Under the pieces are notes generated by a model. That model was not told the DNA's origin. It did not search any database and was given only the letters and a program-made list of their open reading frames with translations. DNA of 64,000 nucleotides from Liolophura sinensis (lineage: Eukaryota; Mollusca; Polyplacophora; Chitonida; Chitonidae), in NCBI RefSeq assembly GCF_032854445.1, contig NC_088303.1, forward strand, positions 28,869,265 to 28,933,264. The letters are read 5' to 3'. The translations under genes were made by a program, and so were the position numbers. Each line of letters begins with the position of its first letter. The stretch's first letter is position 1. Of this stretch, positions 1-64,000 are shown piece by piece.

Positions 1-39
1 TTGTTTGCCAGAAACGCTGTGTAAGGGTTATTGTGTGCA

Positions 40-303
40 CAGGTTAGCGCTGAGAACAGCACCAATTCAGTAATGAGCGTAATGACCCAGAGGCCTCTCA
101 CCAATGCGGTTACTGTGAGTTCAAGTCCAGCTCATGCTGGCTTCCTCTCCTGCCGTAAGTGGGAAGGTTTTGCAGCAACCTGCGGATGGTCGTGGGTTTC
201 CCCGGGCTCTGCTCAGTTTCCTCCCACCATAATGCTGGCCGCCGTCGTTTAAGTGAAATATTCTTGAGTACGGCGTAAAACACCAATCAAATAAATAAAT
301 AAA
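40..303 (+). repeat. SINE-A, tRNA-derived retroposon copy
   Basis: This is the first of about two dozen copies of one family, here called SINE-A. Intact copies have a tRNA-like head (GGCTCAGTCGGTTAGC-like A box, GTTCAAGTCC-like B box) and a conserved body with CTCCGGCCGTA, CCTGCGGATGGTCGTGGG, CTCCCACCATAATGCTGG and GAGTACGGCGTAAAACACC. They end in an (AAATA)n tail. This copy has a degenerate head and the tail at about 288-303. Short ORFs over it are translations of the SINE, not genes. Confidence 0.85.
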
Positions 304-602
304 TTCAATAATGGTGAAGATCCCGACCAGCAATACGGATCCAGGAATGTTTTTCCAATGACATTGGTCCTTACCATTGACAATTCACTATGAGGGAGGT
401 TTGCGCTTTCAGAATACCGTTTAGTTATAATACCTCTTTGTCCGGATAGTGATGTCCAGACCTTATGTTAATATCTTTGCCGGATAACATGTTTCAATAA
501 ATAATGACTTCAGCAAAAAGTACATCTGTTCGACCCGGAGTCGATGTCATGGAATAATGCCGTATCTCTTATATGGCCAAATTCCATTCCAACATTGTAT
601 AA

Positions 603-738
603 TTCCAGACCTTGTGTGACCAAATTCATGACCTTGAGTGACCAAATTCAAGACCTTGAGTGACCAAATTACAGACCTTGTGTGACATTAATTACAGATA
701 TGGTGTAGCCAAATTCCAGACCCGGAGTGGGCAAACTC
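603..738. repeat. Short degenerate tandem repeat, about 22 bp unit
   Basis: The phrase GACCTTGAGTGACCAAATTC recurs about five times with drift (CCAGACC, CATGACC, CAAGACC, ACAGACC variants). It lies in the 3' flank of ELMO. Confidence 0.75.
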
Positions 739-739
739 C

Positions 740-2016
740 AATGTATTCTAAATTCTTTCATGTATTATTAGACGTTTTAATTTGGCTTAATGTCACTTTC
801 AGCAGTATTTCAGTTCTGTCTGTATGGCATGTCTATATCGCTACATTAATGAATCGCCTTGGAGAAGACAATATTCATGACAAAGCTCACATTTAGAGCT
901 AGCTCCGAGATTGGTTGTCCATGTTCCTAGCTTAGCTATTCCACAGTTGTATTTCTGAAAGCCAAGTTGGGAAGACTAAAACAGATTTCACACCTATGCT
1001 AGAGCACACTGTTACAGGGCCCATGAATATCTGGCCTACCCCCGTATGCCCTTCTACTAAGTACAAGCGAGGCAAAACCCAAGGTTGCTAGGATTGAAGC
1101 ACGAGGGATGACAAGACTTGGAACTGAACTCACGTGTCCGATTTGTTATGAATGACACCCGGAGGGCTGGATATTAGCATGCAGTCTCAAGACCCAAAGG
1201 ATAAACTAAATATGCCTTTGTCCTGGCCAATATATTTATGTACACCAATGAAAAGTCTTCAACAGCATTTCTTCATTTTACACTTTTTGTTTGTTCGGTT
1301 TTTAAAGCCACCAGTGTATAAATATTATATGGTATCAGTTTAAAGTACAACAGCATAGGCTGTTTACATATAACACAAATTTATAAAAACATCTTTTAAA
1401 AAAGAAATTAGAAAAAAGTAAGCAGATACAGAGCAATATGGCTATGTAAATATCAGCATGGAATCTTCCTGCAGAGAAGATTACCATATTTAAAACTGCT
1501 GACGTGGCAAATTTGCCGAGCCAGACACCTTCATGCAGGCTGATATATCGGTGAAAAGGGCACTTCTGTTCATAAACAAATGATGGTTTTACATTAAAAT
1601 GTAATTTTGTGACATATAAAAATGACGTGCACTGATTAAGTTCTACAGGTTATGTATACATTATGACAATCTAAACAATTATCCTGTTTATGCAAATGGA
1701 CAGAATGAAAATTCATGTTAAAAACAAGAAGATACAAACCTGACATGACTGGGTTATAAGAAATTCTATAGGTAGATACATAATAGCATCAATATTTGGA
1801 ATACTGAATCTCTTAACGGAACACCAGTCGGCCAACACTGACTCCATGGGGCTGGTATTTATACAAAACTGTCGCAACGCCATGCCTATCGCATTTACGT
1901 CCCAAGATGTCCTGGAAGTTACGAAAGGCGCAATCTGCAACAGTTTGGAAAATCAGGCCTTCCAGGATTTTGCGACTGGAGACAATGGAGTCTCTCCTCA
2001 TGAGTATACATAGACA
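740..2016. other. 3' flank of ELMO (probable 3' UTR and intergenic)
   Basis: This stretch lies beyond the ELMO stop codon on the minus strand. It is AT-rich, with no recognisable exon, RNA gene or transposon ends. I found no AATAAA on the minus strand close to the stop, so the transcript end cannot be placed. Confidence 0.5.
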
Positions 2017-2169
2017 TCAATACTGATAGACGAAGTTGTAGTTGCTGGGTGGTTTGGGGATGGGAGGTGGGTTGGTAGGGATGGGCACACCCTCTATGTC
2101 CAGAAGACGCAGTTTAATCTCCATCCCTATCAGTGTGTCAAGGTCACTTTTTGTCTGCATACTCGTCAT
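2017..2169 (-). CDS. elmo: ELMO exon 21: C-terminal helix and PxxP tail
   Basis: Gives [20 protein letters not shown], then [20 protein letters not shown] and a TGA stop at 2017-2019. In the family the proline-rich tail binds the DOCK SH3 domain; PPPIPKPP keeps PxxP here. Confidence 0.96.
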
Positions 2170-5100
2170 CTAACAGGGTGAAAAAACAAAACAAAAGGGA
2201 AAGTCAGCCAAAGGATACATCATAGGATAAAGTATCCACAGAACATACATATACATGTACACAAGCATGCATTCAGCTTCAGTCATTCAGTTATATTATA
2301 GTGACAATATATGTACTATGACTTCTAAACAGTATTACAGTGGTTGAAGTTGAACATCAATCAAAATTGGGGGCCCCTGGGGCCGAAAGGGTTAGCACGC
2401 CAGAGCAGCACAATGACCCAGGAGGCTCCCACCAATGCAGTCACTGTGAGTAAAAGTCCAGCTCATGCTGGCTTCCGTTTTGGCCCACCATGGGAAGGCC
2501 TGCCGGCAACATGTGGACAGTGGCTTTTTCCCCTGGCTCTGCCCGGTTTCCCCCCACCATCATGCAGGCAGTTGTCACATAAGTGAGTATGGCATAAAAC
2601 ACCAATGAAATAAATAAGTAAATAAATAAATAAATAAATAAATAAATCAAATTTCCTAGCACTAGCCAATTCTCTCAGGTTATGAAAGGTTACACCTGAC
2701 AGTAGACTTTTAACCCTATTATTTATTTATTTATTTGAATTATTTTTAGCCATACTCAAGAATACTTCACTTATATGACAGCAGCCAGCATTATGGTGGG
2801 AGGAAATAGGGCAGAGCCCAGGGAAAACCCACAACAATCCACACGTTGCTGGCAGACCTTCCCTCTTACAGCCGGAGAGGAAGCCAGCATGAACTGGACT
2901 TCAACGTACAGCCACTGCATTGGTTAGAGGCTCCTGGCTAGCATGCTAACCAACTGAGCCATGGAGGCCCCTCACCCTATTATGAGTCATAATTATTTAT
3001 GTAACAATTTTTCAGTCATATCACGACAAGAGGTACATGTACATATACTGTGTATTCTTGTGGCAGGGTGAGACCAAGCCACCACCAAAACCCATGACAC
3101 CGTCATGCCAAAAACACCAGACATAATACATAACAAGTCACCGGGCCAACCAGTCCTGTTTCCTTGCTCTAACCTCTCAGTGCCGAGCGCCAAGCAAGGC
3201 AGCAACAAGCATCATTTTATAGTCTTCTGTATGACCCTACCAGAGTTTGATCTCCTGACTTTGAATTGGCCACTCTAACCATTACAGCCTCACAGATTTG
3301 TAGAACAGGTACAATGTTATTCTGGATTGTATCTGAAGAGTGACTCTTTAGGCTATTATAATGATTACACAGCCACCTAAAAGCTACCTGTAACTCTTCT
3401 GGCTATACACCTGAGTATACCTACCGGTTTGTTCAGTAAAGCATTCAGCCCGTCAACCCACATATCATATTCATTCTGATTGGACGCCATAAAACACAGG
3501 GCTTCCTGGGAAACAGACGTGTCTGGTATGATAGCAAAGGCTAAAACTGGAGCTGTTTGCTGAAACAGAGCCCAAAGATTTCATCAAAGTCAGAGCTAAA
3601 TTAAAAGCTCAGTCCTAGAAAGGAAAGGATGGATAAACCAAGAGACGAATATACATGGCAACAACAATATGCTTTGCCCACAATGGTTGAGGGGCAGTCT
3701 CCCTTACGATAATGTGTTACAATACACCTTAGATAACTATATCAATATCTTGAGAAAGATCAACAGATCACAAAACATTAAACCCGTGAGATCAATAAAC
3801 CACATAACATAAATCCAACACTGATACATGTAGACACAATGCTAAAGAGAAAATCCCAAATGGGAAATAGAAAAATTTGATTCTTAAACTACAGAGTTGT
3901 CAATACTTGAAAGCAATCAGTGACAGAAAGTAACTATATACATGGTACATGGTAACTGTATTTTGCTCCAAAGTATTCTCGGTGTATTGTTGTGATCAGT
4001 CTAAACAATCAACCTGCTGTCAGCCCATGAGGGTGAATACATGATGATAAAACCCAGTCCAAAGGAATAATACATTACAATAAAACCCAGTCTATAAGGA
4101 TGAATACATGACGACAAAACCCAGTTTATAGGGATAAATATATGATGATAAAACGCAGTCTATAAGGATGAATGCATGATGACAAAACCCAGTTTATAGG
4201 GATAAATATATGATGATAAAACCCAGTCTATAAGGATGAATGCATGATGACAAAACCCAGTTTATAGGGATAAATATATGATGATAAAACCCAGTCTATA
4301 AGGGTGAATACATAATTATAAAATCCAGCCTATAAGGGTGAATATATGACGATAAAACCCTGTCTATACGGATGAATACATGAAATCTATAAAGATGAAT
4401 GCATAATGATAAAACCAAGTAAATGTATGAGTGCTTAGGGTTTAACAAACTCATAAAACCCAGTCTGTAAGGATTAATACATGATGATAAAACCCAGTCT
4501 AGAAGGACGAATACATGATGATAAAACCCAGTCTAGAAGGACGAATACACAATGATAAAACCCACTCCAAGTTGATGAATAGATGACAAACCCCACCCAA
4601 AGGGATGAATAGGTAATGACAAAATGAAGCCATTAAAGATGCTGAACTTGTCAATAACTGAAAACAATCTTGGAGAGAGGTAAACCGTACACATATGCAT
4701 TTAAAAATACAAGCTATTATTATATGTAAGAACGAATGTAACTATTTTAATAAACTCACCCGCCGTCTTTCCTTGATATGGGGACAATCCCTACCAATAA
4801 GTACATTCCTGATGTCAACAATGTTTACTGCAATGTAACAAACATATGGTTGTTCACGATACTGATGACATTTTCTGAATTCATTTTTGTTAATATCTCT
4901 GTGCTAAAACAATGCAAGAAAGTTATGAAATATTAGAGAAAAAAAGTAAAATGAAATCTTCTTCACGACAGAGGTTTGTTTACAGTTTCAGAAATTTTTC
5001 ATAGAAATGTGCACTACATTCAGTTTTAGGCCTAGACTGTTTTATATTAAAGCAAGTGTGCAAATGAATATTTTCTTTAATGTTTGTCCTTGTTAAACAA

Positions 5101-8100
5101 GTGTAAATTCACAATATAGATGACATCTCCAAGAGCATGAGTGTTGTCTCGTAATCGCCCATATTATACAACAAAATCATATGTAAATAAATTTTACAAA
5201 CCTGACTTACACAGCTGCTTTACAGTCAGAGCTAAAACTACATGTAACTGCATTCGACCATGGAGAGAATTTAATGTGTCCTTCAAACTTTTAACGAGAT
5301 CTAGTTACTCACATTTATGAGGGAGAGATTCTATAGGTGGATTGGCTGTCTCCTCACAGTCTCCGTAGTGGAACGTCTTCAGATTGGGGGACAGGCGACA
5401 GAACCAGTACTTGTCTGCATAAATAAGGGATATATGTTCATTCATTCTACATCATCGTTAAAAAATTATTTTTATTTATTTTATTTTACTCAAGAATATT
5501 TCACTGATACGATGGCGACCAGCATTACGGTGGGAGGAAACCAGGCAGAGTCCAGGGGGAAACACACTACCATCCGCAGGTTGCTGCAAACTTTCCCACA
5601 TAAGGCTGTAGAGGAAGCCAGCATGAGCTGAACTTGAACTCATAGCGACCACATTTGGTGAGAGGCTTCTGGTTCATTACACTGCGCTAGTGCACCAACA
5701 GAGCCATGGAGTATTATTTGATTGGTTTGAAATACCTTACTCAAGAATGATTCACTTTTACATGGTGGCCAGTTTTGTAAGGTGGTGCAGGAAACCAGAG
5801 TGTTCAGGTGTAAAGCCATACACCTTTGGTAAGTTACTGTTTAATTTTCTTGAGTGTGGCATAGATATGCAACCTATCAAACCTATCTCTTCCATTGGTT
5901 GGGATAGTTATGGTGACCGAATATTCACACTTGCTTTTATTATTATTTCACTGTCTAAGTAATTTGTGTTGATTTAATTTGCCACTGTATATCTATATAT
6001 ATATTGTTTTCAAAATCTTGTTGCAAGTGGTTTACACAATCCAAATTGCCATGTTTTCCACCACATATGTAATGTAACATATTGTTTCAAATTGTTTGTG
6101 TCTGAGGGTCTCAGGGTAGATCAACCCAGTGTTGACTGAGTATACGCATTGTATTTTACCCTCTTGAAATAAAGCCATTATTATTATTATTATTATATTG
6201 GTGGAAGACAAGGGGCCTTCAATGAACTGCACTGCCAGCAACCTGCTGACAGTCACGAGTGTCCCCCAGGCTCTGCTCGGTTTTCTCCCACCACAACGCT
6301 GGTTGCTGTCATATAAGTGAAACATTCTTGAGCATGATGTAAAACACCAATCAAAAATAAATAAAAAAATCAATGAGCTGCACAAACAGCCACCCAAGCA
6401 TCCACTTAATATTGTAAAGGATTTCTTATCTTTCATGACCCATGAGAAGCCAGAGAGGGAGAAGCCACAAATACCCTGCACACAGAGCCTGGAGCCAGAC
6501 TCTTTATAATGTGAGCTTGACTGTACTATATATACTTACTTGACTATAAATCTTACAACTACAGGGTGAAAGTTTGTGTGAGTGTGTGAGTGAGAGGGCC
6601 TCAGGGAAGATGATCTACTGTTGTTGACTGAGTGTACATACATATAACCCTCTATAAATAAAGGTTGTTTAAAGGTTATTATCATTAAATTGGGAGTTAC
6701 CTTTCATCCTGCCTTTGTTATTGTGCTTGACAAACACTGTACCATCCAGTAAGTAGTTCAGTCTGTTTTGTTTGATCAGCTGGATAATATCAGGCTTGAT
6801 TTGTTCCCTTAGCTCCCTGTTAAAAAATAACAAAACATACTTGAGTGATATACAAAGAAAAAGGTGGGAGTTATACTTGTAAATACATGTCTCATGCTGG
6901 CTTCCTCTCCGGCCGTAAGTGGGAAGGTCTGTCAGCAACCTGCGGATGGTCGTGGGTTTCCCCCGGGCTGTGCCCGGTTTCCACCCACCATAATGCTGGC
7001 CGCCGTCATATAAGTGAAATATTCTTGAGTACGGCGTAAAACACCAATCAAATAAATAAATAAATAAATAAATGTAAATACATGTAATCTGTCATCATTT
7101 TAACAGTTTGTTATAACAGCCAGGGCACATATATACTGCTTTTTTTGCTCTAAACACTTTTCTCAACACAGTTCCTTTCTATGCATCATTCATGCCAGTT
7201 ACATTATCATAAAGTAAGATAATATTCATGAAGTAAAAAAAATAAATATCTTTCCAGTATAGAACACTTGTCAAAGGATTGTGTGCTGCACATGACAGAC
7301 ACTTTGAGGGATGCCTTTAAAAACAGCCAAGGGTAATAATTTCTGTTTGCCAAAGTCCTGTAGTAATAACCACAGTAATTAACTGGATAGTCATTTGTGG
7401 ATAAACATGTACATCACTGATGGGTGACATCACCTGTCACATCAGACAAAGATGAAGGTGACAGAAAACTTGTTTTCTGTATCATCCTATGAAACTAATG
7501 ACAGCAGTTTCAATACAATGGAATATATTTTTACAATTTAGGAAAGTAATTCAGACTATCTAAATCCTTATCGTATGACCTTGCTTTTAAGACATACAGG
7601 TCAGGACACCAGCGTAGCTTTTTAGTAACTCACACTATTGGCACAGCTTGAGATTCCATCTCCTCACGACTCTGACGATCCACTTCCCAAATCTTCATGA
7701 TCTCTGAGTAGGAGAGTTGGCCCATCTTGACACGGAAGGCCTCAAAGGATGTGGGCTGCACCTGTAGGGCACGTGTCACCTGCTCCTGCACCACCTCCAA
7801 CACCTGCACAACAACAACAACACTTCACCTTATTATTATATTAGAGGCAAATACCTCAAAAAGTCATAAAATATTACTTTTCTTGATGATACCTAAATTT
7901 CTCCAGGACCATATTATTTTACTTTTCTCCAAAAAAAACCCCTTCATAATGCCATTCTGAAATCAGTATCACTCCCAGAATCATGTAGGAGTAGTAACTT
8001 AAGTCATGAATGGAATTTTAGCTCAAATAAAGCAAAACCAGTTTGCTTGCTTCAAGTTTAACATGGGTCTTATTGTCAACATATAGTGCTGCCTCACTGG

Positions 8101-11100
8101 AATGCCATGCAAAACATGATGACAGCAAACCTAGTAACATTACACTTTCAATGGGCTGAGCCCTTATGCTGAGCATCAAGCTAAGTTAATACCACAGATT
8201 GCCACTTTTAATGATTTTGTTTGATTTCAAGACATGAAAGCATTGAAGTCAATTTCAAATCCCAGAAATGGCATTCAATAAAAACAAAAAACAAACACCT
8301 AAATAAAAAATGAAATTTTCAGCTGAAAACATACCAAATACATAAATCACAATACTAAATGTGTATCAAATCTTGACCTGAGATGTTCATTAATTCCACT
8401 ATTTACCAAAAGAAAACTCACCTACTGTGTGACCTAAAAAATTGCCCCTCAAAAAGAGCATGAAAGATGATAAAATATCACTCCTGGAAGTACTTCCCAG
8501 TAAGACACATGTATCTTCCTACTCACAAAGCCATGCTCAGAACAGCTTTCCAATATCAAAAATAGTCTTGGGTGAAATTTTAGGTCAAATATGATACACA
8601 CGTTTCAGAACATGAGTTAATTTGGCCACACTTTACCTTTTTGAAATCAGCGGCTGTTGCTCTCATCTCCTTCCAGGTTTTGTTCAGGTAGTACATACAA
8701 GCACAGAAGAACTCTTCAAATGGCCGATCATGACAGAAGAACATAGGATAGTACACCTGGCCTTCCTCGGTGTCTGAAACAGAATAAAAATACCTCCAGT
8801 GTAGTCCTGTATTTGAAAGCACGTCCCAACAAGTCAGAATACTGTTATACATATAATGCAATAGTAAGTTTATGAATTTACGGTAATTCAGTCAATTTGT
8901 AAATAACTGTTCTTCCCAAGGTCTTAAATCAGAAAATTTGCTGACTTTGCAATATATGAGTATTTGAAGGTGTGTAAGACTGTACTTGTCAACGGAGCTA
9001 TTTACTGTAAAACCAACACAGTTTTATTATAAGTTTTTCGATCTGGGCAGAGATATTTTCGCACAGGGCATAAGGTTTGTGGAGCAAGGTGCAGCATCCA
9101 CTAACATCGAATGGCAACGTGTGATGACTACCCAGTGTAGGCCTAAAGCAAACTCCTTGTCTCCATACCTGTGTCTCCAACTTTTAGGATGGTGCACAGC
9201 CTCTTTGTGAGAGCAACGGCTGCCTGAGCCACAGGACAGTCATGTTCATCTCCACGCACAGAGTTCTCCAGTACCAACTACAACAAAGGGAAATGACTCA
9301 TAATTTACATATGCGTCCCATGTTACAAAGAGACATTAACAGGTTTTCTGTGGGTCACAATAATAACAACAATGACGTATTTCACCTAACCTTTAGCATT
9401 TCTCAAATGACACATCTTGCTTGATTCTGATCCATTCATCCACATTTACACGGCCACTGAATATTTCATGAACTCTGATCATTTCCTTATGAGAAAAATT
9501 TAAGTTTTGGCCCTAAAAGTATTATTTTATTTATTTATTTATTGGATCGGTGTTTTACTCCGTACTCAAGAATATTTCACTTATACGACGGCGGCCAGCA
9601 TTATGGTGGGTGGAAACCAGGCAGAGCCTGGGGGATATTATTTTAAGGACCTCTGTGTTCTTTTGAAAGTGCAAGTTTGATAAAAAAAAAAAAATTCAAG
9701 ACATATCGTGTTTACCCTTGTGTCACAAAATACAAATTCGACACATCTGCACATGAGAGGGTTTGCCATCATGTCTGGTGTCATCAACACGGTGCTCCAG
9801 TGAGGAAGACTTAGACATATATCAGCATCGTGGCTGAGAAGTTACCAAAAGATCATTCTGTTATGATTTGACCAATAAGCAGACTTACTTTTCTGTAAGC
9901 GTCTTCATGATGTTTGGCGTAGTAGACCAGATTGTCCAATGCCAATCGGCCTGGTGGTACCTCCATGAATTCCTCTATTGGCTTTGTGTACTTCTACAAT
10001 AGAAGTATCATATTACAGATTATTATACACCTTACACCTTACATTTGTGTATCTTTTGACCCTTGTGGCGATCTTGTTGCATATGTATTTCAAATTGCAT
10101 ATCGCCATCAGAATAGTTCATATTGCATGTTGGAAAATTAAAAATTTTCTTAAAAAAATATTAATACGAGTTTTATTATCTTAACTTAATGAGTCAAATT
10201 TTCATTTCCAGAGATTAAATTTTGCTCCCTAATTGAACTGACAGCTAAACAGGTTGCTAAGTGAATAAAGCCTTTCATTTAAGACAGATTCCAAATATTA
10301 CAATATTTTCAGAAAGACAATGTGGTAAACAATGCTGAAGCAAGCCATCCCTGTAACTGGGACAGGAGGATGTTCAAATGGGATGAGAGAATATGCTCAC
10401 TGAGTGTGCTGTGATAGACTGACTTACAACAAATCCTAGCTTTTTAAAGTCGAGAGCTGGATTTCCTGTTCTTCGGCTCAAGGAAACAGTTGGATCTATT
10501 TCAATGTCAAAAGCAACCTTCTGCAGCTCTTCAACAGCTTTCATCTGCTCCTAAAACAGTTAACAAAGAATGTGGAAATCTAAACACTTCATGACATGCA
10601 GTGGCAGAAAAGGTGCTTGCCTTTTCTAGGTTTAGTCCCATTCTTGAGAGTTCCCAATGCTCTGTGACAATAAATGGTTGCCACGAGTGTTTTGTGTGAT
10701 CCTCCATGAAGTTCACTAAAAATGACTTCCTCCTATCAATTTATGTAAACATGTATGCCATAGGAGGAAATGTTAATTTCCAGTAATTAGTGAAAAATCC
10801 CTGGGGTAAACAATTCTGGGGTACAACAATGAAATAAATACATAAAAGCTTTAGGTGTGTTCATTCTCTCTTCTAAATGGTTGATGATGTTAGACTGAAG
10901 TACACTTACCCCGTCCTTTCGATCAGCAGGTGTGTTCATGTTCTCTTCTAACTGGTTGATGATGTTAGACTGAAAGCACACACACCTGGTCCTTTCGATC
11001 AGCAGGTGTGTTCGTTCTCTCTTCTAACTGGTTGATAAGGATAGACTGCAGCATACTCATCTGATTCTTTCGATCAGCAGGTGTATTCATTCTCTCTTCT

Positions 11101-14100
11101 AACTGGTTGATAAGGTTAGACTGAGCATACTCACCTGGTCCTTTCGATCAGCAGGTGTGTTCATTCTCTCTTCTAACTGGTTGATAAGGTTAGACTGCAG
11201 CATACTCATCTGATTCTTTCGATCAGCCGGTGTATTCATTCTCTCTTCTAACTGGTTGATAAGGTTAGACTGAGCATACTCACCTGATCCTTTTGATCAG
11301 CAGGTGTGTTCATTCTCTCTTCTAACTGGTTGATAAGGTTAGACTGAGCACACTCACCTGGTCCTTTGGATCAGCAGGTGTATTCATTCTCTCTTCTAAC
11401 TGGTTGATAAGGTTAGACTGAAGCACACTCACCTGGTCCTTTGGATCAGCAGGTGTATTCATTCTCTCTTCTAACTGGTTGATGATGTTAGACTGAAGCA
11501 CACTCACCTGGTCCTTTTGATCAGCAGGTGTGTTCATTCTCTCTTCTAACTGGTTGATGATGTTAGACTGAAGCACACACACCTGGTCCTTTTGATCAGC
11601 AGGTGTGTTCATTCTCTCTTCTAACTGGTCAATGAGGTTAGACTGAAGCACACTTACCTGATCCTGTGGACAGGAAGGTATATTCATTCTCTCTTCTAAC
11701 TTCATGCTGGCTTCCTCTCCGGCCGTATGTGGGAAGGTCTTGCAGCAACCTGCGGATGGTTGTGGGTTTCCCCTGGGCTCTGCCCGGTTTCCTCCCACCA
11801 TAATGCTGGCCGCCGTCGTATAAGTGAAATATTCTTGAGTACGGCGTAAAACACCAATCAAAAAAAAAAAAAAAAAAAAATCTCATCTAACTGGTTCATG
11901 AGGTTAGACTGAAGCACACTCACCTGATCCTTTGGATGAGCAGTTCTCTTTTCTAACTGGCTGATGAAGCACACTTACCTGGTCCTTTGGATCAGCTGGT
12001 GTGTTCATGTTCTCTTCTAACTGGTTGATGAGGTTAGACTGAAGCACACACAATTGGTGTGCCATCTCTGCACCCTTATGCTCACCCCGGATTACATTCT
12101 ATTTCAGAAAGTGAAAGTACAAAATATTATGTATTTGACGTAAAATTACATCCATTTTTTAACACTTTTTAACAAGTGTACATGTATGACAGATGTCTTT
12201 TTCTAATTTTCACCACTTTTGATCAGGACACGTGCATCACTTTATAAAGTAAATCTGCTGCTGTTACACTTGGCCTTTGTACAACTTTACTGGCTGCTCA
12301 GTTTCACTTCATTTTTAAATATATAATATGACATAATACCAATATTAGCTAATACCTTTTTGAACTGGGGCCCAAGACCCATATTTATCAAACGTCTCAA
12401 GATTTAAGTCAAGAAACAAATCTATAATTACAATATTTTGCTCCAGGAAGTTTTTCCAGTGATTCTTTACTGCAGAACAATGTACTAGCCACAATCTGAG
12501 TTCATTCCTGTTTTGAGTTTGGCTTCTTAAGCACTTGCATTTTGTGACATAAATCATACTAAAATATAAGCCCAGATGCTCAAAAGTCTAACATTACACA
12601 TATGACAAGACAAGGGACAAAACTTACGTTTAGGAAAATATTTCTGATGTGGGTTGACTGCAGAGACTTGGCAATGTTCTGTGAAGCACAAAATCAGCAA
12701 ATAATAAAACTGAATTCAATCTGCCTCATAACACTACCAGATACCTACAATGAAGGGCATTGTATAATCAGGCATAATGCCCTGACAAATTTGGCTCGGA
12801 AATAAAATCTGACTCATCCAGACAAATGCTGTCCAAACATGAGGAACACATGGACGGCTGTCCTGCATGCGAATTGCAGCCAATAAAAAGTTTTTTTATT
12901 TTTATTTATTTGACTGGTTTTCCAAACTATGTGCAAGAAAATTTCACTTATACAACGACCGCCACCAACAGAGTGGGAGGAAACCTGGCTGATCCCGGGG
13001 GAAACCCACAACCATCCACAAATTGCTGGCAGATCGTCTCACGTATGGCCGGAGAGGAAGACAGCAGGAGGTTGACATGAACTCATAGCAATCGCATTGG
13101 CAAGAGTCACCTGGGTCATTGTGCTGCGCTTGGCCGCTAACCACCTTGGCCACGGAGGTGCCTGATATAAAGGGTAGTTTAGGTAAAGTAAATTAAGCAT
13201 GACATATTTAACCCAACCACCCAAGTTTGTTCTTCATAGCACCTGTGACTGATGAACAAGACAAAGCATCAACTGTACAACTGCACTGATATACATGCAT
13301 ATCAAAACATATGCACTGTGAAAAAAAAAACAAAAAAAAAACAGTGATATCAGTGTAAAGACTTGCAATATGACAAGCACAAAAACCATGAGAGTTAACA
13401 CATTTTACCTTATTTATTTATTATTTCCAATATTATTAATTATCTGTATCGTTTAATATATTTATAACAAAGGTCCAAAAAATTCATCAAACTATTTTTA
13501 AGTAGACAAGTGTAATATGATTCTATATTAGAAGTAGATTTATTACATCAAGTATAAAGCAAAATGATGTGGCCACAATAATTTTAATTGCTGTTTTATT
13601 GGTGGAATAAATTTCTTTTCAATGTCATCGGAGGGTACAAAAATTAAACTTGAAAATCGTTTAAAAATGTGAACTATCCCAGCAATTTTTCCTGTCGAAG
13701 ACATATTTACATGATCTAAAAACCTTGAAACACTGGAAAATCATAAAAACATCAAAATCAAATAAAAAAAAAAGGTGGACTTTTCAGTGTTTTTTTTTTT
13801 TTTTAAGTTCTTCCTCTTCTTTAATTTTTTAGCATCGGCTAAAACCATAAAAGAAAGTTAGTGTTATAATCATCTGCTTAGCGTTTCATGCCACGTCCAA
13901 GAACAGATTAATGGCTAGAGGAAGCTGAGCAGACCTTGTAGCCAACCATATGACTAACCTCCTGATGTAAGACCACAGCCAAGAAGAGAGAAGTTTACTT
14001 TTTTATCTGATTGTTGTTTAATGTCGTAATCTCGTATTAGAAATTTACCTTTCTCTTGACCGGGTCAGCTCTCAGAAACAGTGCATTAATCAAAGCTATG

Positions 14101-17100
14101 CCATTCTTCTGAACCTCCGTGCTGGTACTAAAATAAAACAGGTATGCAATGTACACATTATATTATCACAATTCAGAGAAAATTCCTCACATTTGATTGG
14201 TCGATCCTCCTTGGATAAGATACCTCATTGTTGAACAGGATGAGGTATACAGTCTTAAGCGTTAAGACATTTTTTCTGTATACTAACGGAGTCACAGACG
14301 CACATGCTGGCAGATGGAAACTCTAGTTGACAATGTACCAGTCATTTCGAAAACAGTTCTAATGAACAATAATACAGGTATGTTGAAATACTTCTCGTAA
14401 CATCTTTTTGAAACAACTTGCATATCTTTGCAAACTGAATCGAAAATGATTAACGAGCAGTTCACCTAAGGCAATTATATTTCTCTCAACTCAATGAAGG
14501 TTCCCCGTTGGGTTTCATGCTCCCCATCTCAACGTGTGTGTCGTGACGTTGGTCATCTCATAATAGAAACTGCTACCACAGCCATAGCCATCATGCGGTC
14601 ATTGCGTTACTGTACAAAGGCAAAACTTCCACCCATATGTCAGAAGCTCACTCAATGGTCTACAGGAGAGACATAGCTAATGGGATATCTTGGGTATCAC
14701 AGGAACTTTCATTGGAGGATATCACGTGTTGATATCTATTTTCTTTTCACTTTTAACTGGCATACTGAAGACTGGTTAAACGAAAGACGAGCGAACTCCG
14801 ACTTAAAACACACCAGAGATATTTTAGGCCTAATTTTTCCTCCCTGTCTCATCCCTACACTTTCTTATCTCATGAATCATGATAAAAAAAGTGCATGACC
14901 TGTCTGTCCAATAACTTCCCTTTATCATTCTAACATCACAGGGGAACACACTATTCCCTCCCCTGACAAGGGTCATACTTACTCCTGTAGATGAGGTGTA
15001 ATGCTTGTCGGTGTTATCGCTCTCTCCACCAACTCACACATCCTGGAGCTGGAACATAAAACAACCAACAACTTGATACACACATTTACGTATAAAATCT
15101 AAACTGCACTTCCCCATCTTCCAATTTACTCTAGACCACATTTCAACATCTTCAACAGAAATTATAGTTAAACACGGAAAGTACACGTATTTCTTTAAGA
15201 AAAAAAGCTTGAGACAAAGAATAAAAGGCATACCCTGTTAGTGTGGATGGCTACTGCTGTCCAGTTTATACTGACGTTTTGCCATTTATTTTTTTTATTT
15301 TGTTTTTTTACTTTGATTTCCTGATTTCAATAACAGTAATTTTCAGACACACAGAGGACCCACCTGTGGAGAAGCACAGACTCTAGGATCTCCAAGGAGG
15401 ACTTCAAACATACCACATCAACTTTCTTGGCCATGTTCACACAGTCTGCCACCTGTGACAGGAACAACTTCACTGATCAGAAACCATGCTAACAAATCGA
15501 CACTCACACAGCTCTTGGAGAACTTTCAATGTAAATTCCCAGAAAAATGTAAATTGGCAGGTTGTACTATGCAAAAGTTTTAGGTCATATGTACATTACT
15601 GATGTGTAAAAATTAAATGATCTGAAAACTAAATGATTTCACTTTTATGGTGGCGCCGACATTTGACCAAGTTAAACCATGACCTTTCAAAATGTCACAG
15701 TTCACATTGGTCCAGCAAACTTTATGTAAAACTGCATGAAACGGCATCAAAAATCTGCTTACTGCCACAAAGGCTTAGAGAACAACAGAAGCAGGAACAG
15801 CATTGAAACCAGGTCTCAAATGCTCTGAGGATCTAGAAATTTATTTTATTTTGTTTATTTATTTGATTGGTGTTTAATGTCGTACTTTCACATACACAAC
15901 GGCGGCCGGTATTATGGTGGTGGGAAACCGGGCAGAGCCTTGGGAAAACCCACGACCATCCACAGGATGCCAGCAGACCTTCCCTTGAGCAGACGGGGAG
16001 AATACAGAAATACATCCTCAGTTAATTGAATGCATTACTCTCTGTATGAGCATCATACGTACAAGAAACAGAGAACCTCCTAGTTGAGGTAAATGACAAA
16101 GTTTGTACACTTTGCATGATTCTGAAAGTCCAATGATCCAAGAAAGGTTTTTTTTTTTCTTAGGTTTGTTTGGAAGGTAACATGATATCCTACTGAAAAA
16201 ATGTACATTTCCTCTAAATATGGAATATTTTGCACAAACATTTATCATATTTACCCTTTTGACGAAATCCTCTTCAAGAACATCCCAAGAGACGATGCCA
16301 TGGTCCATGAGCTGGATGAAGGCCTGCAGGGTGTAGGCAAGAGGCTCTCCTGAGCTGTACATCATAGACCATACATGTGCCATGTTAGATCAGTTATAGA
16401 AAACACTACTACTAGTAAAACATTTCATGTCCTGGATGAACTGGTTAATAATAGGCTTAAATAAAGCACAGAAAACAACACTACCAAACCACTTGTTTGT
16501 GAAAGTAAACAGGGCAATGTGGGGGCTATTTCAAGAGACTAGATGTCGATGTGTCTACAGATGTTTTGACTTTGTCTGTGACCCAGTGATAGATATAGTG
16601 TCCAATAGCAGCCATAAAGAAATCAGTATAAAATAAAATAAATGTTTTTCCAAAAAATGTTCAATTAAAATGAAAAATGTGAAATCACGGATTTATTTTT
16701 AAATAAGGCAAACACCAATTTTATTTTGTATTTTACAGGTGAGCCGATACTAAATTCAGAATTCAGAGTTATATTTTGCCCTATCTTGACACTTTTTTAG
16801 GATTTTCCTGTTTTTCAAGGCATTCCAATCACACAGATGTGACTTCAACAGGAAAAAGCGCTGAGCTAGTCTATATTTTTTCACAAATTAAATGGTTTTC
16901 AAGTTTTGGTTTTATTCCCTATTGCGACGTTGATTTATCCAGCCAGTAAAACAAATATTTAAATTGGTGTAGCCTATTAAAAGAAATTCCTTGATATAAA
17001 GCCGTGTTCACATGATGCAGTTGTCAAGTCGACCTATCAAATTTGACTTCCAATGATATTCAACAAATCACAAAGTCTGAATGCAGCTTGTGAAATAGAC

Positions 17101-20100
17101 TAGTCGTACTTTCATTCCACTTGTCAAATTCAATAGGACGACAAGACAAATCGCATTGTGTGAATCTGATATAAAAATTAAAAGGATACTCAATTAAAAA
17201 GAGAGGATGCAGTCTAATTAAAGAGTTAAGTATACAGAAAGCTTACTATGCGGCATCCACAACGATTTTGATGAGCAGCTGCAGACCCTGTCGGTTGATG
17301 AATTCCGTGGCAAAGGTGATGTCTGAAGACAGCTGGGCTAGCTTCTTCAGGGCTTCTATCTTATCAGCACGGTTGGATCCCGTTAACTTCCCCAGTGTTA
17401 ACTCCGCTGTCCGACTCTGAAATATTCACGTACTTGAGATTACAATTACTGTCCACAGGCACAGCCATAAAAAAAATGACATTTTTCAGTTTTCCACTCA
17501 CCTTCTTTCCATTTTAAGTAAGCTGTAGATCATCGAATCAAACATTTAAATACATTGGTATACTATATAACCTACACTAAATGAGCAAAAATTTCGTCCA
17601 TGACTAACTTGGCCATTTTTCCTGATTCTGAGAGTTCTGATGATTCTAGAAAGGTGTTTTGAGGTTTGCTTGGAACATGGGTGATATTCTACTGAAAAAT
17701 TACAAGTCAGAGCACCAAAAATGCACTCTCATGGGCGAAATTTGAGGTCATTGAATGGTGAATAGTAAATCACTTGTCTAAATTTCACTTATAGAACATA
17801 GTGAGGACGATGCCAGGACTGGGTCCATGTAGAAAGTCTCTTGTAGTATTTTAAGAGTATACAGCGTAAATGAGTGTTTCTAATGGAGTACAATAAAAAG
17901 AATACAGATATATTTACATATGTTTTTCCCAACTTCCCATCAAGGTGTGTTCTCTACAGATGACTTGCACTCACAACCATTTTGGATCATTTAACAAAAC
18001 AATTTTATCGCCTCAAAAAATTCTATTTCTTAGATCCAACATTCTGAGATTCTTAACTGATGTTTATCAATGCACTAAAGAATTTTAGTGTTTAAAGTAT
18101 TCAGTGGTTGCCAGATTTAAGGATGGAGGAAACCAAAACACCCAGCCTAAACCACAAACTTTTGCTACTTTGCTGACAAACTTTACCACAGACAGACCTG
18201 TTTGCCATATTGATGGAAAACATGTGGTCTTCACCTAATGTAATCCTGAAAAAATGACAAAACCATCAACTGCTTATTGTTAATTAGGCCATACCAATTA
18301 ACATTTTAGTTTTATGGGCTAAACAAAATCATTTTTTCTGTAAAAATACATAGGAACTAGAGCCCAAGGCCTGTGAAATGGGTATATTGCTTTTCTTCTT
18401 TTTTTATTTTTCTTGTAACTAATGACCAACTGACTTCTAGCAGAATTCACTGGTCTTCTTTACCCACAAAGTGCCTATCAGTTATTCTGTTTGTAATCCC
18501 ACCTCATTATGACATGACCTTAAAGAGAATGCATTGCACCAGAACTTCATATTATCATATACGGTAAGACCGTAGACATTTTTCCGAAATTTTTTTTGCA
18601 ACTAAGTCTTTACCATTTCTATTTGTTCGGTTAGTGTAAGAAAGAAAAAATCTTCATAATTTGTACCACTGCCATATGTGGCAACAGATCAAGGCAACAT
18701 ATCATAATACAATGCATGTTTTGGTCCCTACATTGTAGAGTTGTATCTCAATAGTACAAATACGGCAAGGACACATAAAATACATGTACAATCTGTCAAC
18801 CTTTTTTTCGATCTTTTCAGGATAATATCCAAATATTCATCAGATGTAGCAAACATAATTAAAGGTTCATTCCATAAATTAACAGATAACTTCTTCCACA
18901 GACCATGAAAAACTTTGAGTAATAAGTTTGTTGGCATTCACACAATTAGGAAGATCAACTACTGGGCACTAACCCAAGGAGTCAAGCAGTGCTACAGATA
19001 ATTTTCAGAGGTAGTGCTGTACTCCCTACTTTTCCAAGAGAAGGAGTAGTGGGTAAGCCTACCGCAGTACACATGTTTGGAAAATAATCAACACTTATTA
19101 CACTCTAGACCTACAGAGAGGTACAGTGATTCTTACAGTTACTTATAAGACTACAAGTATATGCATGTACATGTCCATTGCCCAGAATTACAACTTGTCA
19201 TAACATTCTAGAATAAACTAATTATTTCAGCTCTTCTCACGAGAAATGAATGCGAATAATGTTCATAGGCCTACATTTATTTATTACATCTCAACCTGTA
19301 GGCCTACTAGATTTATTCCAATAACTCGCTCACTGACAACTTAACCTCTTCATTTTCTTTTGATAGCAGGGGTTGCAGTATTAATTCATTCTATGGTAAC
19401 TTGCGAAATGCGACTGGTAAATTTTTTTTACCTGTCAATACATTTCTGTATTGGGCCTATGGGGGATACAAGTTCACGGGAGTTCCACCTGGGGGCATTG
19501 GCGTATATACCGGCAGTTGGATTTAAAACCCTGGTGATACACAGCCTTCGCACACGAGCATCAGGTGAAGGTAGCATTTTTCTAACCTCAACTTCGTGAG
19601 CGCCCCCACGCAGAACTCCAGCAAACTTGTGTCCCTCATAGGCCTTTTACACCAACAATTGCTGTTCTGGGATCAAAACATGATTCTCTTTTTATTCTAA
19701 ATCCAAATGTCGGCCTACATTTGATTTATTAATTCTATTTATTTGATTGGTGTTGTACACCCTACTCAAGAATATTTCACTTACACGACGGCAGCCAGCA
19801 TTATGGTTGGAGGAAACCTGGCAGAACTCAGGGGAAACCCACAACCATCCGCAGGGTGCTGGCAAACCTTCCCACGGCCTACATTAGAAGACAAAAATTT
19901 ATTATTTGTGCTTTATTTATTGGCAGTAAATAGTATAAATCTAAAGTGTTTCTAAACACTAGCTGTTCTCATGATCGTTGCATTTCAAAGCATTAGCCTC
20001 TCTCCTCAGAAATCACCGATTCTGTAAGACGGGTAGGAAGTTGCGGGTCATGCCGCCCAATGTTAAAACACTGGGGAAAAGGTAACTTTTTGCCACTTCA

Positions 20101-23100
20101 CTAGCGACCAGTAAGGCCTAGCTGTACAAAATAGCATCACGAAAGCTCTGCAGAAACACTCAGACTATCTGGAAAGCTGAAAATTACACAAATCCAACGG
20201 ATACAAGATCCCTGACAGCGATTCAATAATTGGCATTTTCCTATGCAATAACATTAGGAGGGCCGTTTTCTTCACCCACACTGTTTGTTACCAAGGAGAT
20301 CACGTGGCCTCTAGCTTCCAATCCATTTCACAGAATACATGTACAAGTTGGAAACTGGACCCTTGATGTCACTTTAACACAGCACAAATAACTGATGATC
20401 GCTGTAGAAATAAAACTATATACTGGGAGCTATGTTAGGATGATTTAATGCAGTACAGTAGCAGAACTTGGGCTACAATGGGCCTCTGGCAATTCTCACC
20501 AAAAGACCCATAAAAATCATCTAATTGAGAAATGTTGATTGCACGTTCCAGCATTTGCAATTGTTCCTGTTACTTAATTGGAAAGTCTTTAAAAACAAGA
20601 AAATTGTAAAAACAACACCATTAAGATCAAACAAAATAAAAAGGTACATTATAGATTTTATTTTAAATCTATTTTTGGGCTCATAAAAACACAAAGTAAA
20701 ACTGGTGTCGCCTAAATCCTCAAAGATGATGTCAGCGGAACTTATTGGAATGGAGCACTTTCTAAGGTAGAACTCACTAGCAGACTTGACAGCCAGCAGG
20801 TTAATGGGTGAAGAGAACCATCCATATCAAAAACAACAGACAGACAATGTAATTTATTTGTGCTTGCTGAACAGAATCCACGATCATACTTACAGGCGCA
20901 TCTGTCATTGCCAGGACATTGCCATTTTGAATTTCAAGCCGGTTCTATAGGGACAAGAGAGAGACAATACAATGATATACATGTACATGTAGTTGTATAT
21001 ATCACGCCATGATCCCTCTACAAGCAATTATACAACATCTCAGGAGCTCACATTTGACAGGACTCCAACCAATCTACATCACTGCATTCTCTAAAACTGC
21101 ACCTCTTCTAGATTATCATTACATTACTCATTTAATTTTGGTATGTATTCCATGTGCTGCAATACATGTCATTCAAACAGACCATAGGAATCTGGTGTTA
21201 GCCCATTCTGCAAATATGATGAACTATTAAGAAAAAATATTCAGAGAACTAGTGTGCCGGACAGAAGTTATGATAGATGGAGCACAACATTTAGTCATAT
21301 AATAAACAACTTACCCGCTCTGTGATAAATGTCTGCCTGGTTGCATCAGTGAATTGAAGAGAGAAGTTGTTGGGCTCTGTTAACTTCCACCTGATCATCA
21401 ATATAAATGAAATCATGACAACAACTACATGTACTTTAAAGGCCTATTCCTTGATTTTATGCCTCAGTAGAGCAACTAAGTGGTAGACTCAAGCTCATGG
21501 CCTCACTGGCCAATAAGCTGTCGTCTGAACAAAGACAATGTGCGTGAAGCTCACTCAGCCAAGCAAGGCCCCTATAGATAAAGAAGAAACACTTATTGCG
21601 TCGTTACAGGCCTCTCAGGCAACTATCTTGAAATTCTGGATTAAACTGCACCATGAATATACTAAAGTACTAAACTACATGTAAATATTGTATTTCACCT
21701 TTAGTTTAGCATTTTTGAAGTGACACATTTTATTTGATTCTGATTCATTCATTCAACTTATAATGGCCAACTGTGGAGATTTCTTGTAAACTTTGATTGA
21801 TTTCTTATTGGCAAATATTAAGTGTTGGTATTAAAAATATCATTTCAAGGCCTTTGTGTCCTTTTGAAGGTGTATTCTTACATACCAAACATTAGGTCTT
21901 GCATTTACTACCAGTAAGTAATGGTACGAAGTATTGCACTATGTAAAACTTCATATTCTTGAGTACGGCGTAAAACACCAATCAAATAAATAAATAAATA
22001 AAACTTCATACATTGAGTTTAAGGCTTTTCATATGAATAATTCTGCACGTTAAGCACTGGTTGCTTAAATATAATCATCAGAGAAGTTAAGCTTCAGTAA
22101 TAATGGCTTTATTAGTAATGTACTCTTGCATCTCATGTTTATTAATATTACACCATAACGGCTCTTGTCATTTTCCCCTTTCAACTTACTTTTCACTGAT
22201 GTCTTGAATTATAGCAGCCAAGGGTCGATTCTGAAATGAAATTGACATGCAAATTGATTACCAGCAACTTCCATAAAATATGTGTACAGTTGTATGAATG
22301 CAAGCACTTTGGAAGTATGGCTTTTGTACTATAATAAGCCTTAATAGCTAGGCTCATGTCAATAACCATGACAACTGAACAAAAACAGTAATTTTGTTGC
22401 AAATGGACAAAATGGTGAAGATATGCAACAATTTTCAATTCACTATGATGAACAGTTTTGACAAAAAAATTTTGAAAACAAGACAAAAACAGCCTTAATC
22501 TTTATGAAATTCCATAAAATGACCTGTAGTTCAACCCTGATTTGTAAATTGTCAATGTTAAACCATTTGCCAAATTTCAATTCAATATGACGACATGCTT
22601 TGAGGCAGCCTAAAGACCTCTCCTGTACCCCTTCCACAGCCGATAAACACTACTAAGCTTGAAACAACGTTTGAACATTTCTTTAATCAGATGAAAGACA
22701 GCTGATGTTCATAGAGGAGAAGTAATTTCCAAAAACTTTTCCACAGAATGCTCATGTCAATAAAATCATAATATTATGAAAATCAATATTATTATTTTCA
22801 ATCATCTGCTATAAATTCCCCTACTCACCTAGTAGTTCAGTATCAAATAAAAGATTAATATTCCAATATTTTAATACATAAAAACAATGCTTCCCATAAA
22901 ACCACATGTACAAATATGTCAAATCCAACAAAATGAGAAAAAAAAATTACAGTAAAATGAACTGTAACTTCAGAAAGAATCAAGAATTTTTTCTTCAAAA
23001 TGACAGGACTGACAAGTAACAAAAGTCTATAAATGAACATCACGCAGATCTTGCTCTAAACAAAGCACAGTTTCGGCCTTGTATAAACTTCATGCCAAAG

Positions 23101-23356
23101 TATGGCTTCAGTCATTGGTTTTTACATCACAGCAGAAGACAAATAAACCTTATGATTTTACACTCCAAGGCTGCAAAAACTACAGAAAAAACAATGATAA
23201 GCCCATGAAGTACATATATACCTGGTCCAGATTGATGAACTGTGTTTCTTCACCCGGCATAATTATAGCCACTTTCTTGATGTTCTCTGACAGCTGAGGC
23301 ATGGTCGACACACGTAGCTGCCGGTCCTGTGACGATCTTGACTCCATCCTGTTCAT
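2017..23356 (-). CDS. elmo: ELMO engulfment and cell motility protein, 21 coding exons, 731 aa
   Basis: Orthologue of ELMO1/2/3 and CED-12. ELMO proteins bind DOCK180-type proteins to form a Rac exchange factor for engulfment and migration. Exons, first to last: 23222-23356, 22190-22230, 21315-21390, 20894-20944, 17247-17416, 16255-16354, 15364-15452, 14983-15048, 14049-14127, 12628-12678, 11979-12098, 10428-10550, 9889-9993, 9169-9277, 8637-8773, 7634-7803, 6701-6816, 5313-5414, 4760-4827, 3425-3559, 2017-2169. All have AG/GT borders and all phases join to 2196 nt. Diagnostic stretches are [40 protein letters not shown] and [16 protein letters not shown]. Domains are the RBD-like N terminus, ARM repeats, ELMO domain, PH and a proline-rich tail. 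An in-frame TAA directly precedes the ATG at 23356; ATG at 23347 is an alternative start. Vertebrate proteins are about 720-730 aa. Confidence 0.97.
2365..2645 (+). repeat. SINE-A, near full-length copy
   Basis: Head GGGGCCGAAAGGGTTAGCACGCC, B-box-like AAAAGTCCAGC, full body, then an AAATAAATAAAT tail. AATCAAAATT before and AATCAAATTT after may be the target duplication. Confidence 0.88.
2720..2973 (-). repeat. SINE-A, near full-length, opposite orientation
   Basis: Tail (ATTTATTTATTT) at 2720, body in reverse, and the tRNA-like head ending CAACTGAGCCATGGAGGCCCCT at about 2973. Confidence 0.88.
3001..3290 (-). repeat. Degenerate SINE-B-like sequence
   Basis: Starts CAATTTTTCAGTCATATCACGAC, like the 3' end of the SINE-B copies at 52080 and 62748, then TGCCGAGCGCCAAGCAAGG resembles their inner part. 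The rest is diverged. Confidence 0.45.
3425..7803 (-). CDS. elmo: ELMO exons 16-20: DOCK-binding helix region and PH domain
   Basis: Residues 485-681. Exon 16 gives [20 protein letters not shown] and [11 protein letters not shown], exon 17 [19 protein letters not shown], exon 18 [18 protein letters not shown], exon 19 [12 protein letters not shown] and exon 20 [15 protein letters not shown]. The PH part (exons 17-20) is more divergent from vertebrates than the ELMO domain, notably exon 20 ([16 protein letters not shown]). Introns hold a 34-bp minisatellite and SINE copies. Confidence 0.94.
4021..4630. repeat. Minisatellite in ELMO intron, about 34-bp unit
   Basis: About 17 units of the type GATAAAACCCAGTCTATAAG followed by GATGAATACATGAT. 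Alternating TCTATAAGG and TTTATAGGG variants in 4100-4300 show a 67-bp higher-order period. Confidence 0.9.
5463..5850 (-). repeat. SINE-A, two copies in tandem (second partial)
   Basis: The first runs from the T-rich tail at 5463 through CTCAAGAATATTTCACTGAT to the head GAGCCATGGAG at 5712. A second diverged copy begins TTGATTGGTTTGAAATACC and fades after GGAAACCAGAG. Confidence 0.8.
6200..6370 (+). repeat. SINE-A copy, diverged
   Basis: Body from CAGCAACCTGCTGACAGTC to GTAAAACACCAATCAAAAAT. The microsatellite (TTA)n at 6176-6196 precedes it. Confidence 0.8.
6890..7072 (+). repeat. SINE-A copy, 5'-truncated
   Basis: Begins TCATGCTGGCTTCCTC and ends in (AAAT)n, in an ELMO intron. Confidence 0.88.
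8637..10550 (-). CDS. elmo: ELMO exons 12-15: ELMO (CED-12) domain
   Basis: Residues 327-484. Exon 12 gives [15 protein letters not shown] and DFKKLGFV, exon 13 [19 protein letters not shown], exon 14 [20 protein letters not shown] and exon 15 [16 protein letters not shown] then [17 protein letters not shown]. These match the vertebrate PGMLALDNMLYLAK, HPMFFTHDRAFEELF and [14 protein letters not shown] blocks. A SINE-A fragment lies in the intron between exons 13 and 14. Confidence 0.95.
9523..9636 (-). repeat. SINE-A fragment
   Basis: TTTATTTATTTATTGGATCGG tail and the last body part as far as GAGCCTGGGGGA. Confidence 0.82.
10855..11978 (-). repeat. 75-bp tandem array made of ELMO exon 11 and its splice donor
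   Basis: About 13 units of 74-76 bp fill intron 11, which runs 10551-11978. On the minus strand each reads TGCTTCAG, then [16 protein letters not shown]-like coding sequence, then AAGGACCAG|GTGAGTGTG. Five adjacent units near 11338-11690 are exactly 75 bp and in frame without stops; the units nearer 10860 and some middle ones are 74 or 76 bp and shift frame. The array is broken by a SINE-A copy. The true next exon (10428-10550) continues the normal protein. Confidence 0.9.
11700..11880 (+). repeat. SINE-A copy inserted in the exon-11 array
   Basis: 5'-truncated copy beginning TTCATGCTGGCTTCC and ending in about 22 A. The preceding CTCTTCTAACT and following CTCATCTAACT look like a target-site duplication of about 11 bp, so it inserted after the array formed. 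Confidence 0.88.
11979..12098 (-). CDS. elmo: ELMO exon 11, source of the neighbouring intronic array
   Basis: 120 nt, phase 0-0, residues 287-326. It encodes [20 protein letters not shown] followed by [14 protein letters not shown] and ADPKDQ. It aligns with vertebrate HVIRG...EMAHQLYVLQ...DPNDQ, where the ELMO domain begins. The donor is CAG|GTAAGTGTGC. The last two thirds of this exon plus the donor are repeated downstream through the whole of intron 11. Confidence 0.95.
12628..17416 (-). CDS. elmo: ELMO exons 5-10: armadillo-like repeats
   Basis: Residues 102-286. Exon 5 gives [19 protein letters not shown], almost the vertebrate AMKELAKLSADVTFATEFI. Exon 6 gives [17 protein letters not shown], exon 7 [13 protein letters not shown], exon 8 [14 protein letters not shown], exon 9 [15 protein letters not shown] and exon 10 [17 protein letters not shown]. 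Relative to vertebrates about five residues are missing between exons 5 and 6 (around [16 protein letters not shown]). Confidence 0.95.
12893..13162 (-). repeat. SINE-A, near full-length
   Basis: Tail at 12893, full body, head ending GGCCACGGAGGTGCC, in ELMO intron 10. Confidence 0.85.
15842..16000 (-). repeat. SINE-A fragment
   Basis: Tail TTTATTTATTTGATTGG and body as far as GCAGACCTTCCC. Confidence 0.83.
17000..17170. mobile_element. Short inverted-repeat transposon (MITE-like), about 170 bp
   Basis: The left end (GTTCACATGATGCAGTTGTC, then GTCGACCTATCAAATTTGAC) and the reverse complement of the right end (ATTCACACAATGCGATTTGTC, then GTCGTCCTATTGAATTTGAC) pair over about 45 bp. TATA stands at both edges. 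A relative is at 42090-42290. Confidence 0.6.
17578..17760 (+). repeat. Dispersed repeat C, copy 1
   Basis: Contains TTTCGTCCATGACTAACTTG, CCTGATTCTGAGAG, AGAAAGGTGTTTTGAGGTTTG and CAAAAATGCACTCTCATGGG. Related copies are at 48462-48635 (same strand) and 44218-44450 and 44455-44660 (opposite strand). More diverged ones may lie at 16080-16215 and 7855-8030. No coding potential seen. Confidence 0.65.
19736..19885 (-). repeat. SINE-A fragment
   Basis: TATTTATTTGATTGGTGTTG, then body as far as GGCAAACCTTCCC. Confidence 0.83.
20088..20345. repeat. Dispersed repeat D, copy 1
   Basis: About 250 bp shared with 25592-25845 in the same orientation. Common stretches are TCACGAAAGCTCTGCAGAAA, GAAAGCTGAAAATTA, ACGGATACAAGATC and TTTTCTTCACCCACACTGTT. 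Similarity looks near 80-85% by eye. No terminal repeats found. Confidence 0.75.
20894..23356 (-). CDS. elmo: ELMO exons 1-4: N-terminal Ras-binding-like domain
   Basis: Residues 1-101. Exon 1 gives [14 protein letters not shown], like the KVAIEWPGANAQ start of vertebrate ELMO. Exon 2 is 41 nt and gives [14 protein letters not shown]. Exon 3 gives [19 protein letters not shown] and exon 4 gives [13 protein letters not shown]. In the family this ubiquitin-like fold binds RhoG. About 20 residues precede the usual start ([13 protein letters not shown]), so translation may begin at the second ATG. Introns hold SINE fragments but nothing else coding. Confidence 0.93.
21953..22005 (+). repeat. SINE-A 3'-end fragment
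   Basis: TATTCTTGAGTACGGCGTAA, then AACACCAATC and an AAATAAAT tail. Confidence 0.82.
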
Positions 23357-23639
23357 TTAGATTCCAGGACAACACACCCTCCAAGTTTAAAGTCTCAGCA
23401 CGTTTTGCTCGCCTACATGTACAACACAGATGTCAGACATAGGTTTGAAAGTTCTTCTACTTCAACCTCTCTGCAAAGTAGGCAAAAGGGTAAAAGATTT
23501 TACCCGTTGAAAACAGATATTTCAATATATTTTCTCATGATAGCTTGAAAAATTTTCATTTCAAAGCATATGTTTGTTCTTCTTATTCTACTGATCGCAA
23601 TGGAAAGCTATGACTCAACTAAAGAGTATAAGTACATCA

Positions 23640-23850
23640 TTTATTTTATTTATTTAGTTATTCGATTGGTGTTTTACACCTTTTACTCAAGAATATTTCA
23701 CTCATACAAAAATGACCAGCATTATGATTGAAGAAACCTGGCAGAGCCCGTGTACATCCGCATGTTGACAGCAGATCTTCCCGCGTATGACTGGCTAGCA
23801 TGACTTGAACTCACAATGGTCAGATTAGTGAGAGGCATTATATTCAGTAA
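23640..23850 (-). repeat. SINE-A copy, diverged
   Basis: Tail ATTTATTTAGTTATTCGATTG, body with GAATATTTCACTCATAC, then a degenerate head. It lies just upstream of the first ELMO coding exon. Confidence 0.78.
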
Positions 23851-23995
23851 CAAGTAGCCTGTCAAATTAAGTTTTGCTCTACATCTCACCACAATGTGGG
23901 CACAGGTGGGCAGACCAAGGACATCAGATGAGTATAATATTAATTTTAATTTTCTGTGGCATACTACCTTTTGGACTGATCACCTAGCTCTGTAC

Positions 23996-24394
23996 GGCTG
24001 TGATTACATATACTTTCACAGCCCTGTCTTGTTCCATAAGCTTACCTTGAACACCACTGTACTTCCCCTGCTGGCTTCAGTATAGTTCTGCTGGGCACCA
24101 AATAATTTGTCCATATTCAGTCGTCTCAGCTATCAATTCTAGGTAGAGGAGTATGCATTCAAACATGGCGGTTGGAGTTGGAATTTATCCAGTTTCCACT
24201 ATAGTTTTATGCTTGTGGGGTTTACTAGTGATGCCACATTGAACACTTACCTGGAATTGAAAGCTGAGACAGACAAATTATTTGGTGCCCTGGAGTAGTA
24301 TACTGAAGCCAGCAAGCGAAGTACAAAAGTGTTCAAGGTAAGCTTATGGAACAAGACAGGGCTGTGATAGTATACATAATCACAGCCCTACAAG
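23996..24394. repeat. Imperfect inverted repeat, arms about 147 bp, spacer about 106 bp
   Basis: Left arm 23996-24142 (GGCTGTGATTACATATAC, CCTGTCTTGTTCCATAAGC, GGCACCAAATAATTTGTC) pairs with right arm 24249-24394. Both arms end in a splice-donor-like motif. On the minus strand the right arm ends CAATTCCAG|GTAAGTGTTC, and on the plus strand the left arm ends CAATTCTAG|GTAGAGG. Confidence 0.85.
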
Positions 24395-24698
24395 CTACTG
24401 ACCGCCGTGAGATACACATAAAATTTTACAAAGGATAACAAGAAACAAGGCATAAATTTGACTTTGATAGCTCTAGATTGAAAACGATTATCTGCAAGCG
24501 TCTGGCCTGTTTCGGAGTTTTTCTATGATCAACAACATTTCTTGTAGAGATTTGCTTCAACAGTGTATTTTTGTTAACAACAACATCACGTACCAGTGCG
24601 CTTGTAACTTGTACTGTAAACATAGTTTGTTGGGAAACGTCAAAAACCTTGATCTCAAAATTTATGACTTTTCATGTTTTAAATAGGGGCATCCTTAC

Positions 24699-25010
24699 CC
24701 GAATTTATTCCATTGTCAGAGTGTAATAGAAGACAGACGTTTATCAGTGTTGACAGACATTGAGTTCCTTCTTTCACTTCCTTCTTCTGCAGCTTCCGCC
24801 CAGCGTGTGCGGTCAAGGTCGCTTTTCATCCGGGCACCTGGAATGGCGGCCCACATGGATGGCATGGAGTACGATTTTAGGAGAAGAGTGCTGTACGTGT
24901 CTCTGCGTTGCATCTTAAATACTTTAAAGGATTGTAGCGCAAAATGCAGTCATTTGCTTTCAGTATCTTGTTATCCAAGCATGTTCAAGCGCCATGTCAG
25001 CGGGAAGTTC
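24699..25010 (-). other. Candidate non-coding first exon of ELMO
   Basis: A GC-richer stretch with several CpG about 1.3 kb upstream of the ELMO start. On the minus strand it ends at a good donor, ATTCGG|GTAAGGATG (24699/24698). The ELMO start exon can be preceded by an acceptor-like ACATGTAG near 23414, so the two could join as 5' UTR. Open frames on both strands here (about 60-65 codons on minus, a GGAATGGCGG start at 24843 on plus) match nothing I know. Confidence 0.3.
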
Positions 25011-25591
25011 AGATTTTAGGCCCATCGTACTTCATTAAATGATGAGTAGGCCTACATTTAGCCAGAGATCTCAGTCTACGGGTGGCGTATATATACTGAA
25101 ACGCGGGTACGCCTAACCACATATTCAAAGATCACAGCCGAGATCCTTGGCTATCCTGCAAGATCAGTACATGCTGTGATGCACTGATGCAACATAATTA
25201 GGCCTACAGAAATTGTTTAAAAAATTGAAGGGTACCGGTATCGAATTCTATGTAAAATTTGTCAGAAAATACACACAACTGTACTCTTGCATTTGTTTCT
25301 ATTTTACATAGCACAACAACCTACCCATCAGAATAGAACATGTAGAACATCTAGTAGTCCATTTAGATGGACTGTGTTAGTTTGAAAATTATTGGCGGTC
25401 ATCAGTGTTTTGAAAATTATTGACTGTCATCGGTGTTTTGATGACTGTCAGAAATTTTAAAATTGCACACCGAGTCCATGTACATGTAGATGGACTAGTC
25501 TGTTTTGTAAGACAGGTCGGAACTTGGAGGTCACGTGACCACCCTTTTGTGTCAAAAACAAAACGGACCTCCAGTTGGGGAATAGACCACA

Positions 25592-25845
25592 TTTTGCCAC
25601 TTAGCTAGTAACGAGTAAGGCCTAATTGTACAAAACTAGTTGTCACGAAAGCTCTGCAGAAATACTCAGACTATCAGGAAAGCTGAAAATTATACACATC
25701 AAACGGATACAAGATCACTGACAGCGATTCAAATATAGGCATATTCCTATTCGATAACGTTGGGAGGACAGTTTTCTTCACCCACACTGTTTGTAACTAG
25801 GGAGATCATGTGGTCTCTAGCTTACGATCAGTCTTACAGAATGAA
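25592..25845. repeat. Dispersed repeat D, copy 2
   Basis: Second copy of the 20088-20345 repeat. Around it a shorter sequence (GACTGTCAGAAATTTTAAAA at 25445, GACAGTCAGACATTTCAAAA at 25892) is itself repeated, so copy 2 may have landed inside another repeat. Confidence 0.75.
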
Positions 25846-25849
25846 CTTT

Positions 25850-27440
25850 AGTTGTGTTATTTTAAAATTCTGACATTTAATGTAACACTTATGACAGTCA
25901 GACATTTCAAAATAGCACACTGAGTCTATCTACTTGTATGTGGAGTATCGGTGGTGCAATATACAAACCATTCAAGACTATAGTTTGTAGATTCTTTTCT
26001 GATCTTGTAAGACAAATGTATCAACTAGCACATGCAGAACTTTATGGGCTAGACTATGAAACAAAACAGGCCTGGTGTATCTGCTCCACACCCAGTGGTT
26101 GGGAAATTTCAGACACTGCCACTGGCAAGTTAATCATTCAAATTTTATTAAATAAGTTATGTATATTTAGCTGTTTAGTTGTATAAAATATCATATTTTC
26201 GAAAAGCACAGATGGAGTGTCCTGTGTATGAACACAGGATTGATTTACATGATAATTTATACATATATATGAGAAAGAGACCAATGTGCACATTTTAATC
26301 CATGCCATTGTCTTAAAACAAACTTAGATTACCGGTAATCTTAATTACTGCCGTGTTTATATATGTTGTGTATAATATCTGTGGAATAAGGATTATTTTG
26401 ATCCCTTTATTGTTGTGCCATGTGTAGCATAAACCATTAAAACATGGTTGATAACAAATTTGCACATGTCTAACATAAAGATTGAGTCCCTTAACAAAGT
26501 TCAAATTAATTTTAAGGAAGTAGCAAAAAATTACAGGTCCGAATGCAGTACCAAGGTTGTTGTAATCAGACGAAATGAAGTGTGGGACTTGAACGAATGG
26601 AAAAGTGGACGGCCTTTTCAACAGCGGCTGTCACTAGATTTGAAAATTTTCCCGTGGAGCACTAAACTTTAATTGTCCAACATGGCTAGCCAAGGGTGTG
26701 TCTCAGTGTCTGTGAGACATCCCGTTCTGACAAAATTAACATGGGAGAGAAAGGGAAAAAAGAAGGGAATTGGAAATGAGACACCCTGATTCAAATTGTG
26801 GCTAAATCTATGCCCCTGTATAAACCTAACTCCTACATGATCTCCAACTTCAAATTCGGTCTAGAGCTCTGCATTAGTACATGATGTTGTATGCTCAGAT
26901 CTATATCTTGCTGCATGACTTGGCTGCAGCTTTACCTCTGGAATGTATTTTACACTGCTTGCAAATGGCAGAGCACTGTTTTCACTGACCTACATGTATG
27001 CCTGGTTTCATCTGCTCGTCAAATTTGCTGAAACCTTTCCTCTGTCTTATTAATGAATTATTCTTGAGTACAGTATAAACCCTGAAGATAAATATTTTCA
27101 TTTATATAAACAGTGAAATAATAAATTCATAGTTCAAGTAATATGAAGTAAAGTTTATGGAATCCAAGCATCAGGTCCGACATTCCTACACCTATCATAG
27201 ACCATTAATGGGCATGCCAAGCCCAAAATTCACTGATATCTCATCAGTGATTGATGAAAGATAATAATGTAAGCAATGAAATTATTTTGTGAGCTATAAG
27301 TCACATTTACTTTGAGCTCTGAGCAATAAAAAAAAATGAAATTAAATACCAGTTTAAAAAAAAATAGTTCCATTTTCAGTGATATCATAGCATGATAGAC
27401 TGTAGCTTAATGCTGTTGCCTGAGGTGCAGGCCCCAGAGT
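25850..27440. other. Intergenic, no gene seen
   Basis: AT-rich DNA between ELMO and TMEM186 with only short ORFs without family resemblance. A short SINE-A 3' fragment (TTCTTGAGTACAGTATAAA) is at about 27060. Confidence 0.55.
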
Positions 27441-27445
27441 CCTCA

Positions 27446-27618
27446 AGCAATCTTAGACTAAAGTCAAAATTTGGCATGTTCTTTTCCCTTATTTTTGCTG
27501 AAATTTGTTGTATAAATACTTACCCAGAAGTTATGTTGCTTAGCAATATTTTGACCTTATTACATTATAAATAATAATTTTAAAGTCATTTGAAATTTTG
27601 ACTTAAGTCTAAGGTTGC
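27446..27618. mobile_element. Hairpin-type MITE, about 173 bp
   Basis: AAGCAATCTTAGACTAAAGTC and following AAAATTT at the left end pair with the reverse complement of the right end (AAGCAACCTTAGACTTAAGTC, AAAATTT). That is 28-29 bp with three or so differences. It lies upstream of TMEM186. Confidence 0.65.
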
Positions 27619-27947
27619 TTTATGAATTAATGATATATGATGGGGAAGTCCAGTGTGCTGAGCGAACGGCCCCAAAACATTATGGAATACTAGACCTAAA
27701 TTTTCAAGAAAACTGGCATCAAGCAGGAAAAAGTGAAATAAATTTGATTTTTTATTCTGTACCGTATACATGTTTTTTTTTGTTTTCAGTGAAAATATAT
27801 ATGTACCTATGCCTTAGTCATAGTGTGGTTTGATGCAAAACACGGAGATGTGCTGCTGAAGAAATGTGTATAGACATACATATAGAAAAGTGCATGGTGT
27901 GAAAGTAAATAGACAAGTGGTGGACAGACAGACAGACAAGCAGCAAG

Positions 27948-28959
27948 ATGAATACCATCCTGGGAAGAGGCCTGACTTGTATCACACAGTGTCACTGCCT
28001 CAGAGCATCGTTAAGGCGAGGTTTTATCTACACGATACAGGTGAGTTCAGCCTGACAAATGTTCATTGTGAATGAGGAAGAAGTTGTTACATTTAGTTGG
28101 TTAAACAATTATAAATACAGTAATTTATGCCTATACTGGCATTTTGTATCTTCACCAGAATGTATTTTCACCAGAAGTATCTTCACCAGAAGTAACAGTT
28201 ATTCCATAGTCTGTATATGTGTTCATTATCAAATACTACATGGTATTTGTAACTGTTCACTTTTATGGATAATCTTGATTTCAGGTACGCCAACCCACAG
28301 AATGCTCGTCCCGCCTTATAGCAGGCATCCAAAGCATTTCAGTCCGAGGGAAAAAATTATTCACAAAGCAGCCTGTCCAGTTTATAGCTAAGCATAAACA
28401 GGACAAAATCCCGGAAGCATTTGACTTGGTGTATGTGAACAACATGAACAGGTATTACTTCACGTCTCAGGTGATCATATATGGTCTATTGTTACCGACC
28501 CTGTGCTTCTGTATTTACCTGTTGTGGGCAGATCACAAATCCCTGGTTCCAAGGCTAGAGGCAGAGGGTCTGGACCATCCTTACTTTGTTATCGTCCCTA
28601 CCACTGTTTTCAGTGTCGGGCTGTTGATCTTCACAAATGCAGTCTGCAGGAGAGCGGTCATCCGCATGTATCGCAACGCTGATCAGAAGACGTATATAGC
28701 AGTGACCCAGAGGTGGAATATGATACAAGAACTTTTAGAGTTCAGCCCTAAGGACTGCGTCCCTCAGGACAGAGAATCTCTGTCTGTCAGACACATGCTG
28801 GGGGGCAACATACAGATCAAAGGTCGAACTTTTCTCTTGCGAGACGGTGATTTCAGACAGCCGATGTATTACAATGAACTCATGGGATGGGACAGAGCTG
28901 AAGAAGATCGCCGTGCAGTAATGGATGATGACTTCAGCAAACTCATACGGAAAAAGTAG
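27948..28959 (+). CDS. tmem186: TMEM186-like mitochondrial membrane protein, two exons, 255 aa
   Basis: Exon 1 is 27948-28040, with donor ATACAG|GTGAGTTC. Exon 2 is 28285-28959, with acceptor TGATTTCAG. Both are phase 0. The first 60 residues are rich in Arg and Lys with almost no acids (MNTILGRGLTCITQC, LRASLRRGF), as in a mitochondrial presequence. DLVYVNNMNRYYFTSQV follows, then two hydrophobic spans (IIYGLLLPTLCFCIYLLW; VIVPTTVFSVGLLIF) and RMYRNADQKTYIAVTQRW, which parallels the vertebrate ILYLNESGTVLRVAHLTFW block. Human TMEM186 is a complex I assembly factor of 213 aa. The C-terminal part past the second helix is the best match; the family call rests on layout and this motif. It lies divergently from ELMO. 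Confidence 0.85.
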
Positions 28960-29086
28960 CCAAGGTGAATTTGTTTAAACGAAAAATACCTATACGGAGC
29001 TGTGAGATTTTGGATAAGTTGCTTTTGTAGTACATGTATGTATAGACAAGAAGTTTTATTCAAGGAATGGTTGTGCTTGATTTCAG

Positions 29087-29092
29087 ATTAAA
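29087..29092 (+). terminator. Possible poly(A) signal of TMEM186 (ATTAAA)
   Basis: ATTAAA about 128 nt after the TAG stop at 28957-28959; no AATAAA is closer. Confidence 0.45.
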
Positions 29093-29317
29093 ATTAATCT
29101 GCGTGTGTGTGAAAATTATGAAGATCACTGCAGGTATACCTTAGAATGTACGATCTTGTTTCATTTGTTCTCTGAATATCGTTGAGCTCCACTTATTTTT
29201 CGTCATCCTATACCCCAAGGGCAGGTAACTGGGAAACAGAATTATTACTGATTGACTGCTATGGAAAGCTTGGTTTACAGAGCTTAAGACTCAACTCATT
29301 TGTTACCTCTGGTTGAA

Positions 29318-29490
29318 TACGGCTTCCTTTCCGGCCGTGTGTGGTAAGGTCTGCTAGCACCCTGCGGATGTTTGTGGATTTCCCCAGGGCTCTGCTCGGT
29401 TTCCTCTCACCTTAATAATGGCCACCGTCATATCAGTGAAATATTCTTGAGTACGGCATAAAACACCTATCAAATATATAAATATATTAA
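29318..29490 (+). repeat. SINE-A copy, 5'-truncated
   Basis: GGCTTCCTTTCCGGCCGTG, body, GAGTACGGCATAAAACACC, A/T tail. Confidence 0.83.
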
Positions 29491-30006
29491 TCACTGTTCT
29501 CAAGTGTTAGGAATGCAATAAGAATCTATTTCACAAAGTCATCCTAAATGTGGAATAAGACAGTGCTCAGTTGATGTTCTGTTTTTTTTTTGGCATTTAC
29601 CCATTTAGGTGCAGAAGAATGTTTTTCTAGCACGTGGTTTTGATACACAAACCATTCACAAACTTAAACATAAGTCATGTATGTTTATTTACATGAGAGA
29701 TTCACAAGCACGTGTATCTAAAAGTAGAACCACTGTAACGGCCATTTGTGTTATTCTGTCTTTTAGGTTTCTTTTTTCAGTTTGTTCTTCAAAATTGTTC
29801 ATCACGTTCCTACATGTAGAGCATACACAATTACAGTTGACTGTAAGAGTGGCCATTGGCGTACAACACGCTATGCATAGGTTAGACCATGATTGACATG
29901 GACTACACAACATTGCATTGAGGTGAAGCCGAGAAACAGCATTGTATTGTTCGAGTCAGACATCGGCTAACCTGCTTTATGTAGCAAATATAGTCCTTTT
30001 TCAAGC

Positions 30007-30357
30007 TACGGCCCCGATAGCAAAGTTGGTAGAGCGTCCGCTTTGGGAGCAGGAGACCCAGGATCAGTCCTGAGTAGAGTCACACCTAAGACCTTAAAAG
30101 TTGTAATTTCCTCGCTTGGCATTCAGCAAGAAGGGGATAGTTCAACAACGGTTGACCCGTATCAGTATAATGGCTCTTAATAATGGAGCTTACATACCTG
30201 TGGTAAGGCATCTCAGTAAAGCGGCACTAGATAAAAGAGCGGCGGAAATCCATCCTGCAAACAAGGAAGCACATTACATGCACTCTAAGGATTTCTTTGT
30301 TGTCATATGACTGAGACACTGTTAGGTACGATGTTAAACCCCAAGCACTCACTCACT
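30007..30357 (+). repeat. SINE-B, tRNA-derived retroposon, with target duplication
   Basis: Second SINE family. The head GGCCCCGATAGCAAAGTTGG, then TAGAGCGTCCGC, is tRNA-like, and GGATCAGTCC is in the B-box place. The body has CACACCTAAGACC and the end is GATGTTAAACCCCAAGCACT then CACTCACTC. CCTTTTTCAAGC (29995-30006) and CCTTTTCAAGC (30358-30368) flank it. A 64-codon ORF inside is only SINE sequence. Confidence 0.88.
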
Positions 30358-30483
30358 CCTTTTCAAGCAGCAATATATCTCAATCAAAAACAGAATAGAT
30401 AGTGTAAGGAAATCCTTTACATGGATTGGTCGAGCGAGGAGGAAAATATGGTATGTGCTAATGTGTGGCAAAATGCCTGTGTT

Positions 30484-30612
30484 GACTTTGCCAGCTGCCT
30501 GCGGATTGTCGTGGGTTTCCCCCGAGCCCGGTTTCTCCCATCAAAATACTGCCGCATATATGTGAAATATTCTTTAGTGCGTTGTAAAACACCAGTCAAA
30601 TGAATTAAATCA
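30484..30612 (+). repeat. SINE-A fragment, diverged
   Basis: CTGCCTGCGGATTGTCGTGGG through GTAAAACACCAGTCAAATGA. Confidence 0.78.
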
Positions 30613-30639
30613 AATGTTGTCTTTGCCACATTACTACTT

Positions 30640-31250
30640 AGGTTTTGTACAAAGGCTGAAGGTAAGAAACTCGAAATCTGTGGAATATGGCCGTAGTTAA
30701 TGGTAACTACCATGGCAAACCAGGTCAAATAAATGTTTAACTGTGACAGCTACAATCAACTTAGCCTATCAATAACCCATGTGGACTGAGGTCCTGATTT
30801 CCCTAGGCTAAAATTCATAAGGTGTCTGCACTGTAATGGTTAACCATGTTAGAGTTGCCACCCCTTCAACTACAGGCTTGCACGTAATGATGGTAGGACA
30901 AGTTGATTACCTACCATAATGACACTTGTTAATAACATATGTTGTCATGGTAGTTAGAATCAGCTTAGGCCGCTTTGTGTAAGATGCCCATGGTCTTATT
31001 TCCATGTCGGCTTGTGCCCAAGGTGTGAAAGAGGCTATACCTGAGATTTTTGGCCAAAAAAAATATGTAGAAAATTCCCAAGGAACTAGGATATAAATCC
31101 TCATATTAAAGCTAAATTTATTTAAGATCAACATCATGCATCTAAAGAGAGAAGGTGAAAGCTAAACGTGGTCATTCTCAATGTCCTATATGTAAATGGA
31201 GATGGTGTAGTCAGGTATCCTGTATTTAGCCACACCAATTATAATTTTTA
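30640..31250. other. Intergenic, no gene seen
   Basis: Unique AT-rich sequence with short ORFs only. Confidence 0.5.
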
Positions 31251-31263
31251 TTTATTCGAGCAT

Positions 31264-31425
31264 AATATTTATTTATCTATTTATATATTTGATTGGTGTT
31301 TTACGCCGTATTTGAGAATATTTCATTTGTACGACGACGGCCCACATTATGAGGAGAGGAAACTGTGGAGAGCCTGGAGGAAACCCACAGCCATCTGCAG
31401 GTTGCTGTCAGATCTCCCAATGTAC
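31264..31425 (-). repeat. SINE-A fragment
   Basis: TATTTATCTATTTATATATTTG tail then GATTGGTGTTTTACGCCGTA and body. A weaker echo (GATGGTCAGTTTTATGAATG) is at 31655-31710. Confidence 0.82.
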
Positions 31426-32156
31426 ACGAGCCCAATTAAACCTGTTTTTTTTTTATTCAATGTCAGAGGATGGTATAAAAGTAAGACACAGGCATTATCT
31501 AATTTGTAGAAAATGTGGATTATGTAAATGTCGAAGACTTATTTACATGAACAGAAATCCAACGATAACTAGAAAATCCTAATCGAAGATTGCACAAAAC
31601 ACAAAGGTTTATTTTTATTGCATATTTTCCTTACGTTTGATTTAAATTGTATGATTGATGGTCAGTTTTATGAATGAAGAAACCTGGGTAAACCAACAAC
31701 CTTTGGCAAGATACTGATTAACATTCACACGTGACATAGAGAAGTGAACACAAAGTTGGCACACAAGTGGTCTTCAACAAATCTTAAGACTGCATCAAAC
31801 GGGTGCACAAGTGACGTTAATAGCTTATTTTCCAAAGAACCCACAAGCAACAGAAGCAGGCCAATGTGCAGTAGGATGTTTGAGGTGGAACCATGGATGG
31901 CAGCTGGCAGAGGAATTTGATTGATGGTTAAATGAATGCCCTGCTTAAGAGTGGCTAATTCAGATATGAAATATTAAAATAAAAATCTTTTACAAGGCGA
32001 GTCACAATTTCAGTACTGTAAACTGTTTTGAAATTAAAACTAAGACCGACTTGGTAAGATTAAGACAGATTTGTGCTCCTGGGGCCCGTGGAAACCAACG
32101 TAAACTCATGTACCTGGCAATCTTGAACCTTAAACCCACAGCCTATAAATCGGCCT

Positions 32157-32310
32157 GGGGCCTGTTTGGCCTTCGTGGTTAGCATGCCAGCGCAGTGCAG
32201 TTAACCATGAGCCTCTCACAAATGTGATCGAGGGGAGTTAAAGTCCAGGTCCCTTCCTCACACCTTTATGCTGGCCGCCATCGTATAAAAACACCATCCA
32301 ATAAGTAAAT
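32157..32310 (+). repeat. SINE-A copy, internally shortened
   Basis: Head TTGGCCTTCGTGGTTAGCATG, then directly CTTTATGCTGGCCGCCATCG and AAAACACCATCCAATAAGTA. Most of the body is deleted. Confidence 0.72.
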
Positions 32311-32411
32311 ATCAATCGGCTAGAACAAGATTGGAGCTACTTGAGCTACTAATTTTGTGTGAACAGTAGTTTACATGAATGAGACAAATACATATACATA
32401 TAGGTATCACA

Positions 32412-32417
32412 TTTATT
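32412..32417 (-). terminator. Possible poly(A) signal (AATAAA) for the PLCG locus
   Basis: AATAAA on the minus strand about 56 nt after the TAG at 32473-32475. Together with the ORF ending there it marks a likely transcript end. Confidence 0.45.
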
Positions 32418-32472
32418 TTAATGATTTGGTCAGTATAAGGACATAGTAATCAATGAAATGTACAAAACAAAT

Positions 32473-32571
32473 CTACACTTCCTGTTCCTTTTTCTCTCCT
32501 ATCTTCTTCCCTGAGGTAACCTGTTCCTGAATTTGCTGGATGGCTAGGTGTCTTCTGACAAACTTGACAAT
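32473..32571 (-). CDS. Candidate 3' terminal exon (PLCG or an unseen gene)
   Basis: After an acceptor-like AATCTAG the minus strand reads IVKFVRRHLAIQQIQEQV, then a Lys/Glu-rich end (GKKIGEKKEQEV) and TAG, with AATAAA close behind. This looks like a helical C-terminal tail. Joined straight to the GTGAGT donor at 42372/42371 the phase would not fit this frame; it would give about nine residues (KLSSLSEDT) and a stop. So either an exon in between was missed or only the UTR is shared. The polypyrimidine tract is poor. Confidence 0.35.
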   Translation of the reverse strand: MVKFVRRHLAIQQIQEQVTSGKKIGEKKEQEV

Positions 32572-32579
32572 CTAGATTT

Positions 32580-34180
32580 GCATAATTATATATCATACAG
32601 GGGAGGGATTTGTATTCCTGTAATTCATAACGGACGTAATTCCATGCCCCAATGGTTAGTTTTCAACCTTTACCATTAATACAGCTTCAACAGACACCCA
32701 CAACAAATTACCATGTCTAATTTAAGGGCAATGCAATTTCTTCACATTATTAAAGCATAGAATAGATAATATTATACTACTACACTAAATGGGATATACT
32801 TGCTAGCACAGAACACGGTATATAGTATTGCCAGCCAATGTTTAATACTGGTGCCTTATTAGTGCCAAGTCACCGGGGTATTTTTCTGCTTTTGTCCAAA
32901 AGTAAATGTGACCATCTCGAACAATCTGGTACAACCATTGTTTATTGTGGAGTACAACATGTAACACCTTAGTCAAAAAACATACATCAATGATTCCGTT
33001 TTAGTAGTAGAACAACAATGCACTGACCACAAAGTCTTGAACTTTTTACATCGGACACAGAAAATTACACACCTAATTTGAAGTTGGCAATTAAATACTG
33101 TTTCATATTTACAGTTTAATATGTTCATATTGACAATTTAAAAAAATGACTTGCACAATTTCATCACTACGCATACAGCTGTATGTAATTGGAGAAATTT
33201 CTGTACATCATTATGACAGCAAAAGCTCTTTTTCAATAAGCCAATAGAAAAATACATGTATATGCAGGCCGGCTTACCATAACCCTCCTTTCACTATTTT
33301 GAACACACCATTAGATTGAACCTACAGTTACTGCCCTTATGAGGAGAAATGGAATACGAAGCTTTGAAAGGGTTCTTCAATTTGTCAAGCCAACTTTTCC
33401 CTTTAAGCCTTGTCCAAAATTGCTCTGACATAAGGTTTGGCAAAATTCTGTTTAGCCAAGGATGTCCTCAAATCAATGTCAAAGCACACACTATTTGGAA
33501 GCCATGGGAATGCGTCATGGCATTGGAGATAAAAAGTTACTCCAAACAGGTATGCAGACACTTACATTCCTTATGTTTCGTCTTTTGATTTATTTCTTAA
33601 ATTGCGTGGGGCCAAGATTCCTTGGTATTGCTCAAAGCCACCCACTGTACTGACAGCCTCGACGTGTGACAAAGGCAAATAAGTGCATCAGGTTTTTAAA
33701 TGGAGCGTGCTCTGACGTTGGTTTGGGCCATCCAGACCATACAAAACTTTGCCAAACCCAACGTCAGATCAATCTCGGGCTGCTTAAACCCTGAAATGCC
33801 TGAACAATGAAGACAGTACAGCTCAAAATGTTCAGATAAGTACTGCTGATGCAGTTAGAAGACCATAGTGAAAAGTTTATACAGTATGTATAGTATTAAT
33901 GAAGAATTCTTAACCTTAACAATCATATATGAATGACAGCCATTGCGCAACACAGGTCGGTTCCACGTGGAGCAAAACCACATCATTCTCTGCTGCAGTG
34001 CAACGCTTCAACATTTCACCATTATCAGATTAATTACCTTGAATTTGTAACATTCAATTAAATTAAATTGAGTAGCCAGTGTCTTCATCCATTTCATCTT
34101 TGGAATTAATACTGTTTTGATTATGGGTTGGTTCATACATAGTCAGAATCTGCGCCAAGGGTACTTGTACTTTGTTAGCT
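32580..34180. other. PLCG intron or flank, no gene seen; one hairpin
   Basis: Unique sequence. TCTGACGTTGGTTTGG at about 33712 and its near-perfect reverse complement (CCAAACCCAACGTCAGA) at about 33752-33768 form a 16-17 bp stem with a loop of about 25 nt. Confidence 0.5.
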
Positions 34181-34189
34181 GCATGAATG

Positions 34190-34600
34190 AGTCATACAGT
34201 TTCAATGTTAGTAGATGTGCTACGATCTAGTGTTAAAATGTACCACATGCACTGTCCCACTATTATTGTGTGCCTATACCGCCTTCCGGTATTGGGTGGT
34301 ACAGTCTCAGTGTTAATGTGTACCACATATACTTTCCTAATATTATTGTGTACCTGTACTGCTTTTCCAATAATGGGTGGTTCTGTCCCGAAATTACTGT
34401 GTACTGCTTTTCCGGCACTAGGTGGTGGTTCCAATATTACTGTGTACTGCTTTTCCGGTATTGGGTGGTTCTGTCCCATTATTACTGTGTACTGTTTTTC
34501 TGGTATTCAGTGGTACAGTCCCAGTGTAAATGTGTACTACTGTCCCAATATGAAAGTGTACTTGTATTGAGTGGTACACTCCCAGAGATACTGGATATTA
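34190..34600. repeat. Minisatellite, about 55-75 bp degenerate unit
   Basis: Repeats of TATTATTGTGTACCTGTACTG, CTTTTCCGGTATTGGGTGGT and TCTGTCCC. ORFs of 95-127 codons here are translations of the repeat. Confidence 0.85.
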
Positions 34601-34619
34601 GAGCTCCAGTGTCTAACTT

Positions 34620-36120
34620 AACATGCCGTATATGAAGCTAAGATTCAGAAATAACAGTGAACAACCCACGGCAAATTACATGTAATGTTTACCATTAGAT
34701 CTAAAGGTCTCTTCAAAGGTCTGGTTTAATTTCCTGTCCATTTCAATATGTACAATACTACAACTGAGAATTCAACTGTTGCCCAATAAAGGACATTTAA
34801 TAATGATGTACAAGTATAAAGGCACTCGGGAACAGTACAGCAAGACTTTGCTAGCCACATATGCATACATAAAACACAATGGTCTTTGTCTGTACAGTAC
34901 ATCCAATTGTACATACTTCTAGGCCCATGGTAAAGTAAGACGGTTCAGATCACACCTGCATGTACAGTATAACAAATGCAGCATAAAAGCCCACTGTAAC
35001 GTTGAAATGTCATTTGGATGTCTCACCTTCCATTCTGCTGTTTCACTTATAATCGACAATTCATCATTTGTACAACCTTGATGGCTGAGTGTAGCTGTGA
35101 GCTAGCCAGGACACACACATGTAAAGCTTTGTCTACATTGTAAATGTATACAGAAACTTTCAGACACAGTAATAACAAACCAGGAAAAGAAGATTAGGAG
35201 TAGACCTGGGTGTTTTCAAATACATGTACCCTGATTCCTCAACCTTCTCGCATATGAAAGAGCAACTTTCAGTGCAATTTATGCACATTTCTTGATTTTG
35301 GAAATAAAACTACATTGGTTGGATTGTCCAGTTCAGGGCTTCACAACAAGTACAATTTTATCACTCTACACAGAATAATGCCTTCACAATATGGTTCAAT
35401 TAACACCTTGCAAACATGCAAACAGATTGAAGACTTACAATACATGTACACATATTGTTGTTGTGCTTGTAAACCCTAAAAGGCAGACAAAGACAGAAAA
35501 GGACAACAAGCAGGACTTATATCATGTAAATTTCTGGGATTAAAAGTATCTTTACCTGAACAGTTTGAATAGAATGCTAACTGAGGTATAAAAATCACAA
35601 GAGGCCAGATTTCACCCATTACGTGGGACAATTTTCCAATTATCACACTCTTGTCTCAGCTCTGATGTCCATATTCATCTTCAGACTTAATTTCAATAGA
35701 AATGTTAATTTTTTGGTTCTATAGATATTGAGTTCAAAATTTTAACAACAGCTTTGTGTATAAAGAAAACAGCAGGCATTCCAAGCTTTGTAAATATCTT
35801 AAAACACAGGTACCCATTAAGTTCAAGACCAAAAATCTTGGCAACTAATTTAATATAAAGACACACATTTCACTGTACTGTTGTACATCTACAAAAAGGG
35901 CTGTATATGTATACATTTACACATGATTCTCAGTACGCGTAATAAAAAAGAAAACAGAAGTCACCCTGTAAAAAGTATTGCCATGAACCTGTTAGATATT
36001 AAGCACAATAATGCATGCAGCACTCTTACGTACATGTGTAATGCATCATAAAACAGCAAGTGTCACGGTGATTTGTCTTAATACCACTTACGTACTTTTA
36101 CAATAATAATCACCACACCA
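34620..36120. other. PLCG intron or flank, no gene seen
   Basis: AT-rich unique DNA with no exon-like ORF or recognisable repeat end. Confidence 0.5.
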
Positions 36121-36126
36121 ATTTAA

Positions 36127-36619
36127 AGGAGAAGAAAATTTAAATATCAATCAAATACCATTGAAAAGAGTATGCATTTCCTTGCAGGTACATGCCATAA
36201 AAAAATTCTAATATGTACCTCAAGGTGATAAATTATAAAGTCAGCGCCATAATCCGCTGTGGGCAACTCCATTTTGCCTAAGAACTAGTCCTCAAGTCTT
36301 CTGTGTTATGAGGACAATTGCTGTTGGAAACCGCCGAAGTGCAGTTCGTACATTTCCGGTAGAACTCTTCTTCCCAGAAGATAGCAAACAGTACAGTTTG
36401 TTTTCCGCTCGAGGATCGGGAAACCGGAATGTTGGACGTAGGTAACATAAATTACAGGGTGTTAAAGATGGACTCAGCGATTTATGCCAGCTCTGCCATA
36501 TTGAGGATTTATGTGTATGGCGAGGAAAAATCACAAAATTATGCAGCAGGCACCACCAGATAGAAAAAAAATGTTCTCTTTTCAGCCTCTAGTGTCATGT
36601 TTTTAATTTTTCTTCTCCT
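36127..36619. mobile_element. TTAA-flanked MITE, 493 bp (piggyBac-like target site)
   Basis: Ends AGGAGAAGAAAATTTAAA and, at the right, the reverse complement AGGAGAAGAAAAATTAAAAA. TTAA stands at 36123-36126 and 36620-36623. TTAA duplication is typical of piggyBac-type insertion. The inside is GC-richer with CpG and holds a 45-codon plus-strand ORF (start ATGAGGACAATTGC, 36309) running into ACGTAG|GTAACA. No transposase. Confidence 0.78.
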
Positions 36620-36714
36620 TTAATACAATTCAATTTGTACAGCACTATATGTGTGGACATCTTTCAAGCACATCAAGGCATGTCTTCCAAGAAGTTTGAA
36701 ACATGTGGGAACAT

Positions 36715-36875
36715 CTTTTCAGTACGTGTGCGTACACATTTACTGCACTTCATGTGGGGACATCTTTACTGCAGCTCAACATGTGGGGACATCTTTACTG
36801 CAGCTCAATATGTGGGGACATCTTTACTGCAGCTCAACTTTTGAGGACATCTTTACTGCATCTCAACTTATTGTG
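36715..36875. repeat. Minisatellite, about 29-bp unit
   Basis: Five units of GGGGACATCTTTACTGCAGC followed by TCAACATGT. Confidence 0.88.
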
Positions 36876-36899
36876 ATGTCTTTATGTGACCTTATACCC

Positions 36900-37655
36900 A
36901 CACTGACTGTTCTCACACAAGGGTAGAAAATCAAATTACAAATTGCTCAGTTAAAAAAAAAAAAACAATGTGAAAAAACAATTGCATTCAAAAGTTAATA
37001 AATTAGGTAACACTTCAATTTCCATTAAACCAGTTAAAGCATTCTGTTTTACACAAACAGAAAAGCCAGGCTTTTCTCTTGGTGCAAATATATTTGGGCA
37101 CATTTCTCATAATGTCCTTGGTTGGACAGGTATCTTTCAATTTCAGTATTTCCACTGAAGGCAGACATACATGTATATATACATATAAAAATGTAAGCCT
37201 TCACCAATTGCTTTAAGAAAGAGCTCAAATGTTGGGATCCCCAAACTAGCCAGTATGTATTTCTGAGTACAAGTGGTGTCATTTTCTTCTTGCTGCGGTT
37301 ATAAGGCAGTTCTTGAAGATTATGTAAGAATGAGCATTTAGTTTGTATGCTCAGACACAAAATCTTCGTTAGTTGAGTCCCTATTACCTTTTCCTGGTAT
37401 TATTCCACGAGGTAGCTAACACTGATGCCATAGTCTTACAACAACAACAACAGCTGCTGACCTAGTTTCACCACTGTTCGTCTTTGATGCAACTTTCTAA
37501 TGTAATTTGGATGAAGTGAGAAAGTGTGGGAGATCCAGTCTGATTTTGTGTGACCTTGTGCAGATATGGAACCAAACCGCATCACTGTATACACCTCTCA
37601 GAGATTTTATTATGATTACAGCTGAATAATCAGTGCCAGTACAGGACTAGATCCA
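36900..37655. other. PLCG intron or flank, no gene seen
   Basis: Unique AT-rich DNA with a short (CAA)n run at 37440. Confidence 0.5.
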
Positions 37656-37659
37656 TTTG

Positions 37660-37735
37660 TTTATTTATTTGATTGTTGTTTTCTTCATGATTCTTCATAC
37701 TCAAGAATTTTCCACTTGCAGGATGACAGTTTTGC
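37660..37735 (-). repeat. SINE-A 3'-end fragment
   Basis: TTTATTTATTTGATTGTTGTT then CATACTCAAGAATTTTCCACTT. Confidence 0.7.
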
Positions 37736-37759
37736 CTTCATTGGCCCCACCGCACTGTC

Positions 37760-38350
37760 CAAATCTGGATGCTGACCCACAGCTTTGTCCCTATCCAAAT
37801 ACTTGTCTATACATGTACATATATAGCTCTGGATATTCCTCCATGTCTTTTGGACGGGAGACTGTCTCACAAGCATGACAGGCTTGAGTCCATATCTGTC
37901 ACCCATGGCTATGTCCCATCTGGATATTGGTTCAAAACTCTGTGCCATCCCGATACTGGCCCACAGCTATGTGCCAACCTGGATACCAACCTGGCCATGT
38001 TCCCATCTGGATACTTGCCCACAGCTCTATGCCAATCTGGATACTGGTCCACAACCATGTTACCATTTGGATAATTGCCTACACCCTTGTGCCAATCCAG
38101 ATACTGACACATAGCCACCTGCATACTCTGCCCACAGTCCTGTTCATCCCTACACTGGTCCATAGCTGTGTGCACACATATGTACAATCTGGACCAATCC
38201 CCAAACTGGGCCTAAGCTAATTCTTCATCTGGGTACAGACCCACAGCAGCATAACTTGCTATGGGATACTTGACCCAAACCGATTCCTCTTCTGGAGATT
38301 GACCCACAGCTTAACCCCAGCTCACAGCTATATTCCCATCCAGACAAAGT
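37760..38350. repeat. Minisatellite, about 33-bp unit
   Basis: Units such as ATCTGGATACTGGCCCACAG followed by CTATGTGCCA, about 16 and degenerate. ORFs on both strands here are repeat translations. Confidence 0.85.
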
Positions 38351-38627
38351 CCCCTGTTAAACCTTGGGGAGTACTCTTTAATGATGTCAGTCACATGTAC
38401 AACTGATATTGTTCATACAATACCCACGCTTGACCTTCAAAACCTCAGTTGTTGCTGGCCCGTCTGTAAACAACCTGTTGACGCTGAAAGCTCCTGTGGG
38501 AGAAGTCAGAAGACAATAATTAGACAACATTCAGTGGTATATCACCTTTGCACACAATACAACAGCATACCACACATACACTCTCATGCTTTAATACACA
38601 GGCAAAAGATTGAATGCTCAACAACAT

Positions 38628-38785
38628 TACATGTGGGTATAGAGAACAGGGTATCATGGGTATAGAGAACAGCATATCATGGGTATAGAGAACAGCATAT
38701 CATGGGTATAGAGAACAGCATATCATGGGTATAGAGAACAGCATATCATGGGTTTAGAGAACAGCATATCATGAGTGTGTTGAAC
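38628..38785. repeat. Minisatellite, 24-bp unit
   Basis: Six near-identical units of TATCATGGGTATAGAGAACA followed by GCA. Confidence 0.92.
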
Positions 38786-38807
38786 TTTGATAGGTGTATG
38801 GATTATT

Positions 38808-38885
38808 TTATTTTACTGATTTGACTGGTGTTTTACGCAGTACTGAAGAATATTTCACTTATATGACAGCGGTCTTGATGTCCAT
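38808..38885 (-). repeat. SINE-A 3'-end fragment
   Basis: TGACTGGTGTTTTACGCAGT through TTCACTTATATGACAGCGG. Confidence 0.78.
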
Positions 38886-38889
38886 CATG

Positions 38890-39700
38890 GGGCGTAACAA
38901 ACATGGAGCATGTACAATAAACGATAGGTCTTGACTGTAGTGAACATTTTGTCTTAGGTGTAATAACTGATATAATTAATATACTGAACAGCCTGTCTTG
39001 AGTGTTGTGAACATGGTCTGTAGGGTGTCATGAACATTGTCTTGGACGAACATAATGGACAGGGTTTCTTGCTGTAATAAATAGAGCCTCTTCGGTGCTG
39101 TTAACAGTGTTTTTTTAATGAAGTCACCAATATACCTTTGGTGCAATGAACAATGGTGTGAATGTTCTTAATCTGGACAGCAGCAGCAGTGCACAGAATA
39201 CTGTGCACGTGGATGTATGAGGAAAGTTGTTAACTATTACATGCTACAAGTGTCATTTCTCACAAGTCAAGGCCTTATGGTTCTGGCACAGCAACACCAC
39301 AGCAAAGTACCTGTACAAAGTACTGTATCACACTAAAAGCAACATGATCACAAGACAATATATCTTAAAACATTTAATAAAACACTTCAAAAAATTAGTC
39401 ATAAACATCCTCTGTAAACTGAAAATATATGGTATATTTTTCTGTTAATGGTTCTTTATTCTGACAACGTAAAAAAATTACAGTCTGCGGTATTTCACTC
39501 ATGCTATATTTAATACCATGCTATCTTACGGCATTAGACATACACGTAATAAAGATATATTTCAACATAATATTATCTGCAACACAAACGACAAAATGCA
39601 ATGTAATTCCAGAAATACAACATTAGACACCTGTATCCCATATTAAAACTCAAAACTATTTATGTATCTCAAATTCCAATAAAGCAGTCCAAACTGAACA
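38890..39700. other. PLCG intron or flank, no gene seen
   Basis: The part up to 39200 echoes GTCTTGAGTGTTGTGAACAT several times, a worn-out tandem repeat. The rest is AT-rich unique DNA. Confidence 0.45.
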
Positions 39701-39719
39701 TACAACGCCACATGTGCCT

Positions 39720-40060
39720 TCCTAATGAACTTATACATCCAACTGAATGTCTACCTCCACAATGAATGAGAATTTCTACATCAAACATGTAATCACACAA
39801 AGAGCAAACAAGTACATGTACATCTGCATGGGAAGCATACATCCACAATAAATGAATACGTCCACAATGAAACAATGTCAAATGAATAAATACATCATGA
39901 ATAAATACATCCACCACAAATCAATACATCCACCATAAATGAAAACATCCACCATGAACAACTACTTTCACACTGAAAGCGTACCTTCACAATGAGTTAT
40001 AATGGCCAAAATGAACGAGTACATGTGCATGTATGTGTACCTCCACAAGACCGTGTACCT
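39720..40060. repeat. Degenerate tandem repeat, about 21-bp unit
   Basis: AATGAATACATCCACCATAA-like units, strongly diverged at both ends. Confidence 0.65.
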
Positions 40061-40369
40061 TGTATCCTTCAATGTTTCATCTACCTGTTTTATAAGATAT
40101 TGCACCATTCTCCCCAAAATCACTAAGAGCACGAGAAACTAGAAATTCCCTGTCCAAGGCTGGGATTTGCATGCAGGAACACAGCAACAGGTGTACATGT
40201 AGGTAAGTTTCCCAGGTCATTTTTTTCTAGCTCCCAGTTTTAACTATTATAATACTATACACTATTAACAAAATATAAAAAAAATATTTAAACGATAACA
40301 TGAAAATAAGTGGAAACTATTTAATGCTTAATGAAAAAAAAATTGCGAAAAGTCCAAGAAATGGGATGA

Positions 40370-41350
40370 CTGAGGGACAAGACTTCAGGCAATGAGAAGA
40401 TTCAGAAATAACAATTTGGCAAGGCGAAGACTCTGAAATAACACTTCAGGCAAGGAGTAACTGTGTGTTCAGAGACAACACTTCAGGCAAAGGAGTAGAC
40501 TCAGGGACACTTCAGGCAACTAGTCTCAGGGACAACACTTCAGGCAAGGAATAGATAAAACTCAGAGACAACACTACAGACAAGGAGAAGATTCATACAC
40601 AACACTTAAGGTAAGGAGAAGACTAAGGATCAACACTTCAGTCAAGCAGTAGATTCGGGGGCAACATTTCATGCAAGAAGACCCAGGGACAGCCTTCATG
40701 CAAGGAGAAGACCCAGTGACAACACTTCATGCAATGAGAAGACCCAGGGACAACACTTTGGCAAAAAGAACACTCAAGGGATAACACTTTAGGCAATGAG
40801 AAGACTCATGGACAACATTTTCGGCAAGGAGAACACTCAAGAGTAAGACTTCAGGCAATGAGACGATTCAGGGACAACACTACAGGTAAGAAAAAGGCTC
40901 GGGGACAACACTTCAGTCAGGCAGTAGAATCAGGAGACAACACTTCAGGAAAGGAGAAGACCACAGGGGCCACATTTCAGGCAAAGAGAAGATTCAGGGA
41001 CAACACTACAGGTAAGGAAAAGGCTCAGGGACAACACTTCAGTCAGGCAGTACAATCAGGAGACAACACTTCAGGAAAGGAGAAGACTCTGAGACATTAA
41101 TTAGGTAAGGAGAAGACTCAGAAATCACATTTAGCCAAAGAGAACACTCAAAAATAACACTTAGTCAAGGAAAAAACTAAGAAATAACACTTCAGGCAAT
41201 GAGAAGACCCAAGGACAACATTTCAGGCAAAGAGAGGACTCATGAACAACACTTCAGACAATAAGACACTGAAATAACACTTCATGTTAGGAGAACATTC
41301 ACTGACATTTTAGGCATGGAGAGGACCCAGAGAACACTTCAGGGAAGTAA
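40370..41350. repeat. Minisatellite, about 31-bp unit, nearly 1 kb
   Basis: About 30 units of ACAACACTTCAGGCAAGGAG followed by AAGACTCAGGG. A 129-bp higher-order block at 40857-41090 (units with TACAGGTAAGAAAAAGGCTC) occurs twice. The 80-codon ORF here is not a gene. Confidence 0.9.
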
Positions 41351-41359
41351 AATCAAACC

Positions 41360-42085
41360 TGTTAACATGCAGATGATCGTGCCACTAAGTCTCTTACTGG
41401 GAACACAACTTCGCATCTTCAATAAAAACACAAAAATTTTACAAAATGCGGTGATGGGTAACGGGGTGTAATGGGGCATTATATGCATGCTGGTGGTTGA
41501 CTTAATACTTGCTAACCATTCAAGTCACAGCATTCTTAAATCAGGGGTTGTCAAAAATTACTTCAGGAATAACACAGAGGAAGAGACCAAAATAACAATA
41601 ACACCAGTCTAAACTAACATGCTAAGGTACCCAAATCAACGCATAAGTTATATTCGTATGAATATGATGCCTTTCAACAAAATATCCTTCAATCTTATTC
41701 TAGTGGCCTCTTGGAAAGAACGCTTCTCATAATTACATGTCAATGACTACCTATTAACATTGCCATTCACTTTATCATGTCAATGTAAGATAAGATACTA
41801 CCCTCTAAATTTGTTTGAAGAAGCTACATGTGCTTCTAAATGGTACAAAAAACTGTATATGTAACAACTTTACACTCCACAGACCATCCAACCCCAAAGT
41901 ACATAACCAAATAAGCATCGATTTAGGGTTTGTGTTATCTAGAGCATGACTGGCTGTTCAAAGCAACACTGAATGGGTGATTACAAACTCCCTTGTCCAA
42001 TTGCAATAGTACACAGGCAGGCAGTGCCTACGTACATGTATGTAAAAATATGCCAGAAAATAAAACAATAAATGATGAACCTAAT
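41360..42085. other. PLCG intron or flank, no gene seen
   Basis: Unique AT-rich sequence without exon-like features. Confidence 0.5.
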
Positions 42086-42089
42086 CAGA

Positions 42090-42290
42090 GCAACATCCAC
42101 ATGGTGTGACTTATCAAATCGACCTGTCAATTTCAACGCGTCAAACAGAAAAAGGACAAGTGTCATGTCACATGATTAGTAAAATTCTACAAATAGCACC
42201 ATGTGAACATGGCATACGAAATGCAGTGTGTCTGACTTTCATCTGACAAGTCAAATTCAAATAATCTCACCTTTGAACATGGCTAAGAAA
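42090..42290. mobile_element. Relative of the 17000-17170 MITE
   Basis: CCACATGGTGTGACTTATC, AAATCGACCTGTCAATTT and inverted AGCACCATGTGAACATGGC match the ends of the 17-kb element. Exact edges are unclear. Confidence 0.5.
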
Positions 42291-42367
42291 GATGCATGGG
42301 AGCCGCCACAACAATGGAACATCACCGGTTAAGGTGAGACAGACGACACAGAATGACTGATAAAAAC

Positions 42368-42556
42368 TCACTTTTTGTTTTTGCGCTCCTCATTCTTCTG
42401 TAGCAATCTCTCCTCGGTGGCCTGAAGTCTCTGGCGGACGTGAGAGGCGTCTTCAACATCGCCGCCCATCTCCATCTCCTCCAGCTGATGCGCTAGATCC
42501 TCAGACTCGTCCCTCAGCTGCTGGATGGATGCATATATCTCGCTGTCCTCACTCTC
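42368..42556 (-). CDS. plcg: PLCG C-terminal tail exon, stop overlapping a donor site
   Basis: Gives [35 protein letters not shown] and [19 protein letters not shown], a charged helix likely to form a coiled coil, unlike the vertebrate tail. The frame ends AAAAAG TGA, but the same bases read AA|GTGAGT, a consensus donor. The exon may be last as read or continue to a distal exon. Confidence 0.88.
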   Translation of the reverse strand, partial: ESEDSEIYASIQQLRDESEDLAHQLEEMEMGGDVEDASHVRQRLQATEERLLQKNEERKNKK

Positions 42557-45500
42557 CTGGAAACACAGTGAGCACAATCACAATTATCAGGACAGCAGGT
42601 ACAGTTATCAGTAGTCACAATTATCAGCACAGCAGGCACAGTTATCAGTAGTCACAATTATCAGCACGACAGGCATAGTTATCAGTAGTCACAATTATCA
42701 GCTCATCAGGCACAACTACCATTGGTCACCAATACCAGAACAGCACACAGAATTATCAATAGTCACAATTATCAGCACTGTAGGCAGAGTTATACAGTAC
42801 TGATTGCCATGGCATGTTCATTAGGTGCAACCAGACTTACTCTCCAAAACTGACCCCTACTCCAAAGTTTTAATTGGGATTCTGGTTGATTTTTTTTTTC
42901 TGGCTCTCTCTAATTGCTCATTAAAATCCTTATTTCTTTTGTTTGCCTTACAGAATTCTAAAGCTCAGCACAGCAGACAGAGTTATCAGTCGCAGAGATC
43001 AGAACAGAAGGCACAGTTATCAATGGATTTTTATTTATTATTTGATTGGTGTTTTACACTGTGCTCAAGAATATTTCACTTATAAGACGACGACCAGCAT
43101 TATGGTGGGAGGAAGCTTGGCATAGCTCGGGGTAAACCCATGACCATCTGTAGATTGCTGGCAGACCTTCCCACGTAGAGTTATCAATGGAGTTATAGTG
43201 AGATACAGGTATCCACAAGTTGTCAAGAATAATATTTCTTTGGTAATCTCTGAATGACAATATCGAACATGTTTATGTTGACATAATATAATATAACAAT
43301 TGTATCAAACTGCAGAGATGGTACATTATCATTATACTTTGCTATTAAAAGAAAAGTATTTCACTGATTTTTTTTCCAATAGGTCTGCCAGTCCTAGAGC
43401 TAATTTGAACAACTGAAAACAACAACAAGAAGTTAACGTACCTTTGGATTGCGGATGTCAATATGAACTAGAAGGGAGGATAGTTCCAACGGCTCACTGT
43501 ATTCATTCAATAAAGGAACACTACGATATCCTGGGAGGAAAAAAAAAACAAAATACAAGCTGGTTTGTTCAGACAGGAATGATGAACTATGTTTTTTTAT
43601 CTGTTTGATTTATATATTTTATGTCCTACTTAAGAATGAATTCACTTATATCTGGCAACTGGTCAGGTTTAATGATAGAATTCAGAGGAAACCACTACAC
43701 CGCAGCAAGTAATTGACAAACCCCCAAATCCCAGAACCATATGTCAACAGGGCTTGAGTTACAACCCAAAACAGCATCATGAAGGTATGTGAGAAGTTAT
43801 CAAAACATATTATTATATAATAGAAAATAGAAAGGTGCCTCAATCTTGGATGTGAAGCAGAGCACCACACCGCAGGCTTACATGAACAGGAAAATAAAGA
43901 CTCAGTAGGGAAGGTGGCATACTTACCTTTGTAGAAACATCCAAGAGAAGTTTGCAAAGTTATTTGCACGCAGACATTTAATAGGGAAGGGTTGCATACT
44001 TACCTGTGCGTAAACATTCAATAGGGAAGGTGGCCTGGCCAAGGAAGTTAGGGTCGCCGAATATGTCCTCATCCTGGACGGTGAAGCGAATGAGAGCTAG
44101 CGGAGGGCAGAGGATATCAAAGACACACGGTTCATTCCATACCGGGTTCAGGCCATTATCAGCTGCAACAACGTAAGACACAGCATCCGACATCAAGAAG
44201 CAACAGATGCTGCATACAAATGTACCCTAAATGACCTCAAATTTCGCCCACAAAAGTGCATTTTTAAAGGCAAATAAATGTTACAAAATATTATTTTTGG
44301 GGCTGAAACTTACAATTTTCCAGCAGAACATCATCCCAAGCTTCAAGCAAACCTAGAAACACCTTTTCGAAAATCAACAGAACTCTCAGAATCAGGAAAT
44401 ATGGGCAAGTTAGTCATGGACGACATTTATGGTCATTCAGGGTATCCTGACACCAGACATATTTACATATTTAACCTAAAAATTTGACCATAAAAGCCTA
44501 AAAGTGTATTTCTAGAGGCAAGTAAACATTATAGAACATTATTTCTTAGTAGGACATCATCTCACCTTCCAAACAAAACTCTAGACACCTTTTAAAAATG
44601 AACAGAACTCTCAAAAAAAAAGGCAAAATGAGTAATTTAGTCCTGAATGAAATCTGAGGTCAAATACTGGAATTATGTCAAAGGCAAAGAACACACTAGC
44701 ATGAAGTACGTCAGATGAAATACCATTAAATATTGACTGGGAAAATAGTCTGATTTTTTTTTTAAAATATTTTTCAACCAAGTAAAATGCATTCCAAACT
44801 TTGGACTGTACTGTGGCCTTTTCTGACCATATTGAGACCAGCGATGTCCCTTCAGCTTTTTGCCACCTAACATACATAGATTGCTAAATTTCATCATTTA
44901 AAATGCATCTTCATTTAGAGCTACGAATGCATTCAACAAATGGACCTTGAAATGAACGATTTCAAGCCAAAAATATTGCTCTGACTTCATTTATACCCTC
45001 TGAGTCCCAACAGACCACCACAAAATCCTGTTTTAAATGTATTTTAGTTTAGTTAGCAAGAAAAATCAACCAAACTACTTTCTTAAACAGTGTTTAATGG
45101 TCTTCCATCTGATAAATACTTTATTTTAGAGTTTTCTTTGCCTTTAAGTATATAAATACAAGTATAACCCATGGATTCTGTACTCCTGTCTTCCATGGTT
45201 TGTCTTAAATCAAGTTTCCCCGCAGACAAGCAACCATTCCGCTTACAGAGAAGACAACTTACCTCTCGTAGAAGTCTTGAACTTGTTATTGTCGTACTCA
45301 GCACCTGCTATTTCTATTTCAACAAAGGGACTGGCAATTCCCCGTCCAGACTTCACCAAATGGCGTGCCCCAATCACCTGACAGACAAACCATATACATA
45401 CTTATTCTGCATCAGGCAAAATACTCCAGTTTTCACTGGACAGCATCAGTCATGTGGGAGACGTGACATTTCCCATATTGTGCGCCATATTTCTTCTGAC

Positions 45501-48500
45501 CAAGTTAGCTCCCGTTGCTAAGATGTTAAAACAATGATACCTTTGAAGCGATTCACTGATTCACCAGCCTTCTGCTACGAACTGATCATTTTTTTTTTTT
45601 TTTTTGATGGATAAATTCATTACACGGTTACTCAGTGACAGAATTCTGCAGAGATATTAAACTTTTGATTTCCTCCATAACAGTGAACTGCTTGCATAAA
45701 ATGGCAAGCAGGAGAATGGGAAAACTGCTCACAGGCCAGGCCTGATTCTTACTCTAAATTAAAAATGCAAATGTTATCTTGCCTCATGTTGACGGCTCCG
45801 TTATATACTGTTTATAAACATTGACAAGTACATGTACTCACAATGATGGAGGCTGTCAGGGGCTCAACACCCACCAATGTCCGTTTGTCAAAAGGATCGT
45901 AGTTTTCACTCCTCATACAGTCGGGCTGGAGAACATAACCACACCTACAAGTAAAAAATTACAATAAACTTCAGACCTTATAAATTAACAGGTAACACAA
46001 AACTTTAAATCACATGTAACTGTTAGCTTGGAGTCCCTCGGATTAGGCAACTGACCTTTAATGCTTTTATCTTTGTTGTTTTAATGCCAAACTGAAGAAC
46101 TTTTCATTTATATCATATGATGGTGGTCAGTTTTATGGGTGAAGAATAGCCATCAACCTCATGAGACAAACAGATGTGAACTCCATGGGTGGGTTGCATT
46201 CACTGATCTGACCGCTACTGGTGGTAGATTCAGTGGCCGCCAGAGGACACAGTGTGACGTCCCAATGTTCCAGATTTTCATGCACTTAGTGAGCCCAAGT
46301 TGAAGCACATATAAGTGAAAAGCAATTAGCTTTGAACAAGCTACCAATATAATGGCCTCACAACCATGATCATTTGTAGCTACTGTAAATGCCTTTTCAT
46401 TTGCGTGGTACTAACATTTGCAGATTTCGCGGCAAATACATTTCCGCGAAAAATAAGTGCCCTCGAATACAAAAGATGTAAGTAATTTATTAATGTCGCA
46501 TGCATTGGTTATAAATCCATTAACAGGCACTACAGTTCTTATACTTTTTCAAACACATTAATTAGAAAATAAGTGCCCTCGAATATAAAAGATGTAAGTA
46601 ATTTATTAATGTCGCATGCATTAGTTATAAATCCATTAACAGGCACTACAGTTCTTATACTTTTTCAAACACATTAATTAGAAAATAAGTGCCCTTGAAT
46701 ATAAAAGACGTAAGTAATTTATTAATGTCGCATGCATTAGCTATAAAGCCATTAACAGGCACTACAGTTCTCATACTTTTTCAAACACATTAATTAGAAA
46801 TACCTAATAAAAATGTATACCGGCTTTCACAAATCCAGCTTAATTCATCATCAGTTAATCTTGCTTTGTTTTAGCTCTGTCTAAGTTTCGCCACATTGCA
46901 ACGTTGTTGTTGTTGATTTATTGCCGCGGTTAGAGACATACAAATCCATTATTTGTACTGGGCGTGTGTACGTGATATGATATACATACGATGAGAGGCT
47001 GTTTTTTTTATCGACTGTACTTGCCTTCCAGTCAGATCACCTTTCCGACCCGCCTGATACATCGCTCAGGCGTTTCCGCACTTCAAACTTCCTTTTCATA
47101 CTGATGATTTCTGAGAAATTTACTCAAATCTGTCACAGTTTACTCAAAGTTTTACTCACACTGCTGATGCATGAGAATTAAACAGTGGGATTTATTTATA
47201 TTACATTTAATCCTACGGTGTCTCCTGGAGTGAGTGAGACAAATATTTGCTCACACAGCAGGTAAGGGCTTTGTCTTATAAAGATTAACAGTCTTCAAAA
47301 GATTAAAAGCTTAGGAAGATTAACTTCCTTTGTCTGATCAAGTTACTGTATTGTGTAGAATTTTTGTCACATCTTACAGGCACAAACAAGTTTAAATGAT
47401 TACAATGTTACTTGAATGCTTGAGTTGTTTTATTACTTGACATTTCTGTATTGAAGTTTGGTTTTCGTTTATCAGTTGTCCAACAATTCTGTTAAGATCC
47501 GCGAAAGTTGATTCCTGCAAATGTGGCTTCCTACCAAATCCGTGAAAGTTTATGCCCGCGAATAAAAAGACATTTTCAGTAATTTATTTAGTTTTTCAAG
47601 GCTATACTGAAGAATTTGTCAGTTATTATCGTTGAAGGAAATTGCACTGCCAAGAGACAAACCTCCTGACTTACTGCTGGAGCTGTATCAGCGACAGCTG
47701 GATTTGAACATGTGCTTTCACAACTTAATATCAGAGCCAAACCATTGACCAATCAAAGAATTAAGGAAATATTACATAACTATAACATAATATTACAAAA
47801 TATACAAAATTTATGTTTTTCAACTTGTATCTTTCAAACAGTTATTGCAAGGAAACATGAGACTTATAAAAATCACAGAATTGCTTTCAAACTTGGTCTG
47901 AGGTTCAACAAAGTAAACTTGACAGGCAGACAGACAGAGCAAACAGAAAACACAAAATCATGGGATAGTAATTAAAACACTGCGACTATACATGAAGATC
48001 TGTACGGGAAGCCCTCCATGATGAACACGCTGCATACACAATTACCTGCCATTACGCAGAAACCTTCCCATATTCATCTGCATAGGGCGATCCCCTGTCT
48101 GATAGTTGAGGGAGACCATCTGGGAACCGCAGTTCCAAATGTTCAAAGGATCATAATTGGACGAATCCACCCGCTGTCCTTTTGGGTAAACACGACTTAA
48201 CTGACTACGGTTATATCTGGACAGAGTTAAGAAGCATTGTGCATATTGTGAGCAAACTCTCAGTAACAGGTCAAACTCTGAACAGAACACTGCCTGTAGC
48301 TCAAGAAAACTTCATTAAATTCACAACTTGCACTCAAATAGTAGAATCAGCCGTAATTACCAAGTCAAGATGATGTTTCTCCCTTTACCAGTACCAGTAA
48401 GCGTATATTATTAACCAGTGCTCATGTACTGATCCCATACAATCACATCAAACAGCAAATGACATAAAATTTCGTCCATGACTGACTTGCTCGTTTACCC

Positions 48501-51500
48501 TGATTCTGAGAGCTATATATATATACTGTATATTAGAAAGGTGTTTAGTGGTTCATCTGGAGGGAAAGAGGATATTAAATGTAATGTGTTACCACCTTTC
48601 AGTATTTGCTGCTAAAAATGCATTATTTTTGTGGCGATCACAAACTTTTCTCACCTGAAATTTTACAAAAAAATAAAACAAGAAACTAACAACTACACAA
48701 AACTGAGGCACTGAGATATACATAGTAATTCACTTCTTACCTTAAATATTAACATATCCGAACTACTTCTATAGCCAAAGTACAGGAAACAACATCCAGG
48801 TTGAAAATAACACCATTAAAACAAAAGGATACTTTGCAAAGAACTTTCCCTTAGTCTTTGTGACATATTTTTCCACTTTGGTTTCCGGGAAGGATGACAT
48901 CTCGTAGTACTGTCCCGGCAAACCTGTTTACAGAAAAAAGAAACACATGAGTCGATGTAGAAGACATTTATTCATTTTTATAATTCATCAGTCTTTTTAT
49001 TCAGCACTCTACAATCTTTTGACTTTTTATGCAGACACAGCATGTAAGGTTCATGGCTGACAGAAACTGGCACACCTCCGAGAAAATTCTGGCACCTTGC
49101 CAAGCAAATGATACACCAATGCTGTCATAAATGTCCCTATCGCACTCTCTCACAGCACCAGAAAAATGTTGCTGAATGCATTAGAAATGCACTCCAGTAA
49201 GATTCTGTACAACATTCAGGCAACTCAGGTAGTTTCACTGATGCAGCATTTCACTTATGGTAGTGCGCAGGAACTCTATGCAGACTTTGGGCATGTTCAA
49301 AATTGACACAGCTCTCCTACGTTCTTATCTGAGGCATCTTGTTAACGACACATGCAAATACTTGTAGAAAGTAAATGTACATGGATTTCATCTAGTTGAT
49401 TTCAATACTTATTTTCAAATTATTCTACCTGAAATCTCAGATATGTTTACAAGACCTTTTGAGGTTGGATTAAATTTGTTTCTTTCAGCTCTGGCCATAT
49501 TTTCTCCATTCACAAACCTTTATATAGACATGATGTCAATGGCACATTCTAGACTGTCGCATAAAACACTAATCAATGAAAGCAATAACTGAGGAAAAAA
49601 ACGAGTGGTTATAGTAAGTTATGTTTAACTCACTGTCAGGGATGAACTGCACAGCTTGACAGTACACAATGAGATCAGAGAACTCGCGGGCAATGTTCCT
49701 AGACTTCTCTTTTGTCCGCAGCCTCTTGGCCTGTGGGGTTTAGAGTAGAATCAGTCATTAGATGTAGTAAACAGTTGATACACAGCACCAGCCAGAGTAA
49801 AAGGATAAGTTCTGGGTGAATCCCACTTGAGTGCCAGGCCTGTCTGTCAATGGTTGATATGACATTAACTTCGGTACACCATGGAATAATAAATCTTTCC
49901 GGAATGTCAATTAAAAACACCCCCAAAACAATTATTTCATCCATTATAATCAGTATGGATGCCAAACAGGGCAGCCAGATATACCCTAGATTGGTTAGCA
50001 TGTGCAAAAGGGTTTAGTTTGAGGTGCCCGCCCTGCGGTCTGTGTGTCCAAATGGCGGTTCACATAAATCTGTGATATTATATTATACTTCACAATACAT
50101 ATAATTCTATTTACTTATTTGATTGGTGTTTTACGCCGTACTCCAGAATATTTCACTTATACAACAACGGCCAGCAATTATGGCATGTTGAAACCGGGCA
50201 GAGCCCGGGGGAAACCCACAACCATCTACAGGTTGCTGGCAGACCTTCTCAAGAGTGTATTTTTACTTTCTCAGCATCAAGTCCATGGAAAATCAGCCCT
50301 TAATGGTCAACTGGACTAATGAGGTTAAAGATTATTATTATTGTTGTTGTCATGGTTGTTGTTGCTATATTTAAAATTTGTAATTATTAAGTATTAATGT
50401 ATTAAGAGTAGCTACTGACCACTTGTTCTGCCACTTCAGCACACTCTTGTATTTGGGCCATCCAGTCCTGTAACTTCTCCTCAGAGTCCGCCGCAATCTC
50501 CAGCGGCTGGGCCTGGGTCTGAGAGAAAATCTTAAACGCAAACCTCCTAAACCCAGGCCCTTGAGAGCGCTCTGAAATAAAACAACAAAGGCGGATGAAG
50601 ACATTGGTGTTAGTAACGAAACTGATTATGAAGTTCAACATAATGCAAAGAGTAGCATATACTACAAAAAAACACCACTCATTTTGACTCAAAATATTTC
50701 GGAATTTTATTATGCCATGAGCAATATGACTAAATTTCTGTTCTGTTTCCAAAATGAAATTTAAAATGCTCATAAATTGCCCTGAAAGTTGCTCTTTTAT
50801 ATGCAAAAAGGTTGACATCACAAAATGTAACCAAAATACTAAATCAACTTACAATTTAGATACAGGTGAATAGAACACAATTTTATGTTAGAAATCAAAA
50901 TAATGTCAAAATGGGAGCAATTGCATTATTCCAAAAAAAGAATAAAAGAGTACAGCCCTTGAGGTGAGCAATGTGCTTCATTACCCAGTACATACAAGTA
51001 CGTACTTACACCATAAAATTTCCATATTTAGACCATATTTCCTTGTTTGGCATTTTACAAACGATGATCTCACTTAAAAAAGAAAGCTATATGGCTACAA
51101 CATTAATTATGATGAAGATATGCATCTGTATGTAGATTTAGATGCACTTCACCTGTTACCTTTACTTGTGACCATCTTCCAACTACATCACTTGTCATCA
51201 CTGTTATTGTCTTTATTAAATATTCTTTATGCTGAAAGTCTATTTTATTGAAGTATATGAACATGTGATATAAAGTTAAGCGGATACCACAGAAGATAAA
51301 GGAAAAGGAAGAAGAAACTTATGAATCTTTCCTACCCAGGATGCACTTGCGGACATCAATGGATCCTTTCTGAAGTGAGCCGAGTGGGGCAGATTCGGAG
51401 GTGTCATCTTGGTTTTCTATCTCCTCTACGTAGTTTGATGGGAACCAGTTCTGCTTCTTGTCACTGTAATCTCCTCGCCACCTGCAGTCAGGACAAGGTA

Positions 51501-54500
51501 CAAATACATCTCGTGCCAATTATTTATTGATTTATTTGATTGGTGTTTTACACTGTACTCAAGAACATTTCACTTATACGACAGCAGCCACGATAACAGT
51601 AGGAGGAAACTGAGCACAGCCCGGGGGAACCTATGACCATCTGCAGGTGATTGCCAGACCTTTTCCCCCACTTTCTCACCAAGTTGTTTTTGCACACATC
51701 TGTGCATGCTTTCAAAAGTTTCAGTAAAGAGAACCTTCAGATTTTGTTTCTTTGCACCAGGAGGTTACCTGTAATTAAATAAAACAAAAACCAAGATAGT
51801 ATGTTGATTTGGTTTACAGTTAACTTCCATCAGCACTGTTCCTACAGGCTATCAGTAGCTAACAAACTGCATACAACACATTTCATCTTAACATAACACC
51901 AGAGGCAGATTTATCCCCCAACAAAAGCATTGCAATGACAGAAAGATGCACATGTGGTACCGATCATGAGTTATGTTGCTATGGAAACTCAAGAAAAACT
52001 TGACCCAAAAATGATTCTGGATGCACACACACACAAACAAGAAAACCATACCTATATGCCCTCTCTGACAAGAAGGGAGTGAGTGAGTGAGTGCTTGGGG
52101 TTTAATGTCGTACTCAACAATTTTTCAGTCATATGACGACGAAGGAATCCTTAGGGTACATGTACGTGTAATGTGCCTCCTTGTTGCAGGACAGATTTCC
52201 ACAGCTCTTTTATTTAGTGCTGCTTCACTGAGACGACTAACCAAAGGCAAGTAAGCTGCCCCGCCCGAGCCATTATACTGATACGGGTCAACCAGTCATT
52301 GCACTATCCCCTTCACGCTGAACGCCAAGCGAGGAAGTTACAACTTCTTCTTTTGAAGTCTTAGGTGTGACTTGTGTGGATCTACCGGTCCCGAACTGAC
52401 AAGAAGGGAGCCATTATAATGGCAAACTGAATAATTTACTGTATATCTTCAACATTTCCAACCACTACAGCCCTATTTGCAGTGGAACTGATGTTACATG
52501 TATAATTATTATGAAAATGATGCTAAAATGATTAACTTGTGTCATTAAAGATGCAAGTTTCAAACAACTGTGAAAATTATTTGCTTACACCCCATAGTTC
52601 TCTCGGAATGCTTATTAATATTAGTTGCAGAAAAGGTTGAAGAATTAGGGTATTCACGGCTGAACTTTTTGGTCAAACACAGGATTCAAGCTCACCATCC
52701 TCCATCTTGTTTGTGAACATTTGTAATCACAGCTCCCTTCCTGAATGACAGCTCATCCTCCCGGTTGGCATGGTAATCATGCAGGGCTTTCACACGGATC
52801 TGCTGGGGCAAAAAGTGACAGAAAAAAATTTAAAACCATACCAAGATTTTAACCACGTAACATGTAGTTCAAGTTTAATATAACCCAAACAGAAACTTTT
52901 GTTGTAGGTACAGGGAATTGACACAGTTATTTTACCTGAATTATTTTGTTAAGATGTTAGCTTAAATCTTATTAGAGCTTTCAACCACATTTAAGTGCTT
53001 CCTTTACACAAAGAAATGTGTTGAGAATATCCATATTGCCAGTACAAATTTTTGGGTGAGAAAACTGTTTTTGTGATACTCGTTTCCTACATCCATTATC
53101 AACAGTGACACAACCGAGTAAATGATAAATGACAAGGGAGTAAAATACCTTGGGCAAATGTAACCATTTCTAAAGATCTGTATATTAAAACACGACAAAG
53201 GTGGGCGAGTAGGGAGGAGGGGGTACAAAACAAAGACAGTTTAAAGATTGCTACAGTAAAATACTTAGATATAGCCAACAGTCGAATAAGAATCCTAAAT
53301 ATAAGTGATCAAAAAGTCTGATGCACTGAGCCTGCATTCACTTTCCTCAAAAACTACGCTGATTCATGGTGCCATAACCTGGATGTTACTTTCAAAAATA
53401 CACGTACATGTATCAGAAATTTGATTTGTGCTTCATATCCAAAAAATGTATTTCTTGTTAGCAGAAACATTCAGGAATATTTAGAAGCCTGCTTAATTCA
53501 CAAGGGCTGATCCATCACTATGCACAGGCGGTGTCAAACTCGCCTTACCTACTTCACCCATGCTGAGGTCTACCATGCTAAGATCATTCACCTTACTCCG
53601 AAAGTCTACCATGTGGAAGTGGTGTCAAATTCACCTTACTCCGAAAGTCTACCATGTGGAGGTGGTGTCAAATTCAGTTTACTCCGGAATTCTACCAAGT
53701 GGAGGTCTTGTCAAATTCACTCTACTCCACAAGTCTACCAGTCTACCATGCTGAGGTGGTGTCAAATGAATTCACCTTATTCTGGAAGTCTACCATGTGG
53801 AGGTGGGTTCAAATTCACCTTACTTGGGAAGTCTATCTTGCAGAGGCAGTTTCAAATTCACCTCACTCCACAGGTCTTATCATCAAATTCAAATTTTTAG
53901 TGGTCTATCACAGGAATTGACATCAAATTCACATTCTATCTAAAATGGCCTTTGACAAGAATTGGCATTCACATTCTAAAAGTCTATTACAGGAAATGGC
54001 ATCAGTTACACATTTTCAAAGTGGTCAAATTCACCTTCTTATATGAAGAACATCACAGGAGTTGGCATAAAATTCACATTCTTAAACAAATCTACTTATG
54101 CTGAACAAACAAGTCCATTACTAAATGGCCAAGAGATAGTTGTAAACTATAAAAGAACAGGAAAACATTGGACATAATACAATATACAGCACACAGACAT
54201 GACAGATTTACAGACTTACAGACAGACAGACTGGGTACAAATGACACACTGGGAAGCTTCATGGATAATCACAAACAAGATATTTTTATACACAAACTGA
54301 ATGAATTATCTCACATTTACACAATCCTCAAGAGATCTTGAATCAATAAAATTGCTAAAAGCGTACCAATATATTTACTGTTGCATAACCATAATTACAG
54401 GTATGGGTCTGTCTTTCAGCACAAAGATCATATGCATATATACAATTCAGTAAGATAACAAGCTTGTAACCTGGTTTGGAAAATAGGCACCTCATCATAA

Positions 54501-57500
54501 CAAGGCAATTTGTGGAAGAACCCCCATGCTTCCACATGCTAACACTGTGCAGGTGAACGATAACCACAAAAAACACTAGGCAAAGTTTGTGCCTGCTTGA
54601 CATTGGGGCAGAAGTTGGTGCCTACCTTTGAAGTAAAGTCATTAGGGTTATGGTAAATCCCTTCATGATAGATCTCCACATCTTGTGGTTCCTACAATAA
54701 GCAGTGGGGCATGCATTAAACAAACAGCAGCTACAGGTGGTTAGATCCTCTCAGAGGGTGGGTGGGTGGGGCCTTGTCCCTCGTGCAAATCATGACGACA
54801 TCTGTTTTACCGCAAAAGCCCCGGCCTAAGCAGGCCAGCCTCAGCATAAATAGGTGTGTGACATGTTGTGATGCTGAGAAGGATGAACAGTGTAGACACA
54901 CTGTGTAAACCATGCAGTATGTCAGCAGATTCATGATTCATGCCACGTGTCAGCAGATTCATGAATCGTGTCACGTGTCAGCAGATTCATGAATCGTGTC
55001 ACGTGTCAGCAGATTCATGAATTGTGCAGTGTGTGTCAGTAGATTCATGATTTGTCCCATCTGTCAGCCATTTCATGAACAACGCAGTGTCAGTAGATTC
55101 ATGAACAATGCAGTGTCAGTAGATTCATGAACAATGCAGTGTCTGTAGATTCATGAACAATGCAATGTCTGTAGATTCATGAACCATGCAGTGTCAGCAG
55201 ATTCATGAACCATGCAGTGTCAGCAGATTCATGAACCATGCAGTGTCTGTAGATTCATGAACCATGCAGTGTCAGTAGATTCATGAACCATGCAGTGTCT
55301 GTAGATTCATGAACCATGCAGTGTCAGTAGATTCATGAACCATGCAGTGTCTGTAGATTCATGAACCATGCAGTGTCAGCAGATTCATGAACCATGCAGT
55401 GTCTGTAGATTCATGAACCATGCAGTGTCAGTAGATTCATGAACCATGCAGTGTCTGTAGATTCATGAACCATGCAGTGTCAGTAGATTCATGAACCATG
55501 CAGTGTCAGTAGATTCATGAACCATGCAGTGTCAGTAGATTCATGAACCATGCAGTGTCAGTAGATTCATGAACCATGCAGTGTCTGTAGATTCATGAAC
55601 CATGCAGTGTCAGTAGATTCATGAACCACGCAGTGTCTGTAGATTCAAGCATGTTAGCATATCCATATTGTTGTACTATATGAATGAAAATGTATGCATG
55701 GCTAGACATCAGCACTATTGTCAGTTTTCCAAACCTTTACGCACATGTAGACGAATCTATACCAATGCATTATGTAAGCAACATCTTCTCATGTTTGACT
55801 TTAGAACTGTAAGCAAGGCCTAACTTACACTGCAGGCTTAAAAATATGAGGCATTCAGGCAAAGCATAGACATGTATTCATGGCTGTGTGGTGTAGGCTG
55901 AAAACCATCTCTTATAAGCTATTATTTAAATTATCAAAAATTTACTATATTCTCAGAACAGTGTTTTTTTTATTCCATATAGGTATCTAAAAGGGTGTAC
56001 ATGTGGATAAGTTAAGATGTGTAAAAGCACATAAATAGCAAGGACGTGTGGATGGATGATTTATACATGTATGCATACGGAATGGATTTACTCATTTGTT
56101 TAGTTGGCATGATGTGGGCATAAGAGTATATATGTACAATCTGGGCATAAGAGTGCAGGCATGTGATGTGGCCATCAGAGTGCAGATGTTTTGATGTGGC
56201 CATAAGAGTGCGGATGTGGCCATGAGAATGCAGATATGTGATGTGGCCATAAGAGCGCAGATGTTTTTATGTGGGTATAAGAGTACAGATGTGGGTATAA
56301 GAGTGCAGACATGTGATGTGGCCATAAGAGTGTAGATGTTTTTATGTGGGTATAAGAGTACAGATGTGGACATAAGAGTGCAGGTGTTTTCATGTAGGTA
56401 TAAGAGTGTAGATGTTTTAATGTGGGTATGAGAGTACAGATGGGGCCATAAGAGTGCAGATGTTTTGATGTGGGTATAAGAGTACAGATGTGGCCATGAG
56501 AATGTAGACATGTGAAGCGGCCATAAGAGTGCAGATGTTTTGATGTGGGTATAAGAGTACAGATGCATGATGGGAGTATAAAAATAGTGACATCTGTACG
56601 TCTCACATGGGTGTAACTGTAGATATATGGAGTAATGTAAGAGTACCATGTGCAGAATACATGTGTGCATGTGCTTGTGGTTGGATGGTGTGACGATGTA
56701 ATGAGAACATGCTGTTAGTGTGATGGGATGGCAAACATGATGCCCCATGCAGCTTTCCACGTTCCTCCTGACCACCCAAGGGCAGGTAACTGGCCCTGTT
56801 TTTACCTTGGACTGAAAGTCATTAGGGTTCATGTAGAGGTCAGGTGATCCATATATGGCACCCTTATCCGGGGGCTGAAAAAGCAGAAGACATCTATAAT
56901 GTCAGAGCAGATGATCCCTCTCTCAACATTACACACTGTTTTCCAGCCTGAAGCTTCACAGAAGCTTTATTATGAAATACTAACATCTGATGAGGGTTGC
57001 ACGGTCGTGATTTTCCCGTGGGTGTGGAATTTCATTATTATTCGCTTAGAAACATCTGATGTAAACAAGTTGAAAATAGTTTGCAAATAGTTGAAAGTTT
57101 GTTCGATATGTGGAAGAAATGCTGAGTTTAATACTCATTTACATATGCCAAGCAGGGGAAGCTGAAGCTGTGTTTTGTTGTGTGCATGTATTGCCAGTCT
57201 CAGACAGAGACTGTGCACAGTAGCCTGCTGTATTGAAATAAAAACAGATTTGGTAATTAAAATTTATATACAACAACAAAACATGAATACACTTGTGCAT
57301 GCACGTACGCTGATCAACAACAAAAAAAGCTCCAAAAAGTTTTCATTACCATGGAATAGCCTTTAGAGAAAGCTTGTATACATGGATTAAATGAATAAAG
57401 ATACTGAGAATTACATTAACTGACTCTTATTATGCTGCTATGACATGTATGAACTAGGTATGAATTACCTGAGTAACAGTTTTAAGAATTCGCCAGTGAA

Positions 57501-60500
57501 TATTTGACTGGTAGACAGATTTCATTCCTCCAACATAAATTTCAATACAATTTTCTCAATGTGAAAAAAATCCTAGTTTAGACATTCTGGCTTTTCTAGT
57601 ACCAAAAACTATTGAACACAAACATACATGTAGATGTTATGTTCATAGATGACAGGATAAGGATTTTGAAATACACAATAGCATCACAGTGCAAAAAAAA
57701 AAAAAAAAGAAGAGAACAGGGCACAGAGCCCCTTACAGGGGACTCACACAATACTCATCCTCCTGCTAGGCAGGTTAGGTGGACAAAACTCACACGCTGT
57801 TTCTTACCATGCCAACTCTCCTGACTAGGGCTTCATTTACCGGGTACTTCAGCTTCATCTTGTAATAGAGCGGGTGTCGCTCGTAGTACTGGACTAACTC
57901 CACCAGGCTCTCGAAGTGAGCGGTGCCGATCATGAATAGGCGGCCCTCCTGTTTGATACGGCAGTGCTTTATCTTTCCCTCAGCCCTGTCAAACCAGAAC
58001 AGATCAACAATGATGACAGGTTATGTATCATTGTTGCTAATACGCATGACATTAGAGTCAAACAAAACGACTAGTGGGTTTGGGTTAAAAATGACAAAGT
58101 GTGACACTGGTTGACGGAGATGACTGAAATAACCGAAAAATGAAATCAAAACAGCGCTGCAATTTTGATTTATTTATTTATTTATTTCTTTGATTGGTGT
58201 ACAAGAATATTTCACTTATATGATGGTGACCAGCATTATGGTGAGAGGAAACCGAGCAGAGCCCGGAGGAAACCCACAACTATCCGCAGGTTGTTGGAAG
58301 TACATCTGGAGCGGAAGCGTGCTAACCTCCTTGATCATGGAGCCGCCCCCTCCCCCCCTGGCATTTTTGACAGTACTATATGAAATGTTATTTTAAGCTG
58401 TAAAATAGTTGCTTAAAACTGCAATATTTTACTGCTAATATTCCAGTCATTATTCTTGATTACTTTCAAACCTTGATATGGGACATATATGAATATGCTT
58501 TTATAAGTAATATGTAGTATTTCGAACTGTAAATACACTTACTGCTGGATTACTTACAAGGGTCTGAATGAAAAAGAATCTGTCAAAAATTGTACAGATT
58601 TTTCTTTACTGGCTATACATATTTTGTCTGATAATTTAAACCTCTCAAGCAATTATAAGTTATAAAAGTATGTCCCAAAACCTATTACTGGTACAAACCA
58701 AGCAGTACAATCCAGAACAAAACATGATGTATACTATTTTGAACTCCTCACTTTTCTTCAGTACCTCATCATAAACAAAATACCGTATCACATTACGCTT
58801 TTCATACTTCAGGGAATGTCTTTCTGATTAAAACCTACAATCTGCAGTCTCATGCTATGATGTTCTATTTGCAATCTGCGGTTCCATGCTATAATGATCT
58901 ATTTGCAATTTGCAGTCTCATGCTATGATGTTATCTTTGCAATGTACATCCTCTTGCTATGACGTTCTCTTTGCAATCTGCAGTTTCATGCTATGATGCT
59001 ATCTTTGCCATGTACAGCCTCTTGCTATGATGTTCTTTTTGCAATCTGCAGTCTCTTGCTACGATGTTCTCTTTGCAATTTGCAGTTTCATGCTATGATG
59101 TTATCTTTGCCATGTACAGCCTCTTGCTATGATGTTCTATTTGCAATCTGCGGTCTCTTGCTATGATGTTATCTTTGCCATGTACAGCCTCTTGCTATGA
59201 TGTTCTTTTTACAATCTACGGTCTCTTGCTATGATGTTCTCTTTGCAATCTGTAGTCTCATGAATGCTGTCTCCTGCCACAATGTTCTTGAAATGCACAA
59301 ACATTCAATTTCATGCAACACACAAAAATTTTAACCCATAAAACCACCAAAAAAAAATACCAACAAACATAATAAAAACATGTACAAGATAAAACATGAA
59401 AAGAACATTCAATCCCGGAACTAGACAGGGAATTTGTAGACTCACCCTCTGTTTTTTTTCTTTTTTGTGGTACATTAATGACAATAAGTAGTGAACACCA
59501 TTTTATTACACACTTCACTTTTCTGTGTGTTCAGGCATTTCACATTTTAACATGTGTAGAGGTACTGTATGTAATATCTTCTGAAGTCTTGTATAAAACT
59601 TAATTATGTATGTTCAGGTACAACTCTGCAGCACTCTGTGATTATTAAGTAGAAGAAGATTACAAGTTTTATAAGTCAAAATGTTAACAAAGTTTCTACT
59701 GTTTTCTTTCAATTCACCATACCTCATGTTTTTTCCCTTTTATGTATCTGTACTTGCACGTTATATTCTTAACACCTGTTTGAACCTGTATACTGTACAC
59801 AATATGTACAGGTACAAGCTTCGTTGCCAAGACAGGCCTTACCTCATTGATATGGCAAACCTGCCAATGTCAGGGTCTGCTCGTGTGGAACTACGCCGGC
59901 TCTTACGCACCAGGAACGCTCCGTTGTGAGGAATTCGACTGAGCATGTCCTCTGCTTCTAATCGTGTCAAGCTCTCATGATACCACCTACACAAAGGCAG
60001 GTGTACAACAAACGATACAACAACATAAACCATGCCCCAACTACGTGACGACATTTCAGCACAAATACATGCATAAAAACAGCAAAAGACATCACAGGGT
60101 TCCATGTACAAACTTGTAGTAAGAGGCCATTTCAAATACTAACACCATATTCAGCTAAAATTTGTATTCATTGTTTCAAAAGTATTAGGTAACAGGTTTA
60201 ATATTTCACAAATTTTCCTCACATGAAAGATTAATGTGTACATTTGTCCTCTTCACAAGTTTGTAGACAAAACCCTGTGTTTGGGTAACATGCTATGGCC
60301 CTAGACTATGCAGCAAGCGGGCACACTCAACAGGGGAGGTCACCTGAAGGAAATGGCGAAGGAGTATTGGTCAGTCTCACTGCGGCGCACCAGGAAGGCA
60401 CCATCATAAGGCACTCGGATCAACATATCTTCTGCTGCTACACGGTCCATTCCTTCGTGGTACCATCTGATTAGGGAACAAGCCAATATCATTTACACAC

Positions 60501-63500
60501 ATCCCTCTGTGGTACCATCTGGTCAGGGAACAAGCCAATATCATTTACACACATCCCTCTGTGGTACCATCTGATTAGGGAACAAGCCAATATCGTTTAC
60601 ACACATCCCTCTGTGGTACCATCTGGTCAGGGAACAAGTCAATATCGTTTACACACATCCCTCTGTGGTACCATCTGGTCAGGGAACAAGCCAATATCAT
60701 TTACACACATCCCTCTGTGGTACCATCTGGTTAGGGAACAAGCCAATATCATTTACACACATCCCTCTGTGGTACCATCTGATTAGGGAACAAGCCAATA
60801 TCGTTTACACACATCCCTCTGTGGTACCATCTGGTCAGGGAACAAGCCAATATCATTTACACACATCCCTCTGTGGTACCATCTGATTAGGGAACAATCC
60901 AACGTCACTTACACACATCCCTCCGTGGTATCATCTGGTCAGGGAACAAGTCAATATCATTTACACACATCCCTCTGTGGTACCTACTGGTCAGGGAACA
61001 AGCCAATATCATTTACACACATCCCTCTGTGGTACCATCTGGTCAGGGATCAAGCCTACGTCATTTATACACATCCCTTTGTGGTACCATCTGGTTAGGG
61101 AACAAGCCATCACTCACACACACTCTCACATCCCTTCTTGGTACCATCTGGTCACTCAACAAGCCAACGTCACTTACACACAGCTCACATCCCTTCTTGG
61201 TACCATCTGGTCAGGGAACAAGCCAACATCACTTACACAGTCCACATCCCTTCTTGGTACCATCTGGTCAATCAACAAGCCAACATCACTTACACACAGT
61301 CCTCAACCCTTCTTGGTACCGTAACATCACCTTCACACATTCCCTTTTGGTACCATACAATCACCACTAGAAGGAATTTATCTTAATCTAGGGACAAGAC
61401 GGGAGAGTAACTATAATCAAGCTTAGTTCTATAGCTCTAGCAATTGGTTAAATATTCAATGTTGGCATCTAAAGAATCATTGTAAGGTCTTTGAAAGTAC
61501 ACTTTTAAAAGTGTTTTGAAAGTATACTTTTACCTGCCAAACTTAAGGTGAAATACAGTAAGTCAAGACTGTCTGTCGTCTCCACGTGATTCATATTTTG
61601 AATAATTATGAATCTGTGATAGGTAACCTTGACTTGTTCACCTGCACTGCTGGCCGATATAACACATTTATCACCATTATTGAGGCTTTCAACATATACT
61701 TTCACCCTTAAAAGAGATTCACAAGGTGTATTACTTCCCAAATTTACAAAGGTGTATTACTTCCCAACACTTCACATAACCAGACCTGAGGGACTATAAT
61801 ATGACTGCCCTCTGCACTTTCACACTGCTCACCCATACCCTTCTATCCCTCCCAATTTCTTAATGCCACAATCTCTTGCTGATCTTACAGACAATTACAG
61901 TTACATTTTTGGACTGTGTCTACTCACTCTTTGCCCTCGTGACTTTGGGGTTGGGGAACAGGTTCCTTGAGAGTCATGCTGAAGTCAGTCCCTCGCAGCG
62001 GTGTATTCCTGTAGTGCGTGATCAGGCTGTACAAGCTGTCGAAGGTCACCGGGTCGATGAGGAAATACTTGGTTTGGCCATGCTCCTGACGGGACTTTAT
62101 CCTGCAGTGGTTAGCCTTGTTTTGTCGCCTGGGAACAAAGAAAGTTTGGCTATATCTCCTACATGTAACTGTAGATCAACTGAAGTTCTTATTTACAAGT
62201 ACAGTGTAGCCTTGCTATAAGATGCCTCAATATAGCGCGCAATCACATATAACGCGGTCCAAATATATTGTCCCCCCAATGTCTGTGGTGTACTTTCACG
62301 TGAGAACAGCTAAAACTGCAAATGAATAAAGATGTTTCACCAAGAAATATACTTAAATAACGCAACATTATTTGCTTCATTTCCCACTGTAGGAGTGTGA
62401 CTCATGTGTTATTTGATAGGCTTAAGCTTTTTGAATATTAAGTGAGTATAAGCAAAAAGAAATGGATTTTTCTCTGAACAATGGAAGAGGTTGTACTGGT
62501 TACATTTTCTTTGCTGGCGAGTTTGATTCAAAACACACCTTGTTGCAGCATTACTTCCACATGTGTGGTTTCATCAACAATGCAGAACACATTTTGCTCA
62601 CTGTGACAGGCACACCTCATAAAGGGGTTAATATCTGTACACTTTCAGTAAATGCTGATAACTTTAATCAGATTATTGAATGGCTATAAAGCTAGGTGTG
62701 AAACTGCAGGAAGTGAGCTTTGGCTTACCGGCATACTGACATGTGAGTGAGTGAGTGAGTGCTTGGGGTTTAACGTCGTACTCAACAATTTTTCAGTCAT
62801 ATGACGACGAAGGAATCAGTAGGGTGCATGTACGTGTAATGTGCCTCCTTGTCGCAGGACGGATTTCCACCGCTCTTTTATTTAGTGCTGCTTCACTGAG
62901 ACGACTTACCGAAGGCGAGTAAACTGCCCCGCCCAAGCCATTATACTGATACGAGTCAACCAGTCATTGCACTATCCCCTTCATGCTGAACGCCAAGCCA
63001 GGAAGTTACAAAGTCTTAGGTGTGAGTCGATCAAGGATTGATCCTGGATCTACCGGTACCGAAGCGGACGTTCTACCAACTGTGCTATCCGGGCCGGTCT
63101 GACATGTGAGAGTTGAGATGAACTCGCTCAAACTTTTGAGAATGGCATCTTAATTTTTTTCTTCTTCATTTAATACATTGACTCAGCATGATATACATTA
63201 ATATGGTAACATTATTATTCTTTTTTTTTGGGTTCAGTAGCTGTAACACAGTCACATGATCAGGTTGACAGTCATCTGCAGTCTGCAATTTTGAATCTGA
63301 GGCATCTAAGTTCCAAAAGTTACTTCTGATACAAGCAGACATGCTTGATGAATGAATGGATGGATACCAGATGCGTTGTAGCTTTTTTCTTTCATTTAAA
63401 AATGAAGTGGATTTAAAAATAAATGTTTAACATGCACTGAATTCTGCAGATCAGCTTAGGCCTGTGATTATGTGATATGAGGCTAGCTTCACAGGACGGC

Positions 63501-63989
63501 AGCACGGTGCTGAAATGCTTGAATCCTTGGGTAATAAAAAATCCCAAAAAAAGCATTTGACAAAACACATTTTGCGTCGATGAAGCTTCGTTCAATGTCA
63601 AAATCATGACATGTAAGACAGACTGTAGCCCTATATACTGAAGCCCTATACACTGGATCTCAAGGTCATTTCATTATAGCACAAGGTAGCCTATAATGTG
63701 CTCAGGATCCTGTCCCCAAAGCAGCACGCTATAGCGAGGCTACACAGTACATAAGAAACAACCAAACAAGTCCCAATGGGATGATAGGAGACTACCAACT
63801 TCCCAACACACCTACTCACCAGAAGGACAGGGAGAAATCCCCGACAAACGTCTCACTCTCTCGCACTAGGAATGTCCCGTCTCCCAGATGACTGTACTGT
63901 TGTAGTAGTTCCTCCGCTCGTCTTCTACCCCCTTCTAAGCGACCATGAAACCACTGTTCACTGAAGTGGAGCTCATCATTTGGTTGACC
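42368..63989 (-). CDS. plcg: Phospholipase C gamma, partial (5' end outside window), 16 exon positions
   Basis: PLC-gamma cleaves PIP2 to IP3 and diacylglycerol at the plasma membrane after recruitment by tyrosine kinases. Exons in order: 63820-63989, 61928-62128, 60344-60466 or 59843-59986, 57808-57985, 56806-56874 and/or 54626-54691, 52696-52802, 51336-51481, 50420-50571, 49634-49730, 48833-48923, 48046-48216, 45842-45944, 45263-45377, 44004-44162, 43442-43530, 42368-42556. All borders are AG/GT and all phases join; one choice at each double position gives about 719 residues, like vertebrate PLCG1 from nSH2 to the end. Domains: nSH2, cSH2, tyrosine linker, SH3, second half of split PH, catalytic Y box, C2, helical tail. 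X box, EF hands and first PH lie past the right edge. Confidence 0.97.
42570..43030. repeat. Minisatellite, about 37-bp unit, interrupted
   Basis: Units of CAGCACAGCAGGCACAGTTA followed by TCAGTAGTCACAATTAT at 42570-42790, and again at 42955-43030 beyond 160 bp of foreign DNA. It abuts the acceptor of the last PLCG exon. A last piece (AGTTATCAATGGA) follows the SINE at 43180. Confidence 0.85.
43026..43178 (-). repeat. SINE-A copy in the 37-bp array
   Basis: TTTATTATTTGATTGGTGTTTT to GGCAGACCTTCCCACGTAG. ATCAATGGA-like array sequence is on both sides (TTATCAATGG before and after), a probable target duplication. Confidence 0.83.
43442..45377 (-). CDS. plcg: PLCG C2 domain exons
   Basis: Exons 45263-45377 ([20 protein letters not shown]), 44004-44162 ([37 protein letters not shown]) and 43442-43530 ([20 protein letters not shown]). 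NGLNPVW and DEDIFGD carry acidic Ca2+-loop positions as in PLCG1. The donor end of the middle exon is repeated in the next intron. Confidence 0.96.
43600..43695 (-). repeat. SINE-A fragment, diverged
   Basis: TGTTTGATTTATATATTTTATG, then CCTACTTAAGAATGAATTCAC. Confidence 0.65.
43915..44003 (-). repeat. Duplicated donor end of the PLCG C2 exon
   Basis: On the minus strand the exon end and donor (CCCTATTGAATGTTTACGCA then CAG|GTAAGTATGC) recur about 75 bp on as CCCTATTAAATGTCTGCGTG and, with further drift, CTACAAAG|GTAAGTATGCC followed by CACCTTCCCTA. One full and one partial extra copy. Confidence 0.65.
44218..44660 (-). repeat. Dispersed repeat C, two copies in tandem
   Basis: 44218-44450 and 44455-44660 both read GACCTCAAATTTCGCCCACA-like, ACACCTTTTCGAAAATCAAC-like and CAGAACTCTCAGAATCAGG-like sequence, the reverse of the 17.6-kb copy. 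Confidence 0.65.
45842..49730 (-). CDS. plcg: PLCG catalytic Y-box exons
   Basis: Exons 49634-49730 ([14 protein letters not shown]), 48833-48923 ([14 protein letters not shown]), 48046-48216 ([40 protein letters not shown]) and 45842-45944 ([19 protein letters not shown]). [15 protein letters not shown] is the substrate-binding core of the TIM barrel second half. The X box is outside the window. Confidence 0.97.
46080..46190 (-). repeat. Very diverged SINE-A-like fragment
   Basis: GTTTTAATGCCAAACTGAAG, then TTTCATTTATATCATATGATG and GGTCAGTTTTATGGGTGAAG. Confidence 0.45.
46383..47579. mobile_element. TA-flanked non-autonomous DNA transposon, 1197 bp
   Basis: The left end CTGTAAATGCCTTTTCATTT then GCG pairs with the reverse complement of the right end, CTGAAAATGTCTTTTTATTC then GCG, and similarity goes on (ATTTCGCGG / ATTTGG) for about 45 bp. 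TA is at 46381-46382 and 47580-47581, as in Tc1/mariner-type insertion. No transposase ORF. It holds a triple 117-bp repeat. Confidence 0.8.
46449..46800. repeat. Three tandem 117-bp units inside the transposon
   Basis: Each unit runs from AATAAGTGCCCTCGAATA through TTAATGTCGCATGCATTAG to TTTTTCAAACACATTAATTA. The three differ at only a few sites. Confidence 0.95.
48462..48635 (+). repeat. Dispersed repeat C, copy
   Basis: AAATTTCGTCCATGACTGAC, CCTGATTCTGAGAGC, AGAAAGGTGTTTAGTGG. An (AT)n insert replaces the middle. Confidence 0.65.
50106..50250 (-). repeat. SINE-A fragment
   Basis: TTTACTTATTTGATTGGTGT to GGTTGCTGGCAGACCTTCTC. Confidence 0.85.
50420..50571 (-). CDS. plcg: PLCG C-terminal half of split PH domain
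   Basis: Gives [19 protein letters not shown] and [19 protein letters not shown]. It matches vertebrate FVFSISM...AADSQEELQDWVKKIREVA. Confidence 0.95.
51336..52802 (-). CDS. plcg: PLCG SH3 domain exons
   Basis: Exon 52696-52802 gives [19 protein letters not shown] and NVHKQDGGW. Exon 51336-51481 gives [20 protein letters not shown] and [19 protein letters not shown], the WW pair split by the intron, and FPSNYVEE are the SH3 ligand-binding signature. It matches vertebrate ALFDYKAQREDELTF and [10 protein letters not shown]. Confidence 0.97.
51522..51665 (-). repeat. SINE-A fragment
   Basis: TTGATTTATTTGATTGGTGT to GATTGCCAGACCTTTTCCCC. It sits 40 bp upstream of the SH3 exon at 51336-51481. 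Confidence 0.85.
52080..52395 (-). repeat. SINE-B with perfect 15-bp target duplication
   Basis: GAGTGAGTGCTTGGGGTTTAA, TTTTTCAGTCATATGACGAC, GGATTTCCAC...tRNA-like head in reverse ending GGATCTACCGGTCCCGAA. CTGACAAGAAGGGAG occurs at 52065-52079 and 52396-52410. Confidence 0.92.
53530..53930. repeat. Minisatellite, about 43-bp unit
   Basis: Units of TCTACCATGTGGAGGTGGTG, TCAAATTCACC and TTACTCCGAAAG. ORFs of 64-126 codons here are repeat translations. Weaker TCAAATTCACATTC units run on to about 54090. Confidence 0.88.
54626..54691 (-). CDS. plcg: PLCG tyrosine-linker exon, version b
   Basis: 66 nt, phase 0-0. Gives [19 protein letters not shown] and TSK. It shares NPNDF-SK and both tyrosines with version a, so it is a duplicate. 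Acceptor TTATTGTAG, donor TCAAAG|GTAGGC. Skipping or including either or both keeps the frame. Confidence 0.9.
54905..55648. repeat. Minisatellite, 26-bp unit, about 28 copies
   Basis: CAGTGTCAGTAGATTCATGA followed by ACCATG, alternating TCAG and TCTG forms. Units after 55180 are nearly identical, while those at 54905-55080 are diverged. It lies between the two tyrosine-linker exons. Confidence 0.95.
56100..56580. repeat. Minisatellite, about 27-bp unit
   Basis: Units of GTGGCCATAAGAGTGCAGAT or GTGGGTATAAGAGTACAGAT plus GTTTTGAT. The long minus-strand ORF (246 codons) is this repeat translated behind the end of the linker exon. Confidence 0.9.
56806..56874 (-). CDS. plcg: PLCG tyrosine-linker exon, version a
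   Basis: 69 nt, phase 0-0. Gives [19 protein letters not shown] and QSK. It sits where vertebrate PLCG1 has EPDYGALYEGRNPGFYVEAN, which carries Tyr775 and the activating Tyr783. Here IY and LYMNPN stand at those places. Acceptor TTTTTCAG, donor CCAAG|GTAAAA. Confidence 0.9.
57808..57985 (-). CDS. plcg: PLCG cSH2 second-half exon
   Basis: Gives [36 protein letters not shown] and [15 protein letters not shown], matching vertebrate [15 protein letters not shown] and YYEKHPLYRKMKLRYPINEE. It can follow either version of the first half. Confidence 0.96.
58166..58300 (-). repeat. SINE-A fragment
   Basis: TTGATTTATTTATTTATTTC tail to CGCAGGTTGTTGGAAG. Confidence 0.84.
58300..58825. other. PLCG intron, nothing seen
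   Basis: AT-rich unique sequence between the cSH2 second-half exon and version B. Confidence 0.5.
58830..59270. repeat. Minisatellite, about 30-bp unit
   Basis: About 14 units of TTTGCAATCTGCAGTCTCAT followed by GCTATGATGT. Confidence 0.9.
59843..59986 (-). CDS. plcg: PLCG cSH2 first-half exon, version B
   Basis: 144 nt, same phase at both ends as version A. Gives [38 protein letters not shown] and GRFAISM. It is seven residues longer than A through a basic loop (RRSSTRADP) after FLVRKS. It is closer than A to vertebrate WYHASLTRAQAEHMLMR. Donor ATGAG|GTAAGG. Both versions in one transcript would stay in frame but give one and a half SH2 cores. Confidence 0.94.
60344..60466 (-). CDS. plcg: PLCG cSH2 first-half exon, version A
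   Basis: 123 nt. Gives [37 protein letters not shown] and ends AG|GTGACC. It enters after GA and leaves after AG, exactly as version B. The FLVR arginine is kept. Acceptor TTCCCTAATCAG|ATGGTACCAC; the whole acceptor plus the first codons are the unit of the array just upstream. Confidence 0.94.
60467..61345 (-). repeat. 52-bp tandem array made of the cSH2 version-A acceptor
   Basis: About 17 units. On the minus strand each reads ATATTGGCTTGTTCCCTGAC, CAG|ATGGTACCAC and AGAGGGATGTGTGT. The real exon start reads TTGGCTTGTTCCCTAATCAG then ATGGTACCACGAAGGAATGG. So polypyrimidine stretch, AG and first codons are all in the unit. Units near the exon are nearly uniform; those past 61080 diverge. 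ORFs here are repeat translations. Confidence 0.93.
61928..63989 (-). CDS. plcg: PLCG nSH2 domain exons
   Basis: Exon 63820-63989 gives [11 protein letters not shown] and [19 protein letters not shown]. Exon 61928-62128 gives [38 protein letters not shown] and [13 protein letters not shown]. The phosphotyrosine-binding arginine of FLVRES is present. It is nearly the vertebrate [18 protein letters not shown] block. Confidence 0.96.
62748..63098 (-). repeat. SINE-B with 12-bp target duplication
   Basis: Same family as 52080-52395, with the full tRNA-like head in reverse (TTCTACCAACTGTGCTATCC, GGGCC). CTGACATGTGAG stands at 62736-62747 and 63099-63110. Confidence 0.92.
63115..63815. other. PLCG intron, nothing seen
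   Basis: AT-rich sequence between the two nSH2 exons. CTATATACTGAAGCC and AAGGTAGCCTATAATGTGC may belong to an old repeat. Confidence 0.5.
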
Positions 63990-64000
63990 CTGGAAACAAA

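Follow-up and report, generated by a model that had tools for sequence, protein, structure and literature searches.

The substitution of tandem duplicated exons is established as a class, and its member FYN is the nearest in kind to the gene described here. The tandem duplicated exons of FYN (FynT/FynB) are homologous neighbours that are spliced in a mutually exclusive fashion (PMC9741552). The same source gives 236 tandem duplicated exon substitution events in human, and suggests concerted action for three of them in voltage-gated calcium channel genes. Its main text does not mention PLCG, and our literature search, over open-licence PMC papers, returned no report of duplicated or mutually exclusive exons in PLC-gamma. 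For the mammalian enzymes, with linker tyrosines numbered 775/783 and 753/759, PMC7004563 describes the binding of pTyr783 to cSH2, has the EF and BG loops of cSH2 clamp C2 and also engage pTyr783, and states that soluble kinases require both Tyr775 and Tyr783; in that account the cooperation of the two linker tyrosines in PLC-gamma activation is an open question. Set beside these systems, the PLC-gamma gene of the chiton Liolophura sinensis looks, from the arrangement of its exons, to be built for PLC-gamma enzymes with interchangeable on-switches.

The gene occupies the minus strand of the window, by which we mean the whole 64-kb stretch of DNA that was analysed (NC_088303.1:28,869,265-28,933,264, in a genome of 609 Mb), and it extends upstream beyond the window into flanking sequence. 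Three exon sets, representing its N-terminal, SH2-SH3 and C-terminal parts, all have mammalian PLCG1 and PLCG2 as their top PDB matches, and a PI-PLC-Y domain is matched at 48045-48224 on the minus strand, so the identification of the gene as PLC-gamma in the first-pass annotation holds. The architecture is likewise that of PLC-gamma, with catalytic halves around a split PH domain, an array of two SH2 domains and an SH3 domain, and then C2. We read the locus as the PLC-gamma gene of a mollusc. Within the array, all on the minus strand, the exon map places the two nSH2 exons at 63820-63989 and 61928-62128, the second of them joining in frame to either of two cSH2 copies, and the SH3 exons at 52696-52799 (phase 0 start) and 51336-51481 (SH3 second exon and the stretch after it). 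A genome search for a second or processed PLC-gamma copy found none among the matches listed, of which only the best candidates were scored: 7 of the 30 listed are the gene's own exons, and the remaining 23, at 50% identity or less, fall in the SH3 part (20) or the SH2 part (3).

Several other features were seen along the way. Two copies of a dispersed repeat, presumably SINE-like, lie in PLC-gamma introns (62687-63127 and 52055-52413), and the upstream flank contains a related copy. The acceptor of the SH3 first exon (52799-52806) is of the NAGNAG type, ccccagcag, by which one extra Gln is possible directly after the linker. The donor region of the C2 exon (43926-44004) is locally duplicated, with a second gtaagt 77 nt downstream of the first that would, if used, lead to an in-frame stop. 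A neighbouring ELMO/CED-12-like gene lies at 3380-17425 on the minus strand; of six pieces of it that were tested, four match ELMO_ARM (twice, once short of the family cut-off), PH_12 and ELMO_CED12. At 10853-11701 a 75-bp unit is repeated in tandem about 11 times and leaves a long reading frame open on the minus strand. Elsewhere in the genome, eight matches to the haemocyanin beta-sandwich family, a molluscan family, stand in a row at C8:37880506-37891931; they are likely to represent one eight-unit haemocyanin gene, and the genome looks molluscan.

The feature at the centre of this report is a pair of short exons between the cSH2 and SH3 exons of PLC-gamma. Linker exon A (56806-56874, minus strand) is 69 nt long, with acceptor ttttcag and donor gtaaaa, and linker exon B (54626-54691, minus strand) is 66 nt long, with acceptor attgtag and donor gtaggc; the intron between them (54692-56805, minus strand) measures 2114 nt and contains two minisatellite arrays. 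Both exons are phase 0-0, and they sit between a cSH2 exon that ends in phase 0 and an SH3 exon that begins in phase 0. Each encodes two tyrosines, in GAIY/LYMNP for A and in VEIY/IYHNP for B. Coordinates, phases and splice sites thus bear out what had first been read here, namely two phase 0-0 exons of 69 and 66 nt with two tyrosines each. The splice sites themselves are unremarkable: the acceptor tracts of both linker exons have 12 pyrimidines in 16 positions, and both donors match the 9-base consensus at 7 of 9 bases, as is the case for seven of the nine exons checked, the outliers being the first nSH2 exon (8/9) and the second SH3 exon (5/9).

The two linker peptides are identical at 11 of 22 aligned residues, both tyrosines and NPNDF.SK included. 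When 4272 overlapping segments were scored across the six frames of the window, B was the best non-self place for A (48, against 33 for the next) and A was the best non-self place for B (49, against 39), and none of 20,000 shuffles of B reached the A/B score. In the genome, the linker regions A and B each returned one match. From these comparisons, A and B are diverged tandem duplicates.

How closely each copy corresponds to the mammalian switch is a separate matter. In phmmer alignments with PLCG1 and PLCG2, the two tyrosines of A, and likewise those of B, pair with the two tyrosines of the mammalian linker, which we take to be those numbered 775/783 and 753/759. For the linker of exon A alone, only 4 of 5000 shuffles reach the score against PLCG1 and 34 of 5000 that against PLCG2, and a tyrosine-for-tyrosine correspondence between A and the mammalian switch pair is supported by this result. 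The linker of exon B is a weak match on its own, its score being reached by 250 of 5000 shuffles for PLCG1 and by 744 of 5000 for PLCG2; its identity comes mainly from its likeness to A and its position. The proposal that both exons stand at the place of PLCG1 Tyr775/Tyr783 is therefore sustained for both by alignment and position; in the shuffles it is clear for A and, taken alone, weak for B.

A second duplication lies immediately upstream, as the first-pass annotation had also indicated. The first half of cSH2 is encoded twice on the minus strand, by exon 1a (60344-60466, 123 nt) and exon 1b (59843-59986, 144 nt), both phase 2-2, and the second half once, by an exon (57808-57985, minus strand) that ends in phase 0 and for which no duplicate was found. 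The two copies agree at 24 of 40 aligned residues, and both keep the FLVR arginine and the arginine three residues after WYHE plus one. Between FLVR and FAIS, a stretch that we take to be the BC loop, exon 1b has seven residues more than 1a; the loop is accordingly short in 1a and longer in 1b. Against PLCG1 the two cSH2 copies alone perform alike (score 112.5 with 23 identities for 1a, 110.5 with 25 identities for 1b), and in a longer construct with linker B, 1b scores below 1a (253.6 versus 274.4 bits). When 26 exon pieces, a partial coverage of the gene, were compared by tblastn at E 0.01, no duplicate pair other than cSH2 appeared, in a search that could miss short ones; its matches were the cSH2 pair, nSH2 with cSH2, and one weak match on the opposite strand (E 0.007). 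At this threshold tblastn is too weak for a pair of 22-23 residues, and the linker duplication rests on the six-frame comparison of the window. Both the linker pair and the cSH2 pair are thus adjacent, homologous and of equal phase, as tandem duplicated exons are.

Directly upstream of exon 1a stands a 52-bp minisatellite of about 16 copies (60457-61298, minus strand), whose unit copies the 3' splice site of cSH2-1a and the first bases of the exon. Apart from the true cSH2-1a acceptor, CAG+ATGGTACCA occurs there in exact form 13 more times, and these copies are possible decoy acceptors.

Taken together, the two duplications show signs of coding constraint. Over both pairs, the copies are alike at 87 of 124 sites in codon positions 1 and 2, compared with 23 of 62 in position 3 (Fisher p = 3e-5), a bias that a single constrained copy per pair could drive, at least in part. 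This bears on whether B might be a decaying or unused duplicate, with A alone as the working linker. That B is further than A from the mammalian linkers would fit such decay, but B has kept its frame, its splice sites, 11 of 22 residues and both tyrosines in spite of high third-position divergence. In 20,000 runs of a neutral simulation, exon B seldom kept its frame and splice sites along with 11 or more of its 22 residues, except at low divergence: in 10.7% of runs at d=0.3, in 0.19% at d=0.6 and in 0 of 20,000 at d=1.16. The observed third-position identity between A and B, 8-9 of 22 depending on the alignment, corresponds by Jukes-Cantor to the high end of the simulated d. We consider decay of B very improbable, and infer that both copies of each pair have been retained by selection.

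Granted two working copies, the question is how they are combined. Every one of the 16 exon combinations tested across the two pairs keeps an open frame, and for that reason frame alone decides nothing. With cSH2-1a held fixed, the best fit to linker-bearing mammalian chains is obtained with a single linker: against PLCG1 (7t8t), A gives 282.0 bits, B 274.4, A+B 268.2 and no linker 258.5, and against PLCG2 (8t7c) the corresponding values are 244.9, 238.3, 232.4 and 224.1. With PLCG1 chains that lack the linker (6pbc, 7z3j, 9qb7) the order is reversed, no linker giving about 267 bits and the rest 257-258.5, as expected since the linker is missing in these chains. The lengths of the linkers are 23 residues for A, 22 for B and 45 for A+B, beside 27 for PLCG1 as cut here.

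These values weigh on two further explanations. One is that both linker exons are always included, which would make a single long linker with four tyrosines and a duplicated rather than an alternative switch. Two exons that are both phase 0-0, multiples of three in length, open in frame when joined and furnished with ordinary splice sites could well be spliced in this way; A+B, however, fits mammalian PLC-gamma worse than either exon alone and stretches the linker to 45 residues, and were the adjoining cSH2 pair to behave likewise, the protein would have one and a half SH2 domains. We regard constant inclusion of both as unlikely. The other explanation treats the exons as free cassettes, with none, A, B or A+B in the transcript and so zero, two or four tyrosines, the linkerless forms being autoinhibited and deaf to phosphorylation. 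Here the open frame of every combination and the absence of the linker from the aligned PLCG1 entry 6pbc are on its side, yet frame is its entire basis, and the form without a linker is the one that fits the linker-bearing mammalian chains worst. Free combination seems to us a shade less likely still than constant inclusion. The first-pass annotation had suggested that each exon could be used, skipped or combined; its arithmetic of zero, two or four tyrosines stands, all combinations being open, and the data favour one exon at a time. Use of one copy at a time is favoured over free combination because a single linker fits mammalian PLC-gamma best and because the cSH2 pair yields an ordinary single SH2 domain only when exactly one copy is used.

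What would enforce such a choice is less apparent. A visible exclusion device, which mutually exclusive exons do not always need, might be a frame break, a very short intron or competing RNA pairing, and none of the three was found. Steric exclusion was rejected, the introns between copies being too long at 2114 nt (linker) and 357 nt (cSH2), and so was exclusion by a frame break, double inclusion staying in frame. In six comparisons among the flanking introns of both pairs, perfect complementary pairing never rose above that of shuffled controls; 42 to 100 of 100 block-dinucleotide shuffles did equally well or better. Given these introns and the lack of perfect pairing beyond the shuffled level, we see no mechanism of exclusion. 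Pattern scans of viral contigs (1 match) and of genome contigs (12 matches) turned up no relative.

Regardless of how the choice is enforced, we think it probable, on the strength of the genomic exons, that a single copy from each pair enters any given mRNA, so that a constant, C2-clamping half of cSH2 is combined with a variable switch peptide and a variable phosphate pocket. Two further observations count against this reading, the weak match of linker B by itself to the mammalian linkers and the poorer fit to PLCG1 of 1b than of 1a when combined with linker B. In this gene, two exon positions of the regulatory array have been duplicated in tandem, the linker exon and the one that encodes the initial half of cSH2. 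The exchanged half of cSH2 would comprise the alpha-A helix, the FLVR strand and the BC loop, which form the phosphate-holding side. By general SH2 topology, we take the constant cSH2 exon to encode the EF and BG loops and the exchanged exon to encode the BC loop, from which it would follow that the lock is constant and that the key and the phosphate pocket are exchangeable. The constant half, with its EF and BG loops, would clamp C2 and impose autoinhibition alike in all forms. Activation would then run through either A, near the mammalian switch, or B, read by one of two phosphate pockets that would differ in having a short BC loop or one longer by seven residues. The choice of linker may decide which kinases can activate the enzyme, and the tightness of binding between the phosphorylated linker and cSH2. 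Three pieces of general background, that the cSH2 of PLC-gamma prefers a proline three residues after the phosphotyrosine, that pYxN is a Grb2 motif and that acidic residues precede the target tyrosines of kinases, carry no weight here.

A more elaborate possibility is that the two choices are linked, each linker being spliced together with its matching cSH2 pocket. The gene might then yield at least two enzymes with the same autoinhibition and different kinase inputs and thresholds, the choice of cSH2 perhaps being tuned by the minisatellite with its 13 extra copies of the cSH2-1a acceptor. We offer this linkage tentatively, as a rather unlikely elaboration of the preferred one-copy-of-each arrangement.

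If both linkers are used, the chiton gene would provide natural variants of the switch on an otherwise constant enzyme, and splicing would exchange a phospho-switch and its reader within one gene. FYN, too, has homologous adjacent exons that swap, within a signalling protein, a stretch bordering an SH2 domain (PMC9741552), but FYN swaps the linker between SH2 and kinase together with the first part of the kinase domain, whereas PLC-gamma would swap its tyrosine linker and, separately, half of the SH2 domain that would bind it; the splicing of FYN has been demonstrated, whereas that of PLC-gamma is predicted from genomic exons. The human tandem duplicated exon events share with chiton PLC-gamma the adjacency and homology of their exons. 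Mammalian PLCG1 and PLCG2 have the same domains and the same two linker tyrosines, but the mammalian chains compared here have a single cSH2 and a single linker, deleted in some of them, whereas the chiton gene holds a duplicated exon for each.
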